A DNA stretch of 64,000 nt from Nitzschia sp. DOCU1 (Eukaryota; Bacillariophyta; Bacillariophyceae; Bacillariales; Bacillariaceae): contig OX595987.1 of the NCBI GenBank assembly GCA_951394045.1, positions 3,968,001-4,032,000 on the forward strand, in the 5' to 3' direction. Positions 1-64,000 of this stretch are shown in pieces. Positions within the stretch are counted from its first letter, which is position 1. Every line of letters begins with the position of its first letter. The position numbers and the translations under genes were made by a program. The notes beneath the pieces were generated by a model, which worked only from the letters and a program-made list of their open reading frames with translations, made no database searches and was not told the DNA's origin.

Positions 1-110
1 AGTTCGGATTCTCAGTTTGCATCCAGAGGCCAGTCACCACTGCACAGCAAGAGTACTGTTTTGCAACATTGTGAGGCCCTCATTTATTGGTGGCACTAAG
101 ACGACCCGAA

Positions 111-347
111 ATGCCGCGCCACATTTTATGGTACGGTGATGCTGCCGGCGAAGACGATGATGGAGACACGTTCGAGCCCAGTGGTTCCAGCTCGTCATCA
201 TTTGCCTATTATTCTTTGCCGTCGACGTATTTGGTGCAAGTGGGGAACGATGGCTCTGTGGTAGTCTACAAGGTCTGGTCTTCATCGCCGCAGTTGCAAG
301 AATTGCCCCTGTCGACTCGGGCCCGGCTTGGCACTCGGCACAAATAA
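111..347 (+). CDS. Possible small or partial coding segment, unknown
   Basis: An open frame from an ATG at 111 gives a 78-residue peptide with an acidic stretch (GEDDDGD) followed by a serine run and then a more ordinary segment rich in Tyr, Leu and Val. I recognise no family. It could be an exon of a gene that starts before or continues beyond this piece, or chance. An antisense open frame covers the same bases, so even the strand is uncertain. Confidence 0.2.
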   Translation: MPRHILWYGDAAGEDDDGDTFEPSGSSSSSFAYYSLPSTYLVQVGNDGSVVVYKVWSSSPQLQELPLSTRARLGTRHK

Positions 348-1750
348 CGGAAGTGATAGTAGATTGCCTTTCTTGCGACGAAATTGCTTTCAATTAAGTG
401 ACTTGTGTGCTAGACGACGGAGGCATTGCGATTCCACGCGTCGCCGCTTATACAGAGCACCGCACAACACTGACATTTTATTCGACGATTTCTCGCTCTG
501 TAGTTGATTTCATGAGTTGAATTTTTAACAGTAAATTACAATAGCGTTAGTGTCTATGGTGTTCAAGCCGCTTCGTCTACAATGGTCCGCAAGGTAGTTA
601 ATCGTAGAGGCCTCTTCGGCCGTGTTGTTATCGCCTGAACAAATTCACGGTCGATGTTGTCGAATATTTTATTCGACTGGTTCGAACTTCAAGTCGACTG
701 GTTCGAACTTGACTAATTCGAACTCGACTTCAAGTCGACGAACCGAATGGTGATGTCGCATCGAGACACACATTTCTGTCGCAAATTCGGCTTGTTTCTG
801 GGACACCCATAAACGTCACTTTGGGACCTTGTGTTTGTGACACAGAATCGGCCGGCTCAAACGCAAATAACCGTCCCAAGTAGCGATTTCTGGGACACAC
901 TAATGGCATTGATAATAGCGAGCAGATGGCGCGTTTTGTGAAGGATCATATTCGAAACCTCATTGCGACGCGCTTCTCTTTCCACAATTAACGAGGATGT
1001 CACTTGGTAGCTGCCGTGCGAAGGAGCTCGTTTCAAAACGTAATTATAATCCGCGAAACGTCAGGACGTCGGCACGACGCGAATGGGGCGTGGGGTTTAG
1101 TGGAATAAGGGTTCTTGTGACGTTCTATGATAGCCATCCTTTCTTCTTTGCGTTCGCACTCAATTGCTACACCGGTAGTAGCCATCCTGCTGGTGGCCGT
1201 TTTAGCGCACCTGCGATGCACCGTAACGGCATTGCGGCGCTCGGGTTAATCAAGAAATGTCGCCACCTACGTGAAAGTTGAGGCGGATTTGATCTTGACG
1301 ATAAAATCGAGCATCAGTCCCTACCGTACACAGGAGGACATCATAGAAACGACATGCGGTATTTTCTGGCGCTACGCCGAAAGCGAAATGCGAAATTGCG
1401 AACCCTGGGTCGAACATCACACAGGATTGTGGCTTATTTTAATGTTGGCACGCGTTCGATTTTTTCGAACCGGTGATAAATCCCAAAATTCCGACGCTTT
1501 CCTGCCGTGCGCTATTGGGGTGGCTAAATACCTAGTTCTTGCAGACTCATAAACGATTGAACGGGGCCCATATCATTTCCTGCGGATTGAATTGCCGGCA
1601 TCATATGATACTTGTCAGAGATGGGCTCACATTTTCGGTTTGGCCCTCCGTCATGAATACGCTGCATGGTGGAGAACAGGTCTTTCACACGTCTTCGTTT
1701 GTGCAAACAGCCAATTTCTAGTTCACATAAAATCAATATCAACAACAGCC
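348..1750. other. Gene-poor stretch at the left edge
   Basis: I see no convincing gene here. The open frames on both strands are short, overlap one another and lack family features. The stretch holds the short repeat cluster at 669-740 and the 5' flank of the HSF gene that starts at 1751. Confidence 0.5.
669..740. repeat. Short tandem/inverted repeat cluster (TCGAC / TTCGAA units)
   Basis: Variants of the units GACTGGTTCGAACTT and CTTCAAGTCGAC are repeated head to tail, and several are palindromic at the TTCGAA and GTCGAC cores. The cluster is noncoding. Its function is unknown; it may be slippage-derived or a cluster of binding sites. Confidence 0.5.
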
Positions 1751-2961
1751 ATGTCGTGGGAACAATATGCCAGAAAAACCATGAGCAGCACCAGCACCAG
1801 CACCTACACCCTTCTGCACCAAAACCCCAAAGTAAGAAGTCCTCGACCACGAGTAGTTGTTCCTCTTCGTTTGTCGTATGATGATTTTAAGGCTAAAGAA
1901 GAAGTAGTCCCTACTGTGCCGGTTCTCTCGCGCCATATCCATCCTGCTCTTGATTAGTAGTTTCTCAACCCAACCCAACTTCTCCCCGTTGTTCCTGCTG
2001 CTGCAAACTTTAGTTTGAATTTCCTTTCAAGTTACACATCCTTTTGGAAGATGCCGTGCATGAAGGAAACGAACACATTGTATCCTGGCTGCCACATTGC
2101 CGGGCCTTCAAAATCCATGCCAAACGCCAGTTCGAGGTCTTCATCTTGCCTCGGTACTACACCACGTCAAAGACTCCAAAGTATCGCAGTTTCGCACGCC
2201 AACTGGGAATTTATGGCTTCCAGCTCAACACCGACCGCACATCTCCTGATCACGGATGCTACAGTCATCCCCTGATGGTACGGGGAAAGCCCGAGCTCTG
2301 CCAAGGCATGGTGCGGCAAAAGATCAAGCGCATCACCGAGCGTTCTTCTTTCTGTTCGACTAGAAGTTCTGCTGGCAAAATCAGCAAGCAGATACGGCAG
2401 CCGCTGCTTCTTGTTAATGATTGCGCCCGGCGGGCGGCAGATTTCTGGGGATTCGTTCGTTGCCAAGAACGGAACTCTGCAGCATGTAACTCGGAAATGA
2501 GTTTTCCGAATGACGCCGACAGAGACCCCAATCCCCCCGATGATCCGGAGCCCAGCATTCCTGCTTCGATTCTTCGTCAATTGAGTGGCAATTCCAATGC
2601 GGACAACTTGCTCACTTTTGCCATTCTCGCCAATGAGTATTTGGCAGCAAGGACGACAAAACCATCATCATCACCCCTTACTACCCATAAAAGCAACTCG
2701 CTTGCTCTCATTAGTACTTCTGATGCGTCATCATACAGCAGAGCATGTACAAGCCAGGTACTTGACGAAGATTGGTTTGTTCTTGGAGCCAACAACAGCA
2801 ACAACGACGGCGGTCGTCTTGGTTGGACGATGAGCCAGACGGTTTCATCGTCCGACGAGGAACACAACATCGTCCACGAATCCGACATTTTAGAAGCCCT
2901 CAATCAGTTGTTGATTCTGCAGGGGGGGGACGAGGACATCGCCATGCCTCCTGAGCTCTAA
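1751..2961 (+). CDS. HSF-type DNA-binding transcription factor (copy 1)
   Basis: Predicted heat-shock-factor-like nuclear transcription factor of 342 aa in two exons, 1751-1831 and 2014-2961. The intron (1832-2013) has a GTAAGA donor and a CTTTAG acceptor in phase 0. An in-frame TAG just before the second exon shows that the splice is needed. Exon 1 encodes a Ser/Thr-rich tail ending LLHQNPK. Exon 2 opens with FPFKLH and continues through IVSWLPH, the helix RQLGIYGF and the wing region GCYSHPLMVRGKPELC, all typical of the winged-helix HSF DNA-binding domain (about residues 28-125). The rest is Ser/Asn-rich with a short acidic C-terminus; I see no clear coiled-coil trimerisation region. It has a close inverted paralogue at 62297-63436. 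HSF families are expanded in diatoms. Target genes cannot be told from the sequence. Confidence 0.88.
1832..2013 (+). other. Predicted intron of HSF copy 1
   Basis: 182 nt, GTAAGA donor, CTTTAG acceptor. Both ends match the corresponding intron of the paralogue at 63257-63400, including the donor-proximal sequence and the acceptor context AAACTTTAG. Confidence 0.8.
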
Positions 2962-3469
2962 CATGCTCGCCAGCAGCAGCAACGTTGATGGATACCTATA
3001 AACGGCATATATGATTTATGCTTTGTCCGGTAATACAATACAATCTTGAATAAGATCAGAATCATATTCGTCGCATCTCATCTCGTCTGCATAATATGCA
3101 CGCGATGATCAACCTGCTTTGCCAGCATGAGCTAGTGGGTAGTAGCATCAGCATGCATGGGAACAAAAGAAGATGAGAAGGTGGTCGCAGTAATAATGAC
3201 CTCCATCCGCGGGGAATTGTAGAATAAGCTTTACAAATGATATGATACAAGTACTACCGGTAGTAATAGCTAGAGAGACTCCCACTGCAGGAGAGAAAAG
3301 GACAACCTACGAAGGTTACATATCGCTACGGTCGTTGTCTATTTCTACAAGATATCTAGGGTACCAGAAGCAACAATCTGACGGCAGTTTACGTCCAAAT
3401 TCTTGTTGAGGACCACGGTACGAGTACTATGGCGTAATACTGACGCACTTGGTGGTCAACCGAGCGCCG
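2962..3469. other. Convergent intergenic region
   Basis: This is the shared 3' space between HSF copy 1 (+) and the dioxygenase gene (-). Open frames here are short and unsupported. It contains one copy of the intergenic palindrome TACCGGTA at 3255-3262. Confidence 0.5.
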
Positions 3470-5233
3470 CTAGCTTGCACGAGTTCCATTTCCAAGGTTT
3501 CGAATGTTGTCAGCCTGTCCTCGTTCTGGCACATGCTCTCCCACCAAGAGGTTCGCTCGTTGAAGCAAGCGATATTCGTTGATGGTTTCCATGGCATCCG
3601 TGTAACATCCAATCAAATGCCTTGGTCGTTTGCTGGTGGTTATGACTGCTTCTTGATCTCCTCTGGTGCTGTCATTGTCGTGAATGCAAAAGGCCCTTCG
3701 ACCGTGGCACATGCGTTGGTTGTTGAAGACTAGCATGTCACCTGGATGTAAGATGTATTCCCAGGTATAGTTGTGCGCATACGAATGTAATTGTGCTCGG
3801 AGCTTGGGATCAAGTAATGATGATGACGATGATGGCGATGGTGACGATTCCAATTGATTGTTGTCCAAGAGACATTCCATTGCCTGGTAGGCCCGCATAT
3901 AATCCTCCATATCCTTCAACGATTCGCCAACAACCGGTGGACCTTCAAACGGCGGGGACCAGTTGATTTCTATCACTTCCTGATTGTACGTAGAAGTAAC
4001 AATGTGCGGCTTGAAGCTGACCATGTCGGCACCGTGTCGCTGCTTGACAAAGATAGCTTCGACGCGGCACAAAATCTCAAACAGGTCGGGGGCTACCGTT
4101 CTTAAATACTCGGCTGCCGCCATGGCATCGATCAAAATGGAAGCCCCACCCACAGCCGCATTCGACACACAATGCAACAATTGTAGAAATGGCTTGGATT
4201 CATAGTAAGTCAAGTCTTGGTGGGGTGGTAATGCGACTGCGGTATACGCAATGTTGTGTGCATTGGGCTGATTAATGACACGAAAGGTATCCCCATACAA
4301 GGATCCATGAGAAAGTCGTCCTCCACTTAGTCGTTTTCCCATGTCTGCCACTACCTGATCGGATTCTTGACCCTCGGCATCTATTCGAATCGGCGAGTGT
4401 TGAATGAGAATGGCGCCGTGTTGGACAATTCCCTGAAGGGCTTCCCATTGTCCTTGATCCGATGTCATGACGTGACGATAGTCCAATGTCGGAATCAGCG
4501 TAGCCTTGGAATTATGTGTGGCTCCAATGGCAATGTCAGGCGTCACTTTACTAGTGCTTGTTGTTGTTTTCGGCGCAAACGGCATAAATTCGGACAGCCA
4601 GTCAGCGTCAAAATAGGATTCTTGCCCATCAGTCCATGTCACCCATAATAAAAGCCGATCTTTAGCATTTTTCTCCTTGTCGTTGTCACTATAGACGCCT
4701 CCTCGAGAATGATAGCTTCCCAGTGGGGGTCGAGGATGCAATGTCTTGGCGGACAATTCGTCTGCTCCGACCAGAGAGGCTTTTAAAATGCCATGCTTTT
4801 CGGGGGAATATTGACCCAAGGTTCGTAATCGTTGCCCTGAAGTCGCATGTATAAAGGCAGGATCTTGTACCCACAACCAAGGTGCGGCGATAATTTGAGG
4901 CTTGTTGCTGCTGCCGCCGTCGACACCATTATGCCATTGAATCGACAGGGCTTGCCCGTGCTCGAGAATCTGCACTTTGGAGCCAGAGGAATCCCGACTG
5001 CCACCATTCTTAGCATCCTCTTTAGATGATGTCAGGGAAGAAAGGCTTTGAAACGTTCCAGCAGTCAACGGAAAGCTTCGCGACGGATGACTGCCCCTTC
5101 GGTTTGGACATTTATTGGAAAGATCCACAACTTCATTGGCATCTGCCGCCAGCAGGGAGGATGACCACCGCATCGTCGTCGTCATCGGCTTGGCTCGTTT
5201 CCACCACACACATTGTACCACCCGTGATCTCAT
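3470..5233 (-). CDS. Gamma-butyrobetaine dioxygenase-like Fe(II)/2-oxoglutarate oxygenase
   Basis: 587-aa member of the TauD/TfdA superfamily, GBBH/TMLH branch. These enzymes hydroxylate gamma-butyrobetaine or trimethyllysine in carnitine synthesis, using Fe(II), O2 and 2-oxoglutarate. The N-terminal part has the GBBH-like region (VQILEHGQALSIQWHN, WTDGQESYFDADWL). The catalytic part carries the iron-ligand motif HQDLTYYE, the second histidine in FNNQRMCHGRRAF and a late arginine in the RHLIGCYTD context. The first 30 residues are rich in Arg, Ser and Thr and poor in acidic residues, which would suit a mitochondrial presequence. The start is the first ATG of the open frame. The protein is longer than animal BBOX1 (about 390 aa) because of the N-terminal extension and a Ser-rich insert (SSPSPSSSSS). 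I cannot separate GBBH from TMLH by eye. Confidence 0.88.
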   Translation of the reverse strand: MRSRVVQCVWWKRAKPMTTTMRWSSSLLAADANEVVDLSNKCPNRRGSHPSRSFPLTAGTFQSLSSLTSSKEDAKNGGSRDSSGSKVQILEHGQALSIQWHNGVDGGSSNKPQIIAAPWLWVQDPAFIHATSGQRLRTLGQYSPEKHGILKASLVGADELSAKTLHPRPPLGSYHSRGGVYSDNDKEKNAKDRLLLWVTWTDGQESYFDADWLSEFMPFAPKTTTSTSKVTPDIAIGATHNSKATLIPTLDYRHVMTSDQGQWEALQGIVQHGAILIQHSPIRIDAEGQESDQVVADMGKRLSGGRLSHGSLYGDTFRVINQPNAHNIAYTAVALPPHQDLTYYESKPFLQLLHCVSNAAVGGASILIDAMAAAEYLRTVAPDLFEILCRVEAIFVKQRHGADMVSFKPHIVTSTYNQEVIEINWSPPFEGPPVVGESLKDMEDYMRAYQAMECLLDNNQLESSPSPSSSSSLLDPKLRAQLHSYAHNYTWEYILHPGDMLVFNNQRMCHGRRAFCIHDNDSTRGDQEAVITTSKRPRHLIGCYTDAMETINEYRLLQRANLLVGEHVPERGQADNIRNLGNGTRAS

Positions 5234-5601
5234 CTGTTTCGAAGGACCGCAATCATCAAACTCACATCCACAGGACCATATCTGAAGGGCAATGGAAGGA
5301 TCTTTGGTGACGAGAGGTCATCATGCGTCTTGGAGAGAGGTGGTCACCATGCGTGGATGCCGATTGAATCATCGCGTTCGTGAATGAATGACGTCACCAG
5401 GACTTCCCGCCAAAAATCGTGACGATCGAAAAAAATGCGTGCCGACGACGCAATCGATTTTGACAGAACGACCAAGAAGGTGAGGCAGCTGACCATGGTG
5501 CCATTAGTTCTAGTTTGCCTCTGCTGTGAAAAAGAGACGACCCGGTACGTCGTCGTTGGGAGAAGTGACGGGAGAAGATTGCATTCTGTTGGTTTCACGA
5601 T
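5234..5601. promoter_or_regulatory. Divergent promoter region, dioxygenase / histidine phosphatase
   Basis: A 368-bp space separates two genes that face away from each other, so it must hold both promoters. I see no clear TATA box. The antisense open frame that crosses it lacks family features. Confidence 0.4.
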
Positions 5602-6546
5602 ATGAAGAGAACGATCACCGGAGCAGTGGGTTCTTGGAGGACGGCCTGTGGCAATAGGGTGGCTAGAGAGCCAACACGACCATGGCCTGCAGCTGGACAG
5701 AGAACACGTCGTCGGCATTCTTCTACAGTAGATTCTAAAAGAGAGATTATTGTGGTTCGTCATGGTGAAACGGACTGGAACAAGCAATTGCGCGTCCAAG
5801 GTGTGACGGACATTCCGTTGAACGACAAGGGTGTGGCACAGGCACAAGCTTCGGCCAAGGCATTGTTATCCTATCTACAAAACTCAAAAATATCGATTCA
5901 AATATACTCGAGTCCGCTCAAGCGGGCCATGGATACCGCCCAGGCCATTGCCGATGAATTGGCAGCAGCACACCACCAGCCTACCTCTTCGACGATAGGA
6001 CTATTGCCTCGATCGGGGCTCGAAGAATGGAATTTAGGAGACTTGGAAGGCCTGCGAAAAGAAGAAGCTGTGCATGAGTATCCGGAAGATTGGAGAATTT
6101 TTTCGCAATGGGCCGATCCCATGGTGTCATGGAAGGATGCTCGTCAAACGCTAAGTGGCGATGGAGAATCAATGGAACAACTTCGACGGCGTGCCGTAGA
6201 CTGTATTCATCAAGCCATGGATCAAACAACAACGGCCAATATTGAGACGGGGCCATCTCCGCTACTCATTTTTGTGACGCATGGAGGTGTACTAGGACAG
6301 TTATTACGACACGTGGTGGGCGGACCGAGTACCCTCGAAAGCGAAGTACTAGCAGCCAATGCTCAAACGTCAGGAACAACAACCGCCACCAAATATGCAC
6401 GCCCAGTAAATGCTTGCATTTCTCGATTTGAAATTGTTGCGTCGTCATCCATAGACCGATCTTGGAGAATTTCCTCGTGGGCGGACACCTCCCACTTACA
6501 AGGGGACCTTGCCCCGATCGGGGCGAACTATGACAAACGCCAATAG
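5602..6546 (+). CDS. Phosphoglycerate-mutase-family histidine phosphatase
   Basis: 314-aa histidine phosphatase superfamily protein (branch 1). The catalytic signature IIVVRHGETDWN places the phospho-acceptor His near residue 54. It is followed by LRVQGVTDIPLNDKG, the YSSPLKRAMDTAQ motif, GLEEWNLGDLEGL and the second catalytic histidine in VTHGGVLGQLLRH. These are the expected conserved blocks in the expected order. The roughly 45-residue N-terminal extension is Arg/Thr/Ser-rich and could be an organelle targeting peptide. The family includes phosphoglycerate mutases, fructose-2,6-bisphosphatases and broad-specificity phosphatases, and the substrate cannot be assigned. It is divergent from the dioxygenase and convergent with the nuclease gene, only 69 bp away. 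Confidence 0.9.
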   Translation: MKRTITGAVGSWRTACGNRVAREPTRPWPAAGQRTRRRHSSTVDSKREIIVVRHGETDWNKQLRVQGVTDIPLNDKGVAQAQASAKALLSYLQNSKISIQIYSSPLKRAMDTAQAIADELAAAHHQPTSSTIGLLPRSGLEEWNLGDLEGLRKEEAVHEYPEDWRIFSQWADPMVSWKDARQTLSGDGESMEQLRRRAVDCIHQAMDQTTTANIETGPSPLLIFVTHGGVLGQLLRHVVGGPSTLESEVLAANAQTSGTTTATKYARPVNACISRFEIVASSSIDRSWRISSWADTSHLQGDLAPIGANYDKRQ

Positions 6547-6615
6547 TGGTTTACAGCGGGAAAAGGCGACGGTGTTGTCCAAACATCAATCAAAATGTTG
6601 TTATCTCCATCACTA

Positions 6616-7299
6616 TTATCCCATGCATGTCCGACATGGATGTAGTCCTTTATCTGTCGCTTGACTTATTTTCAGTTCGCTCAAGTTTTTGATATTCGAA
6701 AGGTGAGAACAGGATCGTTTGTGATAGGCGGACCCATTCGCAGTCGCCACAACGGTTTCATCCTGGAATGATTGCCATAATCCTCGTTTGGCAGACCGCG
6801 CCTCGGATTGTAACTCTAGCAATTTGTCCCAGTTAAAGGGCCTTTCGTCTTTCTTGGGTGTATAAGCAAAGGCTAATCCTTGCTGAATGATACCTTCATT
6901 GACGCAAAGATAACCCCCACCTTGTTCGGCAACATAGACCCACCCCAAAAGTCGTCCATAATGATCTTCGCCTTCTGTCACCAGATATATTTCCTTTTTA
7001 TGACAGCGATCTTTGGTGTATTCTTTGGCTTCTTGAGCAAAGGGCTGCTTCTCGGCTAGTTCAGGAGTGTCAATTCCAAGAAATCGGACACGTCGCTCAT
7101 CGACAAGTGTCAAAGTGTCACCATCATATACATTTCGGACTTGATATTTTTGAGCTCCCTTGGGTAATGATTTGTAGACGGGAGACTGACGACCGTAGAC
7201 GGTTGCAGCGATGGGCGAACTGGGTGGTCGCGTTGGTTTCTGCTGTTGCGGTGGTTGTTGGACGGCGACGTCATTCTGCGTAGAATATCCGCAACCCAT
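6616..7299 (-). CDS. Staphylococcal-nuclease-domain protein with N-myristoylation signal
   Basis: 227-aa protein with a thermonuclease (SNase, OB-fold) domain at about residues 50-175. Visible blocks are VRNVYDGDTLTLVD, VRFLGIDTPEL with its catalytic Asp, FAQEAKEYTKD, DHYGRLLGWVYV with the catalytic Arg, and NEGIIQQGLA. Family members hydrolyse DNA or RNA in a Ca2+-dependent manner. The N-terminus MGCGYS fits N-myristoylation at Gly2 with possible palmitoylation at Cys3, so membrane attachment is likely. The C-terminal 45 residues (AYHKRSCSHLSNI ... LHPCRTC) look like the small Cys/His cluster found after some nuclease domains. The start is the only ATG giving the MGC signal. Confidence 0.9.
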   Translation of the reverse strand: MGCGYSTQNDVAVQQPPQQQKPTRPPSSPIAATVYGRQSPVYKSLPKGAQKYQVRNVYDGDTLTLVDERRVRFLGIDTPELAEKQPFAQEAKEYTKDRCHKKEIYLVTEGEDHYGRLLGWVYVAEQGGGYLCVNEGIIQQGLAFAYTPKKDERPFNWDKLLELQSEARSAKRGLWQSFQDETVVATANGSAYHKRSCSHLSNIKNLSELKISQATDKGLHPCRTCMG

Positions 7300-7800
7300 T
7301 TTATCGTTGGATGACTATACTCAAGTGCAAGGCGTGTGAAAGAGACTTGAATGGAGATTCTCTAGAACATCGAGACAACAATGGGCGGCCCAGCACCATT
7401 GAAATCGAAGAAAGATGGCAGTGGTGCATGTTGTGGTGTGGCGAAAAATCTTGAATCCTTCAAGTCAAAAGATATGGCTAGCGAGCGCGGCTCATCGGCC
7501 AGCGTGCATGTGCCGACCGTTTGCGCCGTGCGTGCACGCTCGAAGGAAATGATTATGATTTTGGCATACCAGGTATGCTCGTAGCCTAAGAAGGTACAAA
7601 GCCCCGTGCACTCTTTTAGACTTTATACGGCGGAAGTGCCTACCTTCGGACACACGTCAGTGACAGTCTGCCGTTCATTTTTTTGTATGGATGTGATGGA
7701 TGTCACACCTCTCATCACTACATCATCGCGGACCATGGCTTTCCGATGACCTCTCTATTACTTTCTCTCGTTTCAACAACCCGCTCCCGTTCGATAAACT
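7300..7800. promoter_or_regulatory. Divergent promoter region, nuclease / EHD GTPase
   Basis: 501 bp between two diverging genes. A 67-codon open frame (7381-7584, MGGPAPLKSKK start) lies inside but has no recognisable features and may be part of a 5' UTR. CGTCA/TGACG-type sites occur around 7650-7700. Confidence 0.35.
7381..7584 (+). CDS. Small open frame, doubtful
   Basis: 67 codons from an ATG, with a Lys/Ser/Gly-rich start and no known domain. It sits in the promoter space of the EHD gene and may be an upstream open frame or chance. Confidence 0.15.
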   Translation: MGGPAPLKSKKDGSGACCGVAKNLESFKSKDMASERGSSASVHVPTVCAVRARSKEMIMILAYQVCS

Positions 7801-9537
7801 ATGGTAGACGAGAACGGCAACGCTCACTACGGCAATATGACGGATCCCATTGCTACGAATAATGGACTGGAAGATCCGAAGACGGCATCGGAAACGAAGC
7901 AACAGCACACCGATAAAGTTAACGTCAGAGGCCCCAATGGAAAGAACCAAGATCGAACCTTGCATAAGCAAAATGTCCTGAAACTCTGCGGAGAAAAGTT
8001 GGGTGCCAGTGCCGAATCCAAAGCTATTGTAAAGGCAATTAAGGAGTTGTACAAGTCGAAGGTGTTGCCACTAGAGAAGAAGTATCACCTTCATAACCTT
8101 TGCCTGCCAACGTCTGGGGCCATTCAAGACGCTGAGTTTGATGCACGGCCTATGGTTCTGCTATTGGGGCAGTACAGTACCGGCAAGACGAGTTTTATCC
8201 GTCACTTACTTGGAGTTGACTTTCCAGGCATGCATATTGGACCCGAACCCACTTCTGATAAGTTCATGGCATTGATCCATGGAAAAGACCACAAGATTAT
8301 CAAGGGAAACACGTTGACCGTCTTGCCAGAGCTTCCCTTCTTTGGCTTGTCTCAATTTGGATCTCGGTTTCTGAATCATTTCAATGGCTCCGTTACGGAT
8401 TCCCCACTCTTGGAGTTCATGAATATGATTGATACGCCAGGAATATTGAGTGGGGAAAAACAACGTCTCTCCAGAGAATATCCTTTCAGCAAGACGGCCA
8501 AGTGGTTCGCCGATCGATCCGACTTGATTTTGCTCCTGTTTGATGCACATAAACTCGATATCAGCGACGAATTCAAAGAAGTTGTGGAAACGATTCGCCC
8601 CCACAATGACGATAAAATTCGATGCGTCCTGAATAAAGCAGATTCTGTCGAAAAGGATCAGCTTGTGAGAGTGTATGGGTCATTGCTATGGTCCATGGGT
8701 AAACTTTTTAGTACCCCCGAAGTGGTTCGAGTCTACGCGGGTTCCTTTTGGGACAAGCCCCTGTTGCATAACGACTTTCAGGGCATGTTCAATGCCGACG
8801 AAGAATGGCTTTTGGACGAGCTTATGCGGCTTCCCAGTGTCTCCGCGGAGCGCAAAGTTAACGCAGTGGTGAAGCGCATTCGATTGATCAAGGTTCATTT
8901 GTGCATTTTGGGGCACTTGAGGCAGCAAATGCCACGCCTTTGGGGACACGCTATCGTCCGCCAAAGGCTACTGCGCGACCTCAAACAAGTCTTCGAGGCA
9001 GTGCAAAATCAGTATGGACTTTCGGAGGGTGACATGCCCGATGTCGAGGACTTTCGGGGAAAGCTTACAGCGGCTTTCCCTGATTTCAATGTCTTCCCGG
9101 TTTTGGATCCAAAGGATTTGGACGAGTTGGAAGTCATATTGACAGAATCCTTACCGAAGATTATGAGTGGAGCGTCAAAAGTTACGACGAAGGAAACCGA
9201 TGCCAACAACAACGAAAGCGAAAAGGTCAATGGCGTTAAAGACCATTCCCAGCAAACGGTGAACACCCCATCACAGCTGCCATTCGTCGAAACGAAAGAG
9301 GCGAAGGTGAATGCAACGGTACGTTGATGTGAGAATTGCAAGCGGCGTGCACGTCGGGTCCTCGCGTGCAATGCAATCGACTTATCTCTATTCATTGTCG
9401 TTTTCCAGGGGCTCGTGTTCGGATCACAAATGACCGTAGTCGGAGTCCTAACACTTGCGTTTCAGATCATCGCCAACGCCATCTTTTTCGCAGCGATTGC
9501 TTTCGCCGTCCATACCTACATGAAAGTGAAGTGGTAA
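7801..9537 (+). CDS. EHD/dynamin-like GTPase with C-terminal membrane anchor
   Basis: 548-aa protein in two exons, 7801-9318 and 9409-9537. The intron (9319-9408) has a GTACGT donor, a TTTTCCAG acceptor and phase 0. The core is an EHD-family G domain: P-loop GQYSTGKT (residues 123-130), the PEPTSDKF block, DTPGILSG switch and LNKAD specificity motif, followed by the helical EHD region (VYGSLLWSMGKL, VRVYAGSFW). EHD ATPases remodel endosomal membranes. The last exon does not encode an EH domain. It encodes a hydrophobic helix (about 22 residues, QIIANAIFFAAIAFAVH) followed by a short basic tail, so the protein is probably C-terminally anchored. Exon 1 alone would end in an unrelated VR tail, so the splice makes the better protein. 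Confidence 0.88.
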
Positions 9538-9589
9538 AAGACACGATTATCCTTTCGGATCCTCCCTAGCTAACTACTTTCCATTCGAT

Positions 9590-9860
9590 CTTGTGGCTGA
9601 TTCTATAAAGCTGATGGGATAGCAACACGACTTCGAGTTTACTGGTGGTTGAATACCTATTTCCGCCGCGTAATGACCATCTCTTAGTCCACCTATTGGT
9701 CCGCTTTTTACACCTAGCTTGCCACCAAGGCACGAGAGAGTCTTGATTAAATTTGGATAGTGTGTTTGAGAAACTGGGCGCTTCGACGGCAGTTATGTCT
9801 TCTGAAATCTCCATGCAAGTAGTAATAAGCGCCCAATACTTCAACTGATAATCCGACATC
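9590..9860 (-). pseudogene. Relic of the disordered-protein gene family
   Basis: On the minus strand this stretch is recognisably similar to the 3' coding end and 3' flank of the gene at 53936-54769. It shares TTCTATAAAGYTGATGGGAT in the flank and a frame reading SEDITAVEAPSFSN against SAEDASAAIIETPRFSN. The upstream part of the gene is missing and the matching frame runs into unrelated sequence. It lies just downstream of the intact paralogue at 10153-11466, suggesting an old tandem duplication that decayed. Confidence 0.6.
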
Positions 9861-10152
9861 AGTTCTCCTCTCTATCATGCTTCCAGACGCAGATTTCTAC
9901 CATATCCATGCCTCCTAGTAGTATTGTATGTACCACTTTTGCAACAGCTGCACCTAATGCTGGCGGTTTCATGCTGCGCTAAGTATGGTGCTCTATCTTA
10001 GTAGTCACAAGTTTTCTTTCTACAACAGCAGGACTAGTACCAATGCCTCGTTAACTTCGGCTGCACTTTTACGTCAGGAAGTAGAATGACCGACGAAGTA
10101 TTGGTGTTCTATTCGACAACTTTGTCGCTCGAGGTCGACTATGGTAGCATTA
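9861..10152. other. Short intergenic stretch
   Basis: I see no gene. This is the 3' side of the disordered-protein gene. Confidence 0.4.
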
Positions 10153-11466
10153 CTACTTTGCAATCTTGACGTTCAAACCAAGGAGCGACGGATCGGTAAG
10201 ATACCTCCTCGTTGGCTTCTCACCGACGGCATTTTCAGAAGCAGCAGCACGTAATTCTCCTGATGACATCCTGGTCAGCGAGTGCTCAAACGATGCAAGT
10301 GATTGTCCTTTAACTTTTCGTCTTAATCCTTTTTGATTCGGATGCGATGAAGAAGAAGAGCCACGGAGAGAAGTCCTTGGGCCAAAGTTGCCGCTGCTCC
10401 GCGATCCAGCAATAGCCTGTGCCCTAGCAACAATCGTCGAGGATCCTTCTGCTACCCGAAGTAGCTGCTCGGCTGCCTTTGCACGGCGCTCGACGTCCGA
10501 TACATTATAGTTGTTCGATGTACCAGATCCACTCCCCTTCTTGAGCGCCATGAAGAAATCACCCTGCTCTTGGCACCCCCCGTTTTCTTCAACAGAGCCT
10601 CGGCGCACAGGCTGTGCAGGAATCCCAACCAATGAGGTGTCGAACAGTGCACCGCTACTGCCGCTCCTCTGGTTGATAGACGACTGAGCCAGAGGGTGAA
10701 GCGCTCCTGTCGGCAATGGAGAAACGGCTTCTGATTGCTGCCCCGTTTTCTCCAAAATAGACCCTCGACGCATAGGCTTGACTGGAATCCCTACCAAGGA
10801 GACATCAAAGAGCTTGTTCTTGGCATCAATTTGCTCATGCATGACATCGGTCTTCAATGTGCAGTCAGTATGCCGCCCCTGAAAGAATTCCGCCCCTTGC
10901 AAAGGAATAACGCCACCACCACCCTCAAAGCGATCTAGAACAGACGCCTTCTCATTAGTCTCTGGGGAAAGTGTAATAGTCAAATCAAAAAGATTGGGCC
11001 GCCTCGAGGATTGCTGAACATCAGCTTGACTCCACGTGGCATTTCCGGAGCGGCCACTGCTTCTGCTTCCTCCAATGGCTGCACGACAGGTAAGCTTGGG
11101 GGATACTGTGCGTGCCGGAAGAGTGAGCAGCGTGGTGTCACTGGTGCATTTCCGAAATCCATTCATCGGAGAGGACGACCTATTGCCCAAAGTCATAAGG
11201 TTGGGATCGCTGTCCTTTCGTTCGTATTTGCTAGACCATCGAGACAATTGTCGCCCCGAACGTTGGCGCCGCAATGAGACCAAGCTGCGACATCGCGGCA
11301 CAGCCCCACTGAAATCAAATTCTCTCTTGGCATTGTCGTCGACAATGTCAATCTGATCTGGCGTCACACGACCTCCTCCTTTTTCCTGTAGGAGGTCATT
11401 CAAGAAGGACGCCATACTCGAGCAGCTCGAGTTGCCGAGATCGGAATCTACTCTTTGAAGTGTCAT
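10153..11466 (-). CDS. Disordered Ser/Arg-rich protein, unknown family (copy A)
   Basis: 437 aa from the ATG at 11466. I chose this start because the protein then aligns from its first residues (MTLQRVDSDLGNSS) with the paralogue at 53936-54769 (MTTIDSEFGNSS). Shared blocks are the N-terminal SS-A-SF--LLQE segment, VDDNAK/VSDNAK, RCRSLVSLRR/RCQSLVTMQR, QLSRWSS/SLSRWST and LTLPARTVSP/LRLPTRKMSP. The middle holds a roughly 60-residue repeat, each unit with LFD-SLVGIP followed by RRGS. RRGS is a basophilic (PKA-like) phosphorylation motif. No membrane segments or enzyme domain are visible. Function unknown. Confidence 0.75.
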   Translation of the reverse strand: MTLQRVDSDLGNSSCSSMASFLNDLLQEKGGGRVTPDQIDIVDDNAKREFDFSGAVPRCRSLVSLRRQRSGRQLSRWSSKYERKDSDPNLMTLGNRSSSPMNGFRKCTSDTTLLTLPARTVSPKLTCRAAIGGSRSSGRSGNATWSQADVQQSSRRPNLFDLTITLSPETNEKASVLDRFEGGGGVIPLQGAEFFQGRHTDCTLKTDVMHEQIDAKNKLFDVSLVGIPVKPMRRGSILEKTGQQSEAVSPLPTGALHPLAQSSINQRSGSSGALFDTSLVGIPAQPVRRGSVEENGGCQEQGDFFMALKKGSGSGTSNNYNVSDVERRAKAAEQLLRVAEGSSTIVARAQAIAGSRSSGNFGPRTSLRGSSSSSHPNQKGLRRKVKGQSLASFEHSLTRMSSGELRAAASENAVGEKPTRRYLTDPSLLGLNVKIAK

Positions 11467-12019
11467 GGTGGCCACCGTGTTATTGTTTTTAGGGTGGTGC
11501 AAAGAAAGAAATGATCCGATGTATCTCTCTCTCTCTTTCTCTGTTTCGAGAATGACGCATATTCCAGCCACGGCGGTTATGATAGAGAGCAAAATAACAG
11601 CGACACATCATAACAATGACCGTCAGCACGCGTAATACCAGCGGTAGCTATGTAGCAATCCCGTTCGGTTCTGGAGATGGATTTACTTTGGTATGCCTTG
11701 TCGGTTGAACGGAATACGAACATGCGACTCCAGGCATAAGTAACCCCTGAGAACCGACATAATTATCCATAGTTTTGTCAATAGATTCCCCGAAAGAAGC
11801 CTATTTCGATACTTTCGCCTCCCTTCGCTCGAGGTGCTGCTATCAAACGAAAACAGCTTAGCAGAATTCACGGTTCCATCATTGGGTAATAAGTCTTTGC
11901 GGAGAATTTATTACAATTATGCAAATGTCTGATTTTGATAAAAAGCGAAAGACCGCCACACGTGCCTGTGATATGAGTTCGCTCCTATCGCGAAGGAGGG
12001 CACATTCGAAATTTTGCAT
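11467..12019. other. Intergenic stretch before the accessory block
   Basis: 5' flank of the disordered-protein gene, including a CT-rich run (about 11520-11545). No gene is recognisable. The accessory block boundary lies at its right edge. Confidence 0.4.
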
Positions 12020-12183
12020 GATTGAGGAATTTGCCACCTCTGTTTTTCGCTCCATCCAGGCCCATGCCCTAGTGACGTTATACTGAGTTCTGTGTGTACA
12101 CCGAGGAACTTCGATACCGCGCAAACGGTATCCCGAAAACGAGCTAACCGTTTCGGCGATGATCTGGGGAAGTCGTGGGGAAG

Positions 12184-12246
12184 TTGTCGACGAGGGGAAG
12201 TTGAGGGGAAGTTGAGGTGAAGTTGAGGGGAAGTTGAGGGGAAGTG
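12184..12246. repeat. Satellite tract, unit GAAGTTGAGGG
   Basis: About five head-to-tail copies of an 11-bp unit (GAAGTTGAGGG/GAAGTTGAGGT). The same unit recurs at 12425-12501 inside the same insertion, in the same orientation. Confidence 0.75.
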
Positions 12247-12424
12247 CGCAAGGTCGACCGAACATCACGCCGGCCGGTTCAACCGCCAAGCCAGCCCTGT
12301 CGAAGACGTTTTGAAAACGTTTTGGACACATTCAAACTTGGTCGGCCGACTCGGTCTGTTGGTGGATGTCGGACTGGCTGGCTTTGGCGCGCACGGTCAT
12401 CCCTTTGGCGCGCACGGTACGACG

Positions 12425-12501
12425 ACGAGGTGAAGTTGAGGTGAAGTTGAGGGGAAGTTGTCGACTAGGTGAAGTTGAGGTGAAGTTGAGGGGAAGTTGT
12501 T
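12425..12501. repeat. Satellite tract, unit GAAGTTGAGGG, second array
   Basis: Six to seven copies of the 11-bp unit, one interrupted by GTCGAC. The bases just before it (12381-12420) hold a duplicated segment CTTTGGCGCGCACGGT. Confidence 0.75.
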
Positions 12502-13017
12502 TTAGCGATAGTTATCAAGGCGTTTGGAATAACGCGGAATTCAAAGCACTCGCTTCTATGTGATCAATATATATGCCTCACATATGCCCTTTTAGGCCAT
12601 GGGCCAGAGGATCTCTCATTTTATCGATTACGCACTACCAGCTCCAGTACACTCCTGCTCGGGAGCTGCTCCCTACTGGGTAGAACCCCTGCTCCTAGCC
12701 CATCAGTTACATGCCTCATGGAGCCGCAGTGGGTTAATCCCCGAAGGTCGTCTATGTGTGTGCGATCACGAGACGTGGAAATCCGTATTTGGTGGGACGA
12801 CGTCGAATTGTGAATTGGGAGACATACATCCTTGTATAAAACGGAATCTTAAGAGCCTGCGGCCACTTTTTTTTGCGAAATTTTTGTCCAGTAATGAATT
12901 GTTTTGAATGATAACGATTTTCCGCATTATCTTGTTTAGGAGAGTCGGATTTTGTTGGGACACTCCACATACGTTTGTTTCCCTAAATGTCCTCGTTGTT
13001 TAAAGAGATTTGCGACT

Positions 13018-13036
13018 CGCGCGCTCCGGTCGCGCG
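13018..13036. other. GC-rich hairpin, candidate element-terminal hairpin
   Basis: CGCGCG at 13018-13023 pairs with CGCGCG at 13031-13036 around a 7-nt loop. Read on the Rep-helicase coding strand it lies downstream of the transposase gene, where rolling-circle elements carry a 3' hairpin. No CTRR follows within about 20 nt, so this is only a candidate. Confidence 0.3.
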
Positions 13037-13077
13037 GATGCTACGGTCGAAGTAGTCGACTATTGTCTGATTGCCAG

Positions 13078-13097
13078 TTATTGTATGACACCAATAA
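13078..13097. repeat. 20-bp palindrome, copy 1
   Basis: TTATTGT-ATGACA-CCAATAA. The arms pair at 6 of 7 positions. It lies in the 5' flank of the first small-protein gene. Confidence 0.7.
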
Positions 13098-13261
13098 CAT
13101 TTTGGAATTTGCGTCTGTTTCACTGTGAAACCTGATATTGCGAATTGGCTCCCAGGAAGAAAAAGAGTCGAAATATTCGCTTCTAACGGTCGACTAATAT
13201 TATTTCAGCTAAATCCCGCAAGGTGCTCTCTCCTTCTTTGTCTCGTCATGAGGGTGTCATA

Positions 13262-14425
13262 ATGTCGAAATTGTGCTCAAATCTTGGGATCCTGTTAACC
13301 ATGTTGTTACCCATGATGACCGTTTTTACCGAAGAGGAATGGGAATCTTCCATGCTCCAACAATGGGAGCACCAGTTGCTCTTCTTCGATGCCATGGCTA
13401 TGTTCGCGTCCACCTTCCCCGACCACAACGAGGTTAAAATGAAACACTGTGAGGCTCTTGACGAACTGATTGAAATGTGGTGGCACCCTGTTCTTGCTCG
13501 TCCACAAGTATTTAACCGGAAGATGTACCAACAATACACTTCCATGTTGTACTCTTACCTTACCGCCGTCGTCGTGGACCATGCGCATGTACGGATCACT
13601 CGTTCAAAGATGAGGAAGTACCACCGCCGGGCATCTGTGCTGAAACTCATTAAGTTTGATGCCGACGGATCCGTTCTCAAGAAAAACAGTTTCTATTGGA
13701 ACGTTGTTTGGTTCGACGAAATGTGGTCTGGTCGAGTTGTTGCGAATCCGACCCCCACCACTGGGAAATGGTTCGGGATCTTGTCGAGACGGGCAGGTGG
13801 CCCGTTCGGATACAGTGAAGCGGAGAGAGAGAACGGCCTCCCTGTCGCTTACGAGTCCGATACCAACGGTGGTCTGCCCGTTGCTTACAACTTTCCTGTC
13901 TGTCGCTCGGGCGTGTGGGTGTTGCCAAGGGTGATCATTCCAATTGGTTCGAATCGGGAAGAGCGTTGGAACTTTGCTTTGCCTCGTGCCAGGGACTTCC
14001 CCCTTCGGTTCCCAATCATAAACAACCCTGAACTACCAGGTCCACAACTTAGGGTCCCTGCATACAATCCATCCTTGATCCAACGAGCGAGTCTTCAATG
14101 AAACACCGATACACTTGCGCCCATTCGTGAGGTTGGCGTTGATTGGTACGATTACTCACAGCGTCTGGCGCCCATATTGAACATGCATCGGAGAGAAGAA
14201 CGGGCCCGCCGCTCATCCCATGCCGATGAAATTCCGGGTCCGCTCCGCGATGTATTCGACCCGGCCGTTTGTTTGCCTGTCCTGGCTTCCACAGACACAA
14301 ATATGGACTTCTTGGAAAACGAGATAGCCCGTGTGGTAGAAGCACTCAATCTTCATGCATGCAACGAATATTGCATGAAGTATAGCGAACGCCGTCAAGG
14401 CAACAGGACGCCTGTCGTCATTTAG
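13262..14425 (+). pseudogene. Element cargo protein 1, paralogue of 14742-15410, with in-frame TGA
   Basis: The frame from the ATG at 13262 runs to a TGA at 14099-14101 (279 aa). It then continues open in the same frame to 14425. The first 165 residues match the next gene: QQWEHQLLFFDAMAMF against QYWEHTFLFFDAMDLF, and KLIKFDADGSVLKKNSFYW against KLISFRDDGTAFVSETFYW, with the same spacing. The part after the stop reads VDWYDYSQRLAPIL and ends HACNEYCMKY, recalling HVCTDYCMRK in the element's Rep domain. The open frame past the stop suggests a recent nonsense mutation, an unrecognised intron around 13.93-14.16 kb, or a sequence error. No known domain is recognised. It could still be translated as the 279-aa form. 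Confidence 0.6.
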
Positions 14426-14741
14426 TTGGAAAAAGGGTCCGCCTGTTTTTGTAAGACACCAATAACATTTATGATTCGTGGCCATTCGTTGTGTCATTTT
14501 GTCGCCAGGATTATAAATACTTAGGAACCCCCCAACGACAATCTTTTTTGTCTTTTCTGCGAGTTCGTGTCTCATTTTGTTCTCAACGATTCTCCCTGTC
14601 GTTCGCCTCGTGTGTTTGTATTCTTAATCCAACGGTTGATTTTTATTTTGTGAACGACTCAACGCTTCCCTTGCCCATTTGCGACCGGCACCAACTGCAC
14701 ATTGACGATCGACATTGCGAATGAAATAATCACATATCATC
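14426..14741. promoter_or_regulatory. Spacer between the two paralogous cargo genes
   Basis: 316 bp carrying one 20-bp palindrome (14446-14465) and a TATAAATA at 14512-14519, about 220 bp before the next ATG. The TATA-like site is plausible but unproven as a promoter. Confidence 0.4.
14446..14465. repeat. 20-bp palindrome, copy 2
   Basis: TTTTTGT-AAGACA-CCAATAA. Same 7-6-7 layout as the other copies, with a weaker left arm. It starts about 20 bp after the end of the extended cargo-1 frame. Confidence 0.6.
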
Positions 14742-15410
14742 ATGTCTTCCACCGTATCCATCTCGAGCGTCGAAGACGATGACACTCGAAACGAAAACGA
14801 CGATGGACGGAACGAAAGAATCCTCGGTTTTGTGACCCATTTTCTGGAAAACCGTCTGCAATACTGGGAACATACGTTCTTGTTTTTTGATGCAATGGAC
14901 CTGTTTCCTCATTGCAAGTGGAACACTCAAAGGCTCAGGGAAAACAAAGAGAGCCACTTCCGACAGTTCCGAGATGAATTCGAGGATCTTCGGAAGACGA
15001 AATACCACGCATTCGACGCGTTCGTGTATCAACAGGTCGTCCGTTACCTCGCACTCGTGGCAGAATGGCTAAGCGATAACCACGAGAACCCCTTTGATGC
15101 GCTTGCCGTTGTACCCCAGCTGTACGAGAGAGCAAGACAATACAAACTCATATCCTTCCGCGATGATGGCACCGCATTCGTGAGCGAGACCTTCTACTGG
15201 TCCGAGGTTTGGGACCGTGATATCGAAGGATGGGAGCTTGCTATCCGCAATGCCGAATCGAAAGAGATGAAAGAGTGGTTGGGTCGTTTCCATATCAGGG
15301 CAATTGGGTACAAGAGAGACCATCTTCGTGAACTCAGAGGCGGCCCCGCCGTAGAATACGACATGACATGTGCGATGGACGGTCCACACGGAGTCGGCTT
15401 TGATGTCTGA
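14742..15410 (+). CDS. Element cargo protein 2, unknown family
   Basis: 222 aa from the first ATG. The N-terminal 30 residues are acidic (SSVEDDDTRNENDDGRNE). The rest looks like a compact helical protein rich in Trp, Tyr and Phe. It shares two well-conserved blocks with cargo protein 1 (WEH--LFFDAM and KLI-F--DG----FYW--VW), so the pair arose by duplication within the element. I recognise no enzyme motif, membrane segment or signal peptide. The C-terminus is followed at once by a tandem pair of 20-bp palindromes. A role tied to the element (replication, packaging or regulation) is only an inference from location. Confidence 0.75.
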   Translation: MSSTVSISSVEDDDTRNENDDGRNERILGFVTHFLENRLQYWEHTFLFFDAMDLFPHCKWNTQRLRENKESHFRQFRDEFEDLRKTKYHAFDAFVYQQVVRYLALVAEWLSDNHENPFDALAVVPQLYERARQYKLISFRDDGTAFVSETFYWSEVWDRDIEGWELAIRNAESKEMKEWLGRFHIRAIGYKRDHLRELRGGPAVEYDMTCAMDGPHGVGFDV

Positions 15411-15411
15411 T

Positions 15412-15509
15412 CCAATTGTGTGTTATTGGTATCTTCCAAAAAGTTTCATTACGCTGATATCCAATTGTATGTTATTGGCGTCTTCCATTAAGTTGCAAAT
15501 TCGCAAATA
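15412..15509. repeat. 49-bp tandem duplication containing palindrome copies 3 and 4
   Basis: Two units starting CCAATTGTRTGTTATTGG at 15412 and 15461. Each contains one 20-bp palindrome: TTATTGG-TATCTT-CCAAAAA at 15423-15442 and TTATTGG-CGTCTT-CCATTAA at 15472-15491. They fill the short gap between the converging cargo-2 and Rep-helicase genes. Confidence 0.75.
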
Positions 15510-15536
15510 CTGAATAAATCTGGACCGAACAGTTGT

Positions 15537-18500
15537 CTAATAGTTCGTTGATTCATCTGTTCGTGTCAGTAACTTTGTATTTGCCACGTTGTATTTCGAG
15601 ATGATTGCATCCAGCGACGAAGGAGTGTGCTTCGTTGTCCTCATCCATTCGATGATCTCGGTCTCTTCTTTCTCGCTGAAAATGACCCGCCTGTTGTGGC
15701 TGTCGAGTAACTCCGTCCATTGTTTTCTTTTGATTATCCGTTTAAAAACTTCACCCTTCTTTGTCCGTGTCATGTCGGCGACTCGTTCTTTTGACATAGA
15801 TTGTCCTTGAAAGTAGATCGACGATGATAGCGGGTCTTCAGCTGTCCCGATCGTAGTACCTCTAGAACAGGCCGAATAGAAGAGGCCCGGGTTTTTTCCT
15901 TCGAAGGACAACGAACCAGGATAGATTACGATCGACGGTGTTTTGTAGGTCGTATGGTTGTCGTCTGTACCGACTGTAAGTCCTTGGAAGGTGTGTATGG
16001 TCTGGCCATATGCAAGTCGAAGTGGCAACTGTGTTCTCGCGCAGCATCCTTTCTGGCAATGAACAGTGACTGGAACCAGAGGCACATACGTCGGCTGTGA
16101 ATCAATGAACGCCTTTCCCGTATACGAAGGAAAATCGACAAGCACATACACCGGGAGACTTTTGCTGTTGGGGGATTCGCCTTCTTTGAATACCAAATCT
16201 ATCACCGTCCCCGACGCATTGTTGTATAAGCCCCATTCTGGCCGAAGATTACGGCCTTGGAGACATACACGTGAATTCCTTGCGATTGTCAATGATTTAA
16301 CAAGTCCGCACTCCGACAAGTGCCTTTTGTTCCGTGCTTCATCCGAGGCAGCTATACATGCCACTGGGTTCAGTGCCGACGTAGCGAGAAACAGTTGTCG
16401 ATTATTGTGTTTGTCCATTGGTTCTTTATTCGCGAAGACATGAATTGACCGATCACGGATTGTTGTACGATCTTCGTCTGTAAAACGCGGGTTATCAAGA
16501 TGAAGCTCCATAAGCCTTTCGGCACCGGTATCTGTCACAATCCCCGTGTAGGCTTCGTCCAGGATCTGTCTATATGTGTCTTGGTTGGTGTTCTGACGGT
16601 AATTAACGTTCAGAGTACGCACGTCAGTTGCCATTTCGAGGAAGGTTTGCATACCTAAATAATGCCCACCGTTCCAATTCTCTCGTGAACTTGTTTTAAA
16701 ATCGAAAGACCCAATTCCAATCGGGGGTAACTGACCGTCATCCCCAAAGAACAACACCACGGGTATCCCACCCCACCCACCTCTTGCATTTTGGTTCTTG
16801 CCGTTGTGTGCAGTATACACAAGATACGACACGACAAACCCCAAAACATCTGCCGGTGTCATGCTCCTTTCGTCCATGATTAAAACGACAATCCGCCCGT
16901 TTTCCTTGATCATCCGGTTCCAAGCTCTTTGTGGAGGTTCCAGCTTGTTGTTTACGCTGTGAACGCTCACATGGAAACGGCCATGTAGTGTTTTCCCTCC
17001 GGCGTTGAATGCCGCGCACCCTGAGGGACACACAACAACCCCACTTTCGTTGGTGCTGAACAAACTTACGACCATCGTTACTATCGTATGGATCAAGGTT
17101 GTTTTCCCACTTCCCGCCTGCCCTCGGATCGTTAGGTGCAACGGACAGAAATCTGTAAGGTCTGACTGCAAATCAACCTCGGTCCATTCCTTGATTTTCT
17201 GCATCACTTCTAGTGCAATGTCTCGTTGTTGCCCCTTAAGTTCTTCGAACTCGTAAGGTTTGTTCCCGTTACGGGGATTGGTCGGCAAGCGAATGCCGTT
17301 CGTTGTCACATTCTCTGCTTCCTCGATCCTCTGCATTAACCACGTCGCGCCGACCTGAATGTCAATTTCGAACCCAGAGTTAGGTATACTCCAATCGTAT
17401 TCGAACCCAAACTCGAATGGATATTCATGGACCAACGATACGGCGTGGTTTGACGGGAGTACCGAGAATGCATCGATTGCTTCTCGCATCGCTTCGTCGA
17501 CAGGTTCTCTTACGTCCTGGGTCTCGTTATCGGGCTTGTCGGTTGGTTCTTGTTGCCTTATCGTGGCACGATATCGATCACGTTTGAATGTATATTTCAA
17601 GGACTCAGGACAATCAGCAGACTGTAAGAACGACCGCAACATGTGGGGGTGTCCACTGTCGCCGTGATGCCTGGTAATGTCCCATGGTTTGTAAATTAGA
17701 AGCAACATTTTAGCCATGTGATCTGTGATGGGATAAACAGAAGAAACCCCTCTTCCCGGGAAATGCGGAATGATCGTACGATTCCCTTTTTTAGATCTCA
17801 CGGCAAGAAACCAAGTCATCAAAGACATGCCAAGATGCTGGTAGTGATGTTTTTGGTGTGGTCCATTAACAAGTTAGATTCGTTGTGTTGCACGTCAGGA
17901 ACCGCCCGTTAACAATTGTACGTACATTTTTCCTGTAGGCGTAGTCACGAAGCGTTCGATTCATTCCTGTTGTCCCCCTACTGTCGATCTTTGTGTAGCC
18001 CGACAGGCTAATTCTGTGGAATGATTCGCTGCATACCCACAAGTCAAGCCCGAGAAGCTGAACCATACACTCCTGCTTCGAAACGACTCTTTCGCCGACG
18101 TATCTGTTCAATATTCTTCTTGCCAACGCAACCACGTCACGTTCACAACCTGTCTTTTCGTCAGTTGCAAGGATTAACATCCGTAGTTGCTGACGCTCGT
18201 GTTGTAATGTTTCCACCCCTTTTGAAGCATATGACACAATATAATTGGTCACTTTGGTGATATCTTCGGAGTCAGGGTTTTTCGGGTCGCTTTCGAACAG
18301 TAGAATCTTGACGTCGCAGTTAGCTCTCCATCCGTGAATCAAAGCCATCGAGGTCGGGTTCGTGTTGATTCGTTCCTTTGCAATACGTCGAGGCAATTCG
18401 AACCGCTTGTACCCTGTGTGCGCCGCAGTGCTTATACAGGCGTGATGGTTCTTGGGAAAACCGGGGGTGTCGCAAGCGCCTGCGGTCTTCTCGACACCGC

Positions 18501-20785
18501 ATCCATTCCTGCATACTCTGCGCTGTCGGCTTTTCTTGGTTTCGTCCTTTCGGCTTTGCGACGTGTTAGAGGGTTGTTACTATCGACATTCAGCAGTCAT
18601 CTACTAGCGAGGCCGTCACTTACAACACTGTTCTCTTGCGCATGCAATAGTCCGTGCAGACATGGTTTTGCACCGTCAACATGAGGTCAACTGCATCTTG
18701 TTTCATGTCCTTCACCTCAGATAGCACCCTGGATGCCGGGTGATGTTTGCCTTGTAAGGACACTGGCCTCTCGAAGTCATTGGGTAAAGATGCCGTCATA
18801 CACAGGTCGTTTTCCGTCCATTCCTGATATACCTTGGCGCGCGCAAGCTCCATGTCGTCCTGAATGTCATTTTCTAGTACCGTCTTCATTGCGTCATAAG
18901 CCCTTTGTTGGACACCCAGGTTGTCCGTTATCAAGAGACAGTGAGCATGGATCTGACCTCTTCCCGGCGCGAATTCGAATTGAAGCCAGTAATGCTTCAC
19001 ATTAAATACGTCTTTCCCCACCGTATCGAACCAGTGTTTTACCCTCATCTGAAAGTATTCCTGTATGACAATCGTATATTCGTGCACAGAGACATCCTCA
19101 TCTTCGTCGTCTTTTGCGATTCCCGTAGCTAACCCGTCATGGGCCTTCTCGTAGCCTTTTCGTTCCCGGAGTAGACGCTTAACGTCCGGCCAGTAATGCT
19201 CCGCGCAACTCAGTGTAACGAATACGGTAGGGGCGCCATTACCATTTAACACGTGGTACAAAATCCAAGACTGGATTTCTTCTCGTCTTTGACGCCAAAA
19301 CGGGGCACTACCCCGAACGATATTGCCAAAATACGATATCTTTTCGATCCATGAAGTGTCGCCATCGTCAATCAACTTATGCAGGTCTTCGATGGTTTTT
19401 GGACTACCACTTCCGGCAAACGTCCTCACAAAGAAAGAGCCTTGTTCCATGTTCTTCTTGCGTTGCACATAGTTGAGAGCATAAAAGCACCAGATTTTGT
19501 CACGTGCGAATCTCCCGTCTTCGTACATAAGCAAATATTTAGCCCATTCTTCGACGGTCATGTCTTCCGTTTCAGGGATATCTCCCCAATCACCGACACC
19601 GCCGGGGAATAGCCAGGGAAACGCACAACAGAAAATCCTGTAGTCGTCGTCATATTCGGAGATGGCTTCAGTTCCAACCTCGGGGAACTCCATTGCGTTT
19701 GGCACAGGAGAATTGCGTTCATTGTTATCAATGTTAAGTCGCGACGTGGCATCCAATGCACGTTGTTCCATGTCTCTCACCATGGCAACGGTTGCTTGAT
19801 CCCTGGCTTTCGGTAAAAGATTGTCGCTGTCGAAGCGGACGACACCATACGCGGGATATTCGTTGTCGTCCGGTTCTGGTCGTACACGTAAATTGACGGT
19901 AGCCTCCTGCTCTCTTTTCCTGTCACAGGGACTTTGCTTCTGGACAACCACGACGTCAAGCTCGGCTTCTGTTTCGCCATTCATCCAGCTAAGATTTGCT
20001 TCCTGGATAATGATGTCTTTGTAATGTCGGTGGTACCTCTTCAGCCATCGCAGTGCATCCAGGACGACCGTCTTTCTTATAGCAAAGGTCCGTTCGTCGA
20101 TCTCTTTGTCAGGGCCGACAAACCGCCTTATGACCTTAACGGCTTCGACCTTTTTCCGCGGAAGCTCCGTCACAAAGTCTTGTAATTGTTTCGGGAAACA
20201 ACACACATGGCCTTTGCTCGCATGGGAACCCCCTTTCATGAACCGCAATGGAACGTATGTGGAGACACGCTGAATGAGCAACTTTTCGCCCTCGCGGAGA
20301 ACCTTTAGGCATTGCGGGACCGTATAATGTGTCTTCTTGTCTTCGTCTTGCCATGTAGGAAGCCAAGGTGGAATGTATGTGGCATTTCGAGCCTTCTTAT
20401 CTGAGCATCGTTTGCACACACCCCTTTTGTTGATAAGTTTCAACTTAGTAGACACAATACGGCAACAAGGGCAACGGACATGGACAACCGAGGCGTTCAA
20501 TTGCTCGAACCGAAGATTTGCATCGTGTGCACGGGGGTGGTTCATGTAAAGGTCGACGCCATCTCGACAGATGACGGGTGTGTTCCTGTCGTCGTGGTGT
20601 TTTCTCGGGGTACTGTGCGCGTTCAAAGATTAAGTGTTAATGGCATTCTCCAATAAATGACACAAACCGCACCGTGTTAATGGGCTGAGCCATTAAAACG
20701 TCGGTCTTTTCACTTACACGATGGATGTTTGTGTTCCCTTCTCGGTGTTCTTTTTCGCCGTTTTTATCTTCTTTGCCTTCGTCAT
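15537..20785 (-). CDS. Helitron-type Rep-helicase (transposase), four exons
   Basis: Predicted 1661-aa rolling-circle transposase. Exons on the minus strand are 20785-20718, 20612-18624, 18553-17926 and 17837-15537. All introns are GT-AG and frame-preserving. Exon 1 is short and lysine-rich (MTKAKKIKTAKK). Next come a Cys cluster (CPCC ... CKRC, about residues 70-93) and the Helitron Rep N-terminal region with GHVCCFPKQL. The HUH metal-binding motif is GRGQIHAHCLLI (about 575). The C-x3-YC segment joins across intron 2 to CRNGCG. The two catalytic tyrosines are in NYIVSYASKG (790 and 794). The C-terminal SF1 Pif1-like helicase has GQAGSGKT (1134-1141), IMDERS, GDDGQLPPIG, NYRQN, IHTFQGLTVG and YSACSRG. 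All key residues are present, so the protein may be active. It would nick, unwind and replicate the element as ssDNA. No ATG precedes the Cys cluster in exon 2, which supports the extra exon. Confidence 0.9.
17838..17925 (-). other. Rep-helicase intron 3 with a 20-bp palindrome
   Basis: 88 nt. Donor GTACGT, branch-like CTAAC, acceptor CTACCAG, phase 0. Without splicing the upstream frame stops inside it. It carries the palindrome copy at 17850-17869. Confidence 0.75.
17850..17869. repeat. 20-bp palindrome, copy 5 (intronic)
   Basis: TTTTTGG-TGTGGT-CCATTAA on the plus strand, wholly inside Rep-helicase intron 3. Confidence 0.7.
18554..18623 (-). other. Rep-helicase intron 2
   Basis: 70 nt. 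Donor GTAAGT, branch CTCTAAC 13 nt before the CAAAG acceptor. The TAA that ends the upstream frame is part of the donor. Splicing joins HVCTDYCMRKRTV to the conserved CRNGCG/TPGFPKN segment. Confidence 0.85.
20637..20656. repeat. 20-bp palindrome, copy 6 (intronic)
   Basis: TTAATGG-CATTCT-CCAATAA, arms matching at 6 of 7 positions, in Rep-helicase intron 1. Confidence 0.75.
20677..20696. repeat. 20-bp palindrome, copy 7 (intronic)
   Basis: TTAATGG-GCTGAG-CCATTAA, perfect 7-bp arms, in Rep-helicase intron 1. Confidence 0.8.
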
Positions 20786-20923
20786 TATGGCGTTTCGCGC
20801 TTTTCGTTTACCTATATGACGATGAAATGAACGATCATTAGTTAACAGTTACATGTACCGTGTATCCCGTGTAATACATAACAAAGTTACGACCATACGA
20901 CACACAAGGAATTCCATCTGGAC

Positions 20924-22243
20924 TCATTCGCGACCGTAGACAAACATTTTCAGACCTTCGGGGATCGTCTTGGCTTTCACACATGCTTCGGTCAGATCGG
21001 TTCCGGCGAACGTGTTCAGTGCGTCCGCGATCCCCTCTGAGGTGAGGAAATCGTCAAGTGACTCGTGTGTGATGATCGAGCAGTTTTCACCTAGAGACCC
21101 TTGTAGTTGAGACCAATACTTCCCGATCTGGTCTCCATTGTCGGGACCCGGGACCTGGAGCATCTTCTCGGCGTTCGCGTTCGAGCTCGTTGACATGTAT
21201 TCCTCAAAGTACATACCCTGTATTTCTTCGTCTTTGAAGATCGGGCCAAAAGATTCTCGTACGTAAGATACGAGTTCATCCGTCCGGGTATTCATAGGGT
21301 AACAAAACAGGAATACATCACTCGTCAAGGAGAGTTGCCCGTTTTTGCCCTTTGTCACCATAGTGTGGCCTTTGTCCTCGCCTGCGGGGTCTCGGAGTTG
21401 TACCGAGGCGAGATATGACAAGAACAGGTTGATCTTCTCCATTCCTTTTTCGCCAGACTCTTTGAAAATATTCAAAACAGCAATCCATTTTGGAGCGCGA
21501 TGCAGCCAATGGGTGAAATTTTGGACTGGGTTTACAAAGTCGAGCACCCCGATCTTAACGGGGAACAGCGCAGGGACGTCCTTTGTGATATGAATCATGG
21601 CTTCCATTCCAGATGTCTTTCTGTTTTCTCTCATTTTCTTGGCGAATGACCCAGTTTCGAATGTCCCCTCTCTGCCGCCGTTCCCCGGAGCTCGCTTTGC
21701 TGATGCTGCGTAAGGGTTATGAGGGGCTGCGGCGCGCTTGAGTACCGGCAGGTCGTTCCCTTTGGAAACGGTTTCTGCGTTACTGGGCTTCGTAGGAGTG
21801 ACCAGGGGAGGACTTCCGTTCGCTCTCGCAACCGTATGGTCTTCCAGGAGTGTGCTTTCTTTCTCTTCTACGTTGGAACTTTCCATTGCCTTCATGAGTG
21901 ACTCGGCGCTGTTAAGTTTGAGCACCTCAACCTTGTTTGTGCCGTCTTGTCCCATTGCTCCGACAAGAAGTGATGGTAGTGTAGATATATCACTTACAAC
22001 TGTAATCTTCCCATTCACTCTGATGCAAGTGAAGGGTGGGGAGCTATGATGGGTTGTAGTTGCCTGTACCTCCACAGGCTCTTCTGTTAGGAAAGACGTC
22101 CCGTCTTCGCATGCCACAAAGGTGTCTACTTTATCTTCGTTAGCCATGGACTGCTTACCTTCTTTTTGACTTGCAGATCGACTATTCTTCAAGCCACCCT
22201 TACCCTCGGACGGGTGACGAGTGCTCTTGTTGCGAGTGTTCAT
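20924..22243 (-). CDS. Element cargo protein 3, 439 aa, unknown family
   Basis: One open frame from ATG at 22243. The first 40 residues are basic and Ser/Lys-rich and could direct nuclear import. Residues 40-200 are low in complexity, with acidic patches and a basic stretch (NPYAASAKRAPGNGGREG). From about residue 210 it looks globular: MIHITKDVPALFPVKIGVLD, a Trp-containing helix (NFTHWLHRAPKWIAVLNIF) and SDVFLFCYPMNTRTDELVSY. I do not recognise the fold. It lies 138 bp upstream of the Rep-helicase start on the same strand, so the two may be co-regulated. Rolling-circle elements of the Helitron group sometimes carry a replication-protein-A-like ssDNA-binding gene, and this could be a divergent one, but no motif proves it. 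Confidence 0.75.
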   Translation of the reverse strand: MNTRNKSTRHPSEGKGGLKNSRSASQKEGKQSMANEDKVDTFVACEDGTSFLTEEPVEVQATTTHHSSPPFTCIRVNGKITVVSDISTLPSLLVGAMGQDGTNKVEVLKLNSAESLMKAMESSNVEEKESTLLEDHTVARANGSPPLVTPTKPSNAETVSKGNDLPVLKRAAAPHNPYAASAKRAPGNGGREGTFETGSFAKKMRENRKTSGMEAMIHITKDVPALFPVKIGVLDFVNPVQNFTHWLHRAPKWIAVLNIFKESGEKGMEKINLFLSYLASVQLRDPAGEDKGHTMVTKGKNGQLSLTSDVFLFCYPMNTRTDELVSYVRESFGPIFKDEEIQGMYFEEYMSTSSNANAEKMLQVPGPDNGDQIGKYWSQLQGSLGENCSIITHESLDDFLTSEGIADALNTFAGTDLTEACVKAKTIPEGLKMFVYGRE

Positions 22244-22522
22244 GATGTGAAACTATTTTTATGAGACAATCAACACAAGTCGGATTGTCCCTCCGAAATT
22301 AGACACAAAAAGCTTACTGAAATTTTCAATTTTCACCGCCGATATAATCTCCAACAGGCCACAAACGAAGTCGGAACAGCGACATCTTTGTCGTCGTTCA
22401 AGAATATCAGCCATATTGGTTTGCAAGGAACATTGTTCCAACAGCGACAGAAACTCATGGGAATAGGGGAGAATACATGTGGCTTCAAATGTTGTTATCG
22501 GACCGAAATATTTCCCCCGACG

Positions 22523-22542
22523 ATAATGGAGCCGGCCATTAA
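22523..22542. repeat. 20-bp palindrome, copy 8
   Basis: ATAATGG-AGCCGG-CCATTAA, arms matching at 6 of 7 positions, in the divergent intergenic space. Confidence 0.7.
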
Positions 22543-22736
22543 CAACAGGAAACCCGTTCCTGATATGTGTTTTCTGTCCGTTCGGATATGGAATAAAGGT
22601 TGGTGTATGTGTGATCTGTAGGTGTTCTAAAATATCGTCCGGAAGAAAATAGTGCTTTGCCTGTTGTCTAAATAAAATTCCTTATCTTGCGAAATTTCCT
22701 AGACAATCCATCTAAGTACATAAATTTCGCTTCGAC

Positions 22737-22756
22737 AAAATGGCTGGGTCCAAAAA
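22737..22756. repeat. 20-bp palindrome, degenerate copy
   Basis: AAAATGG-CTGGGT-CCAAAAA keeps the TGG-N6-CCA core and spacing, but the outer arms no longer pair. It could be chance. Confidence 0.35.
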
Positions 22757-23026
22757 CTACTAGTCGTTTTAATTTTTCGTTGAGTCGTGAAATATTTGAC
22801 CATGTGCCCCAATGAGGCCGGCGTGCTCCATCAGCGGCAATTTCTAATTAAAAAAATCGACGTGGCCTCCCCTGCTCGACCTACTCGCCCATTTTACGTG
22901 GTCTCGAGCAGATTTCCCATCACCTTCCGTTTTGCATCGACAGCGGAAGATAGTGTCGTTTTCTGGCATCCTCATTGTTTTCGATCTACGACAAACATCG
23001 CCAACTTGTCCTAAACCGTGGCGACC

Positions 23027-26000
23027 ATGGCGGAAGACAAGATAACCTTCGACTTCTTAGCTCACCTCTTCTCCGATGAGTTCGAAGCCACGCTTCTCGA
23101 CACAGACGTTACCGCGTTCTCGTCCCTTCCTGCGTCGCCAGCCCCTGGACTTGTGGCGGAATCGAGTCCGAAGAACAACGGAAAGGACCAGAGAAAGGAT
23201 AGAGAACAATTACGTAATACTGTTGAAGATATGCATCGGACCGCACATACCGCCATCAAATCGTATTTGAAACAACGTAAACTACAAGTCGAATATGGCA
23301 AAACTAATACTGTTGAAATGTATCTTGGAGGTAAGACATACACAATTACACTCTTCCTTCTTGACAACACTTAATCCTAACCCTGATCTCCACTAGATGA
23401 CTTCCATAAGCTTTTGCACAACAACATGCAACTGTATCTTAAGCATGCAAAAAAGATGCGCGAGATATTTGATTGGACGGGGGCTCAAGCGGACTACCGC
23501 CAATACGCTAAGGACCTCAAAATAAAAGAGGTTCTTAATTTCCGAGAACAACATCACGTTGTACTCTCGCCATTTTGTTTTTGGTTATTGCAGGACCAGG
23601 ACCCCCTGGGCTGTGGGGAGATCATAGCCCCACCCTTCAACCATCGGCGTCCGGACCAAACAGTTTTCGAAGAGGACGGAGTTGAGAATTTGTTGACGGG
23701 TTCGTCCGAGGCGAACCACCAGTACCTGCAAAACGGTGTCGTCGTCAGTATGCCGTATTGCCTTGCCCCGGCTTCGAAAGTACTCAAGGAAGCAGTGCTA
23801 TCTTTGCGCTCCACCGTCACATTTTCCTGGAATAGTGCTGGGGATCCGAAGTTTCACTTTGGTATCAATGTACCCAATGTCACGGTTAAAAAGCCAGACC
23901 TTGATGTTTACTGGGGTCTTGCAGGATTCTTCGGGTATCATTATCATCCAATCGACCAAAGCATCAAAGCCTATGACGATGTCGTTGATCTCCCGCTTCT
24001 GATGAACCGTTTTGGAGCAGAAGACATGACAACCGTCAGTCACTTAAACGCCGTTTTGGGGAAGATGGGGTTCCACTACCGCTACAAGGAAAAGACGAGT
24101 GAAGGTGACACTACCACGGTTCAAGCCTTTCGACATTTCGCGGCGTTCTTTCGTATGATCACGCCATTTCGTTTGGCACAGTTAGAAGGTACCCACAGAA
24201 CCTACCTGTTGAATCGCGCGATGCTAGGGTTTGGAAGCAGAGACCCCGTTCCTCTGCGAGTAGAAGATGGAAGGGCCATCGACTTTCCGTCAGCGGGGAC
24301 ATTGGTCGATGACATGACCTTGAGACTTGTATACACTTACGACGACAAAACGAGGCAGGGAAGATACACACTCACGAAAATAGATCGTGCGATTGTCCAG
24401 AATGACATCGAAAAGTGTAACACCTACAGTTACGACACGCAAACGTTTCGTACACTCACTTATCACGACGACTTCAGGCAGCTACTGCGAAACACCATGG
24501 AAAAAATCGCGGACGACCCCCTTTATGGCTATTCAGGGTTGAACAATGATCGCGATTATTGGCTGCTAGGTCAAGAGTGTTTCTTTGGGCACAAGGACAA
24601 TACAGTGTTTGGAATGTACCTGTCAAAAATGTTGGGAATCTTGATCACCGGGCTGTACACATGGGTTGGGGTGTCGGGTAAAGTCAAGGACGAGAATAAG
24701 ATCAACAAGATGAAGAATGAAGCCGAAGAACAATTTGTTCCGGACCTGGCTAGGTGTAATCGCCTCTTTGCCAAGAAGGTGTTGACGGCCCCCATGGCTG
24801 TGAAAATCGAGAATATCGGATCCAAGGCCTACTACACCATGGGCATGGAAACGACCAAGAAACAACACAACCAGTCTTTTCGGGAACTCTGGGTTGCAGT
24901 TTGGTTGGTCAAGACGAGTCTCGTTTCGACGAAGTGTTTCTCGATGCTCCACGACTTTCTCGGGAAACCGAAAGTCCAGCATTTACTGAGTGTTCAATGG
25001 TTGAATGACAGTGTCATAACGCCGATCGACAACATCGTCAGGCATTACTTCGAGATCAGAGACAAAGGCATTCAGACTGCGAAACCACGCCACAAACTCG
25101 TCAATTACTTCAAAGCTCGTTTCCTGATGATCTTCATTGCTGAGTTGTCTAAGATTGACTACGATAAATATGCCTTTTTGCATAAAGGCGAAGAAGAAGC
25201 CACGGCTGCAGACCTTAAGAAGAGGATCATGGTACAAGAACGAAAAGAGAACTATGATCTGAAGGTAAGGAGCTATTAATGGGAGATGCCATTAAGATTG
25301 CTGCTTTCTTACAATGTCGTTGTCCGTCCTTTCTTATCGACCACCCCGGTAGTTTTTGGTTGCACAACTTGACGGTATCAAGCGTCCAGAAGACGGTCCT
25401 TACCCCGCCCGGTATATATCCGCGTTGTGTGTCCTCTATGCCCTTTATCTTCGAAAGTTTGATGAGGATTGTGCGTATGGGCGGGAAACGTACGAGCTCC
25501 TTGATTCAGGCAAGACTGGGAGAGTTGCAGAGGAGGAAGCAGACGGTGCCGGGAGTGACAACGACGATGACGACAGTCCGAAATATCTCGGTGACGAACT
25601 CCTCCGTTTGTTGGAGCCAAAAACGGGAAAGCCGTGGTTGTCAAACAAAAAAGGAATGGACGGATTCATGAGTCTCGTCGATCAGCTCTTGGCATTCAAT
25701 GACAGGAGATTGTCCCTTTCCGCTTTCATTGAGAATAAGCTTTCGACAGACCCCGACGAGAAGGTGATCGTCGTTTTCGAAGAGAAACTCACCAGGGCAC
25801 AAAACAGTAAGGGCGAATCGTCTGCGACCGATTTGGCATCGACGGGAGGCATCAACACAGGTGTCTTCGTAAGCCTCCTTTCTGCCGTGAATCAATTGTT
25901 GCAAAGTGAGGACAGCGGTGCGACGAAGATACTTGGACCGCAGTTGCAACATTTCGTTCCTGTTTTCAACCACGCCCTTACCGCCTTGTCTGAAAAGAAT

Positions 26001-26540
26001 GCAAAGGCTACCGAGGTTGTCATCAAGGAAGGGAGGCTGTACCACCCCCTCCTCGACGACAATGCAAAGTCCACCGCCAGTTCTGCTGCTACGAACGAGC
26101 CGCCAGCAAAGAAAAGAAAGGTAGCAAATCAGGCCGGGAACAAAGCCTCTCCGAAACAAGTCACCGACGCGACGTCTTCCAACAAAACCAAGGAGAAGGG
26201 ATCGGTAACGGAGGACAGTTCTGCTGCTACGAACGAGCCGCCAGCAAAGAAAAGAAAGGTAGCGAATCAGGCCGGGAACAAAGCCTCTCCGAAACAAGTC
26301 GCCGACGCGACGTCTTCCAACAAAACCAAGGAGAAGGGATCGGTAACGGAGGACAATGACAAGGCTCCGGCGAGGCACAAGAAAGGAGCAGGGAAACATA
26401 CGACAAACGCAGCCTCCACCACCAAAAACAAGAAGAAGCCAGTGCAACAGACGCCTCAAGACGGCGGTGGGTCTCCCCAACGTAAGTCACCACGCAACAG
26501 TGGCAAATCAACCAGGAAGGAACCGGCGGCATCAGACTAA
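23027..26540 (+). CDS. Element cargo protein 4, spliced 1119 aa, unknown family
   Basis: Three exons: 23027-23330, 23397-25264 and 25353-26540. Introns have GTAAGA...CACTAG and GTAAGG...GGTAG ends and keep frame. The chosen ATG sits in a good context (GACCATGG); an in-frame GTG lies 9 nt earlier. Residues 1-725 look globular with many Tyr/Phe/Trp and a conserved-looking FRLAQLEGTHRTYLLNRA segment that resembles an EG-HR motif. After about residue 760 comes an acidic run (EEEADGAGSDNDDDD). The C-terminus carries two 46-residue repeats, each with PPAKKRKV, nearly identical to the SV40-type nuclear localisation signal, and then a Lys/Pro-rich tail. It is therefore probably nuclear. No nuclease, polymerase or capsid motif is recognised. 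If intron 2 were not spliced, a shorter 729-aa form ending VRSY would result. Confidence 0.75.
23331..23396 (+). other. Intron 1 of cargo protein 4
   Basis: 66 nt. Donor GTAAGA, branch-like CCTAACC, acceptor CCACTAG, phase 1. No palindrome copy is inside. Confidence 0.8.
25265..25352 (+). other. Intron 2 of cargo protein 4 with a 20-bp palindrome
   Basis: 88 nt. Donor GTAAGG, acceptor CCGGTAG, phase 0. The retained form stops at a TAA (25277-25279) that overlaps the palindrome at 25276-25295. The joined frame lacks an ATG near the start of the next exon, which favours splicing over two separate genes. Confidence 0.65.
25276..25295. repeat. 20-bp palindrome, copy 9 (intronic)
   Basis: TTAATGG-GAGATG-CCATTAA, perfect 7-bp arms, 11 nt into intron 2 of cargo protein 4. 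Confidence 0.8.
26080..26356 (+). repeat. 138-bp coding tandem repeat with NLS motif, two copies
   Basis: Two near-identical units beginning AGTTCTGCTGCTACGAACGA (about 26080 and 26218). Each encodes a 46-residue unit with PPAKKRKV. Very few base differences separate them (ACC for GCC, GCA for GCG), so the duplication is recent or kept uniform. Confidence 0.85.
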
Positions 26541-26556
26541 CAACGCTGGGCGTTGT
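26540..26556. terminator. Hairpin directly after the cargo-4 stop codon
   Basis: ACAACGC-TGG-GCGTTGT: perfect 7-bp arms with a 3-nt loop, starting on the last base of the TAA. It may help 3' end formation or be incidental. Confidence 0.35.
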
Positions 26557-26930
26557 GGCACTCTTTATATGTTGTTTCTTTAAATCTAGCAAATATAAAC
26601 ATTATGTAAATGGAGTCTTCCATTAACGTTGTCGACGTGCATTATGGCAGAGCCACAACGTATGCAGCACAACCGTCTTTTCCACGTCCAACAACCGTCA
26701 TTACACGACTACCTCGACTCCTCCACATGGCAGAGCCACAACGAATGCAGGACCCCACGCCTTATCCACGCTACGTTTTCTTTCGCCCAGGCTAAGCACC
26801 CACTGCGGCGTCGAGGGTGCCCAACCCCAATCATACCAACGGTACGTCCCCGCCTACTCCCCCACCCGAAACGTCAGGCTCCCACGCGCATGTGTAACCA
26901 CACCCAATCAAGTTTGCGCCCCTTGTACCA
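26557..26930. other. Right noncoding end of the element
   Basis: Noncoding, with the last palindrome copy (26607-26626) and a direct repeat of the phrase TGGCAGAGCCACAACG at 26645-26660 and 26730-26745, about 85 bp apart. C-rich stretches follow up to the bracketing repeat. Open frames across it have no family features. Confidence 0.45.
26607..26626. repeat. 20-bp palindrome, copy 10
   Basis: TAAATGG-AGTCTT-CCATTAA, 67 bp after the stop codon of cargo protein 4. Arms match at 5 of 7 positions. Confidence 0.7.
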
Positions 26931-27057
26931 GATTGAGGAATTTGCTACCTCGGGTTCGCTCCATCCAGAGGATAGCTCATCATATCGATTACGCACTACC
27001 AGCTACACTCCTGCTCGGGAGCTGCTAGAACCCCTGCTCCTGGCCCATCAGTTACAT
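26931..27057. repeat. Right copy of the bracketing direct repeat
   Basis: 127 bp matching 12020-12058 plus 12606-12712. It contains the last 20 or so codons, stop and immediate 3' flank of the multicopper oxidase gene on the minus strand. This copy is uninterrupted. Confidence 0.8.
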
Positions 27058-28981
27058 TGAACCATACCATCATGCCCCGATCTTCGTGCTTGAACTTGTG
27101 ACAATGGGCAACCACACGGCCAGCAAAGTCTTCAAAGTGAATCCGCACTTTGCAAGACTCGTTCTCAGAAGCGATCGAGTCAAAATACTCTCCATACTCG
27201 TATCGATACCCGCATCCACCAGGCTGAACAATTTGCATTCGATTAATGTGAATATGAAAGGGATGCTGCCCAGTGGTGTTGAGGGTCCACTCCACGAGTT
27301 GTCCCAATTTGATAGAGCGAATCGGCTCAAGAGGATCCCAGCGGTCATGATTGATGGATAGAATTTTGGATCCATTGGCCGCGAGAATTTGGTCCATGCC
27401 TACATTCCAAACGTCCAAATCCGTCTCTAATTTCATGGGCGGATGCAGAAGATCTTCCATATAGTATGGGCGACGCGGCTTCCATGAAGTCAACTCGACT
27501 GGGTCCCAAAAAGGCGATGGCGTAGTAGAGAGTCCGTCTCTATTCGAAGCACGGTCGTCGTCGTCGTAGGTTTCAATCACAACCAGTTTGGTGGCGTCGG
27601 ACAACTTTGGGGTCTCATTGTTTTCTTCTTGATAAAAATGGAGTTCTACCATTTCGGCCGAGCACCGGACCGCCAAATCCACTCGTGACGATACAGTCAT
27701 CATGTGTCGATTCAAGGTATAATTGCTTGGAATTTCCGATCGATAGACGCCGTCATATGCCACAACCCGCACTTCGCATGCCGACGGAGGATGAAATTGT
27801 ACAAAGTTAATGGCGTCGCTCGCCACGACGAAGGATAATCGCAAGTAATACCATTCGTTTCGGTGGATCTTGAGTTCGAGGAGTGGTTGAAGTAATGGTT
27901 CAAAGTCCTGAGGATGATGTTTGAAAGTTGGCAAGGAAAGGCTGCGCTCAATGCCGTTGATAGCATTGGTCCGAATGTCGGTCGTCTTGTCCAACACGCT
28001 ATAATATTGCAACAGAATTTCATTTTGCAAAAAGGCACGCAAGTGGTGTGGATAATAGTTTTGAAGTACCGATGGCGTCTCGTCGACAATCAAAAAGCCG
28101 AATGCACCATGTTCGACTTGATGGGAAGCAATGGGGTGCCGATGGGAATGAAAGAAAAAGGTCCCCACGTCGGCATCAGTAGTAGTGAGATTGTAGTGAT
28201 ATTCGAGACAATGATCGGGAGAGACGGTACGTGTGATATCATCCACTTGACCCACTCCGGAAATGTGTAAACCATGCGTGTGCAAGTTGGTAGGTTCGGT
28301 AGATCGATTGATGAGCACCAAAATGTAATGATTGCCAGGCGTCATTCGAATGAGAAGTGGCGGTCGTGTTGAGTTTGTCGACATTTGTTGGTTGCATTGG
28401 TTGGGAATTCGAATAGGAAACGTAGCATTCCTCGTCGAGCCGGTAGATATCGGTTGATAAAATAACCGTGTGCCAGTACTTTTATGAGACTCTTCACATA
28501 CTTGCAAGTATCCAATAAACGTGGGAATGTCGCTGGAAGTATTTCTGCCAATGACGATGGATTCTTGATTGACTGTAGGGTAAGGATACCAAGGCAAAGT
28601 CTGCCACTGCGGCAACATTGGCCGACGGGAATTTTCATGACTGCCCATATTCGGTGCTAGGTTGGCATTGCTTGCTCCTTTCCCATCCCTGGGGTGACGA
28701 GCAGATCCTTGTAGAGACGTTTTAGAGGAAAAGATGACCCCGGCATTCAGACCGTCACTGTGAAAGCGGACGTGCCAAACAAAGCCTAGCAAACACAAGC
28801 CCAGGACAAACAAGTAAACCCCACAAGTTCGTGACGGACGGGCATTGTGAAAACGCCTTCTCACGCCCCCGCTGTCGTGCATATTCTCCACGTTAGAAGG
28901 AGCTTCATCATCGGCTGCCCCCTGGACGAGTAGGCTGCCGTAGCCTTCTCTCCCCTCGGCGGCAGACATACCGGATCTCAT
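26996..28981 (-). CDS. Membrane-anchored multicopper oxidase
   Basis: 661 aa from the first in-frame ATG at 28981; the frame stays open further upstream without an ATG. An N-terminal cytosolic part (about 50 residues) is followed by one membrane helix (CGVYLFVLGLCLLGFVWHV, about 53-71), giving a type II protein with the enzyme outside or in the lumen. All four copper-binding blocks are visible: NLHTHGLHISG, FFFHSHRHP, HPFHIHINRMQ and HCHKFKHEDRGMM. Together these supply the trinuclear and type 1 copper ligands. Laccase-like and ferroxidase members oxidise phenols or Fe(II) with O2. The substrate is not clear here, and a ferroxidase role would need context not seen. The last residues (GPGAGVLAAPEQ) come from the bracketing repeat next to the mobile element. 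Confidence 0.88.
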   Translation of the reverse strand: MRSGMSAAEGREGYGSLLVQGAADDEAPSNVENMHDSGGVRRRFHNARPSRTCGVYLFVLGLCLLGFVWHVRFHSDGLNAGVIFSSKTSLQGSARHPRDGKGASNANLAPNMGSHENSRRPMLPQWQTLPWYPYPTVNQESIVIGRNTSSDIPTFIGYLQVCEESHKSTGTRLFYQPISTGSTRNATFPIRIPNQCNQQMSTNSTRPPLLIRMTPGNHYILVLINRSTEPTNLHTHGLHISGVGQVDDITRTVSPDHCLEYHYNLTTTDADVGTFFFHSHRHPIASHQVEHGAFGFLIVDETPSVLQNYYPHHLRAFLQNEILLQYYSVLDKTTDIRTNAINGIERSLSLPTFKHHPQDFEPLLQPLLELKIHRNEWYYLRLSFVVASDAINFVQFHPPSACEVRVVAYDGVYRSEIPSNYTLNRHMMTVSSRVDLAVRCSAEMVELHFYQEENNETPKLSDATKLVVIETYDDDDRASNRDGLSTTPSPFWDPVELTSWKPRRPYYMEDLLHPPMKLETDLDVWNVGMDQILAANGSKILSINHDRWDPLEPIRSIKLGQLVEWTLNTTGQHPFHIHINRMQIVQPGGCGYRYEYGEYFDSIASENESCKVRIHFEDFAGRVVAHCHKFKHEDRGMMVWFNVTDGPGAGVLAAPEQECSW

Positions 28982-30646
28982 CTGTAGTGCACAAGACCAG
29001 CGCCCTTGTGAGCTATTGTTTTTTGTGTGGCAGGCTGATCCTACTGAGGAGTAGCCATCATTTTTACTTCCATGAGAAGGGATGTCACTACAGCCTATTG
29101 ATATCTTCTTGGCGCGCCCTTTTTCCGGGTCCGATCCGCACAAAAGTGGGCGCGGCGAGAGGTGAGGGCCATCGGCGAGGCACGGAAGTGACGGACAGAC
29201 CCATCATCAAACCACGATCTCCGACCCACACGACCCAAAGCCTCACCCACTTCTCCTAAACTATGACGCTGGCAACGAAAGGTATTCCAAAAATCCTCAA
29301 GGCGAAAGATCGACGAGGTTGTTGCTATTGTAATTGACAAAGAAAGACCAGACGCCTAACAAGATTACCGTCCCAGCGAAAGTGTGATATGGATTGCTTT
29401 TACTAGCAGCTGCGCTGCTGGCTGGCACCATCACAGAACCACCACTACTATGATCTGCTGTTGTTCATCCTCGTCGAAGAAAAGAACGACTGGGTTTCAC
29501 CAAGAAGAAGACAAAAGAGGACATGGGAAATACAAGTTGGAAAACAACCAGGGAAAAGAAAGGACTGAACGAGCATATCCCTCAATAGTATTGTGGTAGT
29601 ACTAGACAGCCGACGAGGCAAGCAGCATGCATGATCCTTGTTGCTTCTTGTTTTTGTTCTTGGAAAGAGCAACGCAAGAAGAAGAGAGAAGAGAGAAATC
29701 TCGTCAAAGAGTGATGAAAGAGGACCATCTCCCCCCGCAAGCTGCTCTAGTAGTAGCTATTATTTATCAATAGAGTTGCAGTTGTATTCATAAGCAAGCA
29801 AGGAGCAGCAGGCCATTAGCCCGGCAATCCTGCTCCCCGCATCTGCCAATGGCCGACGACGCCATCTTGCATGTTCTGTCTCCCGGGCATCATCATCAAC
29901 GAACTGTCTAATGGAATGCAGAAGCAAGTTTCCGATTGTTCGCTTTGAACCGTGCCTGCCTGATGCGGCAGCTGCTTCTAATTGAGTGGGTCGTGGTACG
30001 TCTGATTTGAAGATCCGTTAAGTCAAAAGTATCGATGCTGCTCGCGCAAGCTGCTTCATCTATTGCCACTCCATGTGTTTTTGTTGTCTGTGGGTGGGAT
30101 TGAGGAACAAAGAAGCATGTAATAGAAAGCATCTGCTCGCTGAGAATGCACCAACGTGTCGCACTGATTCGTATTGTGGAATGGATGACTTGAGACACAG
30201 GGTTCGTCAAAGAACATCTGCAGCTGGCGGGGAGCCTTCCGCCGTCCATAACGCGTCATCCGAAACAGCTTATTTAATGAGAACAAAGGCTTCTGCAACA
30301 TCAGCTGGGAACAGGTGCATTTTAGACTACTGCGATGCAGTAAATGAAAATTCGTCGGACATATGCTAAAGAGAATATCACAATGTGACTTCTTCGTGGC
30401 AAGAGGCAGTCCTCCCCACCGCTTTGTTGCAATGGCCAGCAGGCAGCAGGCGCCGCCTGTTCGCGAATCGCACCGAAATCAATCATACTGGGACTACACC
30501 ACCTGCTTCTCCTCGTGCATTTTTCGGATTGCGAAGCTAGGCTTTTTCCTTCATACCTTGGGCACCAACTGCTCATAAAAAAAACACTCCAACCCCCCGA
30601 CCTGCAAATAACTCCTCTTTGATCAGAACCTCCTAAACACTTCACC
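28982..30646. other. Long intergenic region
   Basis: 1.67 kb without a supported gene. It holds the divergent promoters of the multicopper oxidase (-) and the 204-aa protein (+) and an AG-rich run around 29680-29700. The open frames are short, overlap on both strands and lack domain features. Confidence 0.5.
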
Positions 30647-31261
30647 ATGACTGAATCAATGAACAATGCACCACCAGCAGTTCTTCCATCCAAGAACAAG
30701 AGACTCCAAATGGACCAAGAATCTGGTAATCATCCTCTGCAAGGCCTGACGATCGAAACAACGCACGGTCGAACGGGTTCTTACGAAGATTCGGCAAGCA
30801 CTGATTCCAGCCTGAATCATTGTGGCGATTTCGAAGACTATAACATCGACACTGCCATTCTGGCCTGGGATCAGATTGGCGATCTCTCACACGAGATCAC
30901 TTCGTCTCTGATGGCAAAACAAGCCTCCGTTCTTTGCGAACGCTTCCGGAAATTCGAAGCGCAGCGTGTCGCTTCTCAACCGCCTGCCAAACGAAGATGC
31001 GTAGAAGTGGTAGCAGCCGATGCTGCCAAGCAAGCAATGGGCGAGTCTTCTCCCCACTGCAGCTTGCATGCAGTAGTCGTTACCAGCGATGAAGAAACTT
31101 CTCACACTGCTTCTACGGACGGACTAGAAGACTGCCTTCCGGACGATCTCGATGCCCAAGTAGACCGCATCGGTCGTATGTCCAAGCTCGTGATGGAAAT
31201 TGAATATTGCCAGCGAGAATTGAGGAAAGAAATGCTTGCAATGAGTGATGACCAGCTTTAA
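30647..31261 (+). CDS. Hypothetical nuclear-type acidic protein, 204 aa
   Basis: ATG in a CACCATGA context. The protein is Ser/Asp/Glu-rich, with a predicted helical middle (LSHEITSSLMAKQASVLCERFRKFEAQ is one continuous helix-like stretch, quoted here only in part as ASVLCERFRKFEAQ). A short basic motif PPAKRRCVEV could be a nuclear localisation signal. The C-terminus (VMEIEYCQRELRKEMLAMS) may form a coiled coil. No known domain is recognised. Codon usage and an uninterrupted frame support a real gene. Confidence 0.65.
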   Translation: MTESMNNAPPAVLPSKNKRLQMDQESGNHPLQGLTIETTHGRTGSYEDSASTDSSLNHCGDFEDYNIDTAILAWDQIGDLSHEITSSLMAKQASVLCERFRKFEAQRVASQPPAKRRCVEVVAADAAKQAMGESSPHCSLHAVVVTSDEETSHTASTDGLEDCLPDDLDAQVDRIGRMSKLVMEIEYCQRELRKEMLAMSDDQL

Positions 31262-32111
31262 GTTTTGTCCTAGGAAAAATGGCAGCAGGTGCTGATTCCT
31301 TACACTACTACTTCATCTTAGGGGTAATCAATCGAATGATTTATGTACTTTTAACCAAATAGAGCACTCTATCACAAGTAGCTCTGACTGCCTTCTGTGG
31401 CAGATCATCACTTTCGAAGACTCTTTGAAGATAGTATGATAGGATCCACGTCAACCGGATTTATCTCTACATGGTACGCTGGACTATTGACACCGGGCTT
31501 TAACATCATCTCGCCACCCCACCACTTTCCGATTCTAGACTTTCGATTGCTCTCATCGCTCGTTGGTTGCACAAGTAAGAAGTAAATTCGCTAGCTACCG
31601 GTAGTCCGGGCTAGTGGGTCCCTATGGCCGGTCGCTTTCTCGCCTTCTTCGCTTCTCCCAAAACGGACCGGCGAAATAAAAAACCTTCAACCTGCTGCGA
31701 ATTTGTGAAAGGTGCGGGAGGTCAAGAAGGTCCCGACGTGCCAGATGCATAAAACTGACTCAGTGTTGCCCCATCTGGCTATGCAGATGTTGATAAATTT
31801 ATAATTGCCTCGGCGTCTCTCCTGTGGACGGCATGCGCGATCAGTTCAATAGGGCATATTCTTACCGGGCGGGCGGCAGGGCGCACCAGACTCATGTAAA
31901 TAAAATGTTAAGCAACATACAGTGTCTAATAATGGATAATTTTGCGAGCCTGTCGATATCGCTAAAATAAGGTCCCATCCTTGGCTCGGCACGAAACGGG
32001 CGTCACGCTCTTCCATTGTCGGATGGAGATGCACGCAACACGCTTTCCCACCACCCTTCAGATCTAAAAAGCGGCTCATCGTGAGCGATTGTTCATTCAG
32101 TTTCTTTCACC
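31262..32111. other. Intergenic region
   Basis: 850 bp. No gene recognised. One TACCGGTA palindrome at 31596-31603. The last 100 bp are the 5' flank of the 1292-aa gene. Confidence 0.45.
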
Positions 32112-35100
32112 ATGGAGACAACGATAAGAAAGTCGCAAGATGCTAATCCCCCAACTACGTGGGATGAATCAGCCCTCTGGTCCAGAATTCCACTTACTCG
32201 GGTTGGGAACATCGAAAACGCCAAGATGCCGCCCCCGTCACTTGCTACCGATGGCAAAAATGACAATATGGGATCTTTTACCAACAGTTCGGAATGCAAG
32301 GTGACAGCTCCGTTTGTCTGTTTCGATGCGACCTCTGAATGGCAACGAGCAGCACAGACGAAAACGCCTCTTTACTCGTCGCCGAAGAAGGGCGCACACA
32401 TGCGGAGGAGCGTCGTTTTTGGAGGAGCCCGTGATGAGTTGTCCATCTGCTCCAACGCATTACTCGATTTGGAGTCGGTGACAGATGTTTCACGTTTCCG
32501 CCTTGCCTCGCCGCGTGATTGGGACGAAGACTTGGAAGTGACAAATTCGATTCTCGACGACGAAAACATTGACGCCTTTCGCAAAGACCAGGCCGTCTAC
32601 TACGAAGATGAAAACGATATGGCTCCTGAGAATCGATTTCTCTGCCCCACGGAGTATTTGGCTCCTTCCAAGTACGAATTCAATCCTTGTGTAAGCGAAA
32701 ATCCTCGACAGCCAGGAAGCCCTACAGTTGGAGAGGGTAGTTGGTGGCGACAACACATGCCCACTCCGAAGTGTCGGAGTCTCATTTCAAGTTTGCCCTT
32801 GACAGCAAGGAAAAATATAACAAAAGGCCTTTCCGCCCTCATCAATCTAAATGAGCAAACGATATCAACTTCCAACTTCACCGGTGCCATTGGCAGCGGC
32901 ATTCCAACTGTTTCCGGTGATCCAGTGGATGAGCCTGTAGAAGTATCTCTGCATACCTTCGAAACTGAGGTCGAGTCCTCAGAGTTTGACGCTTCGAGAG
33001 ACTTGATTCATGGAAGAGGAAGGAATCTGTTCTTTGTGATGCAGGTGGAGACCTTCATTCGGGACAAATCATTATATCTGCCCGGCCGTGACAAAACAAA
33101 GGATCAGAACAACGAATCGCTGCAGGAAATCATGTTGAATTATCATTCCTTGCAGGCACGGAGGTCCCGTCTACAACGCGCGGTACGACATCGGAAGATT
33201 CGAGAGAAAATGATATTAGGACATGCCGAAGTCGATGAGAACAAATGTACAGGCGTCGAATCGGCTTCTACTGCTGCCACCACTAAAGATCAGAGCACGT
33301 CGATCGACTTCTGCTCAACAAGACGCTTTCGCTTGTCTCAAGCAATGCGCCACCGTAAAGCTACCAACACAAAGCCAGCTTCGTGCTCGTCAAGCTTTGC
33401 TACCACGGCATCGCTCGAGGAGTCGACATCGACCTTCAACTGCATCGCAGTCGTCAGGCTAGTTTTGTACCTCATTCGCCAACAATCTTTCTCGCAATCA
33501 TCGAACCACTGGCTGGGATATGATCATGGCCCCCTTAGGGTATATGCTTCCCCCGAGGATACTCTGCGCCTTTTGGCTTTGTACTTGTTCACTTGGGCCA
33601 CGAAACAGAATGATTTAACATCATTACTTTGGAAGGAATTATCCTTCGACGTCGAAAATAAAGATGGCGCTTCGGTTGGTGAGGGGACAGTAGTGTCTGT
33701 CAACCCGTCAATTCAAGCTCTTGTTGAAATTGCAGCGATTGAAACCCATCTTTCAAGAGATTCCTATATTTATGCCCACTCAAGCAACAATATGGAATCT
33801 GGTGACAATACCGACGATGACGATATGATAATGGAGCTAGCGAAGCTTGAAAAGGCGGAGGAAGATCTAGCACGACAGTTGGCCTCTGCAACCATGGAGC
33901 ACGCTACCATGAATGTTTCGACCTTGCAGTACGACCAGTCCACTGAAGAAGCGACACTCGAGAGTGCTCCAGGAAGCATAGCATGCCATCTTGCGAACGA
34001 AACTAATGATGAATCAGTCGAAATGATGGGAATGAAAGCCAGCTCTAGTGGCGCAACTAGCCATTCTACCTTTGTCCTGGAGATGCAGAAGAACTTCGAC
34101 GAGGCCCGTATGATTAGAGACTTTTCGATTAAAATCGAAGCAATGGCCGGTGATGGTTCAAACGGTGAAGAAAATCAAGATACCGAAATAGTTTTTGATT
34201 ACAGCGAAGGCTGCAAGGAGAAAATTCCCACTCCAAAGAGTGACTTGCAGTGCGCCAGCTCAATGGCAAAGCAATGCAGTACTGGCGTTGGGTTTGATAC
34301 ATGTGAAACAGCGACTCCTGTACCACAGGATAACGAAGGCGCTTGCTCCAATCGTTTGCGGCATACTCTACGGCGGGACGCATTTACCCCTGGCGAAAAT
34401 GAAAAGCAGGAAAAGGCTCCTGTGGTCGTCACCCCGCCACGAAAGAAAAAGGCTGGTCACATTGACCTCTCCCCAAATTGGTCCTTTGCCCCTCTTGTGC
34501 AGGGATTCAGCGATATTTCCGATATCTCCGCACCCACAGCAAGTAATTGGTCTTTGGAACCCAACCTCAACACACCCATCCGAGCCTCTACGAACCAGCA
34601 ATTGAAGGGTTTTCTTCGACTGAAATCGGAGACAACCTGTGATCCGAATGAAGATTCTCATCATGCCTTTCAGGAAATGGATACGAACAAACCACTCGAC
34701 ACGTCTAGTGACAACTCAGTTGTTGTCCATTCAGACACCCTAGGTCTCCTTTGGAAGGAAGTGAGCCTTACTTCTAGTAAAGGTGATAATCCAGCACAGA
34801 CTTCTGGCCCGAGCATAATTTCAAATGATCTCAGCAGGCTGACAAGTGACGAAGAAAATGACGGCCCGGGCAGCGATGGCACAAAGTCGCAATCCAGGAT
34901 CAAGAGACATACACTTGAATCAATCCTGGCAGCGGAAGATAGCGACGACTCGGTCGAGAAGCACCTGAACAATGGCGATGCTGTCAAACACGTGGGCATG
35001 GATTTCAGCTCTTGTCCAAGTCGTGACAGTATGGATAAATATGACTGCGGAATCGAGGATGAGAGGAGTGTGGAGAGCAAAAGTTTCCATCTTCGGCCGA

Positions 35101-35990
35101 CACTATCTAGCTTTACCGAGGACTCTGGAATTCAGTTTGCAGGCCGCCCGAAGGAGCACGAAATGGACATGGTAGAGCATGACCGGTGTTTTCCCAACGA
35201 CAAGCCACTTTTTGATGCCAAGTTTGATGAAATGCTCTGGGACGAGCAACAATATCCTGAAACACCATGTGTGGATCGCTATGCTGAAGGTGGGTCTGAC
35301 TCTGAGAGGCTGGAGGATGATATCGTGATGCAACTCCTTAAAGTTCACGAAGCAAAGATGGACAAGATGACCAACCAACTCGATCCCCCCGGAATCAAGG
35401 CTCTCTTTGCCTACAACGAAGAAAATGATACTGCCATTGTTTCCTCAACCAACAGCCAGGATGTCGAACTTGTAACTTCTTGGAATCCATCATCGATTTC
35501 ATCTTCCGAAGACCCTGCATGGACCGACAAGACTCCCCTCCTTGGTTATCACCATAATGGGCCTTCGCTTTTTTCGGATGCTTCCGAAGACTCCATCACG
35601 GAGGGGAAAGGCAGGGGCACCGAAAAGGCCGAAACTACAGCCGCATGGGAGAGCAGTGGTGACGAAGAAATGTTGGGTTCCGATACACAAAATGTCAAAT
35701 TGGACAAACTTTCTTCCCTTACTTCAACGGACCATTCTCTTCGCCGGGAGCACAACATGTCCTTGCACCCAGTAGTAAAGGTTGAGACTTCTTCTCCCCC
35801 CGTCCCAAGCCAATCAACACGTCAAAGTACTTTGCCGCCATCCAAGGTTGCAGCAACTACGCCAAAGAACGCCTCTCCTCAAAAACCATTAGAAGCGGAC
35901 AATCTTTGGGCGCCTCTTCAGTCGTTTGGAAAGGCGATGTGGTTTTTGCGGTTCCCTTCTGCCGAAGTCATCGAAGCCAAAAGAAGCTAG
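32112..35990 (+). CDS. Very large disordered acidic protein, 1292 aa
   Basis: Single long frame from ATG in a CACCATGG context. The sequence is rich in Ser, Asp, Glu and Thr with many charged low-complexity stretches. Two short related basic helices, SRLQRAVRHRKIREKM and FRLSQAMRHRKATNTK (about residues 355-440), form an internal repeat. The C-terminus (NLWAPLQSFGKAMWFLRF) is the most hydrophobic segment. The phrase LLWKE-S recurs at about residues 510 and 880. No catalytic domain, signal peptide or membrane helix is visible. It is probably a scaffold or regulatory protein. Function unknown. Confidence 0.75.
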   Translation: METTIRKSQDANPPTTWDESALWSRIPLTRVGNIENAKMPPPSLATDGKNDNMGSFTNSSECKVTAPFVCFDATSEWQRAAQTKTPLYSSPKKGAHMRRSVVFGGARDELSICSNALLDLESVTDVSRFRLASPRDWDEDLEVTNSILDDENIDAFRKDQAVYYEDENDMAPENRFLCPTEYLAPSKYEFNPCVSENPRQPGSPTVGEGSWWRQHMPTPKCRSLISSLPLTARKNITKGLSALINLNEQTISTSNFTGAIGSGIPTVSGDPVDEPVEVSLHTFETEVESSEFDASRDLIHGRGRNLFFVMQVETFIRDKSLYLPGRDKTKDQNNESLQEIMLNYHSLQARRSRLQRAVRHRKIREKMILGHAEVDENKCTGVESASTAATTKDQSTSIDFCSTRRFRLSQAMRHRKATNTKPASCSSSFATTASLEESTSTFNCIAVVRLVLYLIRQQSFSQSSNHWLGYDHGPLRVYASPEDTLRLLALYLFTWATKQNDLTSLLWKELSFDVENKDGASVGEGTVVSVNPSIQALVEIAAIETHLSRDSYIYAHSSNNMESGDNTDDDDMIMELAKLEKAEEDLARQLASATMEHATMNVSTLQYDQSTEEATLESAPGSIACHLANETNDESVEMMGMKASSSGATSHSTFVLEMQKNFDEARMIRDFSIKIEAMAGDGSNGEENQDTEIVFDYSEGCKEKIPTPKSDLQCASSMAKQCSTGVGFDTCETATPVPQDNEGACSNRLRHTLRRDAFTPGENEKQEKAPVVVTPPRKKKAGHIDLSPNWSFAPLVQGFSDISDISAPTASNWSLEPNLNTPIRASTNQQLKGFLRLKSETTCDPNEDSHHAFQEMDTNKPLDTSSDNSVVVHSDTLGLLWKEVSLTSSKGDNPAQTSGPSIISNDLSRLTSDEENDGPGSDGTKSQSRIKRHTLESILAAEDSDDSVEKHLNNGDAVKHVGMDFSSCPSRDSMDKYDCGIEDERSVESKSFHLRPTLSSFTEDSGIQFAGRPKEHEMDMVEHDRCFPNDKPLFDAKFDEMLWDEQQYPETPCVDRYAEGGSDSERLEDDIVMQLLKVHEAKMDKMTNQLDPPGIKALFAYNEENDTAIVSSTNSQDVELVTSWNPSSISSSEDPAWTDKTPLLGYHHNGPSLFSDASEDSITEGKGRGTEKAETTAAWESSGDEEMLGSDTQNVKLDKLSSLTSTDHSLRREHNMSLHPVVKVETSSPPVPSQSTRQSTLPPSKVAATTPKNASPQKPLEADNLWAPLQSFGKAMWFLRFPSAEVIEAKRS

Positions 35991-36070
35991 AAGCTATCCC
36001 ACAATACTAAGCTTTAGTAAACTAGTAGCCCGTGTATCCTATTGCAACGAATTATTAGTAGTTTCAATTT

Positions 36071-37870
36071 CTATTCTTTCCATTCGAGCCGAAATTGATC
36101 CGGTGTTAGTAGTGGCGGAGTGGTAGTAGTATTACTGTTGTTGTTGGCAACGCCGGCATTGTCTTGGGCTGCTGCTGCTAGCAATTGCCATGCATCATAG
36201 GCGACAATTTCTTCCGGTGTGGCAATTTCGAGCCACCGTGCATAAATTTGATGGGGTTTTCTGGCAAAGATTATTGGTCGTGTCAAATCCGCCAACCGAG
36301 GCGGTGCTTGATTCGTCCGTTGTGCTACGGCGAGGGCATTTCGTACCACTTGTTTCAACTCTTGGTCTTCCTGGGGTGTCCAAGGTTCATGATCCAAGGC
36401 TGGATCAAGAGAGCGTTGCCACTTTTTAAAGATTTGATCTCGAGTTCGATTGGGGAAATGCATGGCAACCTTTTTGAAGATGGACGATGTACTGCTTTTG
36501 CTACCTGCTGTTTTGGATTTGGATGCCTCTTCTTGATCCTCGTCATCATCATCTTCTTCTCCATTATCATCATTTGCGACGGTTGCAGCATGATATACTT
36601 TCATCAATAATACTAGTTTTCGTTCTTGTTCCTTATTCCAATACGGATCACTGGCAAGTTTTGGATTGAGTGAACTAGTCGCATTGGACCGAATCCATAC
36701 TTGTTGGACGGATGCGTTACCAATGTTATTGGATAAGGATCCGGCTGCGGCATAATCCCAGACATATTGAGGTCCCTGCAAGGCCAAGAACCGAAATAAA
36801 ATTTCATCTTGTTGCAAGGTCATTATTGGAGATGACGATGTCGTTGTCTTTTGTCGCTCCAACGTGTGTTGGATAAAATAGCAGACGCAATCCCAAACCG
36901 AACGTTCTGCTTCCAGAGGAAATTTGTCGCAAAGCGCCTGGGCCAGGCTAGTCCAATCTATCGACGCTTCTTCTTCTCCATGCTTACTAATCAGCTCTAA
37001 CAGATACCGCCCTTGTGCCTTGGACAAGCGTCTGGGTGCCGAGGACGACGGGGCGATATCAGGTCTTAAAGATTCCCGCAAGGTTTCGCGCTGGAGCGTA
37101 TCCGCATTCGGTAGAGGTTTTGATCCAGTCGGATCGATAAAGTAAGGCAACCGCCACATGCGATCGGCCTGAAATTGAAATTGTCGAGCCTTGTTGCGAT
37201 CGACAGCTTTTGGTTGCAGTATTGTGTCATTCGGGTCGACGGCATGACTAGTAGTGGTATCCGCCTCTTCGTAGTGCTCTGTCAAACTGTCAGTATTGGC
37301 AAACGTGACAATTTCGGAGACTTTGGCGTGGCAAGGTAGAATTTTTTCCTTGTCGTCGTTGGGCTGTCGTTGCTTCCATGTACTCGACACTTCTACCAGA
37401 GCCGCTTCTCGATTGCGTTGCTTCTGCAAGGAAACCTGATGCAAGTTATGCAGGATTTGTTCCTGAAGCCGACGATTTGCTTCCAGGGCAGCCTGCAGAG
37501 ATTGGACCACGGCTGCTGCCGGCAGTGAAGGATTCTCCACTCGAGCTCTCTTGACCCCTCCTCCTCGTTGTTGTTGCTGCATCTCTTGTCGTCTCATGAT
37601 GGTTCCGATCATACTGAGCTTAATACCATGTCGACGACGATAATGCGATGTCTTGACCATTGTCGACGGAATCCTAAGTGATTTTCTGTGGGGGAGGGGG
37701 CAAGGGACAGAAAAAGGGGCTCTGAACGCTCTTTTCAAAGAATTATGATTGGTGGACATGGTGTTCGCCATTGCTTGCCTCGAACGAAAAATTGCGTTAT
37801 GTAAATTTGTCTCGCAGGATACACAGTGTTCGCCAGATGGGCACATTAGCGTTTGGCCGGAGAGTACCAT
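36071..37870 (-). CDS. Myb/SANT-like DNA-binding protein
   Basis: 599 aa if the first ATG (37870) is used. A start at 37660 (MVKTSHYRRRHGIK) is equally likely, because the residues before it look like translated leader. Tandem Myb/SANT-like modules occupy the C-terminal half: DLSKAQGRYLLEL-type helix near SKAQGRYLLELISKHGEE, then WNKEQERKLVLLMKVYH ... FPNRTRDQIFKKWQRSL and PWTPQEDQELKQVVRNAL ... RKPHQIYARWLEI. The spaced Trp residues and the R-x-QI--W ends are typical. The N-terminal half is basic and Gln-rich with a coiled-coil-like stretch (RRLQEQILHNLHQVSLQKQR). It may be a transcription factor or a subunit of a snRNA-activating or chromatin complex. The two genes at 32-38 kb converge, 80 bp apart. 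Confidence 0.78.
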   Translation of the reverse strand: MVLSGQTLMCPSGEHCVSCETNLHNAIFRSRQAMANTMSTNHNSLKRAFRAPFSVPCPLPHRKSLRIPSTMVKTSHYRRRHGIKLSMIGTIMRRQEMQQQQRGGGVKRARVENPSLPAAAVVQSLQAALEANRRLQEQILHNLHQVSLQKQRNREAALVEVSSTWKQRQPNDDKEKILPCHAKVSEIVTFANTDSLTEHYEEADTTTSHAVDPNDTILQPKAVDRNKARQFQFQADRMWRLPYFIDPTGSKPLPNADTLQRETLRESLRPDIAPSSSAPRRLSKAQGRYLLELISKHGEEEASIDWTSLAQALCDKFPLEAERSVWDCVCYFIQHTLERQKTTTSSSPIMTLQQDEILFRFLALQGPQYVWDYAAAGSLSNNIGNASVQQVWIRSNATSSLNPKLASDPYWNKEQERKLVLLMKVYHAATVANDDNGEEDDDDEDQEEASKSKTAGSKSSTSSIFKKVAMHFPNRTRDQIFKKWQRSLDPALDHEPWTPQEDQELKQVVRNALAVAQRTNQAPPRLADLTRPIIFARKPHQIYARWLEIATPEEIVAYDAWQLLAAAAQDNAGVANNNSNTTTTPPLLTPDQFRLEWKE

Positions 37871-37959
37871 GTATTGTAGTACCTAGCTAGCATACAGAGT
37901 AGAGTGACATGATCGTGGGTTACTACGCCGCTGCCTATCATTCGCTGCTCTCTAGCTAG

Positions 37960-40900
37960 CTAGTCATGACCACGATGGTCGCGATCTTTGCGATCCGGCC
38001 TTTTGCCAGTAAAGGCACCGCCAATACCTTTTCCCACGCTCTTGACTCCGGAAAAAAGACCACGGCCGGCCGAGAAGAGACCATCGGCCGCGCCGACAAC
38101 TGCGGATTCGGCGCCCGTGGCTAGTCCACCTCCTACCGAGCTAATACCTTGGGAAAATCCTTCCAATACGGCTTTTCCGTCGCCCTTGGTAATGCCTTTT
38201 CCGATGCCTTTTCCAATCTGCAATGCTCCGCCCGCGACTTTACCGAAGAAATCAAGAAAAAGTGAGAATGGAATTTCCAAGATCTTTTGTGTTCAAACGA
38301 ATACGCTGACGACTGTCTTACCTCCGCCAACGGCATGACCAATGCCCTGCCCAGCGCCCTTTAAAATCTTGCCGGTTCCGCTTCCAACTACAACAATAGC
38401 AACCATCAACGTGAGTGTGAGTCTTGGCAATGAACCATTGAAAGTCTCACTCGGACGAAACTCACCCCCAGTCAACGCCGAACCAAATCCATCTCCGACG
38501 CCCGATACTACACTATTCACTCCGGCACCCACCCGACCGACTCCTATCTTGTCCGAAGTACTTTCAATCGTCTCGCCAAAGCGGCGTGTAATGTCCGAAA
38601 CGCCATCGCCCAAGGTTTGACCCAACCGCTTGAAAATCAAGTGAGACGCCTTGCCCGTCAAGTTGCCGGTGGCTCGAAGAATATCGCCTTCCACGTATTC
38701 GTCGTCGCCTTGGTCGCGGGCCGCCAAGAACTTCCAATCTTGAAGACTAGCCGATGTCAACAATGTAACCAATTTAAATTTCATGCGGGACATGTACACG
38801 GCAAACAAATTCTCAAAGAGACGGTCCGGTGGCCCTTTCAAGGACCGATCCTCGTAGCGAGCAAAATTTAACTCGGCACGGTCAATCGTAAACTTGAGTC
38901 GCCTGGAAAAGTAATTCATCATGGCCGAACCGCCGACGCTCGAATGGACCTTCTTGTAGCGCGCCATTTGAGGATTCCGTTTGAAACTGACAAGGAGAGA
39001 AAAGGGAGACACCCGGGCCATGTCGATGTCGTATAGAGTATCACTCTTGGGAGGCGTATACTCGACTTCGGGAGTTGCACCCGATTTCTGCGTGTCTTCA
39101 ATCTTGACAATAAATCCACCATGTTCCTCGTCCTCTACCAATTTTAAAGCGTACCCGGAAAAGTCGCCGCTAGCTGCCATGATGCGATTGGCAAGGTCAA
39201 GAAGTCTCCAGACGTAATCTTCAGATGTTGTCAGTTTGATTCGTTCATTCACTCCATTGGTATGGGCCAAGTTCAAATCAAAGAGGTCAACCTTGACAAT
39301 CTCGGCATCCAAGGGTCCACGTATTCGAATGCACAAGTCAAAAAAGCTGACAGTCGGTGAAGAACTGTCAAAGACCATGGGGAACGGCGTATCGGGGGTC
39401 AAATCTTTGATGATCACATTGTGAACAATTAGAGAAATCTGGGATCTCTCCGGAGACATTGTGATGCCCTGAGCGACCTTCTGATCTGGCTCCTTGAAGA
39501 CCCGCTGAAAGTCAAAGGTGAACCTTGAGAATATGATCGTTGCCACTGGCTGCTGGAGAATCTCGACAACCTTGCGCCTCTCGGCATCACCGCTGGAACT
39601 CCTTTTCGGAAGGAAGTTGAATCTATTGGTTGAATCTTTCGTGTCGCCGGGGGGCGGAGATTGAATCGTGCTCGGCATTTCATTGGCCGAGCGGCTCCTT
39701 GTGGCGTGCGATGGACTCACGGAGAAAGGGGACATGACCTTTCCAACTGATCTCCATGAGGTTTGAGTCGGCTTTTGTAGCTCATTTAAAATAAGTTGTA
39801 GCTCGGTCCATCGTACACGAAAGCGGAAAAAGTCCTCAGCCAATATGCTCTTCTTGGTTCCAGATCCGCCGGCAAGAGAGCCTTTATGGATCTCTCCTAC
39901 CTTTACGACAAGCCTCGAGTCCCCGTGAGTGTCGATGACGGTTTGGACGCAAACGCTCCCTACAGCGACTCCTGCATTGTTCGTAAGGATTGCCACTTTC
40001 ATTCCGAGTTTGTCTACTCGAAGGAACGAAGTGCGGCAGTCCAGCTCGATAAAGTAAAGTGCGATTTCCAGGCCGTTGGGCCTAGTGTCCACTCCAAGTC
40101 TCGAAACCTTGCTGCCCTCGATGATAACCTCGGGTTGGCCTCTCTCCTTCACGAGGACGATCTGCCGGCTTCCATTGAATACCAAAAATTCGGGAACAAT
40201 ATGAATCTCTGACTGGTGTTCATTGACGATCGAGCGATAGGCGTAGTAGCCCGACGGTTTGCTGCTTTCCCAAAGAAGAGGAATCGTAGAAATGCCGCCA
40301 TCCCCAATGGGGAGCTCTTCGACGAAAAATGGTAGACTTCTGCGATATCCAGCTTCCCCTTCCATTGTCATTTGCAAGATTCTTACTGGGACATTTCCAC
40401 TTGGAAGAAGCGTGATTCGTCTATGGTGGCGGTTTGAAGCAAATGCGCTAAATGGCGATGTTTTCATGGACTCAGACAAACGCCTTGAGTGTCTTCTGGG
40501 AGACTTCATGGAGTCGTGGTTGAACGAATCATTCATAGCCATTTTAAAAGCCGGATCGGATCGCAGCACCTGCTCAAACAAGAGGTCACCAGTGTGATCG
40601 ATTCCATAGTAGCACACGGTCACGAAGAAAGTTCGTAGCGGGGCCTCTGGGTTAGGTGTCGAAAACGTTTTTTCCGATTTTGGAGAGCTGAGTTTCTGTT
40701 TCCCCTCTTCTTCCAATATCACCAGATCGGCCAACGACTGCGTGCCTTCGGCTATGAAAAATTCGCTGCCCTTTGTGAGTGATGACGCCAGCATATCTTG
40801 ATTGCCGCCTTTGAAAGGCAGGATGCAACGAATAGGCTCCAAAAGGCTAAACTCTGAGACCAACGGAAGGTCGATCCAACCACCACCATCTAACCAGTCC

Positions 40901-43900
40901 AGATCGCAACCCGCGATCGGAGACTCGGCGGTCTTCATTGTTATCGCAATCGACGGGCCGGCGGTGAAAACTTCGACGCGATCACCGGTCCTCAGATAAT
41001 ATACGATATCCTTTCCCAGAACTTCTTCATGAGGCGCAGAACTGAAAGTATGGGGCATCGGGCTTCGAAGCTGCACTGGCACAGGAAATTTGTTCTCAAT
41101 TAAAGCTCTTGGCTCTAAGGAGATGTCGGTCTGAGCTTGGTTGTCCGCTGTCACAGTTGTTTTGAGCACGACTTGCACCACTAGTGGACTAACAGAGCGT
41201 CCCAGTTCAGGGCTCGGCTTGCACACCACATCGAATTTGCTGATGATGCATCCGTTGCTTGACTTCCTGAGCTCGTCGCGCGATACATCAATGGCAATTA
41301 GCCCAAACAGTTTGGGCTGGTTTTCACCAGGAAGTACCGGAATAATTGATAGATTCAGTCTTGCTCGGTTCGTTGTTGCCCAGCCATTATGATACGAGGT
41401 AAGCATCTTTGACGGAATGCTGAAGCTCTTTGACTCCTTCGACGCGATCCCATTTTCGGAAGTGGAAAGTGGGGTGTCGTTTCCTCTCTTCAGATTGTGC
41501 GCGACGCAAGTCCCGATGCGCTGTCCTTGGACGCCATCTTCATACGAGACTTCGAATGGAAGAGATGTATTGTTGACAACGCTGACATGGCTAGTAAGGT
41601 GCAAAACCTGGCGAGAAAAATGGTTAGATCACCTTTGAAAAACACTTGACTGGACGCTAGAAAGAAGCAGACGTACCGTTGTTTTTCCCTCTTTTACAAC
41701 ATGAGTCATAACAAGACCACCGTCCTTGAGACTGTGCGTCTTGCTTGGAAGCCCGAACTCAAAGTCCAAATGGCCAATCGACGTTACCGTTCGATCGCCC
41801 CAAAGAATAGTCACTGTTTTCTCGAATTCCAGATCTTGCCCATACGCTCTTTTGCCGCCGAATCCCCCTCCTCTTGGAGGTTCAAATCGGAAGTATTGAA
41901 TTGACCCGTCGCCACAACGGTGTGACGTTTCATTCTCACCTGGGAGAGAGAACAAAGCATCTTCACCTGTGTGGTTTTCAATGGCATACGGCAACGACGT
42001 GATCAGGTTTCTGGCGGCACTGGCGGCCATGCTCGCCCTCACGCTACCAGATTTCGTTGCCCCGTCTTCGTCCAAATGAACCGCTGTTGCAATGGAGTAC
42101 ATCGACCACATTCGAGACGCACTCGCAAGGCTCACTAAGAACTGTTCGGAGAAGGATATGCAGCACGGAAAAGACTCCAGATCGATTGTTGTGCTAAGAC
42201 GATCAGACTTGAAGCGTTTGCTTGGGGCCCTCAGTCCCTTGAGAGTAATCTCCCATGGCTTCACAAGAAGACTGTTCCAAATGTTACAAGAAGTATCGAA
42301 GTAGTCCGCGAGTATGCTTGTATTGACATGGAAATCGAAAGTCATATCCGACATGCCATATCGATCAACCTTGACACCCGCGACAAATGTCGCCACTGAT
42401 AATCGAAAGAGAGCCTCATCAAGCCCTTGAAGGTCGTTGATCACAGTTATTTTCGTTTGCGGCATTGTAAGCTTGATTTGGATCTTCGTTCCTACAGGAT
42501 CCTCGGCAATATTCGACGTGGCCACTGAAACATCGCCGGCGACGCTGCTGTTGCTGGCCAAATATCCAAGCGACGCTCTATCTGACGTATTCTCGAGAGC
42601 CGATGCGAGTTGTTCCAGGTGCTCCGCCTCGCCTTTGGTCAGTCCATCAAGGTCCACTGCTTCTTCGCCAGAGGAGCTATCATCCGACATGAACGAAGCC
42701 TGCAAACTGTTTAGAATTGCACTGAGCAAGGCTGCGTTGTGCATAGATATCGTAAAGTCAAAAGGGGTCATGGCAGCCGCCCGGATTTCAATCTCATATC
42801 CGCCATACGGAGTCGACTTTGTAGAGCCATGAGCTGATCCTTGAGACGGCTCGAGAATCTGCAATGGGCTGCGCATGTCTCTCCCAAAAGCACTAAATAT
42901 CTCCATTGCATCAGCACTTCCGTCAAACTCAGATTCGATGACCTTTCCGCTGGTAATATCAGTCATTGTCGACATTGACGCAGAAAACATGCCTTGGAGC
43001 ACCAGCGTTTCTGTCAACTGAGTATTCTGGCCAGGATCCCTGGTGAGTTGACTCCCGAGATCAACAAGTACAATTCTACAAATATTTGTAGACGCCGAAG
43101 CCTTGCTCAAGAACGTTTCACCAGTTGCGACCAACGCTGTCTCGATTTCATCGGGTGCACCTGATGAAGTAACAAGAGCCACACCAGCACTCGTGGGCGA
43201 TCGGACAGCTGGCACCTCCTCTTGCCCGGAAGCTGACGCATCCTTGTTCATTTTAGTCTCGCTCCGAACGAATGCCAAGACTTCGGAGATGGCGTCAGGA
43301 ATCAGAACGACGTGGGGTGATCCGACCTTCAAATGTAGTGAAGTTTCGTTCTTGCCAGACTCATATCCAACGAAAAACAAATCTTCGCTTTCGGTCCCTG
43401 AGATTCCTTGCCTTACCAAAAAACGGTATTGACGAGTGACAGCCTTCTTCCGCAGATCCTCGCACACCAAATTGCGGAGAGAGACGTTGCTGCAAGATTT
43501 CGCAGCATCTGGAAGGGACTGGTAGTCAATGGACGCTTTCACTGCCGCAAGTCGTATGATTGGATCGAGTGACGAGTCGCACAGCTGTAGAGCCAAAGCT
43601 TCCACCGAAACATTCAAGTACAACCGCCGTTGCTTCTCGACGAACTGGTTTCCCGCGTGGGTAATTACTTTGGTGGGCTCGCCTTCGTACATTGAGTCAC
43701 TTTGTGCCGAGACGGCTCGTGCACTGGGTATGAAACTGTCGTCACGCAAGTACAGCTCAAGCTCTCCAGTATTTTCCGCCAGCGTTCGAAGCATTTGCAA
43801 GTACTGCGACCGTTGTAACAGGAAGCTCGCCTCAGACATTTTGATCTCCACTCGCATTGCCTGGTCATCGACGGTTCCAACTTCATCGGATGGGAGCAGA

Positions 43901-46900
43901 ACGTTAAGAGACATTCGAATAGGCTTCTCCTGCATACTTTCGCCGTTGACCCCATGCAGGGCGACATCGGATAATTCCACATTCGCCTTGCTCCCTTCGG
44001 TACCTGAGAACATGGAGTACTCCACGTCGAGGGAGCCCGCGTATATTCGAATAGTGCTTTCACTGTAGGCTGCTTGAGGAAGGACAAGATCAAAGGCCGT
44101 AGCGTGCACGCAGAATAACTTCTTGCCGGCAACAGAATCTGCTATTTCCATGGCCTTTAGAGCTGCCGAACTTGCAGCCTTTGAAGTAATGGACCCAAGA
44201 ATACCTTCGGTTGAATATTCAACCAGAGCCATAACCTGACTCTGAATAAAACAAAGACGCATTGGGGAGAGTTCGACTTTAGCAAACGCCTCCAGTTTGC
44301 CAGTCTTTTCCTCTGAAAGGCCGAGTTTGTCTACTGCGTCTCGTCCCTGAACGTACTCGACAGTCAGAAGGCTTTCGTTCCGTCCTGGGGCCAGACCCAA
44401 AAGTGTTCGATATGTCGACAGCGTCTTGCCCATATTTCCTGGCGTTTGCACTCGAATATCTCCCAGACTCAACGAGGTTGCCATATTTCCTTCGGAAGAG
44501 AGCACACTGACTTCTGTCTCCGACACAGTCAGAACAAAGAGCGGAAGATCATCCCGTGCCGAATTCAGGTTGAGATCGAGCTGTTGCATTCGAGCTTGGA
44601 TTTGCATCTGACCCATATTCTTCTGCTTCCCCGTCTCTGCAAGAGCCGATAGTCTTCTCGCACGAGGAGTCCTCTCTGGAGATGCAATTAAAGTGCTCGT
44701 ATCTTCGTACTCGTCCGCCAAGTCGTAGAATCGGTCCATCAGACCGTAGACACCCTTAACGGCATGGGGGTTCCAATGAATGTAGAGACTCGAAAACTTG
44801 GCATCGAGCCAACTTTCGACATAGGGTCCGCCTCGCCGTTTGGCAGCCTTGATGGCCTTACTTCCAATCTTGCGGTAGGATATGTCAGCAAGTTCGGTGG
44901 AGCCAGTGTAGTCCGCGCCAAATGCCCCTAGCTCTTCTAATGCCGTCAGGATGTCATACTTGTCGTCTTGTGCATACATGTCGGGAGCCGTGGGTAGATT
45001 CGAATGGGCCATGAGCCTTTGCTGACGAGTATGTTTGGATTCTAGCCGATCAAGAATCCAGAACCATCCCATACGTAAACCAATGACCGTGCTTGCATCA
45101 TTCATGAGCTGCAACGAGGCGTATACTGAAACCAAGTGTGCTTCCAGGCGATTTCGAGCATCCAGGGACACTGTGACCGACAGTCGCTGTAGCCCAACCA
45201 AAACGAAGAACTGAGGTCGATCGCTGGCGGCACCTTCAGATACTGTGTCGGCATTGGTTGATGCAAGGTCGTCGTCTTCTGCTGCCTGTTCGATGGATAA
45301 CAAGGCTAGATCGCCTTCAATTAGTGCTTGAGAATCCTCCAGATTCTCCAAAGCCCCAGGTCTCTCATCACTCATCTCCGCCAAGAGATGGGTCCAAGAC
45401 CCAACCACAGCAAAGATCTTCGAGCCTTGCATTGGAGACATGCGCAAGCTAATCGATGGGATCACTCCGATACAACATACGCGAGGCGGCTCCGCAGATC
45501 GAGACAAACTCTCCACTCCCAAATCAAGAGACAAGGATATTGGATCAATCACAGAAGATTCCATATTATTCGAATCCAATCCTCCAACGCCAGAAGCACC
45601 GGCACCCGCCAAGAGTAGTTGCCAATCGCTGGCTCGTCCCACTTTGAATGTTAGTTCATTGATTGCCAAACTGCCGCTATCAAATGTCACTTCGGAAGCA
45701 TCAAGATCATCGCGCGATGGATGCTGTTGAAACCACGCCGCCACTCGAGTCGATGGCGGGATCTTGCCATAGGTCAATTTTAAATGACCCAAATCAAAAA
45801 TGAGAATGCTCGCTCGAGGGTCGTTGCACTTTTCTGGAATCAACACCAACGGAGCCTTAATGTCGACATCCATAATCCAAGCTGCCTTGGTAGCTGTCTT
45901 TTCCTTCCAGGCATCGACCAGAACATTGGACAGATCCGTCGTTGTTGTGGTGGCCGCTGCTGCCTTTTGCTTGCGCGATAAAATGTCCGAGCCACGGGGA
46001 GACGATAGTTGTTCCATCTCGAAAAGATCTTGCTCTTGATGCAATTGACGCGAAGTTGCTTGATCGGCATCATAAAACAAGTCTACAGAGCCCGACAAGG
46101 ATTGTGCCAAGATTGGATTCTTTTTCTTGGCCTTGGGGGCTGACGAAGATGCCGACAGAAAACGTTCTAGTTCTCGAAACAGCATTTGGGACGCCACAGC
46201 TTGAAAGGCTGCCAGTTTCACCTTGAGACTTTGATCTCCAGTCTTGGTCTTGGACAAGGCCAGCTCAAAGGCACTGCTGCTGCTGGTCGACATTTGTTGA
46301 GGTTGCAAATTCTTGAGAACACTTGGAAATAAACTTTGTGGCGTGACTCGATCTTGAATTTCCAAATTCGCAAGTTGAAATTGAAATTCAAAGGCCCCAT
46401 TGGCAGCAGCAGCAAAGTTCATGGCCACGGTGCCCATTTCCAACGCCGCCAAGTGTCGTAAATCCCAACTCGTCAAATTGATGCGAAGTGCTTGTAACAC
46501 GAATTGAACATCGTACAATTTCGAATCTTTCGAGGCAGGTTCTTCCAACTGTTCCTTGTTGATTTCTTCCAACTCTTTGAGTTCTTCCAGACTCAATTGA
46601 ATGGGTGGTTCTTCTTCTGCCAAAGTAGCATTAGAAGCAGCATTCTTGGGAGTCGAAGACGACGAACTTCCAAAAATGTACGAAAAATACGATGACTTTT
46701 CATCGGCTGTCGTAGTAGTCTTGGCTTGTCGCTTTTGGCGTTCCATATCGACTTGCCCATCGGCAATATTTCTCCACGCCATGATTCCTTCTATCGAAAT
46801 GGTACGATCCCGCTCCAATTCTTGCAATGTCACGAGTTCGGCTGCCCCTAAAGGTTTCAGCCAAGATTCGATATGGGCATGCCTCTTATAAAGTCCAATG

Positions 46901-48063
46901 TACGTTTTGCGTTTTTGAAAAGCCACAAAGTATTCTCTCCAACTAGATCGTCCCGTCAAACGTCCAATACAACGCACCGCATACTTCCACCATGCCCGTG
47001 AGTGACCGGGACCTGGTCGTGCCAAGGGTCGATATTCTGGAAACAATGGCACTAATACATTCGAGGAGGAAACTTGTTGGCGGATGCGTCTCGCCAATTC
47101 CAATTGTTGTCTCGACAACAATATAGAAAGTGACGACAATTCACTCGATAATTGATACTTGGCATGTTCTGCTTCTGCAGTCGTAGTATTATCAGCTTGA
47201 GTTAGTTTGGCTTGAAACGACAAGGGTGCCAAGACATAGGAATGTGGTAACGTAGTAGTCGGTGTAGTAGAACTAGATTCTTCTCCAATGGACGACAAGG
47301 TGGTCGTTTTCGTAGTAACAAATCGTTCGGTGGGCGAGTCTTCATGATCCAAATACAATCCCAAACCTGAAAGCCTGAGAGCCTTGTGTAACAAGGGACT
47401 GGCATGTTTGAGTCGATCCACAAAGACGCGATTGCCCTGAGCATCCGTAGTCACTAGTGACAAGGACTCTAATACGACACCAGCAGCAGCCGTTTGATTA
47501 TCTTCATGCAAACACACGTGGACATCTTGAATTTCAATCTGTATATTCTCTAGAATCCGACGCACCAAACGCGAGGTAAACGTCGAAGACTGTTCATCTT
47601 CAGCAGCCAAACGTTTTCGTAATTGATAGGCTTGTTGACAATACTTTTCCGATTGTGCAATCGATTTTTGACGGGCTTGTTCGAGTTTCAATAGGCGTTC
47701 TTCGGCACTGGCATGCAAGACATCCTTGTCGACTTGTTGTTGTTGTGCTCGATTACACGGTTGCACATGTACATGCAACCCTTGTGCTCGTAACACGACG
47801 GATCGACTCGTCAAGGACGCCCAGGGGACATCGACTTCCAAAGTAGCAAATTTTCCACTCTTGACCTCTATAGGCAAGGCAAGATTAGGTGCTTCCAAAG
47901 CTTGTCGCGCTAATTCGGCATTGACAGCCTCGACATTTAATTCTAAATCCCTTAAAGCAATCTTGCCACTCCAGACGGCCACATTCAGCGATTGAGCGTC
48001 TAAATTTTGAACGTACTTGCCAATGGTTTGTTCCAAGACATCCAACAAGGCTTGTTTGGCCAT
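37960..48063 (-). CDS. VPS13-family bridge-like lipid transfer protein
   Basis: Predicted 3316 aa in three exons: 48063-41677, 41607-38322 and 38237-37960. Introns of 69 and 84 nt have GTACGT and GTAAGA donors and keep frame. The start is the ATG giving a canonical chorein N-terminus (MAKQALLDVLEQTIGKYV), matching how VPS13 proteins begin; upstream frame residues are leader. The chorein domain (1-110) includes NVAVWSGKIALRDLEL. The WWKYAVRCI block and a segment with RKTYIGLYKRH follow near residues 370-400. The adaptor-binding (VAB) beta repeats lie in the third quarter, with LPYAIENHTGEDALF. The C-terminal ATG2_C/VPS13_C region has LIFKRLGQTLGDGVSD and a long Gly-rich amphipathic tail (GKGIGKGITKGDGKAV). 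Such proteins form a hydrophobic groove that moves phospholipids at organelle contact sites. Size is typical. Confidence 0.92.
38238..38321 (-). other. VPS13 intron 2
   Basis: 84 nt, donor GTAAGA, acceptor GGTAAAG, phase 1. It joins GHAVGG to VAGGALQIGKGIGKG, continuing the Gly-rich tail. Confidence 0.7.
41608..41676 (-). other. VPS13 intron 1
   Basis: 69 nt, donor GTACGT, branch TCTAACC, acceptor CTCGCCAG, phase 0. Confidence 0.85.
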
Positions 48064-49519
48064 GATTGATGATGCAAGTGGCAAACGAAGTGTACTTACT
48101 ACCAGACAAGGTTGGATGATGGAGAGGAGAACTGACAATGATGAGAACGAGACGTAAGTCGTGCCGATGGCTGCGATGATGGAATGAGAACGAAGGATGA
48201 GCCTTGGATTCCTTCTACTCTGGCTAGCGATGCCTACCAAAGTATCCATGTAAAGTGCGTATCTGTAGGCATGGAAGGAGACTCGACTCGATCATCATCC
48301 TCCTCGCTCGCCGTCCGCGCAGCGGGGACAAGGAGGATCGATCTTTCTTCTGCCTGCAAGAAATTCTGTTTCGTCTTTGTCATCCATCCTCGACGAGCCT
48401 TGTTCTTTCTTTTGTACGGTACACAAGCAGCAGCGCTGCACCATGGCTTCTTTCGGTACTAGTACTATTTCGCAGGATGCTAGCTGCTACTATCGTACTA
48501 TCATATTCCATTCTCTATTTCTTGGCAGCATCATGCGGTGGACGGCATGGAACTACGTCTCCAAACATTCCATGCATTTCTCTGATACCTAAAGAACATT
48601 GAAATTAGTCGTGCACCAACTACGATACACTCTACTAGAGGACGAGAGCAATAGGTATTTCAGGTACTAATTTAGAGCACCATGGCGAGTGTATTGTGAG
48701 AATCCATCCCCTATGTACTGCTCATAGATCTTGGCGCGAAATCTATTACATCGGCACGTGGACGAGGCGGCATGGAACATTTTCTTCGATATTCCATGAA
48801 TTCCTCTACCTTTCAAATCAGGCCCACCTCTAAGTAAGCCACGAATTCAAAATATGGTACCTAAGGAATCGGCTCTCCCCAACGCCATCCTCAACGCCAG
48901 AGACACATGAAGGTACGCACTTCGCACGATTTGCCACGTTTGTTCGTGCCTTTCCGTGGAAGTCCGATGCTATCCTCCCAAAAGGCACCCAAAAGCCAAC
49001 AAGGACCCTGATGAGGACGAGACTATGATACCCTGGCGTCATCTATCGTCATCTCAGGGCTAGGTTCTTCGGAACGAAAGATAAAATGTTGGGCAACGAC
49101 GGAGATAACTACTTGTCAAAGAGACGGGAGCGACCATTCATATCTTGGCCAGTTCAATTCCTTGTGGCGAGCCAAAATCAATGACGACCTAACTAAGACC
49201 TTCTTTAAGTTGTATCAAATAGTCTTGAGAATTTTAGCTTACCGTGCGTCTCTGGATCCACAACGATTGATGGGCGTATTGAAGGAAAGATTTCGATTTG
49301 GCCTATTGATGAGACTATCATCGCCTCCGGGTCCACGACCAACAGCAGCAACTATGATGATAGTAGTACTACTAATATAACGATGCTGGTGATGCATGCA
49401 AAAATGAACATATTTTATAGTCTATTGGCTCTAGTGATTTGAAATCGGGATTTGGAACGTTCTCAATGCCCCCAATATACATGGCAGTTCGAGATTGTGA
49501 TGGTGCCGCGGACTGGTTT
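48064..49519. other. Long intergenic region
   Basis: 1.46 kb upstream of VPS13 and downstream of the 145-aa gene. The open frames are short and mutually overlapping. I see no gene, RNA or clear repeat. Confidence 0.5.
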
Positions 49520-49957
49520 TTATTGCCGCATGGCTGGTGCAACAGGAGACAGAAATGCCACATCAACATAATCGTCGAATGTTTCCTCCTCATCAAGTAA
49601 TCCAAGGACGGAATCAATGATGTCAAGAAGATTCGTTCGTGGACTCCCTCTGTTAGTCAGCTGCTTGGTGGTGGTGCTGGGAATCCCAGTAGGGGCATCG
49701 AAGGAAAGCATATGCTGTGCTGGTAGCCCTTGAAGCGAAGGTTGCTGCGGCCACAACGATGGTCGCTGCAGTTCGTGGGGCATTCGAACCGTCCGAAGAG
49801 TCATGTGGTCTACGAGGGACGCTGACGAGAACGTGGCGTTTTCCTGGGCACCAGCAGCATTGTCGGTGCCGCCTCCTGCGGTGGGGTTAGCGTATCCGCC
49901 ACTAGATACTACTGACGACGCTAGCATGAGAGAAGGTGAGGGCTTTGGGTTTGTCAT
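49520..49957 (-). CDS. Small hypothetical protein, 145 aa
   Basis: Start taken at the first ATG, 49957; the frame stays open upstream from a TTG. The protein is Ser/Ala/Pro-rich and disordered in its first 110 residues. It ends with an acidic amphipathic segment (NLLDIIDSVLGLLDEEETF) that could be a protein-binding helix such as an activation domain. No known domain. Confidence 0.5.
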   Translation of the reverse strand: MTNPKPSPSLMLASSVVSSGGYANPTAGGGTDNAAGAQENATFSSASLVDHMTLRTVRMPHELQRPSLWPQQPSLQGLPAQHMLSFDAPTGIPSTTTKQLTNRGSPRTNLLDIIDSVLGLLDEEETFDDYVDVAFLSPVAPAMRQ

Positions 49958-51311
49958 TGTTTGTAGGAGTTTTTGAACAAAGAAACTACCGGTATGATAG
50001 GAATGGTAAGATTTTGAGGCAACACCCAAATTGTGACCGTTCCTGGTGATGAGGAGGAAGTCAGTCGGGCGAAAGAAAATGGAAAGTGAGGGACAGGAAA
50101 CCTAGCGCAGCGGTGCCAAAAGCTTATGTGCGCATTCGCGAACGATCCCTATGTGTGTTTCGCTCTCCAATGGGAGAAAGCGAATTGTCAAATCTTCTGG
50201 ATGTCCCTTCGCAGTTGTGCATTGTACGAAGCGTACAATCCGATTACTTCCGACTCTGGCGTATGACCTTAATCTTGATGAATATGCCCTTGGGGATGAA
50301 GCTAAGGCACCCACGAGTCCAAAATAGGCCAGTTCCGGCGCTGAAATGCTACAATTCTATTGTGGAACGAAATTCCGAATGCATCATGTCGACGTAGAAT
50401 TGGAAAACCGCTTCTCTTCTGGCGGACTGTTGGAGCCTTGCTTCCAGAGGTTCGAAAGGTCCCGCGAAGTTGGAACCTTCGCTACTTTGTTCTCTTTCTG
50501 TTGATTTAACCAAGTTGTCTACGAATTCCTACATTCACCGATATCTATCGGCGATCAGCTTTCGGAACTGTTAACACATCGATAGAATTCTTGTTGCACA
50601 AACTGCTACCAAGACGAAGAATCATCAATCTTCCGCCCACCTAACGAATGCGCCAGCAGGCAACGCGAGCTGGAATGAGAACTAGGCGAAGCCGTGGGAA
50701 CAGGCATTCATGTGGATAAAGGGAGAAGGAATGACGCATTCACCTTCAACATCGTCAGCAAAAATGAGCGCATGGGAATGTCACAGGCGTCAGCAAAAAT
50801 GTGAGGCTACGGAGTCTTGGCGAGGATTCCGTCGGTAACTACAGATTAAGGGAGAAGGGATGACGTATTCTCCTCCAATTGCGTCAGCAAAAAATGAGGG
50901 CATGGGACTGTCTAGCGTCAGCAAAAATGAAGCTACCTACCGCTAGTGCCTTGTATGATATGTCAGAATAGCGTCAGAGATAGTGGGGATAATAACAACT
51001 GTTGCGATGATGGGAGTGTCTACCGGTAGAGAGCGTCAGCAAAGTGAGGATGGCATACCTGACATGATGGGAGGGAGTGTCTACGAAACAAGGAACGGAG
51101 AAGCAATGACGTTTTCACCATGAATACGACCAGCAAAACTGAGCTCCTAGTACTATCACTAAGATATCCATCAGTCACATCGGTACGAGAGCATCGTTGA
51201 CGAATGATTACCTGGTATAGTCGATTATACCACGGTAAAGTACCTGCTGCTGGTATTGCCTCTACTAGCAGGTCACCTTCAAGCAGGTCTACGCGTCAGG
51301 TTGGGCCCACG
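49958..51311. other. Intergenic region with a repeat cluster
   Basis: 1.35 kb upstream of the 145-aa gene and downstream of the glycosyltransferase-like gene. No coding frame is convincing. It carries the CGTCAGCAAAAATGAG repeat cluster and two TACCGGTA palindromes (49987-49994 and 51021-51028). Confidence 0.5.
50720..51145. repeat. Degenerate repeat cluster, CGTCAGCAAAAATGAG
   Basis: The phrase CGTCAGCAAAAATGAG or close variants begins at 50753, 50788, 50882, 50916 and 51034, with weaker forms near 50972 and 51129. A second phrase, GGGAGAAGGAATGACG, precedes three of them. Spacing is irregular. The CGTCA/TGACG cores match the half-site bound by bZIP (CREB-like) factors, so a regulatory cluster for the 145-aa gene is possible. 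Confidence 0.65.
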
Positions 51312-53027
51312 TTAAAGGATCGATGCGTTCTTGGCAGCACCTCGGACAACCTCCTCCTCTTGTTCATCGGTAGCATTGCCCACGAACCATGCCAACGTAG
51401 CCTCCAGTCCCATGCTTTGGATCGCGGCGGAAGACTTGACGGGAGCCTTCATTTCATGTAGATTCGGGAGATACTGCGAGAGATAGGACGAGAAAGGATT
51501 CACGCCACGGTTCCCTTTTTGGAAATAACCCTCTCCAAAGGTTCCAATGATAGGAAAGATACCAAACGAACTCAGTGACGTAAAGCTTTGGTTAGCCATG
51601 GCTAGTCGTGCGTACGCTAACGGCAATGTCTCGTTGGGGCCATTATGGATGGAAATGGTAGCGCTTGAAAAGTACTGTTGCAAATAATCCACCAACAACA
51701 AGGTAGCTTGCCGACAGTTTTCCGTCTTGCGAGAGTCCATTTGTCTTGTACGGTTTTTGTCAAATGGTTGCGTCAAAATTCCAATGCTTGTCGTAGAGTT
51801 TCGAATCCATCGAATGTACTCGGAAAAGGCAATCATTCCAAAATCTCCACGTCGTACGCCACCCATGATATCGCCACAACGAAAGTGAATGGCGACTTGA
51901 TCCAGTGATATCTCGGAAAACATTGGTAGACGCAACACTTGCTGGGCCATGCGACGAATGTCGGATTGAATAGCAAGTGCCATGCGATCAATGCGAAGAT
52001 ATGGATACTTGGGTGGACAGGCCTGGGATTCGGTGGGCAGGGTACTGTTATCGTAGGGCCACGTATTGTTAAAGGGTGGGGCGGGATAATAGCCTTCAAA
52101 CCATGGTAGTAGATGAAATCGTTTGTCCAAGGGCGTTTGACACTGAAACTGATAGTCTACCTTGGCCAAGTGAGCCGCCATACGGACCGCATAGAGCGCA
52201 GTGACCCAGTTGCCAGTTCCTAGCCCATCAATAATTCCTTCACAATCCATGGTCAGATTCAACAACGGCGGCGGTAGCAAATCAGGCACAATGGAAGGAT
52301 CTTGGACCAGGGATGGTCGCAACGTCATGATACGTAACAGTTGACATAGTTTGGGTTGTCCACCGTTCCAGAATGCATAAGATTCATTCACATTTACCAC
52401 CAACTTGCCGCTGGGCTGAATCGTGCCCAGTACAGACTCTCCGTCAGCCGATAAGAGCAGCATGGATCGAGCAGTACTTAGATTGCCACGATGCTGCTTT
52501 ATTTCTGCAATAATATCTTGCCGAGTCTCAATATTCCAAAGGACATGTTTCCTGGTGGCCTTGGTCACATTGCTAGAGACGGAAGCATTGTTCGAGGTAG
52601 CGTTCAACGGTAAAGTCGCGTTTTGGGGGGATTCTTCATTCCTCAACCAAGACTGGTCATGTTCACTGGAAGCGTTGCTAGGAGTCAATGTTACATTGTC
52701 CACAAGATTCTTCTCGACCGTATTTGTCGATGCAGCATTGACTGTGCGATTCGGCAAAGTCGCGTCCTGTGGGAAATCTTCCCTCCTCAATAATGACTTG
52801 CTGGTAGCGTTGCTTACATTATCCACCAATGTTACATTGCCCCCACCATGTTTGTCGGCATTATTCGCCAATGCTTCGTCGACGTTATATTGCTGGAACG
52901 AGCCCAATTGTTGAAAATGACCAAGTGCGGCCCTCTGGGAGACCATGGTGAGGCAGATGATAATGCCGATATTGATCACGATCATTTGGCGTTTGCCAAA
53001 TCTCTGGGAGGTCATCATGGTTATCAT
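51312..53027 (-). CDS. Secretory glycosyltransferase-like protein, 571 aa
   Basis: The N-terminus MITMMTSQRFGKRQ then a hydrophobic helix (MIVINIGIIICLTMV, about 15-30) indicates a signal anchor and lumenal orientation. Residues 45-155 are rich in N-x-T/S sequons and hold two diverged copies of a roughly 45-residue unit (NVTLVDNVSNATSKSLLRR and NVTLTPSNASSEHDQSWLR). The C-terminal half has CEGIIDGLGTGNWVTALYAV and VAIHFRCGDIMGGVRRGDFG. The HFRCGD motif resembles the HxRxGD motif of fucosyltransferase-type GT-B enzymes. I infer a Golgi glycosyltransferase; donor and acceptor are unknown. Nothing suggests truncation. Confidence 0.7.
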   Translation of the reverse strand: MITMMTSQRFGKRQMIVINIGIIICLTMVSQRAALGHFQQLGSFQQYNVDEALANNADKHGGGNVTLVDNVSNATSKSLLRREDFPQDATLPNRTVNAASTNTVEKNLVDNVTLTPSNASSEHDQSWLRNEESPQNATLPLNATSNNASVSSNVTKATRKHVLWNIETRQDIIAEIKQHRGNLSTARSMLLLSADGESVLGTIQPSGKLVVNVNESYAFWNGGQPKLCQLLRIMTLRPSLVQDPSIVPDLLPPPLLNLTMDCEGIIDGLGTGNWVTALYAVRMAAHLAKVDYQFQCQTPLDKRFHLLPWFEGYYPAPPFNNTWPYDNSTLPTESQACPPKYPYLRIDRMALAIQSDIRRMAQQVLRLPMFSEISLDQVAIHFRCGDIMGGVRRGDFGMIAFSEYIRWIRNSTTSIGILTQPFDKNRTRQMDSRKTENCRQATLLLVDYLQQYFSSATISIHNGPNETLPLAYARLAMANQSFTSLSSFGIFPIIGTFGEGYFQKGNRGVNPFSSYLSQYLPNLHEMKAPVKSSAAIQSMGLEATLAWFVGNATDEQEEEVVRGAAKNASIL

Positions 53028-53935
53028 TATAAATCAAGACCACCCAGAGGAATGCACAAGACGAGGTATCGAGATGTTAGTAACGAATAAAACAAGAGAT
53101 GCTGCCGCCCGCATCGCCCTCTTTTCAAATTTAAACTTTGAGGGTTGAAATGCCGTTCCCTTCTTTGTGCGAAACTCCCCCAATTAATCACTGTGAATCG
53201 AACAATCCGACCAATGCAAACGCAACGACGACACGATGGAGCGAGGGGATGCCAACACAAGTCATGGGAGCAGCGCCAAAGTCAATGTCATGAAGGTCAA
53301 AGCACATTCTGATGATGAAGCAAATGTTCATGATGTATTTGGGAGCACTTGTTGATGCGGCTAATCCAGTGCGTCTGGGGGCATGTTACTGCTTGAACTT
53401 TTTTCTTTGAGACGACAATCCAGATTCAGACTACGTCCTGGACGTTTTCGTGGAAGAATATCCGCAGCGTCGTTGCTTCCCTGATGATTGAAATGTAATT
53501 TTGGATCCAACAGGATTATTTGGACGAGGTGAAAGTTGTGTCGACCCAATCTCTACCGGAAATTTTTGAGCGAGAGCGTCCAAAAGTCCAAAGAAAAGGA
53601 AACGAAATTCGAGGGCGCCAATGGCGCTACAAGTGGCAAATTCAACAACAAAAACCCATTTGCAACTGGCGCGCCATCGGTGGAGACCAACGATGCTATT
53701 CATGGTTGCATCATTGTAGGGGTATTGGCAATTTCATCTCCAGCTTGTTACCCAGGCCATGTTTATTCTAGCGATTGGTTCCGCTGTTCCTACGGAAGTG
53801 AACCATGACTTCTCGCCTCAGGGTCTACCACGCTAGCTATTTTCCAATGAATATGATCAACAAGACTGATTTCTATAAAGTTGATGGGATCCTAGCAAAT
53901 TGGGGGGCTACTGGATGGCGTTGGCGGTTTCATGA
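53028..53935. other. Intergenic region
   Basis: 908 bp between the glycosyltransferase-like gene and the disordered-protein copy B. No gene is supported. The right end (53865-53935) is the flank shared with the relic at 9590-9860. Confidence 0.45.
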
Positions 53936-54769
53936 TCAGTAACTTGACATCAAGGCCACCAGCGAGGAGTCTTGGCTCAATTTCGAAAGTTTGCTATTTG
54001 AGAAACGGGGCGTTTCGATAATGGCAGCAGATGCGTCTTCTGCTGAAAGCTCCCTGCTAGTATGGAACACTGAAGCAACCAACAGGCGAGGCGACTGAAG
54101 GTGTGTTGACTCGGAAACAGCCGGCTGCACGGAAGGCCGCCGTATCGGCATTGGAAGCTCAGAGGAGGACGACGTCTTTTTCGGTGCGGCCTCCTGCTTG
54201 TTCCTTTGACTTTTGCTTCTTGGAACAACAAGCGACGTCGACGAAGACGACATTCGCAGAGCTGGAGGCGGACCTTCTTTGGATAGAACCCTGGCAGGCC
54301 TGTTAGGGCTAAGGTCTTGGGGAGCACCCCATTTAGCATTCATATATTGATTCTTCCCCGAGTTTTCTTCACCCAATCTCTTGTGTGTAGTGACCAGGGG
54401 GGACATTTTTCTCGTTGGTAGCCGGAGTAACTTGGTTTCACTCGAAACCTTTCGCACCAATCCTCCCCGTGATGTTTGGTGTTCCCTTCTTTGCTTGTCA
54501 GTAGACCACCTTGACAAGCTTTGTCCCGAGTACTTGTTTCGTTGCATAGTAACGAGACTTTGGCAGCGATTGATGCCTCTGCTGTGTTCTGACAGTGATT
54601 TTGCATTGTCGCTCACAATGTTGATTTTAAGCGGAAAATGCGTCTGCTCATGATGAGACGAATTACTGATCTCAAGCTTGGAAAAGCTCTCTTGTAGCAA
54701 TCCAGACATGAACGAGGCTATGCTGGAAGTAGCGCTGGAGTTTCCAAACTCAGAGTCGATGGTTGTCAT
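53936..54769 (-). CDS. Disordered Ser/Arg-rich protein, unknown family (copy B)
   Basis: 277 aa from ATG at 54769. It is paralogous to the protein at 10153-11466: same N-terminal block (GNSSATSSIASFMSGLLQE), the VSDNAK motif, RCQSLVTMQR, SLSRWST and LRLPTRKMSP. It also keeps a single RRPSV site corresponding to the RRGS sites of copy A. The central repeat of copy A is missing. The C-terminus (FSNSKLSKLSQDSSLVALM) matches the relic at 9590-9860 better than it matches copy A. No domain is known. Confidence 0.72.
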   Translation of the reverse strand: MTTIDSEFGNSSATSSIASFMSGLLQESFSKLEISNSSHHEQTHFPLKINIVSDNAKSLSEHSRGINRCQSLVTMQRNKYSGQSLSRWSTDKQRREHQTSRGGLVRKVSSETKLLRLPTRKMSPLVTTHKRLGEENSGKNQYMNAKWGAPQDLSPNRPARVLSKEGPPPALRMSSSSTSLVVPRSKSQRNKQEAAPKKTSSSSELPMPIRRPSVQPAVSESTHLQSPRLLVASVFHTSRELSAEDASAAIIETPRFSNSKLSKLSQDSSLVALMSSY

Positions 54770-55605
54770 TTGTCTTGTGTAAGTTTTGATGAGGTCGTCG
54801 ATGTTGGTAATTTGTTGTTAGATGTTGTGAATTTGTGAGAGCGAACGAGCAAGGGGAAACGATCAAGAAGGTGGAGGGAGTCGATGAGGGCAATAAACGC
54901 CTCGACGGAGGGCCATTCACGGTTCCTTCCACAAAGTCGTTCCCCGAAGTTCATTCTGTTCGTTCGTTTCTTCGTTTGGGGAGAAAATTTGCGCTGTATG
55001 CGCCATTTCTTGCTTTCCCATTCCCCACGGAATGTCGCTAGCATAATTGTATCATATTCGGACTTAAACAAATCGGGGGGGGCTGACAATATCCGAAAGA
55101 ACTTTGTGATTAGTTTGGCATATCGTCAATATCTTGTTCTTTCGGAAAAATATTTCGGGCGCCCAAAAAGGCTTATCGGGCTTTATTCGTTGGGCTCACC
55201 AGATAATCAGCCTGATACTCCGATAGCAGACGCCATTGGATTTTCCGAATCGGGAGAATGTCACGCCACGCCGTCCACGCCGCCCATGCCGACGAATACA
55301 CCACGAAATCATGTGATTATAAAAATTATATTAAAACTCTTAATATTTATAAAAGCGCGGGGCGGGCCATCATTGTTCCTCATCGTGTTGGACGCCGCCC
55401 GAGGTCGAACGGACAAACGGATCACGGAACGGAAACTAACCTTCCAATGTCACCGAGCAATCATCAATTTTGGATGCGAGCGAGCTAATCGTTTATATTC
55501 ACTCCATCCATTCCTTCATCGGCAAACCATACGAGTGTAACTCTGGAACGCTCTAATCTAGCTACCGGAGCGAGTTGCCTTGACTCCTCCTTCTGCATTC
55601 ACACG
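54770..55605. promoter_or_regulatory. Divergent promoter region with AT-rich segment and TATA-like box
   Basis: 836 bp between copy B (-) and the phosphate-transporter-like gene (+). An AT-rich run at 55318-55353 ends in TATAAAAG (55347-55354) followed by a GC-rich GCGCGGGGCGGG. This is a plausible core promoter for the transporter, about 250 bp before its ATG. Confidence 0.4.
55347..55354 (+). promoter_or_regulatory. TATA-like box
   Basis: TATAAAAG directly before GCGCGGGGCGGG, upstream of the transporter ATG at 55606. Confidence 0.35.
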
Positions 55606-58046
55606 ATGGACCACAACACCGCTAACAACATGACAACGACGGCAGCAGAAGATGACGTCCTGGCTCAACAATATCGCTACGCGCTCCATACGGCTGGCAG
55701 CGCTGATGACTTTCAAAATGCTTCCCACATTTCCAATGATACGCCGGTTCCCAACTCGTTGCATCCCGTACTGAATCGAAACAATAGTGGCGGTGGCATA
55801 TGGTATCCACTGCCAGGAATGCCAATACCGACTTGGGCGACCTTGAAAATTTGGACCCAGCAATGGTTTTATACAAGTGCATGGCCGGGAATGGGATTGT
55901 TTGGGTACGTTATTTGCGTTGCGTTGCGTTGCGTTGGTGAAACAACGAGAAGCAAAGAGGACGATTCCCATGTTCTAACTTGTTTGCTTGCTTCTATTCA
56001 ACAGAGAATCCTACTTGTTATTTTCGACTGGAATCTTGAGGCCCATTTGGGAAACGTAAGTGATCGTCCCACGTAACAAAGCAAACAAATGATGATTCCG
56101 TCTCTGATAACTCTGCCTCCCATTTAGTTTGTTCCCCGACTGTTTTTCCTATGACACATGTTCGCCGAAATTGTTGCATTCCTTGACATATGGAGTTGTT
56201 CTTGGAGTTATTACAGGAATGATTGTTTTTGGACACTTAGCCAAATATATTGGACGACGCAAGGGTTCCATAGGAACAGCTTCTTTGATGAGTGGTGGTG
56301 CCATTGGTTTATGGCTTGCAACTTATATTCCTTCCGACGTGTGGTTATATCGAAGCATGGCTTTCTTGTTGTTTATCTTTGGGGTTGGAGTTGGCGGAGA
56401 ATATCCACTTTCAGCATCCTTGGCGACGGAAAAATCCATGCAAGAACACTTGCACGATAAGGATGATCATGGTCGAAACGCTTTTATCAACAAGGAGGAT
56501 TTATCGACCATTAGCGAAATTCCGCGAAGTGTACCAAGTATCTCCAACAACAACAAAAGCACAATTCCTCGTGGACGTCAAGTTCAAATGGTATTTACGA
56601 TGCAAGGCGTTGGGATTTGGTGCAATGCTCTTGTCATGACCTTTTTATTATTGGTCACGGGACAAACGTCCGGAAATTACAACAACCGAAAACTTCTAAT
56701 CATCTGGCGGATAACCTATGTGTTGGGAGCAGCTATTTTGATTGCCGTGCTGGTAGCACGAAAACGATATTTGAAGGAATCTCTCGCGTGGGCCGACGAT
56801 AAACATCGACGGGAAACGGCAGAATACAACAATTCCTCGGATCCAGCTGGCGCAGTTGCGGCGGGCCGAACGGCAACGACGGTTCCGCAATTGCAACCAC
56901 CCTCGGTCGATTTGGAATTGCCCGAGACCTCGCCGGCAGCCGTAGCGGCATCATCGTCATCGCAATTGGCTTCAGATCTGTCAAATGTTTCGTCGTTGAG
57001 TAACCCGACCGTGGCCGTCGATCCATTTGACGAAATACGACATGCATTGCATGGCAGTTCGGAAACTGCTGAAAATGACGACGAGGATAATAATAAGCGC
57101 GGTCCCTTTGGATTGTTGATGCGTTATTATGGTATGCGACTATTTGGAGCCAGCGCTTCGTGGCTACTATGGGATGTGGCCTTTTATGGGAACAAGCTCT
57201 TTCAGTCGGCATTCTTATTGGCGCTGACAGGCCAAAACGAATGGACCTTGTTTCAATTTGCCCTGGCGGCCACTCTTAATGCGACAGTAGCACTTGTCGG
57301 CTACGTTGCCGCCGGATACTTACTTGATCACCCAAGTGTTGGAAGAATTCGGTTGCAGGCTGGTGGCTTCGTGATGACTGGACTTTTATTTATCATTTGT
57401 GGCTTTTCCATAGACAAACTTCCAACATTTTGGGTGGTACTTTTCTACCTGGCATCGTCGCTGTTTGGTCAAGCACCCAATGCTACAACTTATATTATCC
57501 CCGCTGAGGCCTTTCCTACCGAGATGAGGACGTTAACACATGGTAAGTTTCCCACTCAACTCATCCGTCGTTGATTAGTATTCATGGGCTGATGATTCCA
57601 TGCTCCCCATTCTGCTGCTTTTACACCAAAGGAATGGCCGCTGCCAGTGGAAAAGTCGGGGCTCTCATTGCCGCCTTCGCCTTCAATTACATAAGCGACG
57701 GCCTGCATTTCTTTTTGTTTTGTGGCTATGCTAGCTTGTTGGGAGCAATCGTGACGATATGGACCATTCCCGAAAGCACTGGGCTTGATGTGGTCGAATT
57801 GGTAAGTGCTGATCATGCGGGGAACATTCGCGTTTTCCGCTAGTAGACCATGGCTGACGTTTCTTTTTTCTTGGGTTGTTTCTTTGCTGATAGGACCAGC
57901 TGTGGAGAATGACCTTGACTGGAAATCGCCGTGAGTATCGAGGTCCTGCCAATTATCCCAGACATAGGAGTATGTACGAGCACTGGCAGTCCAATCGGAG
58001 GCAAACGGTCTTGAATACTGGCGTCAACTTTCAGGATTTGTCATGA
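55606..58046 (+). CDS. PHT1-like phosphate:proton symporter (MFS)
   Basis: Predicted 695 aa in five exons: 55606-55904, 56005-56055, 56128-57542, 57632-57801 and 57894-58046. Every junction is GT-AG and keeps frame. Signature blocks are GRRKGSIGTASLMSG (MFS loop 2-3), GVGVGGEYPLSASLATE (close to the PHT1 motif with GGDYPLSA), AEAFPTEMR and THGMAAASGKVGALIA. About 12 membrane helices are visible, with a long acidic/Ser-rich central loop between helices 6 and 7 (roughly residues 330-430). PHT1 proteins bring inorganic phosphate across the plasma membrane with protons. The canonical Asp of GGDYPLSA is Glu here, so another organic or inorganic anion is possible. Without joining the exons, the frame would break at each donor. 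Confidence 0.88.
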
Positions 58047-58329
58047 GGGGAGTACAAGACCAGCTCACTGAGCTTACGACAATCTCATCCTCTATTGAAA
58101 CAGCTAGATAGCTTCTTCCTACTAGTTATCTCCAGGTGTAGCTACCCAACAGCGGTTGATTGTGCTGCGTGACCACATTTAGAACTCGGCACATGCTACT
58201 GACAAGTGAAGGCGAGATCTCACGCCTCTCGCTGACGAAGAGCAAAGCGATATTGCCAAAGTAGGGGCTGATAGAAAGAAAAAAGGAGAGCGGTTCCAGA
58301 AAGTTGTTTCTCGCGAATAATAATAAGAA

Positions 58330-59621
58330 TCACGATTCACCGGCGACCGTCGACAGTTCGTGGATCTTGGTGTTGACATTGTGCATTCCCCAGCAGGACT
58401 CGACAATCCCAAAGGCTTGACTTGCCAGTCGACTGCTTGCTGGATCGTCCAAGTTAATTTCAAGATAGGCATGTGTCGGATGCTGTGCCACAAAGTTTCG
58501 TGCATGATTCACGGTGCTGCAAAATACCTGTTTCAAAGCCTCATAATCATCATCTTTCTTGCCTCCTACAAGACTACTACCATCGTTCTTCTTCCAATAG
58601 TGAAGAAAACATCGCCTCTTCAGATATGTCAATAATTCTCCTTTTCGAAAGTTTCTCACGGACTGAATCCATTTGTCCACATTTCGAAACATGAATACAA
58701 AAGTTGCATGAGGAACTTCTTGATGAATTGTGCCCAGATAGTGTAACTGTGGGTAGAAACATCCCCGTGCCACGTCCATTTGTGCCCAAGCTTGGTAGTT
58801 ACCACACGATTCCAAAAGAGGAAGCGAAAGCTTCTGTGCCTTGTACTGTTATTGTGCCGTATGGCAATGATATTTGTGAGTGAAACTCTTTTACGCTCTC
58901 GGTACTAAAGCGTATGCAAACTAACGTACCATGCATTCGCCACAAAATTCACAGGGAGCCACCCTCTTACTGGGACATTGGCGTGTTGGATTCTTGGGCA
59001 TGCCTCGTCCCCCAAAGGCAAGTGTACGAAGCGATTCGGAGGACACTTTGCAGGTGCTATGACTCACATAGTCATCACTTGCTCCAAGATTCAAACCACA
59101 CTTCCAAAACATTTCGAGTGTGGTGGTTCCCGTCTAATGGCCGCAGCGACAAATATGATTTCGTTAGAAAGGAGGGAACAACAAAAGAAGATAGTTTCTG
59201 GCCTGCTCACCTTGGGCATTCCAATGTGGATCCAAGGTTTTGGCAGCGGTGTGCTGCTGAGATTTCCGAAGGCACGCGCATGAAAACAATCTTCGGTCTG
59301 GGAAGAGATAGTGTCGGTGGTGACGTTTCGACCATCGTTATCATTACGAGCAGAAAAGGAAGGAGAAAGCCGATCCGTTTCTTCTTCCACTTGTAGCATC
59401 AAATGTTCCTTGCTTGGCGGAAGCCCCACCCCCACTCCTTCTGTTTCGGATGAGGGCATTCCACCACCAGTATCCCCATCCAGCGACATATTTAGCATCA
59501 AGAATGCCGACACCACGAGCAATGAGACCAGAAGCAGAAGGAGACCCTGATGCTGGCACCGATAAAATTTAACAACCTTTCGTCTTGACACTTGCTTCTG
59601 CTGCCGACTTCTACCCGCCAT
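58330..59621 (-). CDS. Type II membrane sulfotransferase
   Basis: Predicted 376 aa in three exons: 59621-59211, 59133-58930 and 58845-58330. Introns of 77 nt (GTGAGC donor) and 84 nt (GTACGT donor) are both phase 0. An N-terminal basic segment precedes a membrane helix (GLLLLLVSLLVVSAFLML, about 27-44), giving a Golgi type II topology. The 5'-phosphosulfate-binding loop is split by the first intron and restored by splicing: IHIGMPK joined to TGTTTLEMFW. The 3'-phosphate-binding block is FVFMFRNVDKWIQS. A Cys-rich stretch (APCEFCGEC) sits between them. It should transfer sulfate from PAPS to a carbohydrate or other lumenal acceptor. The start was taken at the first ATG; the upstream in-frame GTG is less likely. 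Confidence 0.85.
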
Positions 59622-60135
59622 TATCACCACCAACTCCACTGCAACAGCAGGCTAGTGTTGCTACCGACGGGACTCCCCTCCTTGGACCATAGTTGCGTGC
59701 GAGTTACACTAGAAAGCCCGCTCATTTCTTGTTGGAATTGTAACGAAATAATCACGGTCGTGTGCTCCGAAACAAAGGGTTCCGATCGGCTAAGTATTTA
59801 CGTATGCATGTAGCGTAAGCTTATGTACTAATCTTATCATCGATACTACCGATGTGATCGCGGTACTCGAAGATCGAAAAATGCATGCTATCGAAAAGGT
59901 GATGATGAGATTGATGACCCGAAGCTATCTCTTGGAACCTTTCGCATTCATTCCTTGCGATCATCGGAAGATTGTGGGGGAGGATGAATGCGAAGGGTGG
60001 CGAGTGGTGCTGAGAAACGAAGAACAGAACCAGCACGGGGTGGTGAATCATGGCGCTTGGCACATCACCCAAATTCATTCGACGAACTTGCCCCTTTTGC
60101 TGTTTCGTTTGGAGCCTTTCAGTAATATCTATGGC
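59622..60135. other. Divergent space between sulfotransferase and small membrane protein
   Basis: 514 bp. Part of the open frame continuing into the next gene begins here without convincing coding features. I read it as promoter and leader. Confidence 0.4.
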
Positions 60136-60886
60136 ATGAACGAGTTAAAAGCAACAACGAAAAGAAGAAAGAAGGAAAGAGTCAAAGGCACCCTCGAGCT
60201 TGCGGCTCCTTTTGCTCCAGGTGAAAAAGAACAAAAATCTGCCCGGCGGCCGAGAAAAAGAACTACAGATCAGCAAGAGCGTGTTCTGGAGGATATTAGT
60301 AGTAGTGAGGACGATGAGGAAACAAAACCGGGTGCTGTTGAGATTGCCGGTCCTGCTAGAGACCTTCATAACAATGAACAAGAGAGCAGTCAGCAGCCAG
60401 CAGAATCAATCTCCGTTTTCGTCGCCGACACTGACACCCCGGCGGAAATGACGGAACAAGCATCATCCCATGGAACTGAAGTCGTACACAACCACCATAG
60501 TCAGAACCCCAAACACTGTCACTGGGATCCTGTACAGTTGTTCCATGGGAGTCTACTACGGATTCGCGCTGGGAGATTCTGCATGCCTGTTGGCCTCCGC
60601 CTTGGTGCCAGAAGTTCTGGTGAATTCTTTTTGGTTCTGCTTTGTTCTGTCTGGGGGCGTTTGGATGGCGCACCGTTGGCACCAATATATCCGCCGGACA
60701 TGTCACCTTATCCGATGGGCATTTCGCTGTCCATTTTGTGAGCCGCCACGACACTTTTCCATGTGCTGCTTTGGAGCTCATGGCCTTGAGAAAGATCTTC
60801 CAGAGTCAACACCAGTTGAAGCGGAAGTGGTCAACGACGACGAAGAAGCCATTGTTATACCTAACGCATATGCAGTGGAAGACTAG
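60136..60886 (+). CDS. Small membrane protein with charged N-terminal region; frame change unresolved
   Basis: Two overlapping frames both look coding. From ATG at 60136 a Lys/Arg- then Glu/Asp-rich segment runs (KATTKRRKKERVKG ... DISSSEDDEETKPG) to about 60475. From there the neighbouring frame, which has its own ATG at 60470, encodes two hydrophobic helices (GVYYGFALGDSACLLASAL and VNSFWFCFVLSGGVWMA) and a Cys-rich, acidic tail ending at 60886. An intron I cannot place, a one-base error or two overlapping genes would all explain this. The minimal gene is the 138-aa membrane protein 60470-60886. Function unknown. Confidence 0.45.
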
Positions 60887-61302
60887 TTCTGCCTGCCCGA
60901 ATCCATGGCAGTAGAGCCGCAAATCGCATGCATTTGAACTTCAAGCCATATAGGATTGTTTAGGTCCCTCATCGCTCGCCACGTGTCCAAACTTTCCCTT
61001 CTCAATTCCTCGACTGTGGTCGCATCAAATGTTTAGTAGTATTTTGCGCCCAAATATTCAGCCCGGGCACCAGCAACGTTGGAAACAGTCGACGACTCAC
61101 CAGCTCTACCCAGTGCTGGGGAAAGAGACCCGAAGAATTCTTACCGGACCGCGTGCACACAACATTTCAGGAGATTTGGTGGTTGGGCCATTCCACACTT
61201 GAAATAGTTAGCGACCAAAGTAATAATAACAATCATCAGAGAGCCAGAGTGCTCCCGGATTCTGATGGTTATTTATACTGTGGAGTCGTCACTCGAAAGT
61301 CA
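60887..61302. other. Convergent intergenic region
   Basis: 416 bp. 3' flanks of two small membrane-protein genes. No further feature recognised. Confidence 0.4.
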
Positions 61303-61725
61303 TCATCCGTCGTACGCGTTGCTGATGAGAATGCCTGATTCCAAGGATTCCAGAGAGGCAGCAAAATCAAAGTCTGCCATGACAATGCCGACGTGATATT
61401 CAGATAGAAATTCATCGTCGTCGTCGTCGTCATCATCATCATCCTCATCGTAGTCGTCACTAGAATCGTTGGTGGGAGTATCATCACTCCCCAGACGCCT
61501 CCGTTGCCGTCGGATCCACGTTGTTGACGAGGACGAAGAAGAATCCATCAGACGTCGTCGCCGTTGTCTCGTGCTGCCGTAACAAACCTGCAAGATCACC
61601 CACGTTATTAACCACAAGAAAAGCTGGCAGCATGAAACAATCCCCATGCCAAATTGTAAAAGGATAAGATTCAGAGCAACCCAAGCTGGTTGCTGCCGAT
61701 ATGGGAGCGTTGCACTGGTGTCCAA
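61303..61725 (-). CDS. Small single-helix membrane protein with poly-Asp tract
   Basis: About 140 aa, start uncertain: the frame opens without an ATG until inside the hydrophobic segment, so an upstream exon is likely. One membrane helix (IVSCCQLFLWLITWVILQV) is followed by a basic cluster (RQRRRR), a Ser run, a second basic cluster and an Asp tract of ten or more residues (encoded by GAT/GAC repeats at about 61410-61455). The C-terminal ILISNAY recalls IVIPNAY at the C-terminus of the neighbouring gene at 60136-60886, so the two may be distantly related. No known domain. Confidence 0.5.
   Translation of the reverse strand: MDTSATLPYRQQPAWVALNLILLQFGMGIVSCCQLFLWLITWVILQVCYGSTRQRRRRLMDSSSSSSTTWIRRQRRRLGSDDTPTNDSSDDYDEDDDDDDDDDDEFLSEYHVGIVMADFDFAASLESLESGILISNAYDG
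61408..61456. repeat. Trinucleotide microsatellite (GTC/ATC)n, coding
   Basis: Imperfect run of CGTCGTCGTCGTCATCATCATC-type triplets on the plus strand encoding the Asp tract of the small membrane protein on the minus strand. Confidence 0.8.
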
Positions 61726-62296
61726 AAAGTATGAACGTGATGATGCGGTGGAGATGTCGACTATGATGTTGGCGGGTGGTGGAAAATCGACTGGCGGGCG
61801 CGACGCGCAAGCCAGCTTATGATTGTTCGAATCGGTAAATCACATTCCTTGATAACGACCGCCAATTCATTTATTGCCTTCAAAATGTTCGTCGAAATCC
61901 TTTTTCCTGTTTTCTTCCTTTTTCTTTATTTTCTCTATAAAACTTTACCTACCTAGTTACACACGCGTGACCGCGGGTTTGCCGACATTTTGCTCCCGCG
62001 GCACCGCTGTGGCTGCTCACACTCCAACGCCGCATCACGAGTATCATTCCAGTTTAGACCTTTCTACCTACCCCTCTCCTCTTGTCTTTGTTTGCTTACA
62101 TGTTACTACTACTGCAACATTATGCAATAGGGTAATCTCATCCATTGTTGCAGTAGTAGTGATGTGATGATCTGAGACGAAAATGATAACGACCGTATGC
62201 AAGAGTCTATGTACAAATTATGTTCATCAATGTGCTGCCACGTTTCTTGTGGTTGCCCCTTGCACTTTAACATCAACGTTCTTGCAGCCACGCATG
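61726..62296. other. Intergenic region
   Basis: 571 bp between the small membrane protein gene and the stop of HSF copy 2, a T-rich stretch around 61900-61940. An unidentified upstream exon of the membrane protein could lie at its left end. Confidence 0.4.
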
Positions 62297-63436
62297 TTAA
62301 AGCTCTAAGGCGGCATGATGATGGCAGGTTACCAACTGATTCAGGGCATTTAAAACTTCGGCTTGCTTTATGCGGTTGTGCTCCTGGTCGGATGGTGATG
62401 GAACAGATTCGCTCATTTTCAAAGAAGAACAACGACGACCGCCGTTGGTGGCGGTGGTGCTTCCAAGAAACCCTTCATCGTTGTCGACGACACGGCTAGT
62501 TGAATCTCTGCTGGATAACGAGGCATCAGAAATGAAAGGGGCAGGCAGGTTGTTAGTAGTATCGATAAGGGATGGTGATGGTGATGATCTCGTCGTCATC
62601 GTTGCGGCAAGGTAATCGTTGCAGTGAATGGCAAACGCGAGCAAGTCGTCCTCGTGGCAATCATCATCACTCATTCGAAGAAGAATCGACGCAGGGATCG
62701 GCTCTTGTTTCTGTTGAGCATCGATACTGGGGTTGCTGACGGCTACATCCGATACAGTCTCCTCCGGCACCAGGTCCTCGCATCCTCCTGAGGCGGACAC
62801 TACTGGTGCTTCGCGAAGAACGCCGAATCCCGAGACGGTTGCCGCCGCGTCTGGATTGAGGACTACTAAAGGTTGCCGTTGGTTGTTCTTGCTGCTACCA
62901 GCGATGGAGGCACAAGAGGAAGAACGCTTGGCGGTGGGGCCCTTGATCTTTTGCCGGGACATGCCCAGGCAGAGTTCTGGATTTCCTCGTACCATGAGAG
63001 GATGACTGTACGACCCACGATCAGGGGATGCGTGGTCAGTGTTGAGCTGAAAGCCGTAAATTGCCAATTGGCGTTGGAAACTTCGATACTTTGGAGCCCT
63101 TGACGTCGTGAAGTACCGAGGCAAGGTGTCGATCTCGAACTGCCGCTTGGAATGGATCTTAAAGGCTTGGCCATGTGGAAGCCAAGAAACAATGCGTCCA
63201 TGCCCTTCATGCGCGGCATCTTCCAGAAGGCAGTGCAACTTGAAAGGAAACTCAAACTAAAGTTTGGAACAAGAGCAGAAACTGCGGTTGAGAAACTGAT
63301 CACGAGGATGGACAGCGGGCGAGAAAGGAGGTGGTACGGCCCTTTCTTAACTAGAATCTGCCTAGCATCAGAGAGGAACAACTACTCGTCGAGGACTTAC
63401 TTTGGGGTATTGATGCAGAAAAGTGTGGGAGTTCAT
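62297..63436 (-). CDS. HSF-type DNA-binding transcription factor (copy 2)
   Basis: Predicted 331 aa in two exons, 63436-63401 and 63256-62297, with a phase 0 intron (GTAAGT donor, CTTTAG acceptor). Exon 1 encodes MNSHTFLHQYPK; the frame is open further upstream to an ATG at 63583, so the protein might be longer. Exon 2 begins with the HSF winged-helix domain: FPFKLH, IVSWLPHGQAFKIH, the helix RQLAIYGF and the SYSHPLMVRGNPELC wing. The remainder is acidic and Ser/Thr-rich with a C-terminal stretch (LNALNQLVTC) matching the same position in copy 1 (LEALNQLLIL). It is an inverted paralogue of the gene at 1751-2961, with the same exon layout and similar intron ends. Confidence 0.88.
63257..63400 (-). 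other. Predicted intron of HSF copy 2
   Basis: 144 nt, donor GTAAGT, acceptor CTTTAG. Homologous to 1832-2013; both begin after a CCCCAAA exon end and both share the phrase CGAGTAGTTGTTCCTC. Confidence 0.8.
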
Positions 63437-64000
63437 GTTTCTTCCGTGCAGGGTCTTCCCTTTCGCTGTATTTGTAATCGGTTGATAATGTTGACAACGA
63501 AGAAATTCTGTTTTTATGTGATCACAAGAAAGTTTAGGACCCCTCCGCACTGCCATTTTTCCGGCTGCGAAACATAATATCATCTACACCTACGACAATG
63601 CCTCACAAACCGTTCGTGGGTGCAGAGTTGTGGAGCTGAACGCCAATTTTCGGAGATCATTGCTACGGTACCTAGCGGTTTCAATCATTATATGCCATCG
63701 GACTTCTCAAAACGGTTCGCCCTCTTGGGGCACCTTGAAAATAGGTACATGAACAAACCATAGTGAAATAGTGCCCATGGGTCATCATTGAAACGGCACC
63801 AACCGTCGGTAGCGCCATGTTATGAGTGACTTACCCGACGCGGGACTGACGTCGCCTTCATCTACCGTATTACCGGTACGTATTCTTGATTAACGTCCTC
63901 TACGATCCTGCGTTTTCGCGCGTCGAAGTCAGATGGCCATGTCACTTATCATACATGATGAATGTGTAAAGAGACTTCGCGCCGTCCACATATTATTCGT
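63437..64000. other. Right window edge, upstream of HSF copy 2
   Basis: 564 bp. Apart from a possible upstream extension of HSF exon 1 (to 63583) and one TACCGGTA palindrome at 63871-63878, I see no feature. Confidence 0.4.

Follow-up and report, generated by a model that had tools for sequence, protein, structure and literature searches.

A Helitron2-like rolling-circle element of a Nitzschia diatom with conserved accessory genes and candidate self-recognition palindromes

Helitrons usually consist of a RepHel gene with at most an RPA, OTU or endonuclease gene, and other cargo is deemed accidental capture. Here we analyse a 64,000-nucleotide stretch of Nitzschia sp. DOCU1 ('the window'; GCA_951394045.1, contig OX595987.1, positions 3,968,001–4,032,000, forward strand) that holds an element with other cargo. 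As far as the excerpted text of the Fusarium report goes (PMC5148889), the Helitron2-like FoHeli1 and FoHeli2 use the target TNAT|A or T, as does the window element; FoHeli1–5 likewise lack the 5′-TC/3′-CTRR pair, can carry an inverted RepHel and have non-autonomous relatives; and FoHeli3 resembles it in having an extra gene, in this case a single one, restricted to Helitrons, of unknown domain and divergent from RepHel. In the same excerpt, FoHeli1–5 measure 5–11 kb as against 14–16 kb here, and it is the elements described here that have four to five accessory genes shared across families, together with family-specific palindromes. Helentrons and their HINE/DINE derivatives, in the part of PMC4067079 available, share with our elements the rolling-circle RepHel and non-autonomous copies with tandem repeats, and their asymmetric subterminal inverted repeat (38–60 bp from the 3′ end) has a candidate counterpart here, but their target is TT rather than TNAT|W.

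Comparison of flanks between copies places the element at 12720..26926 (14,207 bp), as judged by a full second copy and by a deleted copy (C4), both ends of which are identical to those of the window element. The first-pass annotation had proposed a large rolling-circle block of a new family at 12713..26930: the element is indeed a defined one, the proposal of a new family is supported, and its ends needed correction. The second full-length copy, found by the search of the same genome that the annotation had suggested (C2:1711768–1725980), aligns gap-free over 14,213 bases with 20 mismatches, and its flanks, on another contig, are unrelated to those of the window copy. The 14-kb block is a real, recently copied rolling-circle transposon.

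The end at 12720..12747 (+ strand; GGAGCCGCAGTGGG...) lies behind the target bases TNAT, here TCAT at 12716–12719, and is taken as the 5′ end by its likeness to FoHeli1/2; the end at 26870..26926 (+ strand; ...GGCTCC...GCGCCCCTTGT, closing in ...CTTGT) is followed by A/T and is taken as the 3′ end. TNAT precedes the 12720-end motif in all 34 of its genomic copies (28 flanks behind TNAT were read directly), and A or T directly follows the 3′ end in 8/8 ends read, which is the target of the FoHeli1/2 kind. No target-site duplication is visible in the compared flanks of three copies of the same family (family A). Direct repeats at 12604–12712 and 26965–27057 (83–88%) were considered as such a duplication and rejected: they are an old duplicated flank, absent beside the C2 and C4 copies. 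The canonical Helitron1 features (5′-TC, 3′-CTRR, insertion at A|T) are absent, the ends being GGAGCC.../...CTTGT and the target TNAT|W, and the opposite orientation, ACAAG...GGCTCC, fails to provide 5′-TC/3′-CTRR either. A candidate asymmetric inverted repeat, GGAGCC/GGCTCC, lies at 44 nt (family A), 53 nt (family B) and 48 nt (family C; for B and C see below) from the opposite end, and at 6 bp it is no longer than repeats obtained from shuffled sequence; folds at the one element end tried are weak.

The RepHel gene occupies 15537..20626 on the minus strand (exons 20626–18624, 18553–17926 and 17837–15537), as judged by Pfam matches, introns, reading frame and motifs. Its ORFs match Helitron_like_N (3e-21), DUF6570 (7.5e-20) and PIF1 (1.3e-11), and GT-AG introns link them into a single frame of 1643 codons from a TTG, the first ATG following 28 codons downstream. 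The HUH-type motif QIHAHC (18955–18938), the Y2 motif NYIVSYASKG (18246–18217) and a Walker A motif (17123–17100) are all present: an HUH/Y2 Rep and a Pif1-type helicase are combined in one RepHel, as in the Helitron superfamily, and complete, as the annotation had stated. Between the window and C4 copies the end of the gene has a dN/dS of 0.16 (234 codons). A single-sequence search of the Rep exon against PDB sequences gave no match at E ≤ 1, and a Cyclin_N score in exon 2 (0.0014, below cut-off) was taken as chance. From the ends, the TNAT/W sites, the lack of visible target duplication, the RepHel motifs, the recent copying and the conserved accessory set described below, we provisionally assign the element to autonomous Helitron2-like rolling-circle transposons; that the block is a defined Helitron family is, in our estimate, nearly certain.

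Four accessory genes had been proposed in the window copy, and their outlines largely hold. Two small proteins, sm1 (13223..14101, +, 292 aa) and sm2 (14742..15410, +, 222 aa), are paralogues, as claimed (mutual match of the ORFs E 2.3e-8); in the window copy the frame of sm1 is closed early, after 292 codons, whereas in the C2 copy it is open (412 codons). The 439-aa protein, c439, is an ORF at 20924..22243 on the minus strand, without detectable kinship to the small proteins or to a 226-aa protein of a further family, D. The 1119-aa protein, 'big', lies at 23027..26540 (+; exons 23027–23330, 23397–25264 and 25353–26540); its exons sum to 1119 codons (1109 with an alternative in-frame acceptor), and it contains two copies of the NLS-like basic run AKKRKV, both within a 138-bp tandem duplication in the last exon (26078..26353, +).

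Both core accessory proteins, c439 and big, recur beside divergent RepHels in two further families, B and C, of the same genome. The RepHels of the three families share 51–63% amino acid identity by exon and the c439 relatives 43–46%, yet RepHel, c439 and big are arranged identically in all three, as regards both order and orientation; families B and C additionally carry a cyclin gene. Small-protein relatives adjoin six RepHels of family D. Accidental capture of the kind seen in Helitrons of maize and fungi would be in keeping with the known uptake of gene fragments by Helitrons (reported in the portion of PMC6431247 available), and is contradicted on several counts. The genes keep their order beside RepHels that are only half-identical, and the small-protein relatives beside those of family D, so the cargo is not a random capture. 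A dN/dS of 0.15 over 619 codons of big exon 2 (window versus C24) points to purifying selection on big, and none of the loci examined holds a complete c439 or big gene standing by itself. The annotation had named occurrence of the cargo as ordinary host genes, apart from this RepHel, as the decisive counter-evidence; instead, among the nine loci examined of the 10 with a big relative (the tenth is C12:1548752), 7 are adjoined by RepHel sequence and two (C8 and C24) are deletion copies that retain an element end. We therefore hold accidental capture to be extremely improbable, and the accessory gene set to be, very probably, conserved and functional.

No AP endonuclease, OTU or RPA family matches the window ORFs in Pfam at E ≤ 1, which agrees with the annotation's remark that the cargo is unlike these and sets the element further apart from Helentrons (as covered in part of PMC4067079), and no MuDR-type match was found in the same ORFs. 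Helentrons are marked by an AP endonuclease fused to RepHel and by OTU or RPA genes. In NCBIfam and PHROGs the cargo scores at chance level at most (single scores of 0.032 and 0.091 for the last exon of big). Profile searches of big, c439 and a 477-aa protein against PDB sequences yielded no match at E ≤ 1, and AlphaFold gave mean pLDDT values of 45.4 for c439 (5 sequences) and 38.0 for big exon 2 (7 sequences): for the two core proteins we found no matching family, solved structure or usable predicted fold. The protein database holds at least three relatives of c439 and at least two of big (among the best ~8,000 candidates scored for each), and three of the small proteins; all of these relatives lack Pfam domains. 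Among the matches listed from the open-licence literature we recognised no description of this element or of a cyclin-bearing Helitron.

The size of the element, its several unfamiliar genes and the cyclin of two families could also fit an element that is becoming, or has descended from, a virus-like replicon equipped with a particle or episome of its own, and the annotation had raised a route to a virus-like lifestyle. The searches speak against it: capsid, packaging (ATPase), polymerase (PolB) and integrase families are all without a match above the curated Pfam cut-off, NCBIfam and PHROGs gave nothing above chance for the cargo, and none of the candidate stretches checked on viral contigs (20 and 7) codes for a relative. 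A viral protein that has diverged very far could escape such family searches; overall, we consider this origin or fate very unlikely.

The repeated cis-element noted in the annotation is a palindrome, TTAWTGG-N6-CCAWTAA, which at up to two mismatches has 10 sites within the element and none in the remaining 49.8 kb of the window; allowing three mismatches adds two sites inside and four outside. Exact sites start at 15472 (15472..15491), 20637, 20677 and 25276; a site with one mismatch lies in RepHel intron 2 (17850..17869), and sites with one or two mismatches start at 13078, 14446, 15423, 22523 and 26607. Throughout the 52-Mb genome the exact palindrome occurs nine times, each time within a family-A copy. 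The inexact sites are less specific, since 69 one-mismatch sites compare with 20 of the reversed control sequence, although many of the listed ones are grouped in arrays close to A-type ends. Palindrome arrays lie at C3:1934605–1936792 and C1:4951134–4952081. Every family has its own palindromic repeat, and the arms of B and C are missing from the stretches of the other families. The family-B palindrome has 33 sites (24 of them inside three B copies) as against none in the reversed control; family-C sites were counted at up to three mismatches, a count that has no shuffled version of the whole palindrome to set against it. Nearly all tabulated sites (33/34) lie outside exons as drawn, in spacers and introns, and the palindromes of the three families A, B and C stand at corresponding positions but are unrelated in sequence.

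Three readings of these sites deserve weighing. They might be ordinary promoter or insulator sites of a host transcription factor, with the accessory proteins serving other ends, as their position near gene ends and in introns would allow. Such a factor predicts sites elsewhere in the genome and one site common to the families, at odds with the confinement of the exact A site to A copies and of B sites mainly to B copies, and we regard it as quite improbable. Alternatively, they could be iteron-like sites for replication, pausing or partition, to which RepHel or one of the accessory proteins would bind so as to drive rolling-circle copying or maintain a circular form. The many palindromes per element, the arrays with ~150-bp spacing found 1.5–3.7 kb from two other A-type ends, and the cyclin in two families are consistent with this; the dispersal of the palindromes through several introns and most of the spacers, instead of a cluster near one end, speaks against it, and we judge it rather unlikely. 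The reading that we favour is self-recognition: from their sequence and distribution, the palindromes are somewhat more likely than not to be sites for a protein that the element itself encodes.

In this self-recognition model, RepHel would nick the element ends, peel off one strand and insert the copy at TNAT|W, the RepHel gene being inverted relative to the mobilised strand. A core accessory protein (big, with its NLS-like runs, or c439) would bind the palindromes, probably as a dimer, and so mark the whole element as self; this would most likely keep the element expressed or unsilenced, and perhaps aid its replication. The cyclin carried by families B and C may bias copying towards replicating cells. 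Unrelated palindromes at corresponding positions are what one would expect if the protein and its sites evolve in concert. That the element has its own genes and its own palindromic sites suggests that it recognises and manages its own copies; that the binding protein serves expression or anti-silencing is a tentative proposal. We assign a probability of roughly 0.45 to the whole statement, namely that the element is Helitron2-like and possesses an accessory system, probably a self-recognising DNA-binding protein, of a design analogous to VANC anti-silencing. Similarly tentative is the broader idea that a rolling-circle lineage evolved sequence-specific self-recognition, in which a dimeric element protein and palindromes (in most spacers and several introns) change specificity jointly from one family to the next, and in which two families have recruited a cyclin that times copying.

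A multi-gene accessory set whose order is kept across families with roughly half-identical RepHels departs from the usual picture of Helitrons. Together with the palindromes that each family bears at corresponding places, it opens to experiment the questions of how such a transposon governs its own chromatin or replication, and of whether family-specific motifs came to be recognised more than once. Maize and fungal Helitrons with captured fragments are of similar size and likewise carry extra genes, but in the available part of PMC6431247 these differ from copy to copy, whereas here the gene set is ordered across families. Fungal Helitrons with a TET/JBP dioxygenase (PMC12730594, in excerpt) resemble our elements in that an accessory gene is proposed to aid escape from silencing; theirs is a recognisable enzyme, while the accessory genes here match no known domain. 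The near identity of the full copies hints at a system practicable for experiments. Finally, the Arabidopsis VANDAL/VANC system, as treated in the excerpts of PMC5735166 and PMC10398659, relies on short family-specific noncoding motifs that differ between related families. VANDALs are MuDR-type transposons and ours a RepHel element, with no sequence relation seen. The family-specific noncoding motifs found here are a likeness in design and not one of membership; that an element protein binds the motif and removes silent marks, as in the VANC system, is for our elements a prediction. If the self-recognition model is true, the diatom system would be a rolling-circle counterpart of VANC anti-silencing, built from unrelated proteins.

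Every gene that the first-pass annotation had listed for the element (window 12720–26926, 14,207 bp) was found again in the window; the genome search covered 52 Mb in 63 contigs. The Rep-helicase (RepHel; minus strand, 15537–20626) forms one frame once its ORFs are joined at GT-AG introns, with 1643 codons counted from a TTG, and the HUH, Y-x3-Y and helicase motifs ascribed to it are all present. Since the first ATG lies only 28 codons into this TTG-started frame, an extra exon upstream is possible. GT-AG joining of the plus-strand exons at 23027–23330, 23397–25264 and 25353–26540 gives a gene of the expected 1119 codons (here called big), or of 1109 codons if the alternative second in-frame acceptor is used. 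The other cargo comprises a 439-aa protein (c439; minus strand, 20924–22243) and two paralogous small proteins, sm1 and sm2 (from 13223 and 14742); the sm1 ORF has an early stop in the window copy and is open in the copy on contig C2. Directly left of the element, at window 12144–12510, an 11-bp unit of the type GAGGGGAAGTT is tandemly repeated in clusters; elsewhere in the window, ORFs of 1292 and 1103 aa (32112–35990 and 38293–41604) have no Pfam match at E 0.001.

The block proves to be a defined element with further copies, as had been proposed for checking: a full-length second copy lies on C2 (1711768–1725980), with 20 mismatches and no gaps over 14,213 aligned bases, and the flanks of the two copies are unrelated, with no duplication seen. 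Of the 20 differences, one falls slightly beyond the preferred element end; the remaining 19 are noncoding (6), synonymous (6) or alter an amino acid or stop (7). The copy on C4 (2062016–2070201) has an internal deletion and ends identical to those of the window element, and that on C24 retains most of big and one element end. Copies this similar imply that copying within this family (family A) is recent. A 0.7-kb mosaic at C9:166647–167366 is composed of seven short element pieces from all over, in both orientations (58–211 nt, 84–93% identity to the element).

Comparison of the window genes with fetched loci by tblastn yielded two related families, B and C. Family B has a copy at C6:1783055–1797771, and its copies on C15 and at C1:4.07M are partly deleted or interrupted, with segments 98–99.8% identical; family C has copies at C1:598835–614529 and on C3 (end at 2808896), the latter with RepHel duplicated in tandem. 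This duplication, of the RepHel part of the element (C3:2797380–2808799), is 99.9% identical over 5,711 bp. Exon by exon, the RepHels of B and C are 51–63% identical to that of A, and the order and relative orientation of RepHel (minus), c439 (minus) and big (plus) are common to all three. The small proteins have no tblastn match in the B or C loci, where the element end lies ~0.5 kb from RepHel. Among 26 genomic Helitron_like_N places, a small-protein relative is close by at eight, namely the window, C2 and six loci of a further family, D, and the remaining RepHels are without one nearby. In family D (two of the six loci read) the small protein lies ~3 kb upstream of RepHel on the same strand; C10:1620000–1629999 and C7:3092000–3101999 hold such a relative and a further 226-aa protein of no known family.

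Of 10 loci with big relatives, all but C12:1548752 examined, 7 have RepHel sequence; the other two, C24 and C8, have undergone deletion and retain an element end. For c439 relatives the count is 5 of 7, with fragments at C9:432584 (stop-broken; locus sequence unread) and C11:2274002 (~360 bp). Between c439 and big, families B and C carry a cyclin gene in the same place and orientation (C6:1790840–1791796, or 8841–9797 of fetched stretch L033, and C1:604749–605345, or 4750–5346 of L024; Pfam Cyclin_N 9.5e-32 and 1.5e-40, respectively), cyclin B1 being the closest solved relative of the family-C protein. The same interval encodes a protein of 364–477 aa and no known family (L034:393–1823, minus; L024:3156–4247, plus), 35% identical between B and C and without a Pfam match; its C-terminal part is, we presume, reminiscent of the TFIIS central domain. 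Selection keeps big about as it does RepHel, given dN/dS values of 0.15 for big exon 2 (window versus C24, 619 codons) and 0.16 for the RepHel C-terminus (window versus C4, 234 codons), the copy pairs being different; sm2 gives 0.34 (window versus C4, 220 codons).

The motif CCACTGCGGCTCCAT, the reverse complement of the element's left end in the window, has 34 genomic matches against none for the reversed control. Because the pattern extended by two bases, TN-ATGGAGCCGCAGTGG, recovers the same 34 places, TNAT precedes the element end in 34/34 (flanks of 28 read directly). At the other end, GCGCC[AC]CTTGT, the next base is A or T in all eight ends read (window, C2, C4, C24, C6, C15, C1:4077007 and C1:598835). 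This target is shared with the Helitron2-like FoHeli1/2 of Fusarium, for which a preference for TNAT adjoining A or T is described, along with a RepHel sometimes inverted in such elements (PMC5148889). By analogy with FoHeli1/2, the left end in the window is probably the 5′ end of the element and RepHel inverted. The hexamer pair GGAGCC/GGCTCC forms a short inverted repeat that begins 44, 53 and 48 nt in from the other end in families A, B and C, respectively; judged by length only, it does not exceed what shuffles give. The canonical 5′-TC and 3′-CTRR are not present at the element ends. Diverged direct repeats (83–88%) on either side of the element, at 12604–12712 and 26965–27057, match the 3′ end of the adjoining multicopper oxidase gene; a target duplication was rejected for them. 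The element is a Helitron, neither canonical Helitron1 nor Helentron, and its target, together with some features of its ends, makes it probably Helitron2-like. The suggestion of a virus-like lifestyle is not supported; virus-like features were looked for and none found.

The shared cis-element noticed earlier is the palindrome TTAWTGG-N6-CCAWTAA, with 10 sites in the element at ≤2 mismatches (4 exact; 0/10 in exons) and none in the other 49.8 kb of the window; allowing 3 mismatches adds two sites within the element (one exonic) and four outside. Genome-wide, all nine exact sites are in family-A copies (window 4, C2 3, C4 1, C24 1), and one mismatch gives 69 sites versus 20 for the reversed control. 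Among the matches listed, at least 7 (near C1:4949283) and at least 15 (near C3:1938328) one-mismatch sites are in arrays. These arrays, at C1:4951134–4952081 and C3:1934605–1936792, show near-exact palindromes at ~150-bp spacing, 1.5–3.7 kb from an A-type end; they are likely non-autonomous elements made of tandem repeats. Family B has its own palindrome, CGACCTTTTGC-N7-GCAAAAGGTCG, with 33 sites at ≤2 mismatches (control 0); 24 of these fall within its three copies, and the other 9 are spread over three places left unread. That of family C, TTTCGTTA-N3-TAACGAAA, has 11 sites at ≤3 mismatches, two exact, and its 9-base arm occurs 14 times versus a shuffled maximum of 4. Neither B nor C arms occur in the other families' stretches. 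Sites are found in RepHel intron 2 and the RepHel–c439 spacer in A, B and C, and 1 of the 34 tabulated sites lies within an ORF, in a table with hand-drawn gene limits for B and C and ~0.7 kb of C left out.

Because the sites stand at matching positions yet are unrelated in sequence, an element protein may change specificity together with its palindromic sites. Either big or c439 would be a candidate binder of the family palindromes, in a VANC-like role with a putative ability to counter silencing; RepHel, with TNAT targeting, would carry out rolling-circle transposition. As a variant, the element is new in the genes it carries, in the order they keep across families and in its system of palindromes. 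The palindrome layout resembles the design of Arabidopsis VANDAL transposons, whose VANC proteins are reported to bind family-specific noncoding motifs and remove silent marks (PMC10398659, PMC5735166). Fungal TET/JBP-carrying Helitrons likewise have an accessory gene, theirs being proposed to aid escape from silencing (PMC12730594).
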